NCBI RefSeq assembly: GCF_963678975.1
Contig: NC_089277.1
Span: 25,184,672-25,248,671 of the forward strand
Source of the DNA: Dysidea avara
Lineage: Eukaryota; Porifera; Demospongiae; Dictyoceratida; Dysideidae
Reading direction: 5' to 3'
DNA: 64,000 bases
Part shown: positions 1 through 64,000 of the stretch, in pieces
How the letters are laid out: each line of letters starts with the position of its first letter
How positions within the stretch are numbered: position 1 is the stretch's first letter
Notes under the pieces: generated by a model
What the model saw: only the letters and a program-made list of their open reading frames with translations
Told to the model about the DNA's origin: nothing
Database searches by the model: none
Position numbers and translations under genes: made by a program

Positions 1-20
1 TTAAGTTAGTTTTAAAAGTT

Positions 21-1042
21 TATGTGACCAGATCTGTGTAAACCCGACACAATTATGCATTTTTCAAATTCCTGTTTAGTAAATATTTATAATCTACCTA
101 GCCAAGTGCACCCTCTGGCAAAATTTCAGCCTCATATGCCTATAGCTGTAGGAGTTACAGCCCTACAAAGTAGCAACAACAGAAAAATCGATTTCTACAG
201 CAAGTATAGGGAAAATAAATTATAGGCGCCTACAAAAATGGTTGTAATTTACCAACGAATCGAGGTATGGGGTTACAATTTTCACCATCATGTTCGCCAT
301 GAATAGAAGAATCAATTACTGGGTAGGTTTTTCCTTTACTCACTGCATACAAAGGCAGAATTTGTGAAGAATAATCGATCGCGTACGATTGCTTCAACAT
401 GATATAAACAAACGCTCATAACTTCCGTATCCTTGGGTCTACTGCAACGAAACAAAGATTTTCCAACTCCTCTTTAGCAGGCAAATAAGATGATATCCAG
501 GGTTTTATTGTTACTCCCTTCCTTCACTAAGAAAGAGGCATTCAAACAATTTACGGAATTTTTTCAATAATACGCAATTATTTTACCCATTGTATTCAAT
601 GTTTAATACCATACCTGTTTCACTGCCCATACAAAAGTCTCAATAGTAGCAGTGAAATTTATCCCATATTTCACTGGTAGCAATGAAAAAGTTGTAATTG
701 CTATTTCATTGGCTAGAATTTATGTTAACAATGTAGCGCCAATTGCAATTTCATTGGCTAGAATTTATGTTGACGCGTGTTTAGTACATATAGTGACAAA
801 TTGCGTACATGGCAACACTATTGCGTACATGGCATGCCTATATGCAGCGAGTATGGTATTAACTGGGAATAGCATGGGTAGCAGTGAAATTTGGGATAAA
901 TACCATGAGTATTGTATTGGAAATGGTACAACACTCGTGGTATTTATCCCAAATTTCACTGCTACCCATGCTATTACTAGTACTTATACTGGAAATTTAG
1001 GCTTGCGCGATTGTGTCAGGTTTTCGCAGATCCGGTCACATG
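21..1042. mobile_element. MITE family R1, copy 1, with internal insertion
   Basis: Opens with TGTGACCAGATCTG and ends with CAGATCCGGTCACAT, a terminal inverted repeat. The interior (to about 640) aligns by eye with 5091-5730 and 60175-60750, sharing phrases such as TTACAGCCCTACAAAGTAG and AATAAGATGATATCCAGG. Bases about 645-975 are not in the other copies and contain short repeats of GCAGTGAAATTT and a hairpin, so they look like a second element inserted near the 3' end. The open frame at 652-1068 lies in this repeat and is not a gene. Confidence 0.7.
880..972. repeat. Inverted-repeat hairpin nested in R1 copy 1
   Basis: The left arm GGTAGCAGTGAAATTTGGGA and its continuation ATAAATACCATGAGT are mirrored by the right arm ACTCGTGGTATTTAT then CCCAAATTTCACTGCTACC. 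The arms are about 37 bp with a short loop. No protein is encoded. It looks like a foldback element. Confidence 0.7.
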
Positions 1043-1139
1043 TGGACTTTATGTGCCCACATGCCTAGGTTTTGCAGCCTCAGTCACATACGAACAATAG
1101 AATACGATACTACTGTAGACTAGGATCATGGAGGTTGCC

Positions 1140-1450
1140 TAAAAATATTCTCTTTAACTAGCTTCATGACGATGTCTTCAGAGCAACCCAAACTCTTCCA
1201 ACAAATTTCAATAATTTTTTAAGAGAATTCTTTACTACCTGACTATTAATCAGATGCTTTCAACCAAGTGACTATGGGCTTGATTTCTTCACTGTTCAAT
1301 GTTGCTTCAGCCCAAGATGTGCCTTTTTACCAACCACAGCTGTATCATGGACTTACCTATGTCTTCCATTGTGTCCCATTTCTTTTCTCCATTACTGTTG
1401 AAGTGTTGATTGGTACTTCATTAATTTATTGTGTGACTAATTGCAGAGGT
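1140..1450. repeat. Dispersed repeat related to 48500-48830
   Basis: Shares GATGTCTTCAG, a CTACCTGACT block, GACTTGATTTNTTCACTGTT, a GCTTC(A/G)GCC block and CATGGACTTACCTA in the same order with 48500-48830. Strongly diverged. No ends or coding capacity recognised. Between about 1450 and 2030 I see nothing further. Confidence 0.5.
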
Positions 1451-2029
1451 TGCTTGTAATGCTGTATTATAGGTGGAAACTAAAGTGGAATGGCCAGTGT
1501 GTTTTTCAGGAATTGATACAGTGTACATGTTGAGGGACACTTTCAGTCGTAATTTCCTAGTGGTTGGACTGATTGCAGAGCTGCTTCTTGGCTTTTATCA
1601 CTGTACAATGGCCAGGGGGAACATAGCTGAAAACATAGCGAAATAGCCACTTCATGTTTGAGTAATTGATAGGACATTGTTTAGTCATGCCTTTAATGTT
1701 GGAGTGGTCCATATTCAAATCCGATTGTGCATGGTCTTCAAACTGTTGTGGCACCATGCTAAGCAACAACTTGTTGCCATCGTGATTGACTCAAACTGCA
1801 TCTTCAACTATGTATATACATGTCATCACACTGCTGTGATTCCATAGGCAATGGCAACAACTTGTCAATTTCCTTACCAAAATTATCCCACTGTCTGTCT
1901 TGAGGACTTGGTGATGAGGTGTGAGCCTCAATTTCTTCAGCTCTTTAACACAAACATGTTCAGTTTTCTGTACTTACTTTAACATTACATGTTGACTTTA
2001 AACAACTTATAGAACTTTGCGTGGGCGAG

Positions 2030-2160
2030 ATCAAAGGAAAGGTGTACTTTAAATTTCATAAAGTACACTCTCAGCCGGCCAACAGTGCTTCATACCACAA
2101 AGAGTGCTTTATTGAACGATAAAGCACTCTTTGTGGGCAATAAAGCGCAATTGCCCACGT
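2030..2160. repeat. Pair of adjacent short hairpins
   Basis: At 2096-2135 a 17-bp arm CACAAAGAGTGCTTTAT, a 6-base loop and the exact reverse complement form a perfect hairpin. Just upstream, GGTGTACTTTA and TAAAGTACACT (about 2040-2070) form a second one. The rest of 2160-3143 has only a degenerate inverted repeat around the motif AAAGCATAGCC / GGCTATGCTTT (2637-2697). Confidence 0.7.
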
Positions 2161-3143
2161 GCCTTAGTGCAGGCTAATAGCCTGCGGGGCTCGCGTCAGT
2201 ACGACTAATCACCCACACCAGTGAGGCTGATAGCCTTGCCGTGCTGAGTGATCAATCACCCCAGCCAATACAAGTTCTACCACTGGATTGCTTTTATAGA
2301 CATACCTAAATGCTTCAATGATGGGTGGGAGAAGGTAACATTACTGTTACATTTGTTAATGTAAACGGACAAGTCCTGGAGATATCACGAAAATATTTCG
2401 CCATGTGGCTCACAATAGAATCGATTGTGGGTCGTGAGCAAAACCTGCCAAAATATGCGATGAATGTCTTCCATGCCAAACTATGGTGAACTACGCATGA
2501 GTTACTTTGTTAAACTAGTTTGTGTGCATTCAGGCTGCTAATAGTTCGTGCAACATGTGTTAGTTACGAGTCCTAGTGTATGGAGCTACACGACTAGAAA
2601 GTTCCATAAATCATTTAAAGCATAGCCTTGCTCGTGCTATATAAAAAATGAAGTATGAGGCGTGCGGCTTAGATTTTAGCACTCGCGGCTATGCTTTAAC
2701 ATAATACGTATAATGCAATCTCACAATGGCTCACTTAAGATATACCCATACTAAAAAGCCTCCATTATCTAGAAGTTGTACCCTTGAATCTTCGTGTTTT
2801 AAAAATTTTGGCTTTAAAATCAGTTAACATCCCCATGCTAGATCTCTAACCTACACTTAATAGTTTTTGAACTGCAATCAGTAATAATATAAAAATAATA
2901 TAATCACGTTTTATTAAAATACAAAACCAATAATTAAATTAGATAATGCTGTAATGGTACGTAGGTTTTTAACACATACCTCAGCTTTATTTGAACTGGG
3001 TCAAATCCAGGTCAGATCCAGGTATGACCTGGATTAATATCCCAGCATCTAGGTAAGTGGTGCTGACCCAGTTTCTGGTGTACAGTATAATTATTCAACA
3101 TACATGTATGTAATTAATAAATGGCATTATTGTTCTCTTTCAG

Positions 3144-6100
3144 AAAATCAAGGCCCGTGTTTACAAAAAGTATGGTGTCACTGAAGATAGTGAATCTCAC
3201 AAGAAGCTTGATCCAGAAGACAGAAGATTACTTAAAAGTTTGTAAAAGTGTTGGTTTTTTTGCGTACACTAGGAGATATGGACTTTCTGGTAATTGATAA
3301 TATATAGGTTAACCCACGTTCCATTATACTTATAAAATAGTTTTTTATTGCATGACTAATAGAAATGCCATTATGCTTTTATGTAGTGGAGAATGAATGA
3401 AATTACTTAGTGATTTGCAACAGCAAACTTTGAGTTGATAGATGATCGGAATACTGATACATGCTTCAGCTGCCGATTAACTGACTTGACAAAGACAGAA
3501 CGCAGATAGACAAAGAACTTTGTAACTTACTTGATTTGCTTTATTTTCAGCTATGATGCAGCCATTAAACAGCATTGCATGTTGATTTTTCAGTAGGAAA
3601 ACACAATCCCTACAGTACTACTGTACTGTATGATATGCACAAAATTGATACAATAATTATTTGGATTATTACTCTAGAAAGCAATATAATAATTTACTGA
3701 TAGTTTATAATTGTATAATCATCTCTACAATCAAAACATTCACGCTGTATATAATACACTGTTGTACTGGTACATAAGTCTTCGTGATCCTAAACTTTAT
3801 GAATGACTGTAGTGTATCTTCGCATGGCCAACAAGCAGAGTGTGCCTATCGAGACTGTATTTGGTGGGAAACAGATCAGCACTACCATTTGCCGAGAATG
3901 TTTGACAGTGAGTTAATTCTGTAATATGTACAGCACTAACAAAGTTATATTAATTTAGGGTACTGTATGTTACTTGGGATTTAGTATATACAATATACAT
4001 ACATATATACATGATTCTCGTTTTAAACTAGTAGTACATGTGATCGAATCTCATTTAATTATCTGGCAATGGGCCTTATCCGCAATTACAAAGGTGGCAT
4101 CATAATTGGCGATAGTGGGGGCATGTTATCACACAGTTATTGAACTGAAGGTTTTTGGTGGTTTATTTGACTTGGAACCATTAGATGATAATGGTGAGGA
4201 GTAGTAGATGTATTGTGGCAGTGTGAAATGGGAGATCCTAGAGAAAGCAGACCAAACTTATTAAATGATATACAAATACACTCACATGTAAGTATATATG
4301 CTTCATGTGTGTCTTTTCTTCATTTTATAAAAGTTATTATACGTAGCAAATGCCATCTCTCCCAGTACTTCTATGTGCAAAGTACCACCATCACTGTTAT
4401 GCTGAGATGTAATTTAGTTTGTGGTGTAATTGTGGATAAGGCTCAAATACACACAAATAGCTGTCATACATATGTACACATACATGTATAAAACAGCACC
4501 ACTCAAATGCAACATTGCACTTGCATCACTCATGTCTTGCTTGCTCACACTCGATGCTTGAAAGAAAATTTGAGTATTTAGTGATAAGTATATGCTTTCA
4601 AAATGAAACCCTCAAGCATTTTTATGCACATCATGTAAATTATTGAGCGATTGGTGAGTGGTAAACGGCCTAAAATTGGCTGGCTGGTATAGCCAGATTG
4701 AAGCAAGACTGATGATCTACTACAACTACTGCTGCTGCTACTATGCATACATATAATTACTTTAAAGATATACACATGTATATAAATGATTGTTGGGTTA
4801 TAGCGGACTACCTCTATGTATTGATAAATTGCTTTGTGGACTAATTGAATCTACCATTCCATGAGGCGTGAACAGTGGACAGTAGTTGTAGTGGTTATAG
4901 AGGCATTGTGTTTATACAGTGCCAGTGTAGTTGATTTTTACCACAGACTGAAAGTAGCAGTGAAGCTACTGAAATGTGGTCACAAGGAACAGTGTACATA
5001 TTTCATACAACATTAATGCTTATTTATTTTTCCTAATTGCTCAGCCTCAGTTTGAGGATTAATGTACATGTGTAGTATGCATACAATATATGTGACCAGA
5101 TTTACAAAAGCCCAACACAATTGAGCAGTTTTTGAATTCCTGCCTATTAAATATTTATAATCGTCTTAGCCAAGTGTACTCTCTGCAAAGCTTCAGCCTC
5201 ATATGCTAATAACATTCGAAGTTACAGCCCTACAAAGTAGCGACAACAGAAAAAATGGATTTGTACAGCACGTATAGGGAAAATAAATTACAGGCGCTTA
5301 CAAAAATGGTTGTAACTTACCAACAGATTGAGATACGGAGCTGAAAGTTTCACCACCGTGTGTGTCATAAATAGAGGAATCAATTACTGGGTAAGTTTGT
5401 CCTTTACTTGCCTTTCTTCACTGCATACAAAGACAAAATTTGTGAAGAAAAATAGATAACATACAATCTCTTCGACGTGACATAAAGTATTGCTCATAAC
5501 TTGTGTATCCTTGGGTCTACTGCAACGAAAGTACGATTTTCCAACTCCTCTTGAGCAGGCGAATAAGATGATATCCAGGGTATTATTGTTAGTCCCTTCC
5601 TTCACTAAGAGACTAAAAATTTAGGAAATTTTTCAGTAATACTGAAGTATTTCACCCATTGTATTCAATGCTTTATACTGTAAATTTATGTTTGCACGAT
5701 TGTGTCGGGTTTTTGCAGATCCGGTCACATATGTGACCGGATTTAGCAAAATCAACCATATGGGTGCAAGAGTCAAAAATGAGATAGCCCCAGCATGAAG
5801 TTGCTGCACTATCAAGCTAACAATTTCCGTATCAAACTTGTCAGGTCTGCTTTTGGTAAGCTGTTTTCTGGCGACCTGTATAACCATGCCAGATGTCTGT
5901 ACAGGTCTGTGAAGAACAGGGAAGTACTTAGGGGGGTTCATAGACTCTGGACAGAGCTGAACATGTGATGTATGTCTGTTTTGTGAGATTTCAGTCTATT
6001 TCCTGCCTCTGACAGGCTGTTTTATTGTCTGGTGCCTTCAATTACCATCGTCATCCATTTTGTGGTCTATTTCTTTCCTACCGCACCACCCCCCCTCCAC

Positions 6101-9100
6101 CCTTTTTGAGGACTTGTGATACAGCAACACTGATGAAAAAACCTATCTAAAATGGCTGGAAACTCTACAAGGATTACAGTACTTTGGCCACCAGTTGCTC
6201 TTAAAGGTTGTGAATTGCTCCATCTTTGGTGAAAAATCCATATGTGTAGCTGCCAAGGCTGGTGAATAACAATGCTTTAAATTATTAAAATACGTTTTTC
6301 TCTAAATCAACAATGCGCCCATACGATTAATTTTCCAAACTTCTATCACATGTTGTACTGCAACATGATCAATATAGACATTATAGAGTTTTACATTATA
6401 GAGTTTTACATTATAGAGTTTGACATTATAGAGTTTGACATGACATTATAGAGTTTATACAATGTACAATAAGTATATTATAGTTGATAAAATAACTGGT
6501 CATCAAATGGTCAGCAATGAGGAAAGTCTGTTCTGGCTGCTACTGCAATAAATTCTACCAGCCAGCTGAGACTTTGTTATCTAGTTAGGTAATAAGCAGG
6601 CATGTCATGAATTAGAAACAATATAATAACCAGCATTTTATCATGAACTCGCACATCCCTTGCAGATAACTCATGAATAGAGCTCTCGCAAGCAAAATCT
6701 ACTCACAATTCTTCAAGGTTAACCTTTACTTGCAAATCGCTTGAGTCTACTCTTGACTCGAGAAAACAGTGTGAGCAAGTGCAACATTGTGTTTGAGTGG
6801 TGTTGTATATTACAATTATATTTTATGCCTTACTGTGTATTAATTTTATATATTGCATTTGACAGCCACTACAAAATGAAGAGCCTATTTTTGACATTTC
6901 ACTTCCTTTGCCAGCTCCTAAGGTTAGTAATAGTTTGTATGAGTGTTTTATTGAACACATGAAGGGTTGGAAAGTTCACTCCTATTACGGCAATACTAGC
7001 AATATCATCTGTTCCCAAGCATCAAAAATAGTAGTTTTAACTATTCAATTAGCTGTAATGGCTGAACATAAGAAGGCATATTACAAAATAGCATTGCCAT
7101 TCACTCCTCTAGTCTAGATAACTTTTTTGTTGAAAATATTAGTTATACTCTATCTGAACATAACTAGCAGGATAGACATTTTAAAAAAATAGGAATGTTG
7201 GCACTATTAGCTACTTAAGATTTCTAAAAACTTGGGAGTCCACAGAACTGTATGTCCAACTGCATTTAAACATCAATTTGGCCATAGCCTTCAATGATAC
7301 CTAGAATAGTTTGTACAGCTCCTCACATTGTGCGAAGACAGTCTATAACTATCAACCCAGGCAAAATGATCCTGCAAGAACTTTAAGCAAGATCTTGCAA
7401 GAGAATCCTGCAAGAGGTTTCCAGGATCTTGCAAGACTCTTGCAGGAGATTCCTCTTACAAGAGAATCCGGTCATTGCTTGCAGGAACTTGCAGGACTCC
7501 TGCGGGATCTTGCAGGATCATTTTTGCTGGGAAGCTCCGCTTTATTTAAAGTGGACAAATGTTTCATTGTCTGACTTTGTGGTATATGTGACCAGAACTG
7601 CACAGACCCAAGCTTAAGCATTTACTACACAGGGTTTGTATTTCCAGGGACGGCTACTTGAATTTGTAAAAAGATTGAGATTCTCTAATAGAGCAGTCAT
7701 CGTAATTATACTCTAATAGAACTGTCATCGCGATAGAGCATTCAGTATAGAATATAGCCACTGTTAAAATTGCACTGCTTGATCTAAGCCATTACATTTA
7801 TGTTAATTGTCTTTTCAAAAGTTCCAGTGGGTCATCTGCGTGGCATTGCATTGAGCTAATTGATCATGCATTAGCAATTACAAGCAAAGCTAGCCTCCAA
7901 ATGCCATTTCAAAGCATAATTTTTCTTGAGAAAATATGCCCCCCCTGACCCCTAGCTCGGTATGCTGATGCATGCTATATGCGCTTAGCATACACAATTG
8001 AGTATCACACGAAAGAGTCAGATTTAATTATCACATTAGATCAATAAAAAGTAGTGTGCAGATGGGCACTCCACACCTATAATCAGGTACATGTGCAGCT
8101 GAAACACTACAGGATGCAGGTGAAAAGTTGCTACAGAGATAAAATTGTATACATGCTTTGTTATTGTTTACACTTGTCATATACGTACAGCTCAGTGTCT
8201 AAAAAACCATATACGTAAGTGTTACACAACATGTGCCTGGTTTACAACACTAAAAGTTGTACTTCACCATTGTTTACACTCACTTTACAGTCTGTACAAG
8301 GAATATTAAGTAAGTACTTAGAATTCACATCTATATTCCTTCAGAAAAATTAATTGAAAGCTTAACTGTGGGTTTTAATTACATTATTAGAAATAACTGC
8401 CATAATCTTTCATTCAAATTCCCAATTCTATCATTTGTTTATGTACTAATTTTATATTACAAGTGTGCTAAGCTTTACATGTAATGTGAGTTGGACTCTC
8501 TATGGTGTAGTGATGTATGATACTGAGACATTGCACTTCACAGTGTTTGTGGAGATCTTAATTGTATGATGATTGCAAATAGTTAAACTATAAAACCCTT
8601 TTATTTTATATTGTGTTGAATGTTCAGTAGCCACAGTTTTAAATAAAGCTTATCTACTATCAGGAAGTTGGAGCTTCTATCAATCAACATCCTCAGAAAA
8701 AAGATCAAGACAAAGAGCCAGATCAATCAAGCATAACAGAAATTTCATCTAACTTAGATGATAACAAGCCAACTTCGATGACAGAAACATCTCTTAATAA
8801 CACCTCTAGCCCAACTACTGATGGTGAGGTTGCTATGCTCGTTGATATCTCTGAACCTGCAATGACTGATCAAGATGATTCTGCCACTGCAAAAGAGAGT
8901 GGAAGCAGTGTAGCCACTACTGTAGACATTACAAACACTGACAATTCAATCACTACAAAAGAAGATCAAGATGATTCAACCACTGCAAAAGATGATCAAG
9001 GTGATTCTGCAAAAGATGATCAAGATGATTCAGCCACTGCTAAAGATGACCAAGATGATGTACACACTACGAAAGTTGAGGATCAAGCTGGCGATCACAC

Positions 9101-11531
9101 TACAAACACTGATCAAGATGATTCAGGCACTACACAAGGTAATAAAGATGGTGGACACACTGCAAAGACTGATCAAGATGATTCTGCCACTGCAAAAGAG
9201 AGTGAAAGTAGTGTAGCCACTACTGTAGGCATTACAAACACTGACAATTCAATCACTACAAAAGAAGATCAAGATGATTCAACCACTGCAAAAGATGATC
9301 AATGTGATTCTGCAAAAGATGATCAAGATGATTCGGCCACTGCTAAAGATGACCAAGATGATGTACACACTACGAAAGTTGAGGATCAAGCTGGCGATTA
9401 CACTACAAACACTGATCAAGATGATGTAAATGCTACAATGGTTGATCAAGATGATCTATCTATTGCAAAAGATGATCAGGATGATACTACTACAAAGGAT
9501 GATCAAGATGTTGTAGCTACTACAAAGGATGATCAAGGTGATGTAAAAGATGACCAGGATGATACTACAAAGGATGATCAAGATGTTGTAGCTACTACAA
9601 AGGATGATCATGGTGATTCAGTCACTACAAAGGATGATGTAGTCACTACAAAGGATGATCAAAATGATTCAGTGCCAGGAAAGAATGACATAGTTGGTGA
9701 AGATACCTCAAATGTTGGTCTTGATTCAGCTAATGTGTCAGATAAAAAATCTGTTGAACTAAATGACACTGAGATTTCCTCCAGTGGTAAGAGTCCAAGT
9801 TCTACTGAATATGATCAGGACATAACTCTCAGCAAAACTAGACTCAATGAATACGTTAAAAGCAAAGGTCTTCACTACCAAGTGCCTTATGAAGTAGCTA
9901 AATGCCCTACAGGTATAGAAAAGGCTCTTCAAGATTATACAGCACTGGATGTATTGGATAAGGACAACAAATTCATATGCCAAAATTGCACACTAAAACG
10001 TAAGACTAGCTAAATGTGTGGCTGTAGCACTGAAACACTGTCATATTAGTATACAAAATACTGAATTAGTTTATGTGCAAATACAGTGGATCCTCAGTTA
10101 TCCGAACAGCTTTGTTTTTATATAGTCAGCCTAAAGTAGTGAAATTGTTCAGATAACTGAAGCCCATTGATTTGTATGCAGAGCTTCATTCAACTACTCT
10201 ACTAGAACAGTTATTTACTCTAATAGAATGCACACTTATGACAAAATACTCTAATAGAACAGTCGCATTCAGATAATCAAGGTGTTCGGGTAACTGAGGT
10301 TCAGATAAGCGAGGATCCATAGAATTACCGACATGCAACATACATACTTAACTGTGTAGGTAAAACCCTTATCCCCATGTACAGAGTATTTCTGCCTGTT
10401 ACAGGTCACTCTTTTTAATGTAATTACACACATGAATTGGTATATAACGAAATCTACCAACAATCAGGCCACTATGTGGAAAATAGCTACATACATAGAT
10501 ATAATAATTTTGGACCTACATATTGTTCAGTATTTTGTATAATAAATTACAGCTGCTTATGGTTTATGCTCTCTTATAATGTCGATAGAAAAAGTGAGTG
10601 ATAGTAGCACTAAGGTATAATAGTGTATCTTATTGTTTGGGAGTTTAGAATGCATGCTAAATTTTTACATTGATGTGTGTATATGTATACTGTAGGTGCT
10701 AAGCCTGATGGTGATCCGGATGATGTGGCACTTTGTTTGGTCAGTAAACAGATTGCAATCCATCAGCTACCGCAAGTATTAATCCTGCATGTTAAGAGGT
10801 TCACTATTGAATTTGATGGAGTGTTCAAAGATACTCAACACATTTCCTTTCCTTTCAAGTTAAACATGGCACCATACTGCACCAGAAAATGTATGGAGGT
10901 ATGTCAGAATATGATGCCATTATTGAGAGAAACCTGTGCTGTACTTGTAATTTGTATGGCACCTTTACATGTAATGAGTAGCATGTATACATATTTGGGA
11001 CAGGGTTGAAGGCCATGCATGGATTACCAGGAGTATCAGGGTCACCTGGGTTGTAATTTGTTGGGCCAACAAATTATGTTTCAGACCCAGCTTTTTCTAC
11101 AGTAGTACAGATATGACGGTTTAAGTGCTCTGTTCAGCTATATTAAGCCCAAGTTTTAGGTCATTCCCATTTTTATATTGAGCCCTCTCACAGCTGTCTA
11201 GTGTATGTGTTCTACAAGTTTAAACTGTTTACAGGGTATGGCTGATGACAACAATGAGATTTGGTATGGGTTGTATGCTGTTGTGGTCCACGATGGAGAC
11301 ACGCTGGAACATGGTCACTATTTTGCTTATGTGAGAAGGCGTCCTGAAAGGAAACCCTCTGAGATACTACCTACAGCAAACTGGAAATACGATCAGAGTG
11401 CTGCTGATGATGGACCATGGCTCTATGCCAGCGATGTAACAATACGTGTACCAGAACAACCTCGTGATGAGGTGAAGAAGCAGGAAGCATATATGTTATT
11501 TTATGAGCTGTTACCAAAAGTTGAAATGTAG
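3144..11531 (+). CDS. USP16/45-like ubiquitin-specific protease, copy A, C-terminal part
   Basis: Deubiquitinase; the family cleaves ubiquitin from proteins with a Cys-His-Asp/Asn centre. Exons by splice signals and by alignment with copy C: 3144-3237, 3813-3907, 6866-6922, 8664-9999, 10696-10898, 11235-11531, giving 693 in-frame residues up to TAG. Seen: the FGG...TTICRECLT motif (first zinc Cys pair) followed by FDISLP; an acidic insert; FICQNCT (second Cys pair); LPQVLILHVKRFTIE; ISFPFKLNMAPYCT; and the His box GLYAVVVHDGD...GHYFAYVR, ending in AYMLFYELLP. KRF...FP..L..APFC-like spacing and SLP wording point to USP16/USP45. The Cys-box and DSHE exons, present in copy C, are not found between 1 and 3143, so the 5' part lies outside the window or is lost. 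Introns are inflated by MITEs compared with copy C. The frame is intact, so it is probably functional if the 5' part exists. Confidence 0.85.
5091..5730. mobile_element. MITE family R1, copy 2
   Basis: 640 bp with terminal inverted repeats TGTGACCAGATTTACAAAAG and CAGATCCGGTCACAT, sitting in the intron of copy A between the CRECLT and FDISLP exons. No coding capacity. A further element beginning TATGTGACCGGATTTAGCAA starts immediately after it at 5731, sharing the CATATG junction. Confidence 0.75.
6361..6455. repeat. Short tandem repeat, unit ACATTATAGAGTTT(T/G)
   Basis: About five copies of ACATTATAGAGTTT with T or G spacers, the last with an inserted GACATG. Intronic in copy A. Simple local expansion. 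Confidence 0.85.
7367..7528. repeat. Degenerate repeat of CTTGCAGGATC / GATCCTGCAAG
   Basis: About ten near-copies of a decamer such as TTGCAGGATC, in one orientation at the left and in reverse complement at the right, so the block is quasi-palindromic. Intronic in copy A. Open frames here are by-products of the short period. Confidence 0.7.
8866..9660 (+). repeat. Coding minisatellite (Asp/Gln/Thr-rich) in copy A exon 4
   Basis: In-frame repetition of codons for (K)DDQDD with (S/T)ATAK or TTKD spacers, inside the exon between the two zinc Cys pairs. A larger duplication is visible: about 253 bp starting near 8869 recur near 9172, offset 303 bp (101 codons), with only a few changes (for example GGTGATTC to TGTGATTC). 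The homologous exon of copy C (50951-51941) has only scattered DQD words, so the expansion is specific to copy A. The product would be a long acidic, probably disordered insert. Confidence 0.9.
10084..10321. mobile_element. Tigger/mariner-like MITE
   Basis: Starts after TA with CAGTGGATCCTCAGTTATCC and ends with AGATAAGCGAGGATCCATAG, an inverted repeat resembling Tigger-type ends. No coding capacity. Includes two ACTCTAATAGAAC motifs. Located in the copy A intron after the acidic exon. Confidence 0.65.
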
Positions 11532-12744
11532 TTGACAGCCATGTGCATACTGAAACACTGCATACTAATGCTGCACTTTTTGTTATCAATAATAGACATA
11601 ATATCTGTGTGTAATGTTGTTGGAGAGTTGCAGAGAACACATAAATGTATGTAAAAGGAAGAATATCCAGAATATATAGTCCACCAATGGATGCTATGTT
11701 GGATCTTGACCAACTAGCTTTAAGTATATTATATGAAGGCATAGATACCCTGATTGCTTCCAAATTGAGTTTACAGAATATGTAAGACTGGAAACTAAGT
11801 CCTGAGAGTGAGAGTGATGAACCACAGAATGGCCATGGGTTGTGACAATTATAGGAATGTGTAAACATGCTTTAATTAAGGTGGTGTATTGTGTTAGAGC
11901 AGTCAACCATTTGATCCTTCAATATCCAAGTTGGCATAAATGAAGAATAGGTATTCAGCAGTGTGATTGTACAGGCCATGCCATACTGGAAGTTAGACAC
12001 TCTCCCCCATAAAAATATTACGAATTCTAGATAATATTATACAGAGCAGATCAGTGAGCTTTCTTTTATAGTTAACAATGTAGAAAGTGATTGTGGGTTT
12101 ACATTTTGTGCAAGATATGTTTTACTTGACCCACAATCAATCTATCTACTGGTATAAAACACCTACACCATTTTCTACATGTAAGTCAGAGACTGCCCAC
12201 TCAAATATTTGTGGCTTTAAAATACCTCAACTTCACCTCCGATTTATGAAATCCCAAAACTCCTCATGGTAGGTAAGTCTCAATTTTGATTCTAGATCTG
12301 TAAGGCAGGTTTATAAAATGAACCCAGTGGTGACTTGATCCCCAGAAACGTGCGGTCTGGGTGTATTGGTTGAGATGAAATGCTATAGTGTTTTCATATG
12401 AACTGGTCTGACAATATCAGTCATATAGCCTTTCCCTAGATATCCAAATTTGTGAACTTTTGTGGTTTTGTTGAAACTATTTGAAACTTATCTAAATGCT
12501 ATATAGTGCCATACAACAACTTCAAGCTTAAGTAACTACCTTATTCACAACACAAGTTATGAGTTGTAAAGTCATAATTATGCATGCCGGTTGAAAATGT
12601 TACTAGACTGCTTTTGTCAGACTGGGTAACATTTATACTACACAAGTAGTCAATTGCAAGTACTAGCTGGTGAGTGATACTGGCTAATAATTTTCTGGAG
12701 GATTACTAGCTATAAATGTATAACCCACTGAGGTCTCCCATTCT
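11532..12744. other. Region downstream of copy A; no gene recognised
   Basis: No exon-like stretch or convincing open frame on either strand. The frames near 11371-11906 on the minus strand are the antisense of the last exon of copy A and its flank. A weak phrase GATTGTGGGTTTACA at 12090 recurs around 30830. Confidence 0.5.
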
Positions 12745-13154
12745 TAGGCACCAGCCTATTATGCTGGCATAATTTTGAGCATAATAGGTGCCTGAAAGCA
12801 TCAAGCATAATGCTAGCATAATAGGTAGAATAATTGTCATACTGTAAGCAAAAATGCATGCAACAGAAAAGGCTGACTTACAATAATAGAACAGTCAAAG
12901 CCACTGATATGGCATTAAGTAGTTATTTGACATGACTGTTATTATAATAGTTTACAATGTAGCCAAATTCTTAATGCACAACGAGTACATTTTACATTTA
13001 ACCAGTTGTTTATGAGCCAAAGTTTATCATTATCCATAGAAAGTAACAAAACATTGGGAACTGTGGCAAAAATTTTGAGCATAATAGGCAAAAATTTTTA
13101 GCACTGCAGCATAGCATAATAGGAGAAATTAAAAGCATAATAGGCTGGTGCCTA
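12745..13154. mobile_element. hAT-like MITE with 8-bp target duplication
   Basis: 410 bp with perfect 21-bp terminal inverted repeats (outer part TAGGCACCAGCCTATTATGC at the left) and an 8-bp target-site duplication CCCATTCT on both sides (12737-12744 and 13155-13162). The interior is rich in GCATAATAGG and codes for nothing. Fragments of the same family (GCATAATAGG words) recur around 24500-25010, 48030-48100, 52170-52210 and 54290-54345. Confidence 0.88.
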
Positions 13155-13162
13155 CCCATTCT

Positions 13163-14590
13163 TAAATTTTTATCTAGCCAAGGGTATTCACCACCAGCAT
13201 TGTAAGTGGGTCAGTACTGTTGACCCGTTAGACCCACTGACCCAAATAGTAATCCAGATATTCAGTGAAGTGGATAAGACCTACTTGACCTGGCCCACTT
13301 ACAACGCTGTTCACTACCTGGTAGTCTCTCCCACAATCAGTAGCTATAGTGGCTAAAACCAACAGGTGTTAGTCTTTGTGTCACTACCAATTGTATGAAT
13401 CTCTTAATTGTGTGGTCTCTTAATTGTACGAATAAGGATTTAATCTATGTATATAGCTATGTGTACTATGTACCAAGAGGTTATGGTAGACTATGTACTG
13501 TAGAGGTAAAGACAAAATTGATGCCATCCTACTACACTTAGCACTTAGGTGGTTTATTGATTGTAATGTTAGTTGACAGTTAAATGGCTTCCATCCATGC
13601 ATATTACGGTCCATGTTGACCACAATAGTTTACAGATTTACTAGAGATTTGGAGACCTGTAGGCCTAATAACATTATGGGACCAACGGTAGATCTAGATG
13701 TGATTGTAGCTATAGTAGCTGGCAATGTGTATGGACTTGCATGAGGAGTAAAATTCTTCTGAAGTTGGCTATCTGCTAATAAACTGCATGAGTAATGACA
13801 TCAGAGAAGGTTGGTGGTATTCATAGAGTTGAAGAATTACACATAACTATATTCAAATATTCTGTAGACCTACATTTAAATGCTTTTAGTTAAATACGTA
13901 AACTATAGCTACCTACTGTATTTATTTTTTCTGTTGTAAATGAGTTTCTGGTCACCTAATAGCAGCTACATGTGCACACCAAAACTCTACTAGTGTCTGC
14001 ATGTCAGCAAGTTAAGAGTTGTTTTAATCTCAGAGGCTCTTAAGATGGAATGTAATCCATCTATGCACATGTGTCCTGCTTAGCTGTGTTACCTGATCCT
14101 GGTAGTAGCTGCAGCTTTATACCCTAATGTGTGTGTTTAAAAAGTGCCAAGTGTTCGTAATTCATTGGCACAGTGATGTGTGAAGCATATTGAGTAAAAG
14201 CTCTTCAAAGCTAACACTGATGTGTAGCATAGTAATCTACTCTATGAATTTGCATACTGGGTATCCACCACAGCACATTATTTCATTAGTGTTAATGGTT
14301 AAATCCATTTAGTGACTTGAAGCAACAGCTGTTAGTCTTTGTGTCGCCAATGCTTGGAAGGACTTTTACTTTGCTATTGTTTTTGACCCATGCATGCAGG
14401 CATGGCCTATAGACGTTTTGAATCACAAAAAAAATTATTATAGCTGCTAATTATAACAGTCTGTCACTATCAAATCCATTACCTTTGGTAGGCACAATCA
14501 GTGCTTTGATACAGGGAAGAATTTGCATAGGCGCATTCTAAACTGAGTAACAATTATGGCTTAATTATTTAATGTTGAGTAGTGTGTGTA

Positions 14591-14622
<32 letters not shown>

Positions 14623-14640
14623 CGTATGTGTATAAATAAA
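13163..14640. other. Non-coding stretch; only simple sequence seen
   Basis: No exon-like stretch with splice sites and no recognisable element with defined ends. A (TG)n run interrupted by TATG lies at 14581-14622. Only short, isolated open frames are present. Confidence 0.5.
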
Positions 14641-15029
14641 TGAGGCAGCATAGCCAAGTGGTCAGAGCTTGGTAATTGAAAGGTTTCAGCCAGGTTCAAT
14701 GCCCAGTTGCTGTTGTTGTTTCCTTGAGCAAACAATTTTACTCACATTGCTCCAGCCTACCCAGCTGTTAAATGGGGATCTGGTGACAACTGGGGAAGCA
14801 TGCAGACCATCCTTAGCTCTGGTACAGCATATATAGTGGGTGAAGGTACAGGGCTGCCCACACATTCACAGAGATATGGTATACCTTTCTGTGGGTTAGC
14901 TATACTAGTCCTGCCCCAGGAGGATTATGTTTACAATGACTCTTAGCACCTAGGCTAGCTACATGAGTAGCACACAGATGTCCCAGTTCTGGTTCACCAG
15001 GTAGGCATGTGGTAGCTGAAGGCATTGCC

Positions 15030-15112
<83 letters not shown>
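14641..15112 (+). mobile_element. tRNA-derived SINE with (TG)n tail
   Basis: The head has a pol III box A (TAGCCAAGTGG at about 14650) and box B (GGTTCAATGCC at about 14691), followed by a central part with CCTTGAGCAAACAATTTTAC and CTACCCAGCTGTTAAATGGG. That wording resembles the shared central domain of tRNA-SINEs found across marine invertebrates (family name not certain). It ends with an almost pure TG run (15031-15112). The last 150 bp before the TG run match the fragment at 54958-55116. Because the head is SINE-embedded and mismatched, this is not called as a tRNA gene. Confidence 0.75.
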
Positions 15113-17277
15113 TACTGTCAAGGGGGAGCGAGAGGTTTATGCACAACACTGTTTATATAAATTATTCCACTAAGAGGAATTCTAATACAAGTTATATTCA
15201 TTTGCATAATTTTATTCAGCATATAGCTGGATGAATGATGGACATACAGTTTGTAAGAATGAAGTCGGAGAAAAAAAATTAAAAATTGACCTCCTAGGTT
15301 TGAATTTGAAAGCATTTGTGATGGCTAGAGATTGGTTAGCCTATCTCTGAGTTTGATGGTATATATCATATAGTGTATACTAAATCAAAATAAGGAGTAG
15401 CTAGTTTTGTTATGATCTGTAAAAATTGTAAATTGATGACATTAGAATTGCGACTGTTATATTAGTTAGAGTATCTCGATCTTTGCACAAAAATTCAAAT
15501 TTGTTTGCCTTACTTTCTTTACAGTGTAAAGTTTAGCTACAACTGTAAAGTACATTTATAACTGTTGTCTTCTATTTGCCCATTGGCTTTCTATACTTCT
15601 GAATACAGTGTGAAAGCATGATTCTAATTTCTGGTATCAATATAGTACTGTAGGTCAAAGTGGGGCAAGAGAAGGGCAGGGGGGGCACAGCACCCCCTGG
15701 TCCCCCCTCAGATCCACCTATGGAATCAGCTAGATCAAAGGAAGCCTGCTTGCTCAGTGTGCGTCACCTAGAACTAGAACAGTGCTTGTACTCCATGGGA
15801 GACTTACCTGCAAGTATAAGTATAGTAAGACTGTCACAGCATTGTTGTCACTGTTATCTTGATATCGTTCGTAGATATTGTCTCTCCCATCGTTTCAGTT
15901 GCCAGCGACGCCATGCACTATATATTTAATACGCTACTTAACCTTTGCTACACTAGTACAGTATCAATATGTAGTTAGCTACAGTGCTATACCTAGTGCT
16001 ACACTCATTTGGCAGTTACAAGAATAATAACATGGCTCAAAGTTGTTTGCTGGCGAAAAGATATTGCACCCCCAATTGAGAGTCAGCTGGGTGCATGCCA
16101 AAAGCACTCATCATTTCTAGTACACTACCTAAAAGTGAATTGGTTAAGCCTACTTTTTAGATGGCTGCAAGAGGAAGCTAGCCTAGCGTATATAGCTATA
16201 GGGAACTTTGTAGATAGACATATAAAGAGCTGCATTTGTAGCAACTGAGGTAAGTAGATGTAGCCAATTATTGATTCGCTCTTATTATCTATCATTGCAT
16301 GACAGCGGGATTTCATCAACACCACTAGCTAAAGTTGTCAAAGGAAGTGATAAAAGTAGCTACTGATTCTGTAAAAACTTGGACCGCTGATGATGTCTTG
16401 AGTAGTAGATTAAATTGCTGAATAAATTTGTTATTGTTCTTGGAAAATGAGTAATGTTTTTTGTAGATGTCTATTGAAGTTTGGTGGTGGAGAAACTTGT
16501 GATCATGGCTATATCTTGTGAAAGTTATGAGTGACTAAGGTCTGCTACACTTGCCATGCATATGTAGCAATATATTTTAGCAAAAATTTTTACAGATGCT
16601 AGCTATAACACACTGTCAAGAACTAGCTAGTGATGAAGTGGATTATGAGAAGAAAGCTTCACTCAACTGACTCGAGTAGAACAGCAAGTACATGGGGAAT
16701 TAGCGTTTACTGGTCAATTTTGATCAAGATCAAGCGCTTTGTGAACTCAAGTGAGACATCGCCAATCATCTTGTATTATAGTTGTTGTACAAATGATGTG
16801 CTATTATTTCTTATTAATGAAATATGGTATATATATATATTGTATTGTGGGTAGCAAATACAACATGGAAGCGAGGCATTGCTAGCTATATTACCAGTGT
16901 ACTATAAAGCAGATACACAATATAGAAATGTTGATTTCAGCTACAGGATTTTTTACATGCTGTATGCATTTCACAATGTTGAAATGTACATTTCTTCACT
17001 GCCTCATTTCCAGCACCATTCTAGATGCAGTAAATCTTTCTCTATCCTCTGCAGGAAACACCACTGAAATCCATGGATTTTTCTAAATATGAAACGTTGC
17101 TGAAATGACACATTTCATGCACATTTTATGTTGGACAATCTTTTCGAAGTCACTCACGTGATCTTCCGCTCCTACTACGGTTGTGCTGCCACAACGTCAT
17201 CTCGGATATCGTCTATTGTCATCACCTCATCTGGATCCATCACACTGCTGGAGCTTATCAGCAGAACAGTAGCTATC
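15113..17277. other. Mostly unrecognised sequence upstream of copy M
   Basis: A GC-rich scrap at 15655-15722 (GGGGGGCACAGCACCCCC and CAGATCCACCTATGGA) looks like the end of a hAT-type MITE. Nothing else is recognisable. The bases just before 17278 should hold the copy M promoter. The frame that contains exon 1 is open from 17128, but the ATG at 17278 is chosen by comparison with copy C. Confidence 0.45.
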
Positions 17278-20200
17278 ATGGGGAGTGGTTGCTGTAAAGG
17301 TGAAAATGAGGTGCCACTATTGCACAGTACATCAGAGACAGAGGTACGGTATTCAGAATGGGAACTTCAGTTAGCTAGTAGTCTATCATAATAGCTATTG
17401 TTTTCGGATCGTTTTCCCTCGCGTTTTTGCGTTCGCGTTCGCGTTCATAACTCAGTACTATTATGTTTCTAGACACGATCAGGAAGGATCTTAAATCAAC
17501 AAACAAAGCACGCCATACATGTGCAAGTTCCATGATACAACAACACACATGCGTACACACACTCATGATCATCGATTACAATCAGATATAAATACCATAT
17601 TGATAATTACAAATCAATTAGAAATCACAATTACAATTATAACTATAAGTTCAGTAGATACACAACATCTCCCCCCCACTAAATCTGATGCACCCCTTGA
17701 CTGTCAACATAATCTTTGAAGCGTGGTGGAGGTCTTCTCTGTCTTGTGGGATATCTGGGAGACTCTGTTGACTCAGTTCCAGCATCTGTGACCTCGTGAC
17801 CTTGCGAGTCTGCATCAGCAACAGGTTCAGACTGTTCATCAGCTTGAGCTGCAGTGTCAGATTGTCCAGTAGTGGGAGGCCGTAAGGCAGAGTTATTCCC
17901 AGGCATGACATCCAATTCACTGTCAGGCATGACATCCAATTCACTGTCAGCATTCTGTTGTAAGTGGTCTCGGTGAACACCTTCACCACTGGCTTCTAAC
18001 AAGTGGTCTACATGCCTACGCCATACCCTCCCCCCTTGGACCCGAACTCTATAGGATACTGGCCCTGTCTGGTCTACTACGGTACCCGGTATCCACCTTG
18101 CCCCATTGTAGAAATCTCGTGTCATAATATGCTGCCCAGCAGCAAACTGGCGTAACCGCCGGTGAGTATCTACAGTAGCTTTCCGGTGTAGTTGCTTAGC
18201 TTGCACCCTTGAGCCTATATTAGGGTGGAGAAGATCAAGACGCGTGCGTATAGTACGGCCCAAAAATAAGGAACTAGGCGATGCACCAGTAACAGCATGT
18301 GGGGTAATACGATACTGTAACAAAAACTTCATCAAACCTTGCTCAACTGGAACTCCCTGACTCAACCCTGCCTTGAGAGATTGTTTCATGGTTTGGACCA
18401 TTCTCTCAACAGCACCATTGGAGGCAGGGTGGTATGGAGCACACCGGATATGTTTGACACCATTTAACTTCAAAAACAAGGAAAATTCTTCGGCTACAAA
18501 TTGGGGGCCATTGTCTGAAACAAGTTGTTGCGGTAAGCTATATCTAGCAAAGATTTCTCGAAGGACATTAACAGTTTTGGTAGCGGTAGTAGTGGACATA
18601 ATGCACACTTCTGGCCACTTAGAATGCGCATCCACTACTAATAAAAACATCTTACCGGCAAAAGGGCCAGCAAAATCTACATGTACCCTATCCCATGGAA
18701 CTGTGGGCCAAGCCCAAGGATGCAATGGTGCCTTAACAGGCGCATGCTTCACTGACTGACAAGCAGAGCAACTCTTCACTAGCTCCTCAATGTCCTTATC
18801 TACTCCTGGCCACCAAAAGTGGCTTCGAGCCAGTGCCTTCATGCGCACTACACCTTGGTGGCCTTGATGAAGATCCTCCATAATCCGTTGACGAAGCGCT
18901 AGTGGTACAACTACACGTACCCCACACAAGAGTGTGTTACCTTCAATAGACAACTCCAAGCGTCGATTCCAGTAAGGTTTGAAAGGCTCCTTAATGGTAT
19001 TTGGCCACCTCGTCCTAGTGTAATACAAGACTTTGCTGAGAACAACATCCTTTCGTGTAGCAACTTCCAACTCTGCGAATGTCACTGGCAACGCATCAAT
19101 TTGTGCAATATTAAAGTTTGCAGCATCTGGTAAGTAGCCCACGGCAGTAGAATCGTTGAGCGGTAGCCTTGAAAGGCCATCAGCATTGCCATGTGTACTG
19201 GTAGGCTTAAATTTGAGTTTGTAAGAGTACCCGGCTAGTAATAATGCCCAGCGTTGCAACCGAGCAGCAGCCAGAGATGGAATAGAGTCTTTGGGCCCCA
19301 GTATGGTGGTAAGCGGCTTGTGGTCAGTCACCAGAGTAAACTCCCTGCCATAAACATATTGATGGAACTTCTTTACCCCAAATATAAGGGAGAGGGCTTC
19401 CTTCTCTACTTGAGCGTAATTACGCTCACTGGAAGTGAGGGTGCGTGACGCAAAAGCAATGGGATGCTCTGAGCCATCTGGGAAGACATGGGACAATACA
19501 GCCCCAACACCATAAGCAGAAGCATCCCCAGCTAGGCACAGCGGCAGGTCAGGGTCGTAATGCACTAACACTGGTGCCACTACCAGACGGTTCTTGGCCT
19601 TGTTAAATGTAGTGGTACAATCCTTAGTCCATCTCCACGGTTGTTTTGCCTGTAGAAGAACATGCAGCGGTCGCAACAGTGATGCCAGGTTCGGAATAAA
19701 TTTAGCATAGTAATTCAACAACCCTAGAAAAGAGCGAAGTTCTTGTACATTTCTAGGTATAGGTGCTTCCTGAATAGCCTTAACCTTACTCTTGGTAGTG
19801 TGCACCCCCTTAGCATCAATGCTATGTCCTAAATACTCCACAGAAGTTTTGTAAAAACAACATTTCTCTCTCTTTAGTCGGACTCCATGCTCTTGCAATC
19901 GGCACAACACCTCTTCTAAGTTCTTAGTGTGCTCGGATTCTGTACGACCAGTAACTAAAATGTCATCTAAATAACAAATAACTTGTGGCATACCCTGTAA
20001 GATGGTTTCCATTGTCTTTTGGAATACTGCCGGTGCCGAGGCTACACCAAAAGGAAGCCGCGTGTATCTAAAAAGACCCTTAGTGGTATTGATGGTTACT
20101 AATTTACTAGATGTTTCATCCAACAACATTTGTTGATAAGCGGCTGTCAAGTCAAGCTTGGTAAACACCTTACCCCCCGTTAGGCATGTAAACAAGTCAT

Positions 20201-23200
20201 TAGGCCTGGGCAAGGGATACTTGTCCACCTGCAGCGAGGGGTTGATGGTTACTTTATAGTCGCCACAAATGCGTACTGCCCCATCACTCTTTGGCACTGG
20301 CACAATTGGGGCTGCCCAATCACTATAATCGACCTTCTGCAGGATTCCTTGCTCAACTAGACGGTCCAGTTCCCCCTCTACCTGCTCTCTAATTGCAAAA
20401 GGAAGGGGACGAGGGCGACAAAAGCGGGGAGTGGTACCTGGTAGCAAGTGAAGTGTGGCCTTGAAGTGTTTCAATGTGCCCAACCCCTCTTGAAAAACCT
20501 CAGGGTACTTTCCCATTAACCTATCTACATTGGAATCAATTCCCGATACTGACTTGATATTAGCCCAATCTAGAGGTATGGAACGCAACCAGTCTCGGCC
20601 TAGTAAGGTAGGACCCGTGCCCTCTACAACATACAATTTATGTGTACCCTTATATTTACCATACCTCACCACTACCGACGTCTCTCCCAAAACTGCCATT
20701 TTCTCTGCCGTATAGGTACGGAGACACAGTGAAGGTTGCTCCAGGGTTAACTCTGCAAATCTGGCCTCCCAACTTTCTTGAGACATCACTGACATCGCTG
20801 CTCCAGTATCAATCTCCATGGGGATCAGTTGCCCATTGATTTCCACTACTACTTGGTAGGGTGGTGTCGTCCTTGAGGTTAGGTTAAATATCACATCTTC
20901 TTCAAGGTCTGTGACATCTTCTTCCGGTTTACTTGTAGTTTGTTCCACCCAATGGTTCTTGGTTACTGGCACTTTACTTTGTGGTTGGCTTCGACATACT
21001 CTTGCTAAATGTCCAACTTTCTTACAGTGATGACAAACTGAGTCTTTGTGGACACAATTGTGTGCCAGGTGATCACTTCTACCACATCTATAGCAACTCC
21101 TCCCTGTGTTACTGGCTCCTTGTGTCCTGGGGTACCTGCTGACCCGATCAATTTCCTCCTCTCCTTGCATCTGAGCAACTGTATTGGGTCCCCTGCTACC
21201 ACTGTGTGCTACTGTTAATTCAGTAGTTTCGCTGTTGTCCTGAAGCACTTGTGCATTTCTGTGAGCTGCTTCCATTCCTTGTGCTAGCTCCAGTGCACGT
21301 TTGAGATCAAGGTTATCTTCCGTCAATAGTCGTTTCTGAATGGTCTCGCTGATCAAACCACAGACGAAGCGGTCACGCAACGCTTCGTCAAGATGATCCT
21401 TAAATTTGCAATGAGTGGCCAATCTTCTAAGCTCCGCTAAGTATTGCATGACAGATTCTTCGCGACGTTGGTTTCTTCTGTGAAACGTAAATCTCTCGGC
21501 GATCACCAAGGGCTTGGGTTCGTAATGATCTTTTAACAAGTCTGCTAGCGTCTTAAACGATTTGCTCCTTGGAGACTCCGGTGCAACAAGCGTCCTTAAA
21601 AGACTGTACGTCTTCGCTCCCAACAGACTAAGAAAAACTGGTACTTGTTTATCTTCTTTGATCCCGTTTGCTTCGAAATAAAGTTCTACTCGTTCTAGAT
21701 ACGCCGAGAACTCCTCAGATTCCGGCTGGAATATGTCAATTTTCCCAAAAGAAGCCATTAATCTTTGTTATATCCCGTCCTCGTCGCCAGTATTATGTTT
21801 CTAGACACGATCAGGAAGGATCTTAAATCAACAAACAAAGCACGCCATACATGTGCAAGTTCCATGATACAACAACACACATGCGTACACACACTCATGA
21901 TCATCGATTACAATCAGATATAAATACCATATTGATAATTACAAATCAATTAGAAATCACAATTACAATTATAACTATAAGTTCAGTAGATACACAACAA
22001 GTACGTACGTACGTCGGTACGATCATCCAAATACATTTTTTTTTTTGCAATCGCTAAATTTGGGTAGCTAGCTACAGTACAAGTAACATAATTATATCAT
22101 CCCCTATTTGGTGGTTATTATAATGCGGTCGGGAGGGCATTACCATTAGGCCATAATTTTATACACTAATGTAGCTACCCTTGTCCAAATCGTCTTTCTT
22201 TCCTCGCACAAATTTACATTGGTTTTTAGCTGCAATCATGCTCTATCGACTTAATCATAACGGGATTTCAGTTGACTGTTGAAAAACAGAATCATTGCAG
22301 TAATTTGCCAAGGAAAACGATGATGTATAGTGCACTGAAGCGTTAATTTTAAAAACGCCATTTAGTTTCAATGCAAATTATGATGGTTTGGTATCACGTG
22401 TTCTTCTGAGCATGTATGATCCATTTCAGAAACTTGTTGATTAAGTGATGATAGTTGTGTAGTGTGTGTTGATAACTGCGACTGCAGTGTCATGCACAGA
22501 GTAAATAATGGCTTACCATGCGGGTGGCTAAGAAGGATGCAGGCAGTGGATGAGAAACTAATAATCACCATATAGGGGCCTTATATAGAGTCTAGCTACG
22601 TAGCTACCAAATTTCGAGTGATTTTTATTTAGCTTAGTGCTAGCTAGCTATTTACTTCCATTACTCTCAAAATATTGCATATGCATTATAATTTGAAGTA
22701 GCCAGTCAGGGATACAGCTACACAGTGGCACGAGTCATCTGGCAGTGTCATAAACATATAGTTGACTGTAGATTCACGAAGTTCTGATGGCATATACCAA
22801 CTGACCACCAATCTCACAGCAAGTGGGATAATCTCTATTAAATGCCGATCCCACTAGGACCTGTGAGGAGGCTAAAGCCTGTGAATATAGCCTGGTGCAT
22901 CTTCACCACACAATGTAAATTAAGTGGTTTAGGAGTTACATCCCATTCACTAAGTCACAAAGCTACCTCACGCTTACGTACCTTAACTGTGACTGTTAAT
23001 TAAACACTTCCGGCACTGTTTAGAGTTGGGGAACAATAGGGTAGCTATAGTGCAGAGGCTAAGCAAAAAGATTATCCAGCCCCATTTAGATAAAAATGCC
23101 AAACTATATAGCAACATTTGCTTGATTCATAACATTTTATATTAGTCATTGAAAGTACCAATCTGATATTATCATGCACAAAAAGCCTGTCAAATAATAG

Positions 23201-26200
23201 AAAATGTATGTGAGAGCCATCAAAGTGCTTAATAGTAAACATACTTAAACCAAAAGGTAATAATACAGGAAGAGAGTGTCCTATACATCATCCAGTATGG
23301 GTCTCTAATGATTCTGAGTGATTCAAAGGAATTCTCATTGAATAATTTGCACAAAGTATTCCAGCTCTACATAAGTGAAGATAGTGTGCAATTATCACAT
23401 TTCCTTGTTCTGAAAATGTGAACATTTTAACACATCTGATGGAACCCTTTTGACTTACTTTGTAGAGATTCTACACTGTGTTAAATGCTCTCCATTATTA
23501 GCTAACACTTCATAGGTGCTGCAGCAAAGGATGGTCATATCTAAAAGCTTGTCAAGGGAGCTTGAGGTATCCAATACAGGTCCGTATCTACAGTAAGTTG
23601 TAAACAAAGTCATAGATGTGAAACTTGTTAGGTTGTGCCAGAATTTTATACTGAAACTCAATATTGCAATTGGTGCCTTCAGAAGAGCAACTAAAACAGT
23701 TGATTTTTTGTTTGGCTTCCCAAAATCACCGTTTCATCCAATTGAACCACTACAAAAACTAGCTAGGAGTATGTGGTAGTTTAGCCCCAGGAATAGAAGT
23801 AAGGTGATTTATTAAGAGATTCTTGAATATGCAAGACAGCACCATTACACATTCAATTGGATCAAAGGAAAAATGAAGCTATTGAAACTAGCACACAAAG
23901 ATTGAAACTATTCACAACTTACTTGCTTATCAAATCTCCTCCTGTCATTGAGTATGAAAGACAACATGATTGACACATTCAATTGGATGAAAAAACCTGA
24001 TGAAGCCATATTATTCTTAAACTGCAACAAACACATTGAAGCCATACACAATTTACTTGTCGTTGTCACCTTGTTTACGATGCCAAATACTTAAAAAAGT
24101 GGGATAGAAGACGTGTCATAACACAAAGGATATTCTTATCAACACTTCAACTTCGGCATTCGTTAAGTCAAGTGCTTCATAGTGAGGGATAGAAGCTAGT
24201 GAAACCATACTTGTACTCGGGGGATCTGCTATTAACATCTTGGCGGAGGTTTTGCAGATTGATAAACGTATGGTAGCAGGGGTGTATTTAGGGGGTTTCC
24301 TGGGGTTCTGGAAACCTCCTTCGGAATTTGAACTTGTGGGCTTGCAGCAAGAGCACCAAACCATCATAGTTTGGCTGCACAAATATACAGAAAGATGGGA
24401 ATGGTGGAGAACTACAGTACATGTAATAGGAACTTGGGATCATTTAATTAGTGGTGATGAATAGCAAAGGCCTGTGGGAAATGGCGGTCTGGAAGCTAGA
24501 CTTTGCAGAAGCCTATTATGCATTTCATTTTACTAATTATGCTATGCTGCAGTGCTCAAAATGTTTACCTATTGTGCTCACAATTATGCTAAAACGTTTA
24601 CCTTAACTTTCATGTTTAACTAGCTAACAGTTCAGTTTGCACTTTCTGTATACAGATAATGATAACTTATGGCTTGTGAAAAACTATTCAAAGTTAATCA
24701 TTTGAAAACAATTCATTTAGCAGCTTATTTTGTCAGATGTTTAAATTATGTAGCTCATTGATTTACTAATAACACTACACACCACTACTTTAGTTCTTAT
24801 TGTGTATGAAGAGAAAGTACATAAGGCTATAGAGTAGTTAAGTGGCTATGTCAATCTTTTCCACTGATGGCTTTGTCCTGTTGCTGGCATGCAGATATAC
24901 CTGGAGGCATGTTTCAGTCTTACAGGTCCATCAACATTTCAATGGTGATACAGAGGGCCATAGGATGTACCCCAAAATCAGAGTGAACAACGCAGGTGGC
25001 ATAATAGGTTGATTTTTGCTATACTTCATTCATTAATGATTGATACAACCGCTTTCAGCCCTGGGGCTCTCCAGTAGCTACTTGCACACTGGTGCAGTTC
25101 TGTACTACTTTTGAGGGTCACTCACATTGCATTAATGCTCATGATTTTTAATTTTTTTTAAAATTCTGCCTCTAAAAGGGAGGTTCATTCGAACCATCTG
25201 AACCCTCTTGGCTATGTCCTTGGTTTATAGCAACCTGGTTTTGCTTCACAGCAATGTATATGTGGACTGTTGGAGGAAAGATATTGTAGTGACCACATTT
25301 GAGTGGTATAGGGCAGGAATGGGCATACCAATTGAATGCATGTTCATTTGTCTGTGTATTGTTTGTCCTGTGTTTTCTAATAGAGCTAATTAGTGCCTTC
25401 TCTATTGTAACTTTTCAATTCCTTATAATGTTGAGTACTTGCCTAAATTTATAACCTGGGTATATACCAGGAAGTGTGCACCTGCTAATTTGCTCAAACC
25501 TTTGCTTGAGCATCAGTACTGTTCAGCTTTAAATACTTTTGTTTATTTATTGATTAGCAAAACCCTTAGGGGTAGCACGCTAATGTACAATTACATTATT
25601 AAGTAAAAACTATGACTTAAATGTGTCTGTGTCAATCTGGATAGGGTAAAGAATTCCATTCAATGGTTGTCTTGTTGGAAAAGGAGTTTCGATAGGTTTC
25701 TGTTCTTGATTGGTAGTGAGAAAAGTTTAATTGATGGTTAGCTCTAGTGTTTGAAAAGGATGGAGATGGCAAGTAGTGGTGCGGAACAATAAGTAGACTA
25801 TTTACTAATAGGATTAGTCTATTATTTTTGCGTCAATCTTGTAGAGTTGGGCAATTTGACTGATGTAGGATTGTGGTCATACTGTCGTAGTGGTCTCTTC
25901 GCCATGGGTTGTTTGTGACAAACCGTGTAGCTCTGTGTTGGATCATTTCAAGTTGGTACAAGTTTACTTACCATTGACCATATTTAACCATAAAATTATT
26001 GATGCCATTGTTTGCATACACATTTTTGTTTACAAATGATATAAAATTAATATACACACACACATATACACACATGAAAGCATGCATACGTGACACACAT
26101 GTGCTATACATACATATACCTACCTGTACCACAGGCGACTAGGTGACTTTAAGGGGTGTTGTTTTATTAACTTGCATCATTTCAATACACTAACAGGATG

Positions 26201-29200
26201 GCATAACGCACATGTACTTTGAAAGTGACATTACTGTGTGTATGCTGCATACATGAGATGGTGCTAATGTTTCAAGTTAATAATTATGGTATAGCTTGCC
26301 ATTACATTAGATTATAATTATGTGTAATAATAGTGTAAGACAATTGTAATGTGTTCACTGCACACATACAACTATACTAAGAAGTATACTTGTCCTATTG
26401 ATAACTAGTGACAAAATCACTAGGCATTAAACTTGGTAAGGATCTGAAATTTCCATGGGCACACTACCGGCACAGTACATAATATAATTACATCACACAT
26501 ATTACATAATAAAAGTATAGTGTGCTCATCTATATGTGTCCTGTACATCCTGCCAGTGGTGTATCTAGGGGTGGGCCTAGTGACACATGTGCTTTACCAA
26601 ATAGTTCTGGTGCCCTACCAAAAGTGAGATTGAGATACTCTAATAGAGCAGTCAATCACTCTAATAAAGCAGTCACAGCATTCAGAGAAACAATGTAGCA
26701 ACCTATATACAATTATACATGTAGCTGCATGTAAATAAGGATTTAATAAATTTGGTGGAGAGAAGCCATTGTCAGCTGGTAGTTACCTTTGTTGCTCTTC
26801 AGTGCCCTACCAAGCCAGAGAGTCTAGATATGCCACTGCGTGTGCAAAGGTGTGCAAAAAGATTGGCTAAACGAAAAAAAGTTGACAGATTTTAACCACG
26901 ACTTGGCCTCACAGAACATCCACCAAGTTTTGGCCCAACACTATCATCTTCATGGAGGAACTGCTGCTATACCTCCTGGAAAAGTTTAAGAATTACTTAT
27001 TGTCTACCTTTTCTGTGGAAAACATTGGCTGGAAAATGTTCAAAACATCACTTACTGTAACCCCAGGATGTGGTATATTGGTGGAGCCCAGGCAAATGAA
27101 AGCATGTAGTGATTTGTAACAACAAACTTGGAGTTGCCAGATAATGTGTGCTTAATTTCACAAGAGTATCATGTTGATATGTGCTTTGGTTGCTGCGTTA
27201 GCAGCATCACAAATAATGGAATGCAGACAGGCAGTTTTTCAGCTTTCTATAATATAAACACTCATGCTACAACTTTCATGCTATGCCCCTCCCCCATATG
27301 TCAGCTCTAGGATCACCAGTTGATACCCAGATGGCAGTATGCACACTTGCACAAGTCTTAGAGTCTATTGGTTGTTAGTCTTTAAAAACTTGTACAAATC
27401 TTTTAATGTAGGTTATATAGTTATTTATTAATGCTTTACAGCACAAGTGCTGAAGGTCTGTAGGACACCTGGTCCTATAGCCTGTTTGAAGATGTTATGT
27501 AAGTATGTTTGAAAAGGTAGAGAAAGGAGAAAAAATTCATGACTGGACCTTGGCAGCCTCAAACCTGTAGCCATCTGATTAACACTTGAATGCTTTCAGG
27601 AGTCTGCCAGGTGGTTAGAATGTTTTCTCCTTGTCAATTTCATATATATATGTATCCATAGGAACTCTAGAGAGTGACTTATTATCTCAAAGTAATACAT
27701 GAAAAATATGCTAATATCGTAGCTACGTGTCAGACATTAGGTAAATATCTTAGCTACGTGCCAGATATTATTTGCGATGATCTTAGCTACAAAGCCGAGA
27801 ATATATATAGTGTCAGTTTCACACAATAGATGTACAGTATATCATTTACACATTTGCAGGATTATACAAGGCTCCAACCTGGGTACAGTGAAAGCCAGTC
27901 AAGAGATATACCAAAGGTATCAATGTAACATTTACATAATGTACATACGTCTTACTTCATTCATCGTAATAATTGTTATTTTAATGAGTAGCTAAGGCAG
28001 CTAATACTCTACTAACTATACAAGTATATCTTTGATGGTACTGTAAAGCACTTACTGTGCATAAAGCTGTGCTGTAAAAATATAATCTAGTATACCATAT
28101 TAACTAAAACACTACACATATCATGTTGTCAGTGTTGTTTCTGCAGTGGAATGTAACAGCAGTTGAGCTAGAGCTTACCTTACAAATGCTTTAGTATGAA
28201 CAATGAGTTTACATGCACACAACTAAAATCTGATCTGTTGTTATTCTATTTAATGTGTTGTCTAATTATCTTGAAAATGTGTATCATTAAGCACTGCCAA
28301 GAAAAGTTGTACTGCAACGTAATTATATGTATGTAATCAGTGTTCCTACCCCTAGGGTAAATTGTAATACTGTAACCTTGTTCCCATGGTCTACTTGTAT
28401 ATGTACCCTACGTATGTAGCTTCATGGCCTGGTGTATTGAAGCGTGTATGCATGTAGAACTAGGGAATTATAGGTAGGCAGCACAATGCCAGTATAATAG
28501 TCATGATGGGGCAGAGCTGATCTTAGTTTAAGCATAATTATATATTTTTTAAATTAATTAATTAATAGCAAAAGCTTGTGGTATTATTTAAATATTGATG
28601 ATATCTTGCATGGTAACAAAATCTGGATGATACAGTTATCCTAATGTACAATACTAAATGCACGTACACATGCACAGTATTATATACATGCATATGTAAA
28701 ACTCATCAAAAATCATCATCTTATTATAAATTCCTTACTGTATTCTATGCATTAGCTTCTGGTTTGCACAATTCAATTTTCTTCTCCTAATATTACATTG
28801 GTAAACAATGAAAAGGCAAGCTAGTCGTCGACATGGAACACCTTGTACTTTTCTCTATATGACCAAGTATCACAGGCCTTACAAACTCTTTATAAACTTC
28901 CATAGAGTGTGCATGTATCCTTCAGAAGCTTTGCTTTACAGAAGCTTGAGGCCAGCATTCCAGAGATATTCGACAAGTAAGACACAAAAGTATGCTTGAC
29001 TCCAAACTAACTATTTTGGAACTTACAATAATCATTAACAAGCATAGCATTTATACCACTTATAAACAATGATTAATGAATGATATTAATTATGAGAAGT
29101 GTCTAAGATGTGTAGAAGCTCATATGGTGTGGATAGTTGGCATTATGTTCTGTAGTCAACTATACATTAAAACATGGTACCTCTCCATAGTTGGTAACTT

Positions 29201-29500
29201 CATGTACAGGCACATAAATGTGATTATATGTGTGTATTTATAATCATGGTTACTTCAATAGTATTATTGTTGTTTAATTTCTTCATCTTATGATTTTAGC
29301 GGAAGCGTTGGGTCACTATCTGCACCTGGGTGATACTTGTTATAGCATCACCACTGATTGCTTATACATTCTTTGAAGCAGGCCGTATTCTGGCCATTTG
29401 GTTTATAATATCCAACACAATAGTGTGGCTAGCCTCTCCAGTGATAATGATGTGTATCATGATTCAACGACGTTGCTGTAAACGTAAACCCATAACCTAG
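17278..29500 (+). CDS. Copy M: truncated membrane-anchor-only relative of copy C
   Basis: Exons 17278-17343 (22 aa, MGSGCCKGENE...), 27860-27916 (19 aa, DYTRLQPGYSE...) and 29300-29500. Each matches the corresponding exon of copy C in length class, phase and sequence (SETE/SETD end of exon 1; SESQSRD in exon 2; RK.WVT.C.WVI.VIASPLI in exon 3). Exon 3 encodes two hydrophobic segments followed by RRCCKRKPIT and a TAG. The stop occurs whether or not the donor GTAAGT at 29500 is used, giving 107 aa with no catalytic exon. MGSGCC suggests N-myristoylation plus palmitoylation (inference). A remnant of the next exon follows at 30182; the later exons were not found before 37762. Either a decaying pseudogene or a short anchor-only protein. 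A Ty3 element occupies intron 1 in antisense. Confidence 0.65.
17459..17667 (-). repeat. 3' LTR of the Ty3/Gypsy element
   Basis: 209 bp. Read on the minus strand it starts TGTTGTGTATCTACTGAAC and ends AGAAACATAATA. Identical by eye to 21791-21999. Next to it internally is the plus-strand primer candidate (purine-rich on the minus strand, 17668-17680, AGTGGGGGGGAGA). Confidence 0.93.
17679..21758 (-). CDS. Gag-Pol polyprotein of the Ty3/Gypsy element
   Basis: A single 1,359-residue frame. In order: a gag-like region (1-200); two CCHC zinc knuckles (C222-x2-C225-x4-H230-x4-C235 and C242...C255); an aspartic protease with D317-T-G; reverse transcriptase with YLDD at 596-599; RNase H (D745 in DASAYG, D812 in TDHKPL); integrase with its zinc HHCC region (964-1000), catalytic D1028, D1082 and E1118; and a basic C-terminal tail. 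The element copies its RNA into DNA in cytoplasmic particles and inserts it by integrase. A 24-bp in-frame duplication (17902-17949) repeats SELDVMP near the C-terminus. No frameshift between gag and pol and no stops, so it appears competent. Starts at the ATG 15 nt beyond the primer-binding site. Confidence 0.95.
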   Translation of the reverse strand: MASFGKIDIFQPESEEFSAYLERVELYFEANGIKEDKQVPVFLSLLGAKTYSLLRTLVAPESPRSKSFKTLADLLKDHYEPKPLVIAERFTFHRRNQRREESVMQYLAELRRLATHCKFKDHLDEALRDRFVCGLISETIQKRLLTEDNLDLKRALELAQGMEAAHRNAQVLQDNSETTELTVAHSGSRGPNTVAQMQGEEEIDRVSRYPRTQGASNTGRSCYRCGRSDHLAHNCVHKDSVCHHCKKVGHLARVCRSQPQSKVPVTKNHWVEQTTSKPEEDVTDLEEDVIFNLTSRTTPPYQVVVEINGQLIPMEIDTGAAMSVMSQESWEARFAELTLEQPSLCLRTYTAEKMAVLGETSVVVRYGKYKGTHKLYVVEGTGPTLLGRDWLRSIPLDWANIKSVSGIDSNVDRLMGKYPEVFQEGLGTLKHFKATLHLLPGTTPRFCRPRPLPFAIREQVEGELDRLVEQGILQKVDYSDWAAPIVPVPKSDGAVRICGDYKVTINPSLQVDKYPLPRPNDLFTCLTGGKVFTKLDLTAAYQQMLLDETSSKLVTINTTKGLFRYTRLPFGVASAPAVFQKTMETILQGMPQVICYLDDILVTGRTESEHTKNLEEVLCRLQEHGVRLKREKCCFYKTSVEYLGHSIDAKGVHTTKSKVKAIQEAPIPRNVQELRSFLGLLNYYAKFIPNLASLLRPLHVLLQAKQPWRWTKDCTTTFNKAKNRLVVAPVLVHYDPDLPLCLAGDASAYGVGAVLSHVFPDGSEHPIAFASRTLTSSERNYAQVEKEALSLIFGVKKFHQYVYGREFTLVTDHKPLTTILGPKDSIPSLAAARLQRWALLLAGYSYKLKFKPTSTHGNADGLSRLPLNDSTAVGYLPDAANFNIAQIDALPVTFAELEVATRKDVVLSKVLYYTRTRWPNTIKEPFKPYWNRRLELSIEGNTLLCGVRVVVPLALRQRIMEDLHQGHQGVVRMKALARSHFWWPGVDKDIEELVKSCSACQSVKHAPVKAPLHPWAWPTVPWDRVHVDFAGPFAGKMFLLVVDAHSKWPEVCIMSTTTATKTVNVLREIFARYSLPQQLVSDNGPQFVAEEFSLFLKLNGVKHIRCAPYHPASNGAVERMVQTMKQSLKAGLSQGVPVEQGLMKFLLQYRITPHAVTGASPSSLFLGRTIRTRLDLLHPNIGSRVQAKQLHRKATVDTHRRLRQFAAGQHIMTRDFYNGARWIPGTVVDQTGPVSYRVRVQGGRVWRRHVDHLLEASGEGVHRDHLQQNADSELDVMPDSELDVMPGNNSALRPPTTGQSDTAAQADEQSEPVADADSQGHEVTDAGTESTESPRYPTRQRRPPPRFKDYVDSQGVHQI
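21773..21789 (-). promoter_or_regulatory. Primer-binding site of the Ty3 element
   Basis: Minus-strand TGGCGACGAGGACGGGA, one base inside the 5' LTR. It matches the 3' end of animal tRNA-Ser(GCU) plus CCA as I remember it, with one difference, so minus-strand DNA is probably primed by that tRNA. Confidence 0.75.
21791..21999 (-). repeat. 5' LTR of the Ty3/Gypsy element
   Basis: 209 bp, same sequence as 17459-17667 as far as I can read. It carries the transcription start region of the element, directed away from copy M exon 2. Confidence 0.93.
23459..23587 (-). CDS. Possible internal exon of an unrecognised minus-strand gene
   Basis: A 129-nt stretch with a TACTGTAG acceptor and an AAA|GTAAGT donor on the minus strand, open in one frame (YGPVLDTSSSLDKLLDM...LTQCRISTK). 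Codon use looks exon-like. A candidate later exon is the open frame 22368-22571 (minus; STHTTQLSSLNQQVSEMDH, amphipathic). I recognise neither, and phase compatibility was not established. The rest of 22005-25500 holds short repeats (CATTCAATTGGAT words at 23700-24000) and a GGGGGTTTCC...GGAAACC scrap near 24290. Confidence 0.3.
25540..25955 (-). pseudogene. 3' end of a non-LTR retrotransposon (LINE), decayed
   Basis: Minus-strand translation from 25955 reads QLEMIQHRATRFVTNN...HYDSMTTILHQ...CPTLQD, one stop (TGA in place of an expected CGA), then KNNRLILLVNSLLI...SRTETYRNSF...IEWNSLP. This is the usual C-terminal ending of LINE reverse transcriptases (VQRRAARF ... TAML ... WPSLE.RR ... YRNSFFPRT...WN.LP). 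The frame ends at 25632 and about 90 bp of 3' UTR follow. Only the last about 108 codons remain, with one premature stop. Confidence 0.75.
26554..26838. mobile_element. hAT-like MITE carrying ACTCTAATAGAGCAGTCA
   Basis: 285 bp with inverted ends CAGTGGTGTATCTAG and CTAGATATGCCACTG. The interior has two ACTCTAATAGAGCAGTCA-type motifs and the words TTTGGTGGAGAGAAGCCATT and GTCAGCTGGTAGTTACC, which recur in a related element at 59310-59620. No coding capacity. A clear target duplication was not found. Confidence 0.7.
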
Positions 29501-29654
29501 TAAGTTAATTCAGTGTAATAATGTTTCATGATTATGAATATGTAGGCAGGGAGAAGGGGGGAGGGGAGAAAGGGGGACTGTAGCACTTGTGAATAAGATT
29601 ATGGAGGGACTTAACCCCCCTGAAATTATCTATAGCTGTCATTGAGAGCCTATC

Positions 29655-29850
29655 TCAATAATTTGAGGTACTCTAATAGAGCAGTCAAGATTGAGATACT
29701 CTAATAGAGCAGTCACAGTATTCTTCAGAGAAGTAGTGTAGCAAGCTACGTAAGGAGATATAGTTGGTTGGTTTTATCGGTCTTCAATTTATAGCTAGGC
29801 CATGTCATCACCAAGCTAGACTCCCAGCCCCTCTTAAATAAAGGTGTCTC
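29655..29850. repeat. Fragment of the ACTCTAATAGAGCAGTCA element family
   Basis: Two GAGATACTCTAATAGAGCAG motifs (29667-29720), then ACAGTATTCTTCAGAGAAGT and GTCTTCAATTTATAGCTAGGC, in the same order as at 59388-59590. Lies between copy M exon 3 and the exon remnant at 30182. Confidence 0.6.
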
Positions 29851-30181
29851 CTCTGCCTCTGTATGTAGGAACATGTTATATGTAGGAAACCAGTTAAAGT
29901 GAATACTGAATGAACTTAAAAATATACTATGTGCAATACTTATCACTTCCAACACTATACTGTAGTTTGAATCAACTATTTGTGGTAGCGTCTCATTACA
30001 TGCAGGTAATAGTATCATTATTATTATAGTAATATTCCTACCAACTTCCTAAAATACCACACAACAGGGATTTTGCACTTCCAGAGAGAATATTTACTTT
30101 CTTCCCCTATACATTTTCCTTGTAAAAAGTTATACTTAGATTATTGTTTACTATCGTTACATTTTCTCAAATGCACAACAG

Positions 30182-30216
30182 GTGACCTCCTTATCTGCAA
30201 AATCTTTTGATGATGG
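30182..30216 (+). pseudogene. Decayed fourth exon of copy M
   Basis: After an ACAACAG acceptor, this stretch matches the copy C exon starting at 44562 (shared ACAACAGGT.AC and CTTNTGATGATGGTAAGC), but it is one base shorter and reads into stops (TGA) in the expected frame. It shows that copy M once continued toward a catalytic part. Confidence 0.6.
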
Positions 30217-30622
30217 TAAGCATGGTGTATGTGTATTGCAATTTAGACCAATTAATGAATAAAATTCTTTAGTGTGCACCAACAAAAAGGATTGTTGACA
30301 TACTGTAGATAATGCTAGTAACTCGCAAGTTCATGTGGTAATCATATCACCTTGTAGTCTTATGCATTATATAGTACATTTTTGTACATAGTATACACAT
30401 ATATAACTACTTTGTGTGTACTCATTCATACTATCAATTCATTACTGTTACTATATTACTGCAATATGTCACAATGTGTAGTATTAGCTAGCAACCATCC
30501 TCCACAACGCTTGTACCTCTCAGTGAAGGGAGGATTGAGCTACATTAAAAGTTAACATTACAAGCAGTATATGGCTCTAATTTGACTGAAATTCAAAAAT
30601 TGACTGAGGGTTTATTTAATAG

Positions 30623-30735
30623 TTATACCATGGCCACAAGGGATTTGCCTGATATATATGCCCAAGCCCTCGGGCTGCAGGCCCGAGGGTGAGGGCATAT
30701 ATATATCAGGCAAATCCTGAGTGGCCATGGTATAA
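30623..30735. repeat. 113-bp long palindrome
   Basis: TTATACCATGGCCAC at the left is mirrored by GTGGCCATGGTATAA at the right. The inner arm GGATTTGCCTGATATATATG and the centre AGCCCTCGGGC TGCA GGCCCGAGGG complete a near-perfect hairpin. Non-coding. Probably a foldback MITE. Confidence 0.85.
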
Positions 30736-30824
30736 GTAATATATATCACTCTGGCATGCTCACCTAATAGGTGAAGAAAGACAAACCTGCATTCACCACA
30801 TTACTTTTATACAGAGGTTTGCAA

Positions 30825-31215
30825 AAATCGATTGTGGGTTTAAATTGTGGGCACAAAATGAAATGATTGTGAGTTTCACTGGTTGTAGTGATACCATTTT
30901 AAACCAAATAACCACTTTGTGGATGAATAAAGTTACCTAAGGTGCTAAAATAAACACTTAGACATATAGGTTGTGAATGTTTGAGGCATCTTTTCATGCA
31001 GTTGAAATGTACTCTGTAGAAAAACAACCCCCACATTGCAAAAATGATTATTTAGTGATGCTTAGTAACTGAACTATGCAATGCTGACTCACTCAATTCT
31101 TTTTACTTCACAACAATGCCCCTAACTAAATCAACATGTTTAACTCAAACCCACAATGCAAAACTTTAAACAGCTCTAATTCAAACCCACAATGCAAAAC
31201 TTTAAGCATCTCTAT
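30825..31215. repeat. Diverged copies of CAAACCCACAATGCAAAACT
   Basis: Two direct copies of TCAAACCCACAATGCAAAAC TTTAA at 31145-31206 and opposite-strand relatives (ATTGTGGGTTTAAATTGTGG at 30831 and GATTGTGAGTTTCAC) suggest a short inverted-repeat element. No gene. Confidence 0.55.
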
Positions 31216-31254
31216 ATAAACAATCAAAGGGAACTGATGCTTTGTAGCTGCCTC

Positions 31255-31360
31255 AGCATCAAAGGCAGTTGTGGTCAGGGCTATATCATGATATTGCCCT
31301 GACCACAGGGTGATATCTTATTGCCCTGTGGTCAGGGCAATATGTGATATATAACCCTGT
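31255..31360. repeat. Hairpin element with GTGGTCAGGGC arms
   Basis: TTGTGGTCAGGGCTATATCA is mirrored by TGATATATAACCCTGTG, and the inner TATTGCCCTGACCACAGGG by CCCTGTGGTCAGGGCAATA. Flanked by related words CATCAAAGG and CCTTTGATC. Non-coding. Confidence 0.75.
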
Positions 31361-32149
31361 GATTTCCTTTGATCTGAGGTGTCAAAGTGGTATATATTAG
31401 GAAACTACAATAATCAGTAGAATCGACCATGGCAATTACTCATTTAACAATAAGAGATCATTTAACAATAAGAGATTACTTGTGGCACTCAACAATGTTT
31501 GTGGATACGGTTGTGCAGCACAAGTACTGGACACCCAATCCTACAGCCACAAATTCCTTACATACGAAATAAATTACAAAATGTAATAAGTACATATAAG
31601 GAAAAGTTAGATTGGACCATAGAAAAAAAGCAATGAAATGAGGGAGGTCATCTGCATGCACTTGCAGCTCATATTAGTGGACATTTAATCCCTACTCCAA
31701 TTCAGCCATATACAGCATATTATCATGATTGTTATTGCTAAAAGAATTTGCAGTGTCCAGCACTGAAGGTGTACAGCAACTTGTGCTGAAGCCTTTGATT
31801 TATCTAATAAACAAAAATATTGGAGACTTTAAGACAACTTTAAATTAACTAATAAGGCAAAACAGAAAATGGACCAAAAAGAAAAACATCCCACCAACCC
31901 CAGAATTCAAACTGATTGAAATAGAAACTAAATGCATGTCCACTATTATAGATGACCCATGGCCAGATACTAAAAAACTATTTAATATTGTAAAAACATC
32001 ATGATCATTACATACATGTACACATGACAGTGGTTATATGACCCTCATTCCTTTTTTCACAAGAACAGAGGGGCATTGTGCATGCAATGAATGTACTGTA
32101 GGTATGAGCATTTCCCCCTCTTGTTATAGTCTATCATGTACATAGAAAT

Positions 32150-32514
32150 TAGGGCTGAAACAAATACTAATACTCAATGAGTATTTGTTAAGGATTTTGG
32201 TACTCGGATTGCAAAATTGGTACTCAAGTACTTGTTAAGATCACGTGACCCAGCTCACATGATGTATTTGTCATCAGGGAGTGACACAATGAAGGCTGTA
32301 TAGTTTGATTGGCATAAGTTTTTGTCAGGGAGACTAACATCAATACTGTAATACAGTGTGTGTATCATTGTAGTTACTTGAAAAGCTGTAAACTGTTAAG
32401 GTTTATACAAAACATGTCAAACAGGTATGACTACATGCAACTAGTATTCATGAGTAGATCATTAGCTCTAGAAGTATTCGAATACCAAAAAAACCCATGA
32501 CTATTTCAGCCCTA
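32150..32514. mobile_element. hAT-like MITE with TAGGGCTGAAA ends
   Basis: 365 bp with ends TAGGGCTGAAACAAATACTA and CTATTTCAGCCCTA, and flanks ATAGAAAT and ACAGAAAT (7 of 8 match), consistent with an 8-bp hAT target duplication. Non-coding. 31361-32149 and 32515-33320 show nothing else recognisable. Confidence 0.75.
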
Positions 32515-33320
32515 ACAGAAATGCATATGAACTTTTCACCCACATGTTTATGTGGTTCAGTCCAATCAAATAAAAGCATGCAAAGAAATGAAAGAACAAT
32601 ATCTGAGATGAACGTTCATTACTAAAATATTGTCATTGATTCATTAACTGTTGGAAGACATATCAATACTTTTACAGGGACTTTTTTTTTTTTTTACATG
32701 AAGAGGTTTCTTCATTCCAAATAAGGGATAAACAGGAAACCATTTAAATATGGTATGTCAAATTCGCATTGGTAACCTTTCCTTTGCAAAAAATAAAACA
32801 AAATTGGAGTAAGAACTAACTAATAAATTTATAATTTGTGGAGATTTTGCATAATTCCAGGCACCCTAGATGTTCTTTGACAAATATTTTTATAGTAATC
32901 GACTCAGATCACTGGCTATATGATCTGGTCCATCTGACGAAGTGGACCCATGCACTATTCCACTGCATTTTGACTTCTATAACATTACAACATTAAAAAT
33001 GTTGGTGATATGAGAATATATCTCAAGGGTTTATACAAAGCTTAATTACATCTTTGCCTGAATAGTAAACCAAAACAATCAGGCAACACCATACATACTA
33101 TCTACCATCATCAGAATGAACCATACCTCAGGATGGAATCCCATTTTTAAAACTGATTGTACTACTACTACAACAAGAAAACTATGTCTCTGTATAAAGT
33201 CATCATAGTGGAACCTTGCTTTTAAAATGTCTCAATATGCTACTGATTCCACTTTATATTGTAGCCACATACTTGCCTTAACTAGCTGTTATACGTAGTT
33301 ATACTATGTTAGTCATACAT

Positions 33321-33573
33321 GTGACCAAATTTTGGAAAATCACCCATATGGGCGCACTTGACACTTAAAATATTTAATGACCAAATAACAAGCTTTACAG
33401 TGAAAACCTACTTGTTAATGATTGTAAGCCATTCTCAATACCTTAAATTACTAGAAAATCCTAGAAATATTTTTATAACTCTGCTCTGCTCATAATAGTA
33501 ACCCACTAAACATGAAAATTCTAATTATTTCATGCACGCCCATATGGGTGATTTTCCAAAATTCGGTCACACA
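33321..33573. mobile_element. MITE, GTGACC-ended, family R2
   Basis: Ends GTGACCAAATTTTGGAAAAT plus CACCCATATGGGCG, and CGCCCATATGGGTG then ATTTTCCAAAATTCGGTCAC: about 34-bp inverted repeats. Non-coding. Separated by a (TA)n run (33581-33617) from the next element. Confidence 0.8.
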
Positions 33574-33577
33574 TACA

Positions 33578-33615
<38 letters not shown>

Positions 33616-33619
<4 letters not shown>

Positions 33620-33841
33620 ACCATATTTGCGAAAAGGTACCTTTTTCACACACAAAAAATTGACCCATATTTTGAACTTTCAGTGATATAAAAGCCTGAA
33701 ATTTTCCATGAATGCAGCTGAGTATCTGGCTGTATTTTGGACAAGTTAATCAGTGTAAGGAGTGTTACATCATCAATTTTTGTTTACTGGCGTGTAATAA
33801 AATGTGTGAAAAAGGTACCTTTTTGCAAATCCAGTCACATG
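33616..33841. mobile_element. MITE, GTGACC-ended, family R3
   Basis: Ends GTGACCATATTTGCGAAAAG plus GTACCTTTTTCACA, and TGTGAAAAAGGTACC then TTTTTGCAAATCCAGTCAC. It abuts the TA run, as expected for TA-targeting elements. The open frame at 33712 lies across it and is not a gene. Confidence 0.8.
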
Positions 33842-35985
33842 ATTTTTTCTATGCATACTCTCTGGTGGTAGGGATGGATTTAGCATCAGTATCCCAATTA
33901 CTGCATAATTCAGTCTGCCCTAACTGGTCTTAGACTACCTGTGCAAAACAGGATGAATTTGACTGCTATTTATTTGTTCGCATTCGTTTGAATCTACACT
34001 GAACAAATTGTGTGTATATACATATAATTATTACTCTTGCTGAAAACATACATGCGTTCACTACTGGCAAATAATATCTAATTAAAAACATAGTTAACTA
34101 ACATGTACCCTTTGTCTAAGTTGACTTTGATTAAAGTCTAGCTACATCCGTGCGTTAATGTGTACCATGAAATCAATATCAAATTAAGGTAGAAGTTTCT
34201 GCTATAAATTAGCATTGACGTTTTTAGATATCAAGGTGCATGTTAAAGCATTTCTATCATATAGTATTTTTTGATGAATTATTAATCGGCCCCATGTTTA
34301 TTTTGGTACAATATAATTATATGCAGCACTGAGAGGAACTAGCAAGTAAACATTCGACTTGCATTAGTTGATGTCATGTGGCAGACACTGCATGAGGGTA
34401 CATTTTGTAGCTAGTAGCGACCATCATGTGATACGTAACTATAAAAGTGTAGTTATAGTGTTGCCTGGTAGAAAACTGTAGCAAAGGTAGCTACCATTGA
34501 ATCTGAATAATTTACTCATCTGCAATAGTTAATTACAGTAATTATATACTAAATTACATAATTGGAATCTTATTTCTTTTGGTAGGCCTACTAAGCTAAG
34601 AAGACATCCAATACTATAATTGTACCAGCTGTTCTTGCAAGTAGATTCAGGTATCTGCACAAGGATTAATTACAGCCCCTAGGTGCTGAAATTTAGTAAA
34701 TTCCATTATTTTGCATATTAATGACATACGTACTGTTAATACTTAATGAATGCTACATTTTTAGCTACATATGTAGCAAGCATCTATCATAACAGAATAT
34801 TATAATATGGTATATCTATTGGCTGTGGAAACAGGGTGCCCACCAGCCATGCAGTGGAAATCTAGTTATAAGACAAGGTCAGAAGGTGAGTAGTACAGGA
34901 GGATAAACCTATATGACTACAACCTGAACAAACAGACAAAACAACACATAACATTGATGCATACATAAGGTACACAAAGAGGACATGATCATGACTTGAG
35001 TCACATGACACATTTAAATGTAGTCATAAGAGAAGTGGAAGTCATTATATTTAGGGTTTGGGGCATGTTTCCCCTTCTGATGTAAGCAGCCATGAAACAA
35101 TACTGTAGCCTTATTAATTAAACAGCAATATAAAAAATGACTGTTCTATCACAGTTGTCACAGCTCTATTAAATACATTGACCAATACGTAGATATTAAA
35201 AAGTAGGGGAGGGACATGCATGGAGCATGGTATAGATTACCCCCCTCCCTTGCCAAACCCAGGATCCGCCCCTACTTCTGATCTCGCGAGCCTAACCTTT
35301 TAATCGAGCCGGGTGCTTATTATACGCATAGTGCGCTTATTATCAAGTCCATATGAGGGGATTACCCGGTTCGATATTCCTAGAACTGATAGCACCGAGC
35401 CGAGGGGTCCGCAACGCAACCTGAATCTCGTACACCTTGAGCCTGAATCTTTGTGAATCTTTGAATCTTATCACGAGATTTTCCGGAGATTTTCGGGAAT
35501 TTCCCGGATATTGATCACGTGATCTACAAAAAAATTCGCGATCAGCTGGAGGTGTTACCTCGTGTCGTTTGAGGTGTCGTTGCACTGACTTGGCTCGCGC
35601 AAGAGCTCACCTTTGTCTGTTGCTAACACTGGTACGTTGTGATAGCTGGCAATAGCTCAGGTGTTGACTGTGTTGTACAATAGTTGGTTATTCGATCAGT
35701 GCTAGCTCGATGTCTGAAGCTGCAGTGGATTTGGCTCAGGACTTGGACAGATGCGAGGGCAGCTCGGAGCGAGGTGTGGAAGGCAGACTAAATGATGACA
35801 GGTACATAGAAAACAAACCACTTCGCGTAGACGCGTATGGAGGACAAAACTTTGCTGTTAAATCCACGTTTCATCAAGAGGTTTTGTCAAGCTAGGTGAA
35901 AAGCCTAATCCTTGAATAAAATCAACAGGCTTAATAGTGTTGAGACTAAATTGAGGACTGAATTGCATGCCATGTTGTGCTTTTT

Positions 35986-36654
35986 CAATAACACCTAGCT
36001 AACAGTCAAGGTTGAAGTGCCAATTTCCCTAATATTCATTCTTTGCAAGATACCCTGAAACAAGATTTACAGAAAATGACACCATGCAATGCCCACAGGA
36101 TTGACATCGTTGCAGATACTTTTGGTAAACCGTAATCATTGGGTAGTAGCATCGGCTAGTGGAAATGCTGATAGTGCTGATGTTATTCTATATGATTCTA
36201 AGTACTCTTTGCTCCATGAGCACACAAGATTACTGCTGTCGCAACTTGTGTTTACCAAGAACAAGTATTTTACCATTGGAATTGCTAATGTTAACAAACA
36301 ATCTGGAGACAATGATTGTGGACTGTTAGCAGCCGCTTATATTACCAGTATTGCCCATGGACAAGATCCATCATCAATTGTGTACAATCAAGGTTTGATG
36401 AGAGAACACTTATACTTACTTGCCTTGAGACTAAAAGAATGGCCCTATTTCCGACTATCAGGGAGAAAAGAGTGCTTCAATCAAAGATTGTGAAAACAGA
36501 AGTGTATTGTTACTGTAGGTCACCAAATGACAAGAAAAAGGAAATGGTGCGATGTGGCAAAATGACGTGTAAAGAATGGTTTCACTTTGAGTGCATAGGC
36601 ACTGATAACAATATTGTACCAGGACAAAAATGGTTTTGTAAAAACTATAAATGA
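35986..36654 (+). pseudogene. Ulp1-like cysteine protease plus PHD finger, frameshifted
   Basis: Three reading frames together read like one protein. 36020-36080: NFPNIHSLQDTLKQDLQ. 36089-36410: SLQILLVNRNHWVVAS...LYDSKYS...VNKQSGDNDCGLLAAAY, which is the C48 (Ulp1/SENP) core with catalytic His, Asp, Gln and Cys (H17, D36, Q71, C77 of the frame starting at 36089). 36420-36654: FPTIREKRVLQSK followed by a PHD-like finger YCYCRSP...MVRCG...EWFHFECI...WFCKNY, whose last Cys is replaced by Tyr. At least two frame changes (near 36090 and 36410) break it. Ulp1 enzymes cut SUMO-like proteins, but genes of this Ulp1-PHD type in invertebrates are often parts of DNA transposons (inference). An open frame at 35710-35895 (MSEAAVDLAQ...) may be its 5' end. 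Confidence 0.7.
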
Positions 36655-37465
36655 AAAGTGAAATCCTTACAGTTAATATGTTATGTTAGTGTACACATGG
36701 CATGATTACTTGTCATGCATGATCTTGATGTCGGTGTATAGATGCATATAGTGCATAGTTTTATTCTGAATCTCAGTCCAATTAGCCATCTCCATGGCAT
36801 GTACTAAAACTGGTGAGGTATATTTATATACATGATACATCTGCTACAAGAAATATTACACTTGTACATATATGTATAATACGAGCAGCTACAACTGCAA
36901 GTTGCCTAATGGCACTAGTGGCAGCCTATATATATATATAAGCTGGACATTCGGTAGTTAAATTTTGGTACCAGGAATCATCACACTGAGCCAGTATGAA
37001 GAGCTAGCTAGCTACTGAGTCCATGCTGCTTGATCAGTGTTGTCCAAGTTACGTAGCTACAATGCCAAATTTAAACTTATGATATTCACTAGCTGAAGAG
37101 AGAGAGAAACCATCATTATTATATGAGACACAAACATTTACACTAACATTAAGGAATCCTCAGTCACATGCGACCACCAGACAGGGTTGGTTAAAAACGC
37201 CTGGGTGGGCATGGCAAGGGAGTACAAAACATAAAGTAAGTATACATGCATGTACATTTAACTAACTAAAGAGTCAGTCTGGGGAGGCAGGAAACCACTC
37301 ACGACAATCCCTAGCCATAAATATTCTTTGAGATGCTGTAATGCACTTCGGCGAAGCAGAATCCAAAACTTCCCTTAGAGCTGCTTTTGACACTAATATA
37401 TCCTGGTGAACATATTTAGTCGCTAGAAAGCCGACCTCTGAGATTTGGCCGGGCTAAATTTGATT

Positions 37466-37690
37466 GAATCCTCGAATCTCGGGTGAATCTCACTGAATAT
37501 AAACTGAATCTCGGGTGAATCCCACTGAATCTCGAGTGAATCCCACTGAATCCCACTGAATCTCGAGTGAATCCCACTGAATCTCGAGTGAATCCCACTG
37601 AATCTTGGGTGAATCCCACCGAATCTGCATGAATCCCGGAGAATCTCGACTGAATCCCTCGGAATCCGGTGAATCCGTAAAGATTCTGAA
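37466..37690. repeat. About 21-bp tandem repeat (TGAATCTCGAGTGAATCCCA)
   Basis: Roughly ten imperfect units alternating TGAATCTCG(A/G)G and TGAATCCCAC. Open in several minus frames because the period is divisible by three (SRDSVGFTRDSVGF and DSLEIQWDSLEIQ), but each is a shadow of the repeat. It ends 70 bp before copy C exon 1 and so may sit in its promoter. Confidence 0.85.
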
Positions 37691-37761
37691 TCTCGTACGT
37701 GATTTTGCTGCGTTGCGGACCCCTCGCACCGAGCACCCATCACGTTCGTAATAGTATCATT

Positions 37762-40700
37762 ATGGGGAGTAAACGCTGTAGTCAAGATGAAAAGGATCGT
37801 CTTCTCCAGCCACTTTTAAGCAACACATCAGAGACAGACGTGAGTGACTACGGGTAAAGGCAAAGCCTGTATAACCGACCAATGCATCACATTATTATAC
37901 AAAAGTAAATCCTAAATCTAGTAAATAATTATCTAACAGCGATTTAAAAGTGTTGATTGAAGTACTTTCCATAACAGAGGTAGGTAAACTGTTACAATCA
38001 TTAATCGTTCTATTCATTTTTCGCTACACGTTAAACTGCTAGCCTAAAAAAAATACTTTATACCAGTCGGATTATCAATCCTTTTCCCTGCTTTCCCTCC
38101 TTATTTGTGAGGCATAGATTAGAGGGGCCGTAAAGCCTTATGGCCCTCTCAACAAGCCCAGTCTCATAATCTGAGCATAGATTGTAATCTATGATCTGAG
38201 TGATTCTGTCAGGACCGGGTGGGGTATATTGGCAAGTGGAATATAGTCTCCAAACTAATGTAGAGTTTTCTACAGGCACAGTAAGGATATTCACAGTCCA
38301 TTGCCCAGCCTGTTGAACTGAAAACACTCTATAATGTGTGCCATGCATTTTTTGGTGAGATTGATAGTGTTGTGTAGCCAGACCACACAAAAGTGAAAAA
38401 GTGGTCTGGCTATGCGAGACTAGGACAATTTTCAACAATTTTGTCTCAATTTCAGACTGTCATGAAAAGTTGAATTTTAAGCATGTGGACACAACAAGGA
38501 GCTAGCTATTACACTGGTGTATTTCGTACACACATTGGAAGGTTAAGTCTGACATAAGTGGAGCCCATGCATCCAATTATGCTAGTAGAAGATATACCTT
38601 TTTTCTGTGATGATAAGGTCCTGTGAATTATTACATGTGTAATAGTACTCATAATAAAAATCAAAAACTAATTAACAACCAGTGTTGGGAGTAACACGTT
38701 ACGTAATATTATTACTTTTGTGGTATCTAAGTAATATAACGAAATACGCTATAAAAACAGGTAATATAACTCAAGTTACTTTACTTACAAATGTAACGCG
38801 TTACCTAAGTAATATAATTACTGTAACGAATCTAATATTATGTAATATTATTATTACAAGTAACGAAGTTACTAATCTCGTTAGTAATCCACTGAGTAGC
38901 GCCAAGCCACAATGAAGTAATGAAGCCTACTGAATGAAGCTTATTCACCAGCTTCTTACTTATAACTAAGATTTGCACATTGTCCAACAACGTAATCATG
39001 TCACGTGATAAGGTGGTAGTTTCACATGTGACAGTTTAAGGCTGTGGACACAAAGTAATATAATATGTAATATTATTATAGTTACTTTATTTTATGGGTA
39101 ATATGTAACTGTAACTAAATAGTTCAGTTGCAAGTAATATGTAATATGTAACTAGTTACATTTTAAAAGTAACTTGCCCAACACTGTTAACAACATACAG
39201 AAATTATTTTTATGCTAATCAATATAATGTTCAATCAGAGGTCAAATAGTCTATGAATATACCTTGAGCCTTTTGCCATAAATTAACTATATACTCCAGT
39301 AATGGTTTAACTATACCACAACAAAGGTTTGCTGCAAACAAGTAATGGTAGTATATTTCTATAAACTATAGATGTTATCTGCTACATTGCTTTTCGTATG
39401 TATGTAGCTATGCATATTGCATAGCAAGAAGTATTGATGATCCAAAAGTTACATGCATATACACTGTGTACACGAGATACATGTATGTATGCTATGCACA
39501 TAAGGATCTGGGAAAACCGGTCTTTTTGCCCATGTCAGTAGATTTGATTTTTCATCAAGAACACAAAGCTACATTAATAAACTGTCTAATTTCAAAATCA
39601 GCTAGATTTGAGTAGTCTGCTTTTGCTGGCTGCTTTTGCCAAGGCCAGTGGCTATCCATACATGTGGTGTGACGCCTTAATGGAGCTCTGGTCAGCCTGG
39701 AGATGGCTGCATGTGGCTGTACAGCTCTGTGGCATTGAATAAAGACCTGTGATGTAAATTTCCTTTCATTTAGCCAGTTTTGAGACCTGAATGGCACATA
39801 ACTTGGCCTAATTCATCCCTACGCCTTCCTTCTCAATATTTTAAACAGCTCCTTCCAGGCCCCCGCCTCCCCTTTTGGAGCTTGCCTGATACAATCAGCC
39901 TCAGTTTAAAAACTATCTAAAATGGTGGCAGGAAACTTAGCTGTTGGCTACTTGCAAAATGGATGCTCTGGAAGGTAATGGAATTGGTGTAAAACGTGTG
40001 AACATTTGGTACACATAGCTTCAACCATTAGCAAGCTACAGCACTTTAAAACAGGCATTTCTTGATGCTTGTTAATAGAGCAATAAGACTGGTTTTCCCA
40101 GACTGGGACACATTCAAATCATTAAATAATCTGTCAGTCTCACAAGTTACTGCATTTGCAGCATTATACAGAGCTTAAACCTGGAGCCAGTGAAAGCCAG
40201 TCAAGAGATAAACCAAAGGTATCAACGTGACTGTGTAACATGTATATATGTACAAGTCATTTGTGGTCTCTGTAGTCTATTCATGCAATTAATAATTAGT
40301 ACTTAATTTTTATTTTTTCATAATTGTGTATCAAACGGTATGGTCGTACCGTTTAAGTAGGGATCGTGGTGAATGTTTCGTGTGCCGCCCAAAATTCCGT
40401 GTTTAAAAATCATCCTGCAGACATTTTACGCAGCGAAAATCGCTTTTACGGAATAGTACTAGTCCATATGATACATAAAACAGCATTAAATACAACAAAA
40501 CACTTACAGGTGGCCGGATATAAAATTTTAAAAAATTACCAAAAACCTTAATTTTAGCCTTACTGCCTTGCCTCACTCACTGCCTCACTCACTGCCTGAC
40601 CACAGTCGCAAGCCTAGAGCTCAAACGAAGTAATGTATGGTCACCATTTTACGCCACAACAACAACTCACCAGTGGGATGTGCTTTTTGGGGTTCCGACG

Positions 40701-43700
40701 AGTGTACGCCCTGTGCACCTTGAATTTCCTTTTATCTTCAATCAGGTTGGTCATCTTCTTCAAGCATCGAAACCATACCGAGGCATTAATTTTCCGTATC
40801 AGCACTTTTCTGTAGACACCACAAAATTATTTCAGAAAGTGCTTATGCTGCTGAAAGAGCGGGGCACTTATAATTTCAAGTATTGCACGTGAAACATTAG
40901 TTGTCACTTCGACTTTTGCCAAAGCCTGGACTGCCATCAACGAAGAGACTTCAGACGGACTGATACTTGACGGCTTGTTCCTCTGAACACACTGACTCAG
41001 CCACTCGGTGCCAGACAGCGAGATCAGTGAGTGATTCATGTGATTGGATAGTACTTTGTATTATACTTCATCCTATTAGTCGAGACTAAGTTCCAGACAA
41101 CTGAAAGGGCCTGTTCGTTCGAACAACTTTCGGCCGGGGTGAATAGAACATGGACTATCGCACTGAGAATGCAGGTCATAGATCTGAATGCCACTGCTAC
41201 TACGATCAAGCATAGTAAGCTATGCACGCTACTACGGGCCTATATGCTTCCAATTTTGGCACAGTACGTACTTTAATAAGCTGTAACTAGCTAGCTGTGC
41301 TACAACATAAAATTAAACAAACTATTATTTTTAAAAATTGTTAATTTAAAAATGAAGTAGGGATCTATGCAATAAAAAGTAGTGAAACAAGAGATGAATG
41401 ATGGTGTTACAGCATAACTCGATGGGAAAGTCCCTACTTTGTGGCACATTAGCTATAATTTTGCTCAATGCCAAAGTACGGACTTTCCCATCGAGCTATG
41501 CTGTAACACCATCATTCATCTCTTGTTTCACTACTTTTTATTGCATAGATCCCTACTTCATTTTTAAATTAACAATTTTAAAAAATACTAGTATATGCAT
41601 ATTCATGTGATAATATTTTATTACTTCTTGTGGTTTAGCGGAAGTGTTGGGTCACAGTCTGCTGGTGGGTGATATTTGTAATAGCATCACCACTGATTTT
41701 ATGTGAGGCAAACCAACTGTTATCTGGTCACATGGTTTATAAAATGGTTCACAATAGTCTGGCCAACATCAACAGTTGTACTGACATTCTTCATCATCTA
41801 CAAGTATTGCTGTAAACACAAACCACCTGATGATCACCCCCCTGAGGAGTAAGTTCAATGTACATGATTTGTGATCTCAGCAAAAACCCGACTAGTTCAC
41901 ACACACACTGAGAAAGACAAGTTTTTTAAAAAAGAATTTGTAGCATACTTCAAAGAAAAAAATATACAAGTTTTTATCTAGCCATTACTCAGAAAAGGTA
42001 GACTCAAATCGATTACAACTATACACCATTGTATTTTCCTGCTCATAAATAGTTTGAAAATCTTTGTTTCATTTTGTAGTCCCATTGGTATGTGTGTCAT
42101 GTGCATTTGTTTATGATGCGGTAAAAGTAAATAAGATCGTTACCATTTCTTCAACTAAACCACCTTCATACCTATATGTATAAGTGACTGCAGGGATTAC
42201 ACTATTTGTTGATGGATTTGCTAATCCATGGTGAACATTTTAAGCCAAATTCCAATGTTGTAAACTAATGGTAACGGAAGTTTTGGCTGCAAATGTAAGT
42301 GCCTGTAGTTTATTTTTAGTATGGTCACTGTACAAATCAATTGTCTGGCTCTTTCTGCTGTCCATAGCACTATAAAATTCCAAAACTACTAACCACAGAA
42401 TGATGAAACTTTGGAGATCCATTCCTTGGACACTGCAGAAAATGCAGAGAAATTTTTAAACAATTAGGAAGTTGTGCAAACAAGTCGGGTTTTTGCTGAG
42501 ATGGTCACATATGTAAGCATGATAATGTAGCAATACTGTCAATGACTTCAAAATATACATATGTGTAATACAGTACTTATCATTTGACTTCAAAGATATA
42601 TTAAAGTCTTATCAATGATACATGACTGGATCTGCAAAAAGGGGTCTTATAGCCTTTCCAATTGCATGTACTTGGCAATCCATAACTTGACTTGTGTGTA
42701 TAGTACCAGCCTGAAATTTGGTCATGACTCGTCAAACTTGGAAATTTGGAAAGGCTATAAGACCCCTATTCGCAGATCTGGTAATACACCTTGGTGTCAT
42801 TCACTGCTATACAGCACATAAGTTTGGATCAATTTGTGACTGGATTGGCATATTCACTGTTTTCTGGTAAACACAGCCAAACGAATGCTCATCTGAAGTT
42901 TTAGCCCCAGCAGCTAAGACCTTTCAGTGCTACATACAAGGTTACTAAGTGGCAACAATAGAAAGATTGATTTGGGTTCTACGTATCACATTTACATTGT
43001 GGGAATTATCACGTGTATTGCACTTGCCTTCTTTGATTCTAAAACAGCACACTTAAATCACAATTCAATCTTCATAGAACAATTATTAGTGTTTCTTGGC
43101 TTGTCACTCTTGGTTTCTTTTATTGGGCAAAGGGCTGGCATTGACAACCTGGGTGCCTCATTCCATAGCAGGAAGCTGTCCATCCATACATCACATGACA
43201 GCCATCTGGATGAGATTTTGAGTAAAAATCACTCTTACCCACTCATCAGGTCAAGGTACTGAGCAAACTCTCTCACTCCACATCGTGCAATTTTTGAATA
43301 GTGATTGATCTCATGATTTTCCACCAGTATAATTATTCCGTTCACTTCATCACATACTCTTCCAGATAAGCCAGTATGGTATACTGCAGATAAGCCAGTA
43401 TGGTATACTGCAGATAAGCCAGTATGGTATACTGCAGATAAGCCAGTATGTTATACTGCAGATAAGCCAGTATGGTATACTGCAGATAAGCCAGTATGGT
43501 ATACTGCAGATAAGCCAGTATGGTATACTGCAGATAAGCCAGTATGGTATACTGCAGATAAGCCAGTATGGTATACTGCAGATAAGCCAGTATGGTATAC
43601 TGCAGATAAGCCAGTATGGTATACTGCAGATAAGCCAGTATGGTATACTGCAGATAAGCCAGTATGGTATACTGCAGATAAGCCAGTATGGTGTACTACA

Positions 43701-46700
43701 TTTTTGTAGCTGTGTAGCCTATTTATTGTTAGTAGCTGTGTGAATTCACTGTATAGTTAGCTGCCTAATCGTAAATAATAAATATGCTATTCTTTAAGGG
43801 AACCACGTGGCGGGGCTCCCTGTGAAATTTGAATAATCTCGGGGAGTCATTGTTAGTTTTACTTGCTTTTAGCATCAATTTTAAGGCATTTTCAAGCCTT
43901 TAAAGTACAAAAATTCTGCAGCTTCTGGGGGTTGCACCCCAAGACTCCCTAGAACTTCTAATTACTAGCTAACTATGAAGCCATATAGCAAGTGTCTCCT
44001 GATATGTCAGGTGTGCTATTACTTACCTAGTATAGTATAGGAAGTCTGAAGAACAACAAAGTATAGGCTAGAGTATATTTATATGGCTACGTAGCTAGCA
44101 GTGAAATATCACTAAATCCGAGTATCTAATTTTCAAAAATTTCCTTGGAGTAAGGGGGCATGCCCTCAGACCCCCCTAGAATGCTCATACTTTGCACTTC
44201 GCAGAGTGTGCTTCACATACTGGAGCAACTCCTCTCTCGAGCAACACCTTGAATATAGTAGCAATTTCAACATATACAATGGCCTGACCAACTCACTTTT
44301 CCTTCCTCTGGCCCTGTCTTATACATCCCAGACGAAATTTGTTCAATTCAATCCCTGCACATGCAGCACACTTCAAGGTGTACTTATTCATCTCTCCCAC
44401 AGTAGGCATTACAGTCATTGTTCTATTTAAAGCATCTCACTATTCTATTAAATCATCTCAAATTTTCCCAGAAGGCACTAAGATTGTGTATAAGCTCACT
44501 ACAGTATATTGCATTACAATAATGATATTTGTAAATACATTCTGGTTTTAACGCACAACAGGTCACCATCCCAACCCTCAACACCTTCTGATGATGGTAA
44601 GCATTTAGGAAAAGAGGATGGTCCACCTGTAAAGGTAACTGTATCTGTGTATGATGTACCATGATAAACTTGTTCTGGTTATCAAGGTAATCTTGCTGCA
44701 CACATAAGGTACTATATATTTATTCTTTAGAAAATGAAAAATCTGGGAAACACATGTTACGTAAACTCAATGTTGCAGGTATGTATATGCATCAGTGTTC
44801 AATCAGGCTCAGCATTTACTGTAGCATATGAGACTGTATATTGAATATCATAAATTTATGGTGTCTTCTGGTCCTGTTTGACGGACGGTACATGAAACAT
44901 GTCATCTCATGATGAAAAATGACATAGAAAAGTGTAGGGCTTGAAATAACCATGTGAGGTGTTATACTATCGTATGTCACAAAGTAAACCTCATTGTTTG
45001 TACTATGAATCATAAATATTGTTATAATTGGTACCTGCTATGGCCAATCATTAAACGCTCAGTTGAGTGACACAGCAACCTTCTAAACACCATAAATTGG
45101 TCCATTTTGGGTGTGTGAGTTAATGTGTCCCTGTAGAACTTTCAGTTAACTGTTTAAAGGCACAGCAAGAAGTCTTGTCCTCAGATTCTAATACCACTAT
45201 GTAGCACTCAATTGAGGTACTGATCATGTATGCCAAGTATGAATGATGTCACAAGCCATACAGTGACAACACACAATAAGTGATGATCCAAAAGGTGTGT
45301 GGCTTACAGTCCCTTCCACTAATAGCTTTGTATATTGCCACATACATGAAAAGGTTTTAATACATAAGGTTGAAAGTGTTTACATACGTAGGTCCTTGAT
45401 AGTATTGCAAGTATTGACTGTTTTATTAGAGTGTTTTGTTGACTATTGAATGTTCTATTAGGGTATAGTAATAAATGGGTATTGTTTGTATCACCAATGT
45501 AAGTCAATGGTACAAAGCATTGTTGGTTGAGATGTTTAGAAACTGGTTCCTTATGTAACTGCTGTGAAAAAATACCAGTAAAAATATACAACCAAATAAA
45601 GTGAAAAAATAATACAACATTTATTAATTGGATTGTATGCTCTGTTAATGTTACAGAGTGTTAATCAAACTTCTGAGCTACATCTCATGTTCAGCAACTG
45701 GAGAATACAAACTTACATTATTACAATTCCCAATGTGGTGAGTACACGTAATTCTCTTTGTTTTTTTTGTTCAGGACATGGTGTTCAACATTTAGAATCA
45801 TGTAGATTAATTTCTGTATGTATATCCGACATTCAAGATACCGAATACTTATAAGTAATAAATATGTGGCCCACTGAGTGAAACCCTGACTTGTTTGTAT
45901 TTTCCTCGAATTCCATTTTATGACTTTTTTGTTGTCTAGAAGATAAAACCAATGGGCTGTTAAACTTTCAGCTTTATCTGGTAAGTGTGATAGACAACAA
46001 GAAGAGCAAAACAATTGATTTGTACAGTGCCTATACGGGAAAAACTACAGGCACTTGTTTAATTGATCATAAGGCTTGAGTGCAACAGGCTATAGGGTTG
46101 GGAGTTAAGGCATTCTGTTCACCATGAACTGGGGCATTCATCAGGGTATAGTTTTGGCCTAAATACACCCACGCTATTAAGCAAAAAGGTTGTTCAAACT
46201 TAGAACCGGTGACGGTAAAGTAACGTTTTACCACAATGTAACCAAACACACATATCTTCATGGTGCAGAAATGAAAACAAAGATATTCTTACTCTCCATG
46301 AATGGGCGAATTCATTGGTAGAATATTAGATATTTCAATTTGAGTCTTCACTGATTACTGAAGTAAATGAATCATGTGTAAAATTATTTATACAGCACGC
46401 ATCTTTTACTCAATGTATTTCAGTGGAATTGATCTCAAAAACAGAATTATACAAACAAGTCGGGTTTTCGCTCAGCGGGTCACATATACGTAACTTGTTC
46501 TGCACATTGTGTTGCTAGCTAGAGGTGTACTGATAATCGGATTGGCTAAAATATCGGCCATCGATATGGTAATTTTTACCAATATCGGTATCGGGTGCAG
46601 GACAGCAGGAGGACCGATATCGCTACCGATTTTTATACAGTAGCAATAGTCTGTACATAAACGGATTATTTCTACATTATCCATGTGGCTCTTTAGTGCC

Positions 46701-49700
46701 AGTGGCCTATTGTTCACTCTGAAACAAGGGCTATGCTACGAGAAACCATATAAATACACGTGATTCTAGTGTTTGTTACTGGAAAGCTTATCGCAGTCTT
46801 TACAAATGAAGCAGTTATAGAGTACCTTGTAATAAAAAGAAGGGTCACAGATAACCAAGGAAATTTGCTGTACCAGCTTCTCACAAGCCATTGTAATGCA
46901 GAAATATCCGTTTAAAGCTTCATGGGAGTATACATAAAAATGTTTGTGGGTGCCTAATTGTCTGGATTGCACAATAGAAACCCAAGCTGGATATCACCAC
47001 AGGCAGAGTACACCAATGAATACATGCACATGTTGTTGTAGGGTAGGTAAATGTACACTTTTAACTATAATGCAAATATCGGATCAACTATCTGTTATCG
47101 GCTTCTTTTGGTGGCATCAATATCGGATATCGGGACATGCAAAAAACCCATATCGGTACACCTCTATTGCTAGCTACACACAATATACTCTACATGCCAT
47201 AGAAGCTATAGGATATTATCAAGGTCAATCTTGTTTATGTGTACCCACACATGCTTTGAGGTTTTGTAAGGACATTTATACACCTGTCTGTAGGGTTATC
47301 CATGTTGGCAAATACAACCATTAGCCAAGCCTTATGACCTAAAACAGCATATATCTTTTATAAGTATGTATCAATATGTATACGGCCATACTATCAAGAT
47401 TTTTATTGCACACATTTCTATCTAAAACAGTTGCCCTACATTTTAATACATGTATCTACTACTTACCTACTATAGGAAACAGTGGAAGTGGTAGTGTCAG
47501 ATACATTTGGACCATTAACACAAGAATTGTTTGAATTTTTTGGTCAAATCCACTTGGAGAACCATCCAGTGGTTGCTGCATATGGAATAGTGAGAGAACT
47601 GAGAAAGAGGTAAAAACACTTGGCTATGACAGTGACACACTATATGGTTATGTTTAACAAAAATATATATCACAAGGCTGACGTATATGGGCTGGCCGTG
47701 TTCTGGCTTGGGCCAGACCACTTCTTGGATACACACTATCACTCACGATACTCTAGACATCATCTCTGAACTTGTTCTTTACCTGACCAAAGTTTCCATT
47801 GGTCCTGCATCTAGGCAGTAGGCAGCCACCCATTATAAGTATTTACATCAGTGAATGCTCTATTAAAGTATTTCACTTCAAATAGTGACTGATCTATTAG
47901 AGCTAAGGAGCTATGTACAATGCATTTGAGTGCTTTATTGCAGTTTGCATTTTCTACCAATTTTTCTTTAGAGAGTATCAATCTATTTTCAAGTAATTAA
48001 GCTCCATGGTTTGAAATATCTACCTAATATGCTAGCGTTATGCTGGCATAGCACTATAGCCTATTATGCTTTCTATTATGCTTTCTATTATGCTGGCATA
48101 TTTGATACAGGTCTAGCTCCTTGGAGTAATTGCACTGCACTACCATATGTATCATCATTCACTTTCATGATCAATAGCAGTAGTAATGATCTCTGTGTAT
48201 ATTAGAAATCCACGGTTTGGACGAGGAACAGAAGAAGATAGTCATGAAGCATTGAGGTGTCTATTGGATGGCCTAAAAATGGAAGAAATTGATGTAAGTA
48301 TTTTTATGTACAATACAGACCCTGCTCTTATGGTTTATCTGCAGCCTGAAATTGAAGTGATCATTTAATTATTTAGATTGTAATTGTATTTTCTATTGGA
48401 GTAGTTGTATCACCATTAATTATCATACAGTATGATAGTAGGGACCACAAAGGAGTAGGCGTGGCCCACAAAATAACATTACCCAAAACCAGTCGTAATT
48501 TTCCCTGACGATGATGAGGCAATATTGGTTAGGTAAAACTATGCCCAAACAAGCTTTCAGATCAACTCGAAATGCTTTAGTTATTACGGAATTTTTAAAA
48601 TAATTTATTTAATGGAATTTTCTACTGACTACCTGACTGACTGACTGACTGACTGATGTCTTCAGACAAGCGTAACTTGATAACGGCTAAGGCTACGGAC
48701 TTGATTTTTTCACTGTTTGACGTCGCTTCGGCCTGACAGGTGCCTTTTGGCATACCGCAGTACGTACAATGCATTCTTCATGGACTTACCTAGGTCTTTC
48801 AAAGCTGTAAAATGCTATAGCATATCATCATAGCAGCAAGGCACTCATAGATTTGTGGCTTACCCATCTTACTTGGATTGGATTGTGTATCTCGAGTACC
48901 TGAATCGCTTCAATTTTTAGTGATCGAACCAACATTAAATGTTATGATAAAAAACTAACAGGCATCACTTGCCATTGTGCTGGAACCCATGCAAGATTTT
49001 AACATCACAAACAGGGCTTGTTGAAAGTGGAAAGAAAGACAACACACATCTGTCATAGAATAAACTGGTAGGGTGATCAATCGTACTGTCTGAGTGTTGT
49101 TGTTTTCATAACATTCCTTATACAGTATAGCTGTACTGTAGGTTCCCAAATGTATTGTATCAGTCTTCTACATTACCGTATTGTATGGGCAAATGCAGTA
49201 CAGTTATGTGGATAATTGGCCATACAGTATCTGTATGGAAAATACAGTACACATCGACACTTGACCCCTTCCATGCTAATAAGTACAATATATGGTTGTA
49301 CACACTTTTCATATCAAGCTTTCAAAAATGATATAATATTATGTACAATGTGCTACCTTTCTTGTCATAGGAAGCCACAAATTTGTGTGTGGTTACTGAA
49401 TGACTTTGTAAGATTATCGCGGGCTTAACAGCTACCACCTTAACATTTTTTCTGTGCTTAGCACCCCTTTTCACAAGTAGCACAGTCATTATTAACTTTC
49501 TGACTTTACCAGTCTCATTTGTAGTAAGATTTTATATTTACTCTATGCGGCCGTGTGCATGAAAACCATGTACTGTAAGAAGGCTTGTGATCACATACTG
49601 CACTCTACCTGAGGTGGGGACTATCCACTATTTGTAACTTGTGTAATATAGTACAAAGACAGTTTTTATAGGGTTGAAAGTTAAGTCTTCATGAAGCTAC

Positions 49701-52700
49701 AGTATCTCTTTATGAGATATAAAAATACAGCTGCTATAAAATGTGGCCATCTCAGCAAAGCCCCAACTTGTTCACACAAGCATGCATTTTGAGAAAACGG
49801 CATTAAAAAAAACTTTGTAAAAATTACGCATGCTACAAAGAGAAAAAATACAAGTTTTTATCGGACCATTACTCAGAGAAGGAAGACTAAAATAAATTAA
49901 AACTATACACCATCTTATTCGCCTGCTCATGGGGAGCTCTTTGTTTTGGTTCTGTAGCCCCAACGGTATGCGTGTCACATGTGTTTGTTTATGATGCAGT
50001 AAACAAGATTGCCATCCTTTCTTCAACTAAACCACCTTCATACTCATGTATGTAAGTGACTACAGGGCTAACTAATACAATACCTTGGTTTATTTGCTAA
50101 TCTATGGTGAACATATTAAACCAAATTCCAATGTTGTAGACTGAGACTAACGCAAACGGAAGTTATGGCTGCGAATGTAAGAGCCTGTAGTTAATTTAGT
50201 CGCTGTACAAATCGATTTTCTTGTTCTTCCTACTTGTCTAGCATTAGTTATGATTACAAAACTATGCTCCACAATGGACTAACAACTTTGGTGATCCATC
50301 CCTTGGATGCTGCTACTTAGATAATGCTGAGAAGTTTAAAAAAAATGATAGTTGTGCAAGCAAGTCAGGTTTTTGCTGAGACGGTCACAAATACAATTTG
50401 TATTATTTTTTACCCTTCACAGAAAATTAAAAAATTCTTTTGTGTTAAGTATGGAGTCACTAAAGATCCTGATTCTCAGAAGCATCTTGATGGAGAAGAG
50501 AAGTTGATGTTAAAACGTTAGAAGACATCATTAATTTCGTATTCAACAACATGCATCTACAATATAATTTCATAACTAGTAGCCTGTACAATTCCTTGTC
50601 TTTTTACCGTTACCTTGTGACCACAGAATATTTACGTCTGGCTGCCAAACAGAAAACTCCTATTGAAACCATAGTTGGCGGGGTACAAGTTAGCACTACA
50701 ATCTGCCGAGAATGCTTCACAGTAAGTCCTACTATCTTTATGAAATTATGTAGAGCAAGGCATACTGTACTTAAGCTGTGTAATCTTTTTGTAGGCTATT
50801 CAAAATGAAGAAAAATTTTTTGACATCTCTCTCTCTTTGCCAGCAATTAAGGTATGATATTTACTACAAATTGATAAGATCTGTTACAGTAATAAATCTA
50901 TGCATATCTTGTACAGACCAAAAGTTAATTTGTAATTGTACTACCTATAGCCACACACAGTTACTGAGTATGCAATCTATTCACTGTCCAAAAGTGGAAC
51001 ACACAATCATGGCAATGATAGTCTTATTGCTCATCCTTCCAACCAGTCAAGTATCCCATCTGTTCCAGACAGATCGGCAGATATCAGCATTATTGTACAT
51101 GTAGATTCAGAAGTTCCAGTTGGCAGTTATCACTCTCAAGAAGATGAACAACAGTTTGGAGATGATACTGGTGTACACTATGATACTGCTGAAGACGATT
51201 TTCCTTCTGCATGTAATTCTCCAGTTAATGTTGAAGTAATGGATGATGCCGAAACACACTCCAGCTCAAAAGAACACAGTACTACCAGTGTTATTACAAA
51301 TGATGAAGGAAATAAATCAAACAAAACTGTTTGTGATGACCAAAGGTATCCTGACAAAGAGAATAGTTTGGATGGTGATGGAAAGCAATTGACTGTTGCA
51401 TGCATTAATCATCCACATAATATAGACAAGTCTGATATACATGCACCTACTATGAATGATCAAGACGTAGATCAGGACAAGGAATTCATTGTCACCACAT
51501 CAGTTAAGGATCCAATGAATGGTGATCAAGATGTTTTGCCATCAAATAAACAAGATCAATATGCAAACTCTTATCTCACTATTGCGCAACACACTGAAGA
51601 CCCCAAAGAAGATTCTGGCACGTACCTTGATGCCAGGCAATATCAAGATGAAAAATTAGATCATGACATCAAACTCATTCAAGCAGATGTTGATTCCAAA
51701 TTTGGTAATAGTCATGCTGAGTTTAATCCAGACACAGGTCACACAGAATTTGAAGTTGCTGTTAACAAGGCAAAACTGAATAAGTATCTAGAACATAAAT
51801 GTATGCATTTTCAGCCAAAATCTGAAATAGAAAATGAGTCACTACAATTAACAGGCTTGGAATCATCTCTACAAGATTTTACTGATTTGGACATTTTAAG
51901 TGATGACAACAAATTTATTTGCAATACTTGTACTGAAAATTGTAAGTGCCACAACAACTTAATGATAAATAATAATGCAAAACATGAACACACTACACAA
52001 TATTGCTGCATTTCATATTGTAATGGTTTTATTTTTGCTGTTTCTTGGCTGATTGTGTACACTTTGCTAAAGTGAGATTGAGATACTCTAATGGAGCAAC
52101 CACTTACTCTAATATACAGCAGTCAGGAAATGCTGTTGAGTTCGAAAACATAATTTTTAGCATATAGTATACTAGGCCTGGCACTGCTCAAAGCATAATA
52201 GGCTATTTTCAAAGAATAGTTGGCTCACATCTAATAATACTGTCTGTGCGTGTATATGCAAATGACACATATCACTGCTCATATCGTCTTGTAGGCACTA
52301 AGACTCAGTCAGACACAGAAGCACTTTGTTTGGTCAGTAAACAGATTACAATTCATCATCTACCACAAATATTGATCCTACATGTGAAGAGGTTTACTAT
52401 TGAATCAGATGGAGTGTTCAAAGATGGTCGACATATCTCATTTCCCTACAAACTGAATATGTCTCCATACTGCACCAGTGAATGCCTAAAGGTACATAAT
52501 AATTATTCCAACATATAGATAGCTATGTTGTAATAGCTACTGCCATTCATATCTCTTGTTTCACTATTATTTTTTATCATTGGAACCTACTTCATTTTTA
52601 AGTTAATAGGTTTTAATTCTACTATAGTCAGTACACTTGAGCCCCCCCCAAAAAATATAGTAATAGCAAAGAGGTGAACATAAGTCCACTCCCAATGCTT

Positions 52701-54794
52701 TTATACTGGAACAAGCATGTTTTCATGTTGTAAACATGTTTGAACACCTGAATGGTCTATACTAAATGTATGGGATTTTTTAAAGCCTCATAACTCACTT
52801 GTTCTTGCCCGTATCAAAGCGCTTTTTTGATAAACAGTTCCAGCTTTTAAAGAGGGATTCACAGTGCTACTAAATGTTTGGGGAGTGGAGTTCTCCATAT
52901 TCTGTGGTAATGGGCACGCTTTGCTGTAGTTTGGGGTTCTCCTTGCTACGCTGTTCAATAATGTGTATTGGGGGATCGCGTTCTAGATCCAAGTGTCCCT
53001 ATGTGCCACTTTGCTGTTTCTGAAGGGCATCTGTCTCCTTTAGAATAATAATGTAATCATTTTATATTGTGCTTGCTTCTTTTTCTTATAAAAATAGCTA
53101 TGTCTACAATGTAACTTGTGACTGTTCTATCATACATGACTGATGTATTAGAGTGACTGTTGTATTAGAGTATATCTCGAGTTAGCTGAGGGGCGTGCAG
53201 CTAGCTAAATCAATAAGTGATCCTGTTTATTGCTATGTAAATAGCTAGAGGTGGGGTCTCTACTCTTTTGCCTAGATCTTTATTTGGTGAGCGTGGTCGC
53301 AAACCTATCGCGAACCAAATCCAAATTGTGAAGTTGCAGATATCCATCAAGTGTACCTCTTATAGTAGTGCCAGGACTGAAATGCTTCTGAAATCCAGCT
53401 CTGAAATAATTTTGTGGCATCTAAACTTGCTGCTGAAAAAGTGTTGATACAGCAAATTAACGCCTTGATAATGGTTTCATTGGATGAAGAAGACAAGCAG
53501 CCTGATTGAAGATTAAAGAAAAGACAAGGCACAGAGGGCCTATACTCGTTGGAACCCCAAAAGGCACATCCCACTGGTGAGTTAGTTATCGTGGCATAAA
53601 ATGGTGGCCGTGCACTGCTTCATTTGGCCTCTAGCCTTGCAACTGTGGTCAGTGAGGTAGGCAGTGAGGCAGTCAGTGAGACTAACATTTGAGTTTTGGT
53701 GATATTTAAAAAAAAAAATTCTATATCTGGTGCACCATCTGTAAGTACTTTGTTATATTTATGCTGTATTACATATTATATGGACTAGTACTATATATTC
53801 CGTAAACGTGATTTCTGTTGTGTAATATGTCTCTAGGATGATTTTTGAAGGTAGAATTTTGGTTGCACATGAAATTTTTGAGGGATCCCTACTTAAATGG
53901 TACTACCGTACCATTTGATTCTAAAGAGAGAAAAGCAGGAATTCTGTTAATATGTATCAATAATTATTACTGTAATAATATTGTTTTACCAAATTTTAAC
54001 GATTGTTTTATTTGTATATCACAATTTATGATAATACTGATTTACCACCCAACCCTAACCTCCTTGCTAACAAACTTGAATGGCACATTTCTCACACATT
54101 GTGTAGTCATTACTGGTGGGTACAAACTAGAAAATTTGCTCGATCCTTGCTTGTCAAAATGCATGTCAAAGACAAGATCAAAATACTCTAATAGAACAGT
54201 CAGCAATCTGACTGTTCTATTAGAGTATATTGGTATTTTTCTGGGATATGCTGATAAGCAAGAATTTATAGCATTGCACAAGTGTTCTGCCTATTGTGCT
54301 AGCATTGTGTTCGCACCTATTATGCTCACTGTTATGCCAGCATAATCGGTGGCTCTTAGTACAAACATATGCACTTGTCAAATAACGAAACAAATATTTG
54401 TTCATTATCACTATGAAATTCTATAACAACATACAAAAAAATTATTTATTTTAACGTATGTATGTACATATTAATTTTACTTTTGTTAAAGAATATGGCT
54501 GATGACAACAATGAGATCTGGTATGGACTCTATGCTGTAGTGGTTCATGACGGAGACACCCTGAAACATGGCCACTACTTTGCTTATGTGAGAAGCCGAT
54601 CTTTGAAAGAACCAACTAACTTGGTCCCAGAAACAAGTTGGGTGTATGATCAGAGTGCTGCGGAAGGTGGGGTCTGGTATTACACTAGTGACTTAACAGT
54701 GAATGTGTGCAAAGAAGGCTTTGAGGAAGTCAGCAGACAAGAAGCTTACATGCTGTTTTATGAGCTATTGCCTAAAACAATTGTAGCAGTGTAA
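37762..54794 (+). CDS. Copy C: full-length membrane-anchored USP16/45-like deubiquitinase
   Basis: Fourteen exons: 37762-37839, 40162-40218, 41639-41848, 44562-44634, 44731-44778, 45657-45737, 47476-47609, 48206-48293, 50423-50516, 50627-50721, 50795-50851, 50951-51941, 52295-52491, 54492-54794. Phases agree throughout except in exon 3, which needs one base less. The product is about 834 aa. Order: MGSKRCSQD (possible N-myristoylation); HYTELKP linker; two membrane helices (WVTVCWWVIFVIASPLI; then in the shifted frame TVVLTFFIIYKYCCKHKP); Cys box KNLGNTCYVNSMLQ; EEDSHEALRCLLDGL; VGG...TTICRECF; acidic region; FICNTCT; ILHVKRFTIE; SPYCT; and His box VVVHDGD..KHGHYFAYVR, ending MLFYELLP. Box order and wording point to USP16/45, but no ZnF-UBP domain is seen; a membrane hairpin takes its place. 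Likely role: deubiquitination at a membrane. Confidence 0.85.
38680..39186. mobile_element. hAT-like MITE in copy C intron 1
   Basis: 507 bp, ends CAGTGTTGGGAGTAAC and GTAACTTGCCCAACACTG, with an exact 8-bp target duplication TTAACAAC on each side (38672-38679 and 39187-39194). The interior consists of variants of GTAACG(C)GTTAC and TAATATTATTAC. The CAGTGTTGGG..GTAAC end is common to hAT-derived elements in many animals. Confidence 0.88.
40336..41035 (+). repeat. About 600-700-bp dispersed repeat, forward copy
   Basis: Starts with the palindromic AACGGTATGGTCGTACCGTT then TAAGTAGGGATC. Aligns by eye with the reverse complement of about 53340-53925 over about 600 bp (shared CACCAGTGGGATGTGC, TTTTGGGGTTCC, ACAAAATTATTTCAGA). 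Contains a CTCACTGCCTCACTCACTGC run. Small open frames inside (40633, 40680) are not conserved in frame between the copies. Confidence 0.75.
41331..41581. mobile_element. Foldback MITE with about 110-bp arms
   Basis: The left arm (41331-41441, including GATGAATGATGGTGTTACAG) and right arm (41472-41581, CTGTAACACCATCATTCATC) are near-perfect reverse complements around a 30-bp centre. Located 57 bp upstream of the copy C membrane exon. A partial relative, one arm only, lies at 52542-52612. Confidence 0.88.
41870..42511. mobile_element. MITE family R4, copy 1
   Basis: About 640 bp with ends TGTGATCTCAGCAAAAACCC and GGGTTTTTGCTGAGATGGTC plus ACAT. Aligns with 49741-50392 (shared CCTTCATAC, ATTCCAATGTTGTA, CTGTAGTTTATTT). 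Sits in copy C intron 3. Non-coding. Confidence 0.8.
42623..42783. mobile_element. Hairpin MITE, 161 bp
   Basis: TGACTGGATCTGCAAAAAGG plus GGTCTTATAGCCTTTCCAA is mirrored by TTTGGAAAGGCTATAAGACC plus CCTATTCGCAGATCTGGT. Non-coding, within copy C intron 3. Confidence 0.8.
43364..43699. repeat. Tandem array, 14 units of 24 bp
   Basis: Unit AGATAAGCCAGTATGGTATA plus CTGC, head to tail with almost no variation (one unit has GTTATA; the last has GTGTACTAC). No spacers, so not CRISPR. Read in one + frame it would give an eight-residue repeat (DKPVWYTA), and five of the six frames are open, but there is no start codon or splice context. Lies in copy C intron 3. Confidence 0.95.
46010..46492. repeat. 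Partial R1/R4-type MITE
   Basis: Contains GATTTGTACAGTGCCTATAC and ACTACAGGCACTTG, and ends CAAGTCGGGTTTTCGCTCAG plus CGGGTCACATAT, like the right end of R4. Its left end is unclear. Copy C intron between exons 6 and 7. Confidence 0.6.
46520..47166. mobile_element. hAT-like element in copy C, 8-bp target duplication
   Basis: 647 bp, ends TAGAGGTGTACTGATAATCG and CATATCGGTACACCTCTA, flanked by exact 8-bp duplications TTGCTAGC (46512-46519 and 47167-47174). The interior has repeated ATATCGG words and no transposase. A non-autonomous hAT derivative. Confidence 0.88.
48500..48830. repeat. Dispersed repeat related to 1140-1450
   Basis: Contains (GACT)n from CTGACTACCTGACTGACTGA and the shared block GGACTTGATTTTTTCACTGTT...GACGTCGCTTCGGCC...GCATACCGCA. 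Copy C intron between the DSHE exon and the next. Non-coding. Confidence 0.5.
49741..50392. mobile_element. MITE family R4, copy 2
   Basis: 652 bp, ends TGTGGCCATCTCAGCAAAGC and CAGGTTTTTGCTGAGACGGT plus CACA. Partner of 41870-42511. Ends 30 bp before the copy C exon at 50423, so it contributes most of the preceding intron's 3' end. Confidence 0.8.
53340..53925 (-). repeat. About 600-700-bp dispersed repeat, inverted copy
   Basis: Reverse-complement relative of 40336-41035, ending at 53925 with GATCCCTACTTAAATGGTAC and a palindromic TACTACCGTACCATTTGA. Diverged perhaps 20-25 per cent by eye. Lies in the last intron of copy C. Confidence 0.75.
54181..54231. repeat. Perfect hairpin of the ACTCTAATAGAACAGTCA motif
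   Basis: AATACTCTAATAGAACAGTC AGCAATCT GACTGTTCTATTAGAGTAT: two copies of the dispersed motif in inverted orientation. Last intron of copy C. Confidence 0.85.
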
Positions 54795-54957
54795 ATATAT
54801 AGTTACTACCGCATGTACATGTATGTGTAAAAAAGGATCATAGTACAACAGATTTTTATGGACTGAGGGTTAGCTAAAATATTTGTGAAATGTTGATGTC
54901 ATGTACCATTCATTACATGCACCTACTGTATTCTGTTGGTTATGTATGAATAAGTAC

Positions 54958-55061
54958 TACTCCTGCTCCAGGAGGATTTGCTGCACCAACTCATTGCACC
55001 TGAACAGGTGTCCCAGTGTTGGTATAGACATGACCATGCTAGTTGAAGGCTATGCTTTTGC

Positions 55062-55114
<53 letters not shown>

Positions 55115-55116
55115 AT
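54958..55116 (+). mobile_element. SINE 3' fragment with (GT)n tail
   Basis: CTCCAGGAGGATTTGCTGCA, AGGTGTCCCAGT and AGTTGAAGGCTATGC align with the last 150 bp of the SINE at 14641-15112, and a GT run (55063-55112) follows. 5'-truncated. It lies about 165 bp downstream of the copy C stop, while the full SINE lies about 3.1 kb downstream of the copy A stop. Confidence 0.7.
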
Positions 55117-56416
55117 GCCTGCCTTCGGCTGGCCCAGATATCAAGTAGAGAGTCTCTATCATAACTATAGCAGTATAAGCTTACAGTGTTATTATATGGT
55201 TCATATAGTGTGCAAGTGAAGCAGATGGACATAGTATGAGTATAGCATGACATGATTTTGTCCACCTATTAGTAACCCAGTATAGGGTGATATTGAGTTG
55301 AATTGCTTGGGCTTTTGATACCAGTGATTAAGCTGAAATGAATAAATAAATCACATGTATCCCTTCCCTATTATAGCTTAAATTCTCTGTGCAGTGATGA
55401 AAGGATTGAGTATTGTAATAAGGATATACGTAGCTACTGGGGGGGGGCTAGAGTGCTCCTGGGATTAAATGGAAGCAATTGTGTTAGAAAATAATGCAGA
55501 TGAAAAAATGTAGCTCTTGAAATTGCTCCCTTTTACTGCATGAAAATTTGTTAGTGATGCTATAACTCATTTGAAGATACAGTCTTATGCCTGGGTCAAT
55601 CATGGCTGAGGTGATAAAACAAGAAGGGATAATGCTATGGCATGGTAGGTAATATAGTATACCTGTGTGTGGCACCTCTGCATACAACACATTCCTCTGT
55701 TGTATATATACATTATGGTGTTTAGGAGATGATAGTTTAGGTTTGCTCCATTGAATAACTAAATGTGAACTATCATCTCTTACTAATCACATGCCCCACA
55801 AGAAGAAATATCACTATTAGAGCTATAACGTAAATTGTGTACAAGCTGCACTACATTTTTAACTGTTTGTTATTGAGTATGTTTATGGCATTCATATGTA
55901 ACTTACTAACTTTAGTGCAGTCACGTTACACCACGCAGCCCTTAAAGTGAACTCCTCTGCAGAGTGATAATTATATACTGCCGACTAGTGTCGATTATCT
56001 TGTTCTTGGATGAGTGATAATTAACTATTGCATGTCTGGGTGGCTGCAACTCCATAGTGGCTGGCCACCCCATCCACCTCCTCTGGATCAGCCCCTGTAA
56101 TATTTAGCTATCTCTATCTCACCGCTGACTTCAATGAGCCTCTGGTAGAGGTATCCCACAGAATAGATCATTAGGAGATGTGGCCACCATATTCAATTTT
56201 CTATGATTGATGGATTATTATTATAACCTCAGCAATCAGCTACAGCTGAGCTGTTCTTCCAGATCCTTGTTGGAGTTACAAAATGTACAACACACTCATA
56301 TGTTAGACAAACAACTAAGTAGGACAAAACAAAACAATTACAGAAGAAAACAACAAAAACACAGAATTATTATTTTGCTGATTGGATCATGATCAAAACA
56401 TTCTAGCACCAATATA
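55117..56416. other. No gene recognised
   Basis: A GC-rich scrap at 56035-56098 (GGCTGGCCACCCCATCC) may be a MITE end. The open frames here are short and lack splice or codon support. Confidence 0.45.
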
Positions 56417-56668
56417 TGTGACCGGGCCTGCGAAAACAGGGCATGTGGGCACAAACTACATCCCATTGCTCTACAGGTCATATCTCTGTACTGGAAAAGT
56501 ATATTTCCATTCTGTAACTTGCATCATGATGCAACTTAAATGCTTACTAAGAGGTGAAAATTTCAATGCCATAGCATAATGGTACAAAACATTATGAGTG
56601 ATGAAAATGTGAAAAAGTAGGCAAAAATCATGTGCCCACATGCCCTATTATCGCAGGCCCGGTCACAT
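56417..56668. mobile_element. MITE, GTGACCGGGCCTGC-ended, copy 1
   Basis: Ends TATGTGACCGGGCCTGCGAA plus AACAGGGCATGTGGGCAC, and GTGCCCACATGCCC then TATTATCGCAGGCCCGGTCA. Non-coding. Its right end shares CATATG with the left end of the next element. Confidence 0.85.
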
Positions 56669-56936
56669 ATGTGACTGGGCCTGCAAAAACAGGGCGTGCA
56701 GGCACATAAAATATTATCTGCCTATATATATATACTATGTCAAACTTTCATGACTCATAACTTTTTTACCATCATGCTATATGTATGGCCATGCCTATAT
56801 TTAATTGGCTTTATGATACAGATTACAAAATCTGAATGTAAAATATTCTATTCCAGTTCAGAGATATGACTTGTTGATTGATGGGATGTAGTTTGTGCCC
56901 CCACACACCCTGTTTTTGTAGGCCCGGTCCCATATT
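56665..56936. mobile_element. MITE, GTGACTGGGCCTGC-ended, copy 2
   Basis: Head-to-tail neighbour of the preceding element with the same type of ends (TATGTGACTGGGCCTGCAAA ... TTTTGTAGGCCCGGTCCCAT). The interior differs from copy 1 but contains GATGGGATGTAGTTTGTGCC, the complement of a phrase in copy 1. Confidence 0.82.
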
Positions 56937-57182
56937 ATAATATAGAAATCACTATGTGCTGATTTCCTTAACTAGCTCTGATGGCAGAGAATTCCAAATT
57001 TGGATAGCTCTATGCCTGAAAAACTTTGGAGTATATTGAAGAAAGATGCCATGGCAATCAGGAAAATTAGTGAAATACAGTGGATTTCTAACTAGATTTG
57101 ATGCCATAGTTGGTTTAATTTCCAAATATTATAGCAGGTGAAATTGGGTTGAATACTTCTGTAGACAAGTTTTGTAATAACT

Positions 57183-57592
57183 ACCCTAGCAACCTGAATT
57201 TTACATTATTTGTAAATGTCAATGTCTAAAGTAATTTCACCAATTTTAAGAATAGCATAATTATTATAGGTCTTGAGATATCATGATCACATTTTTGAAG
57301 TCTGCGCGCAGTTTTTCAATTCCATGCATTATATTATAAAAAAAATGTCATTATGCATTATCTCAATTTTTATGAAAAACAATCTCTCTAAATTTTAAAT
57401 GGATAGGTTACTGATATAGGTCATGAAATTTTTGAATAACCTCACATAGATAATTATGTATTGCAATTTGGAAAACTATAAACTTCAAGATGTCATATGC
57501 ATATACGTAGCTGATAATCTATAATACTTGTTATCCTTTATATAGAACTTTAGACATTGACACCTACAAAATTCAGGTTGGTAGGGCAACAA
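57183..57592. repeat. Foldback element, arms ACCTGAATTTT..CAATGTCTAAAGT
   Basis: CCCTAGCAACCTGAATTTTA ... AATGTCAATGTCTAAAGT is mirrored by ACTTTAGACATTGACACC ... AAAATTCAGGTTGGTAGGGC. Arms about 45 bp; the interior (57240-57540) has no coding signal. Confidence 0.75.
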
Positions 57593-57689
57593 ATAATTTT
57601 AGTATGTTTTGCGTATCATGAAATCTGTAAGCCAATTCAGCTACATCTTGTTTCTTGGGACCGACTGACCCTTATTTTTCTATATATAC

Positions 57690-57890
57690 TGTATAGTCTA
57701 AATATTTCGAGGGAAAAATTTCAATGATTTTGAGGTTTTGGGTGTTATCAGTGAAAATTTTACCCTTGAAATATTTAGACCTCCATACAGTCTAATACAT
57801 TTTGAGAGTGTTTGCAAATCCGTGAAAATTTTATTTTTAGCAACATTGTTCATCCTCAAAATATTTGCTCCTCGAAATATTTATGCTATA
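57690..57890. repeat. Inverted-repeat element with AAATATTTCGAGG arms
   Basis: GTCTAAATATTTCGAGGGAA at the left; CTCCTCGAAATATTTATGC at the right; additional copies of TTGAAATATTTAGAC and CTCAAAATATTTGC in between. Non-coding. Confidence 0.7.
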
Positions 57891-57897
57891 CAATATC

Positions 57898-58186
57898 AAG
57901 AGTTCATAATATAGTAGTAGTAAGAGAGAGTGTCTAACTGAGATGCATTTTACAAACCCACTTCCAGTAGTATGGCATCAACACCTCACTCTGTTATGTA
58001 TAATAGAGGCTCCTATTCATCACCTATCAACAGTTCTCATACCAGTAGGGTTAAATTAAGCACCTATCAATGCCTTTCCATACTATAGGAGAGGCATTGA
58101 TTTAATCAAAAGGTGAACTTGTAGCAGTGCGTTTGTACAGGGTATATTGAGCATTTGATACTCTCCCTATTATGAACTCTTGATGG
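57898..58186. repeat. Inverted-repeat element with CAAGAGTTCATAAT ends
   Basis: TCAAGAGTTCATAATAT at the left is mirrored by ATTATGAACTCTTGATG at the right. The interior has repeated CACCTATCAA and GAGGC phrases. Non-coding. Confidence 0.7.
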
Positions 58187-58704
58187 TATATTAATCATGT
58201 GTGATCACCTTGCAAGTAGAGATAATGCCACTAAAGGTTGTGAATATACCTACGTAGTATAGCCCAACACAAATTAAAGTGAGGAACACCAAAATTAATA
58301 TAGTTTGCTACTGAAAAGTGACACAGCAATTACAATGTAGCCTTGATACCATTTGACATGCCGATTGCTCTTCAGCCAGCAGAAATTAATTTTAAAATTA
58401 TTTTATTGACCTGTATGCTTTCAATTCCATGAAAATTAATGACCAATTGCATTGTTGCAGGTGAAGTTCCTGACATGTAGCAGGAGATGACCAAAGTACG
58501 GAGGACAACTGGTAGAGGTCAAATTTCCTATTTTAGTGGTAATTTAGATTTATTAAGGCATTAAAAAAATATTGGACTATATACCTAGACAATGATATGG
58601 AGTGCACTGTTATTCTATAATTTTCTAATGTTGGAAGTTGTCACTGTAAGCACCATTTTAGTAGATCTGTACTCAGTAGAAATAGCCAATACTTGACAAA
58701 ACAT

Positions 58705-59224
58705 ATGTGGCTCAATACGAGGTATATTTTGTTTTACTTTTGCTTTTATTCCTCCCTGTAACCAGTTACAAAGATTACTGCAAGGTTACAGACATCTTAA
58801 ACCCTCATCCATTCTTCATAGTCAATCTCACTGCTGTTCATTGTCATGATTACACATGTTTTCTCTTGAAGACACCGATTTATGAATTAGCAGTATAGTA
58901 TTAGGTTTTACTATAGCTATACGTTTCAACAAGTTCTCTTATCATTTAAAATCCAGCAATAAATCCTAGCTTTACATAATCAAATAGATTCAGTGCTTGC
59001 ATTATGAAAAAAAATACCATGCTTTGGAAGATGTGGTCAATCGCAAGTTGTTTCCTTGCTACAAACCTAGGCACCACAGCCTCTTAGGCAATTGCATCTG
59101 GAAATGGTCAACTCACCCAGCTGCATTTCTCAACAGATTATACTATATGTTGTTGTCATTATTAATTTTGTCTTCTTCCCATGACTATGAATTCAGCATG
59201 ACACAGATAAAATCTCAGATTTAA
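58705..59224 (+). CDS. Possible two-exon small membrane protein, unrecognised
   Basis: A frame at 58707-58880 begins with a hydrophobic leader (VYFVLLLLLFLPVTSY), then KDYCKVTDILNP...VNLTAVHCHDYTCFLLKTP with several Cys and one N-glycosylation site. A second open piece from about 58988 to TAA at 59224 reads QCLHYEKKYHALEDVV...LFPCYKPRH...GNCIWKW, then a hydrophobic stretch YYMLLSLLILSSS. A donor (TTAGCA|GTATAG) and acceptor (AAATAG) lie between. Cys-rich ectodomain flanked by hydrophobic ends, reminiscent of channel auxiliary subunits, but I cannot assign a family. The first piece lacks an in-frame ATG near its start (GTG at 58707), so an upstream exon may exist. Confidence 0.35.
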
Positions 59225-59284
59225 TTAAGCTACTAGTGCCAGCTTAAATTTTGTTATAATAACGTGCTTTTTAAGGTCCACATG

Positions 59285-60100
59285 TAAAAAATTAGTAGTG
59301 AATTTCACCATAGGCGGTGGAGACGGGGGAGCCAGGGGGTCCATGGTCCCCCTACTTTTATGGAACACTGTTTGCAAGAAAAGATCAAGATACTCTAATA
59401 GAACAGTCAGGATCTGGATACTCTAATAGAGCAGTCACAGTATTCAGAGAAGCAGTGTAGCAAGTTACTTTGCTACATATGTGTAGTTATAAATAAGGAG
59501 ATATAATTGGCGGAGAGCAGCTATTGTCAGCAGGCTGTGACCTTTATTTTATTTTATTTGGTCTTCAACTTACAGCTGGCCTGGCCCCCTCACTCTTTGG
59601 CCTGCTCCACTGCCACTACTAATTTCTGCCACAATACTCGCTATTTTTGTGTAGTGACCCTCACTACTTTTGACGTTCGCTACTTTGTAGTGAACGTCAC
59701 TACAAAATTAGTAATGAATGTCACTACACAAAAATAGTGAGTATCAGGGGCGGATCCAGAGTCTGGAAAGAGGGGGGGCACCTTGCTGAAAAAAGTTGAA
59801 GAGCAAAAAAAAAAAAAAAAAGGTCACAACAATGATAGCTAGTTATCCTTTACCAAATGTATTATGTTATGTAAAATAAAATCCTATTTATAGCTTCATA
59901 AGTAAGCTGCACTGCCTCATAAACATTGTGACTGCTTTATTAGAGTAATTGACTGCTCTATTAGAGTATCTCGATCTTGTATGCAATTTCTTGAAGGGGG
60001 GATTTGCCCCAAATGCCCCATCCTGAATCCGCCATTGAGTATTGTAGCAGACATTAGTAGTGACCTTTACTAGTTTGTTTTTATTGTGCATGGCCAGCCC
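59285..60100. mobile_element. Palindromic AGTAGTGA element with two nested insertions
   Basis: The host element carries AATTAGTAGTGAATTT at the left, GTAGTGAACGTCACTAC hairpins at 59640-59740, and GAGTATTGTAGCAGACATTA plus GTAGTGACC at the right (60036-60080), in the same order as 61545-61765. It is interrupted twice: about 59305-59625 (hAT-like, with ACTCTAATAGA motifs and GGCGGTGGAGACGGGG) and 59745-60035. Confidence 0.75.
59745..60035. mobile_element. Nested hAT-like MITE with target duplication TGAGTAT
   Basis: 291 bp, ends CAGGGGCGGATCCAG and CCTGAATCCGCCAT, flanked on both sides by TGAGTAT (59738-59744 and 60036-60042). The intact sequence AGTGAGTATTGTGGCAGACA at 61708-61727 gives the empty-site structure. 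It includes an A run at 59805-59821 and two reverse-oriented ACTCTAATAGAGCAGTCA-type motifs. Confidence 0.88.
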
Positions 60101-60174
60101 TGCATTTTGAGATTTTGTTACTGATGCCTACTTATTGTAACTGTCATTGATAAATTATCCTACTTATATTAAAA

Positions 60175-60750
60175 ATGTGACCGGATCTGCGATAACCCGA
60201 CATAATGGCGCATTTTTCAAATTCTTTATTGTTAACTATTTATAATTTACTTAGTCAAGTGTATGCTGTGGCCAAATTTCAGCCTCATATGGCAACAACG
60301 TTTGGAGTTACAGCCCTACAAAGTAGCAACAACAGAAAGATCGATTTGTACAGCAAGTATTGGGAAAATAAATTACATGCGCTTACAAAAACGGCTGTAA
60401 CTTACAAATACAATACAGTACAGCGTTGCAACTTGCACCATTGTGTTCGCCACGAATAGGGGAGTCCATTACTGGGTAAGTTGTTTCTTCTATTGTCATT
60501 CTTCACTGCATACAGAGACGAAATCAGTGAAGAAAAATCGATTGCATACGATCATTTCGACGTGACGTAAACAAACGCCCATAACTTACGTATCCTTTAG
60601 TCTACTGCAACCAAACAAAGATTATTGAACTCTTCTTGAGTTGGCGAATAAGATGATATCCAGGTTTTTATCATAAGACCCTTCCTTCACAAAGAACAAA
60701 GCGTTTAAAAAGTTTACGAATTTTTTTCCGATTACACAAATATTTTAGGT
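60175..60750. mobile_element. MITE family R1, copy 3
   Basis: Left end ATGTGACCGGATCTGCGATA. The interior matches copies at 21 and 5091 (TACAGCCCTACAAAGTAGCA, GAATAAGATGATATCCAGG). The right end is missing or too diverged to see. Confidence 0.7.
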
Positions 60751-61030
60751 GGATAATTGTGCAATAATTATTAACTGTATTTGATTGTAATTGTACTGCA
60801 CATCAGCATTACACCCCTGGAGGGTTCTGCTGATTAAAAATACATAGTGCCGGCACCAGTTATGAGTGTGAATGGCTATTTTACATGCAGTGATCCATCA
60901 TTTAACTGGATATCACAAACACAATGGATGAACTATAATAGGGTTGGTACGCATCCAGTATGCCCCGAATAGTCAACTTTAGGGCATGCGTCTAGTAGTA
61001 TGTCCTGAGTATTCGACTTTAGGGCACGTG

Positions 61031-61188
61031 ACCAGTAGCTTGCTACACTGCTTCTCTGAAGACTGTGACTACTCTATTAGAGTATCCAGATCCTGACTGT
61101 TCTATTAGAGTATCACGATCTTTTCTTGCAAGCAGTGTCCCATAAAAGTGGGGGGCCATGGCCCCCCCCTGTCTCCACCACCTATGGC
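61031..61188 (-). repeat. Inverted copy of the first half of the 59305 insertion
   Basis: Reverse complement of 59318-59470: TAGCTTGCTACACTGCTTCT, two CTATTAGAGTAT motifs, GGCCATGGCCCCCCCCTG and TCTCCACCACCTATGG. Confidence 0.8.
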
Positions 61189-61544
61189 TGGTACTATATA
61201 AACAGAGATGCCAAGGTTCACAATCACTTAGGAATGAGATTGTCCTGACCAAATGTAATTTACAGTTAATGCGCCACAGAGCCTCCATTGTTATTTAGGA
61301 AGGCTCTGCCAGCACAAAACTTACAATGCACAAAGCAACATAATAGAGTAATTGTCATTTACAGGATGTAATAGTGTAATGCATATTAAATGGTAGTTCC
61401 TCATACCGCATAAACTTGATGTATTCTTTTATATTAGTGCAGTTGGATAAAAGCTTAAATTCAGCTGCGGTCACTTCATGTCACATTAGTAGCTTCCAGC
61501 TTCAGATAGAACCCATCACATAATGAAGGGTACACTGTAAAAAT

Positions 61545-61765
61545 TTAGTAGTGAATTGCTCTGCCACAATACTCACTACTTTTAAGTAGTGACGTTCACT
61601 ACTTTTTGTAGTGAACGTCACTACTTTTTGCAGTGAACGTCACTACTTGGTGGTCAATGTAGTGACGTTCACTACAAAATTAGTAGTTAACGTCACTACA
61701 CAATAATAGTGAGTATTGTGGCAGACATTAGTAGTGACGTTCACTACATTTAGTAGTGACGTTCA
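61545..61765. repeat. Array of near-palindromes GTAGTGACGTTCACTAC
   Basis: At least eight occurrences of AGTAGTGACGTTCACTAC or its complement in about 220 bp, flanked by CTGCCACAATACTCACTACT and AGTGAGTATTGTGGCAG in inverted orientation, so both the units and the whole are palindromic. Non-coding. 61766-62900 shows nothing recognisable. Confidence 0.85.
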
Positions 61766-63007
61766 GTAGTTTGTTTTTACTGTGTATAGCACAGCCACAC
61801 TTGTAAGCCCGCCAAACACGATCTAATGCCTACTTTAGCTAATGCTATTCATAAATTTAATGTTTAGAAATAGAATTAAGCACCTATAAGCATAATTACT
61901 TTATTTAGTTATAAGTAGAGGTTTCCAACTAAATTAAATAATTAACATTCCATACATTTATTGGTAAGGAAAATATTGTGCTACTTTTCAGGGTCATTTT
62001 AGTGCAAACCTCAATTGGTGGTTCCTATCAAAAGATATAAGCAAAAGAAGTTGACAGTGTAATGATTTTTGTGTACAGTGTTTTCAATGTTTTTTTACAT
62101 ATATCGCATGGCACCAACACAATATTCAAAGTGTCATAAATCTAGATAGGAAACTAATAATGACATGAATTTTTCATCACATAACTATTTTATGGAGAAC
62201 AGCATATGAGCTAGGTAATACCTCTCAAGAGTGACCACTTCTTTGTAGACTGACCACTCAGAATATTACATGAATAAAGCAAGTGATTCACAAATAAAAC
62301 CGTGTGTATTATGTAGTACTAAGTATACACAGGTACCTAATACATTTTCAAGGATAACTAACTAGAAAAATCAGCAATATTAATTATATAAAATGGTAAG
62401 TAGTGGCATCACAAGTCACAATCAACAAATACTTCGGAAACATGACAATCAGATAACAAAATGTAAGACTAATATTATTAATAAAATAGATTTGTTTGGA
62501 CACTGTTCAGCTTTATTTGTCACATTGTGAGCACTAAGGATAATTATTAGTTTTTCTATTATTATTATCTATTTTGTCAAAAGACCGGGTTGTACAAAAG
62601 GACAAGCCTGTAGGCGTACTTCCCACACATACACACCAGAAATTACTAAAACAATGACATAATTATTATTATATAACACAATGACATCACTATACTACAA
62701 AGAGAAATTTTAAATAGTTTCTGACCAAAATTACAATCACTGAAGCTGCTATAAAACGGATCAAAACAGCAGTAAATACACCAGAATATAACATTAGGTA
62801 TAAGCGTGAAGCCATGTAAGGTTGGTATCACAAACCAAGTCTCCACTTTTGAAAAGATTATGCTCAACCTTGAACCTTATATTGCAATTCCGCGCAAGAC
62901 AACAAACTTCTCACCTTCAAACTATACTTGCATTGATGCAGAGGGATGCCTTGAAGTCCAGGGTAATTGTAATGCTGAATTCTGAACAGTGTTAGATGGC
63001 GACTTAC

Positions 63008-63098
63008 CTTTAAAAGGGCCATATTTTCGTTTATAAACGCATGTAGCTGGACTTGGAGCTCGTGATTGATGGAAAATGTTGAAGATAGTATAGCCACT
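63008..63098 (-). CDS. Possible exon of a minus-strand small gene
   Basis: On the minus strand, GCATTGCAG precedes and AAAG|GTAAGT follows a 91-nt open stretch (SINHELQVQLHAFINENMALLK in one frame, helix-like). An ATG at 63383 (minus) opens MVAVRYLTTLSRITSAGAKK, basic and amphipathic like a mitochondrial presequence, and could be exon 1. A further piece with a GTGAGA donor lies near 62910-62985. The frame between pieces is unresolved and the family unknown. Confidence 0.3.
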
Positions 63099-63383
63099 CT
63101 GCAATGCGTGAGGTTAGCAGTTGCGTTTTTTGTGAGCGTGAGATTGCATGCAGATGCGTGAGACTTGCGTGTCTGATAGTGATATATTAAATCTGCCTAA
63201 AAAATAATAAATAGCTTTGCCTGGCCTTATTGCTATAGCTACTTTATAAATTCTTTGTTGCTGAAATGAATAAAAAGTCACAAAATCTGCTATATCTATA
63301 GACGGTAAGGAGTGCCAAAGGGCTTTTTTTGCGCCGGCGCTTGTAATGCGCGAAAGAGTGGTCAGATATCTAACCGCAACCAT

Positions 63384-63464
63384 TGTTCTGACGTACCGGA
63401 TAGACGCCTTAGTAGAGAACTATCATAGATTCTTTAACTGTAGTTTACCTGTGGTTTGATTGGT
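63384..63464. promoter_or_regulatory. Candidate bidirectional promoter
   Basis: 81 bp separate the ATG of the + gene (63465) from the divergent ATG (63383, minus). The flanks are locally richer in CG dinucleotides (GCGCCGGCGC at 63331, GCGCGAAAG at 63348, GACGTACCGGA at 63391) than the surrounding AT-rich DNA. Inference only. Confidence 0.35.
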
Positions 63465-64000
63465 ATGTCTAATAAATATCGCTGCAAAATAATAGTAACA
63501 GTATTACTGGTTGTCGTGTTAGTGTGTTGCATTGGCTATGCTCCGTACGATGAAAGCCATGGAAGTGAAGTGTCCATCTCACAGTTCACTGACTTGAGTC
63601 GATCACACCGGAGATCACACGGTCGTAGACGAGGTCGTGCATCTCGAAGGCGTGGCCATACATCACTCTCTGATACGACATACGAAGCTGATAGCAAGCT
63701 TCCCAAGCAGCTGCCTACAATGTCAGAACTGATAACAGCAATTCAAAACGGAAAATACCCTCCGCTCATGGATTATAATCTCTCTGATGATGAGGTCACA
63801 ATGGTAGCTCAATTATTCAACATCAAAGGATTGAATTCAAGCGTTTCACTACAGCGAGAGTTCTTGGGATGCCCAGCAAAAACCGTTGTTCGTGATACGG
63901 GTATTCACGAGTTTGTGGATGGAAGATTTATTATTACCAAACAATATCAAACATGTAAGGAGTTGTCGTTCAAGAAGCAACGTGGTGTGGTTGGATTAGT
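63465..64000 (+). CDS. Secreted or type II membrane protein, 5' part, unrecognised
   Basis: Open from ATG 63465 to the window end (178 full codons). Residues 7-26 form a hydrophobic signal peptide or anchor (KIIVTVLLVVVLVCCIGYA). Residues 46-65 are strongly basic (RSHRRSHGRRRGRASRRRGH) with several R-x-x-R type cleavage sites. Then comes a predicted amphipathic stretch (LPTMSELITAIQNGKYPPLM), possible N-glycosylation at N105 and N124, and the start of a Cys-containing domain (REFLGCPAKTVVRDTG...YQTCKELSF). Signal, basic cleavage region and Cys domain is the layout of a secreted ligand precursor, but the family is not recognisable from this part. No intron is needed so far. Confidence 0.75.
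   Translation, partial: MSNKYRCKIIVTVLLVVVLVCCIGYAPYDESHGSEVSISQFTDLSRSHRRSHGRRRGRASRRRGHTSLSDTTYEADSKLPKQLPTMSELITAIQNGKYPPLMDYNLSDDEVTMVAQLFNIKGLNSSVSLQREFLGCPAKTVVRDTGIHEFVDGRFIITKQYQTCKELSFKKQRGVVGL

Follow-up and report, generated by a model that had tools for sequence, protein, structure and literature searches.

A predicted membrane-tethered USP16/45-like deubiquitinase gene in the sponge Dysidea avara

The window analyzed here, a stretch of 64,000 nucleotides from the sponge Dysidea avara, contains gene C at positions 37762-54794 of the plus strand. The full gene model comprises 15 coding exons, rather than the 14 proposed in an earlier sequence-only reading of the same DNA, and encodes 816 residues. 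All 14 introns conform to GT...AG, with sizes from 55 to 2713 nt. The open reading frame of exon 1 (37762-37839; MGSKRCSQDEKDRLLQPLLSNTSETD) starts with MGSKRC at 37762, as had been read before, is followed by the donor GTGAGT at 37840, and matches the database protein P0001. It also encodes EKDRLL, which we take to be an acidic dileucine-like string. Exon 2 (40162-40218; HYTELKPGASESQSRDKPK) was adopted from P0001 and is paralogous to exon 2 of a neighboring locus, B. Translation and P0001 both gave exon 3a (41639-41702), encoding a first hydrophobic arm, and exon 3b (41758-41848), encoding a second one, FWPTSTVVLTFFIIYKYCCKHKPPDDHPPE; a GT-AG stretch of 55 nt (41703-41757) separates the two. 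Exon 4 (44562-44634) encodes a linker, is phase-compatible, and is present in P0001. The intron after the hairpin exon (exons 3a and 3b) harbors a 24-bp unit repeated 14 times in tandem at 43363-43697, with 99% matches.

The complete set of USP catalytic boxes that had been read from the sequence was found in order on the exons from 44731 to 54794. Exon 5 (44731-44778) encodes the catalytic Cys box KMKNLGNTCYVNSMLQ (box given as KNLGNTCYVNSMLQ). Exons 6 (45657-45737) and 7 (47476-47609) lead to exon 8 (48206-48293), which encodes the EEDSHEALRCLLDG box. Exon 9 (50423-50516) is followed by exon 10 (50627-50721), with the first CxxC of the fingers, and by exon 11 (50795-50851). An insert of ~300 amino acids within the USP domain and then the second fingers CxxC are encoded by exon 12 (50951-51941), and LILHVKRF and LNMSPYCTSEC by exon 13 (52295-52491). 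Exon 14 (54492-54794), which is absent from P0001, carries the His box HGHYFAYVR, the third triad residue, a serine in WYYTSD, and the stop codon. We also weighed an additional exon at 45940-45980 but left it out, because it disrupted the reading frame and because P0001 joins exon 6 directly to exon 7.

P0001 is a protein of 744 amino acids annotated as "USP16-like isoform X2 [Dysidea avara]", and its cluster consists of three member sequences. From MGS onward, 716 of 719 residues were identical between P0001 and the spliced model of gene C, and the hydrophobic anchor lies within this match. The two differ in the last three residues (DDF) and in 25 residues that P0001 has ahead of MGS. Thus, the public annotation unites the N-terminal exons with most of the catalytic exons. 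The 55-nt splice in the hairpin exon had been proposed before the comparison with P0001 was made. P0001 stops short of the His box exon, and its end fits an alternative last coding exon at 53837-53848 (D-D-F-stop). Because this ending drops the triad His and Ser, the P0001 isoform may be inactive. Another splice route, from an exon 1 donor at 37854 to an acceptor before 41708, gave an open frame with one TM segment and was rejected, as P0001 uses a different route. The model submitted to the UCH and ZnF-UBP profile search and to the protein search carried this alternative N-terminal splicing; its catalytic part was unchanged.

Three related loci within 52 kb had been noted earlier. Their relatedness was evident from our analysis, but only gene C proved to be complete. 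Locus A (3144-11531) comprises the catalytic exons at the 3' end of a second gene, the 5' part of which was not found in the window. Counterparts of exons 9-14 of gene C lie on the plus strand at 3144-3237, 3813-3907, 6866-6922, 8664-9999, 10696-10898, and 11235-11531, respectively; the counterpart of exon 12 contains DDQDD-type coding repeats, and that of exon 14 encodes the His box, WLYASD, and a stop. Between the catalytic exons of A and C, dN/dS was 0.29 (82 codons) and 0.21 (163 codons), which points to purifying selection acting on them. The in-domain insert of locus A (8857-9668) contains a 303-bp tandem duplication, the copies being 92% alike in an ungapped comparison and giving 97% matches in a second one.

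Locus B (17278-29499) consists of three N-terminal exons of a third gene, again on the plus strand: exon 1 (17278-17343; MGSGCCKGENEVPLLHSTSETE), exon 2 (27860-27916; DYTRLQPGYSESQSRDIPK), and a hairpin exon (29300-29499) that encodes two hydrophobic segments with basic flanks in one frame and ends ..ACC TA, directly followed by GTAAGT. These three exons are common to B and C, with the same order and phase. A search with 12 query peptides found no catalytic exons between B and C (best tblastn E value, 0.54). Locus B alone could encode a two-helix membrane protein of 107 residues ending at its last splice site, and both its reading frame and its splice signals are intact. Constraint on its open frame is not proven, because simulated neutral drift left the frame stop-free in 3-29% of runs at 0.4-0.1 changes per site. 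On the minus strand, intron 1 of B contains a young LTR element of the Ty3/gypsy type (17459-21999), with 209-nt LTRs that are 100% identical, a 5-nt target repeat, AGTAC, and a gag-pol open reading frame of 1362 codons.

In both loci, B and C, MGS is encoded by ATG GGG AGT in a start context of A at -3 and G at +4. In the window, the ATG of this MGS in gene C is the first in-frame ATG downstream of a stop, with no ATG between; locus B has an additional in-frame ATG upstream of MGS. The N-terminal extension of P0001 (25 residues) mapped to 35353-35400, and none of the 12 possible junctions from the extension to 37724-37735 conformed to GT-AG. Extension and MGS are parted by ~2.3 kb (35401-37726) with perfect inverted ends of 18 nt and a flanking 8-nt repeat, CACCGAGC. 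To judge from these features, this stretch is likely an inserted DNA element that is apparently absent from the assembly or allele behind P0001. The element adjoins the MGS start and holds an open reading frame (36080-36493) with weak likeness to Ulp1/C48 peptidases, at a Pfam E value of 0.007, which is below the cut-off. A match to GSI.LELI upstream in locus B was attributed to chance, since blastn gave no significant match and the matching codons all differed at the third position. The beginnings MGSKRC and MGSGCC presumably resemble those of proteins that undergo N-myristoylation plus palmitoylation. Acylation of Gly2, which the earlier reading had proposed, is a possibility that holds only if MGS is the true start.

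The exon of gene C at 41639-41848 encodes helix 1 (RKCWVTVCWWVIFVIASPLIL) and helix 2 (...TSTVVLTFFIIYKYCCKHKP) in different frames and meets a stop if it is translated without splicing. Excision of the 55 nt (GTGAGG...AATAG) restores the frame and yields the LILFWPTS of P0001. The counterpart in locus B encodes both of its hydrophobic segments (KD 2.09 and 1.96) in a single open frame. Because the 55 nt of gene C align with coding DNA of locus B, either a piece of exon would have turned into an intron in C, or an intron would have turned into coding sequence in B. The pair 41703-41757 and 29300-29499 is therefore a candidate for intron birth from, or intron loss into, coding sequence between paralogs.

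After splicing, gene C encodes one compact hydrophobic stretch of ~33 residues, with a best 19-residue Kyte-Doolittle value of 2.21 at residues 49-67. For a pair of complete TM spans, this is a short hairpin. Of the two hydrophobic helices that the sequence-only reading had assigned to exon 3, the hydrophobicity stands, but the arms are split between frames and amount to this single stretch rather than to two full helices; two full-length segments are found in the exon of locus B. The predicted structure of P0001 has helices at residues 75-90 and 95-111 with low confidence (10-residue block means, 44-64). In the model of the paralog P0002, helices at 21-32 and 37-49 surround FPPY, and pLDDT is below 50 in 18 of 29 residues by the listed segments. 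The flanks of the hairpin, picked by eye, carry net charges of +3/+3 in C and +4/+5 in B. According to the positive-inside rule, basic flanks face the cytosol. Because both flanks are basic, both ends of the hairpin would be cytosolic.

The predicted hairpin of gene C depends on the 55-nt excision, whose one backing here is the predicted database protein P0001. If instead the frame break in exon 3 were a real mutation, the hairpin would be decaying: gene C would give rise mostly to a short non-catalytic protein or use another start, and the working enzyme would be effectively soluble. The stop in unspliced exon 3 fits this explanation, as does the weak constraint on exons 1-3 between B and C (dN/dS 0.68, 87 codons); for the second arm in the frame of B, the value was 0.34 (34 codons). 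However, the frame is restored precisely when the 55 nt are excised at their GT-AG borders, and the resulting junction is present in P0001. Gene C has other short introns, of 73, 96, 99, and 110 nt, and hydrophobicity as well as basic flanks are maintained in both B and C. We consider decay of the hairpin unlikely and favor a spliced, anchor-encoding exon.

A further explanation is that two genes are involved, a small two-helix membrane protein, such as B alone would encode with 107 codons, standing beside a separate USP gene. It draws on the three N-terminal exons of B, downstream of which no catalytic exons were detected, and on the TAG stop that arises at the junction when B is spliced to exon 4 of C. 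P0001, on the other hand, covers the N-terminal as well as the catalytic part, the phases in gene C are compatible across the junctions, and three other proteins, P0121, P0122, and P0007, each combine TM and USP sequence in a single chain. A division into two genes is thus quite improbable, and the single gene C remains the preferred model.

The UCH domain was recognized in the model of gene C with an E value of 1.3e-42 at residues 104-787 (numbering of the model with the alternative N-terminal splicing), and Foldseek and VIA matched the paralog P0002 to USPs. When the catalytic part of C, with the insert cut out, was compared by sequence with the PDB, human USP16 was the best match (159.9 bits), followed by USP2 (77.8 bits); USP30 reached 44.6 bits. 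ZnF-UBP (PF02148) was not found at E≤1 in the C model with the alternative N-terminal splicing, and it was not found at E≤10 in P0001-P0004, P0007, P0025, P0121, P0122, and P0239, of which P0004 and P0007 are partial. Precomputed domain lists contain ZnF-UBP for the relatives P0005, P0123, and P0138. Nor is the finger universal among the other proteins of the trees described below: none is listed for P0006 and P0126, which group with animal USP16/45.

Serine as the third triad residue is attributed to three USPs, USP16, USP45, and USP30, in passages of PMC10047310 and PMC10867860. Triad Ser was present in 23 of the 33 tree rows, including all seven sponge rows, all five oyster-type rows, and both USP30 rows; nine rows, of other USPs, have Asn or Asp in this position, and one row is truncated. 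The insert of ~300 residues in gene C lies between ISLSLPAIK and LESSLQDFT, at the position of the USP16 insert, given as residues 393-627 in a passage of PMC10047310. In the predicted structure of P0001, the insert (347-576) has a pLDDT below 50. The same source describes two additions to the thumb of USP16, an extra beta-hairpin and a long helix-turn-helix. Both are predicted in P0002 (E140-144/E152-156 and H202-228 on) and in P0001 (E180-186/E190-196 and H246-272 on), as read from secondary structure without superposition. A PYCT/PFCT string and the catalytic-domain insert are common to C and USP16. By the best structure-library match, the tree, the Cys-His-Ser triad, and the domain insert, the catalytic domain of gene C is assigned to the USP16/45-like branch. 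The sequence-only reading had proposed a catalytic domain of the USP16/45 group with a hydrophobic N-terminal segment in place of ZnF-UBP, and the PDB match to USP16, the tree placement, and the failure to detect PF02148 agree with it.

Trees were calculated for 32 catalytic domains and, with zebrafish USP30 added, for 33. USP30 is represented by two vertebrate sequences only, and the rows of sponge A, P0004, and the nematode are partial. Sponge, oyster-type, and USP16/45-like rows fell, 22 in number, on one side of a branch with 98/95 (32-row tree) and 95/99 (33-row tree), and a clade of sponge rows with USP19 was rejected (AU p 1.4e-5, 32 rows). The comparison with USP16, USP45, USP30, and USP19 that the earlier reading had suggested thus places the sponge rows on the USP16/45-like side. 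Sponge and oyster-type rows together formed a clade with 97/97 (32 rows) and 99/97 (33 rows), a grouping that may partly reflect long-branch attraction because the oyster branch is over 2 long. The seven sponge rows alone had 92/86 and 90/86 in the 32- and 33-row trees; when oysters and USP30 were omitted, they had 100/100, and a branch with 92/98 placed them together with the USP16/45-like rows. Two alternative branchings within the USP16/45-like side were not rejected (AU p 0.327 and 0.34, 32 rows), the latter value bearing on whether the anchored clade is sister to animal USP16/45.

USP30 lay outside the sponge, oyster, and USP16/45 rows at 95/99 in the tree found, with a branch 2.2 long. 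The placements of the oyster rows and of USP30 are unsure because both branches are longer than 2. USP30 with the oyster rows (AU p 0.276) and USP30 with the whole anchored set (0.271) were not rejected with 33 rows. That gene C is simply the sponge USP30 and no relative of USP16/45 is very improbable: the order of an N-terminal anchor and a Cys-His-Ser USP domain and the lack of a ZnF are alike, a sponge plus USP30 clade was not rejected (AU p 0.081, 32 rows; 0.143, 33 rows), and a clade of all Cys-His-Ser rows including USP30 scored 0.30 log units above the freely found tree (p 0.525, 33 rows), but the similarity to USP30 is far lower than that to USP16, the PYCT/PFCT string and the insert are shared with USP16, and in the tree found USP30 lies beyond the 95/99 branch. 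Somewhat doubtful, and offered tentatively, is a wider scenario in which the sponge and oyster proteins would form an ancient animal Cys-His-Ser branch beside USP16/45, with ZnF-UBP replaced by fast-changing anchors and USP30 possibly as its long-branched vertebrate survivor. On that view, enzymes known to act on histones and ribosomes would have a membrane-bound side that has been overlooked.

Seven catalytic domains of this type were found in D. avara, those of C, A, P0002, P0003, P0004, P0121, and P0122, in line with the lineage-specific expansion suggested earlier. The five database proteins share the domain and have no detected finger; P0004 is N-terminally truncated. Two clear TM segments are present in each of P0121 and P0122, which differ so little that they may be either alleles or close duplicates. 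N-terminal hydropathy is weaker in P0002 (1.41) and P0003 (1.12), the latter not above background. Because of these weaker values, and because A and P0004 are without a known N terminus, not every paralog is clearly anchored. P0007 (274 residues) combines a TM segment with the Cys half of a USP domain. Oyster "USP16-like" proteins (P0025, P0075, P0239, and P0245) have a strong N-terminal TM segment (KD 2.28 to 3.58), so the trait extends beyond sponges. A KD of at least 1.6 ahead of the Cys box was seen in four of six sponge-type proteins (P0007 included), nine of 11 oyster-type proteins, and three of 228 others, with 24 of 269 proteins unscored. The Fisher value of 9.5e-16 is descriptive only, because the rows are non-independent and were gathered with anchor-containing queries. 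Since the anchors vary among paralogs and phyla, the conserved trait would be a membrane segment ahead of the enzyme and not one anchor sequence. Collectively, the relatives suggest that sponges and oysters possess a family of membrane-tethered deubiquitinases not described before. The distinct membrane-tethered branch of the USP16/45 group that had been postulated is partly supported by the sponge/oyster clade, but it is not confined to sponges, and it may or may not be the sister group of animal USP16/45 (p 0.34).

It is our view that gene C probably encodes a membrane-tethered Cys-His-Ser deubiquitinase with an N-terminal hairpin and a cytosolic USP domain, acting on substrates at or near the membrane. 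The hydrophobic hairpin would insert in the membrane with both ends in the cytosol, and the USP domain would face the cytosol. The enzyme would then remove ubiquitin from substrates at or near this membrane by the Cys-His-Ser mechanism of USP16/45 and USP30. Membrane insertion, the hairpin topology, catalysis, and a role on substrates at membranes are all inferred. As stated in a passage of PMC10047310, the ZnF-UBP of USP16 binds the C terminus of free ubiquitin and tunes activity. Because the anchor stands in place of this ubiquitin-tail-binding domain, location, and not the sensing of free ubiquitin, would set the targets of C, and the enzyme should lose control by free ubiquitin. An endosomal or plasma-membrane site is a guess from the dileucine-like string and the possible myristoyl/palmitoyl N terminus. 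USP16/45 chemistry kept while the ubiquitin-sensing finger is swapped for an anchor would show a nuclear/cytosolic enzyme re-aimed by location, and an anchored family would offer a testable origin for USP30.

Among the matches listed, no description of anchored USP16/45-like enzymes was found in the open-access literature. Gene C resembles USP16 and USP45 in its best catalytic match, Cys-His-Ser triad, place of the insert, and modelled thumb beta-hairpin and helix-turn-helix. Unlike these enzymes, which combine ZnF-UBP and USP, it has a hydrophobic segment in the place of the finger and no detected ZnF-UBP. Yeast Ubp1 likewise has an N-terminal membrane segment. The membrane USPs named in the reviews consulted are few, namely USP30 (PMC8927814, PMC4755399) and USP19 (PMC4755399). 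The earlier statement that known membrane USPs are arranged otherwise does not apply to USP30, in which, by a passage of PMC8927814, an N-terminal TM segment (36-56) lies directly before a USP domain with a Cys-His-Ser triad. Gene C shares with this enzyme the (in C, predicted) membrane segment just N-terminal of the USP domain, the triad, and the lack of a ZnF-UBP. It differs from USP30, a mitochondrial outer membrane protein with a single TM segment and its N terminus in the intermembrane space, in its inferred hairpin, and the similarity is much lower. USP19, an ER protein, resembles the predicted product of gene C in that its USP domain is membrane-bound (PMC4755399); its anchor, however, is C-terminal, it has CS and MYND domains (P0149) and Asp in the triad place, and a joint clade was rejected. 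A likeness in architecture is also offered by the "USP16-like" proteins of the oysters Saccostrea, Crassostrea, and Ostrea, which share with the sponge proteins the N-terminal TM segment, UCH, and triad Ser, with ZnF-UBP absent in the two that were scanned, and which differ from gene C in that their TM segment, close to the N terminus, is a single one.
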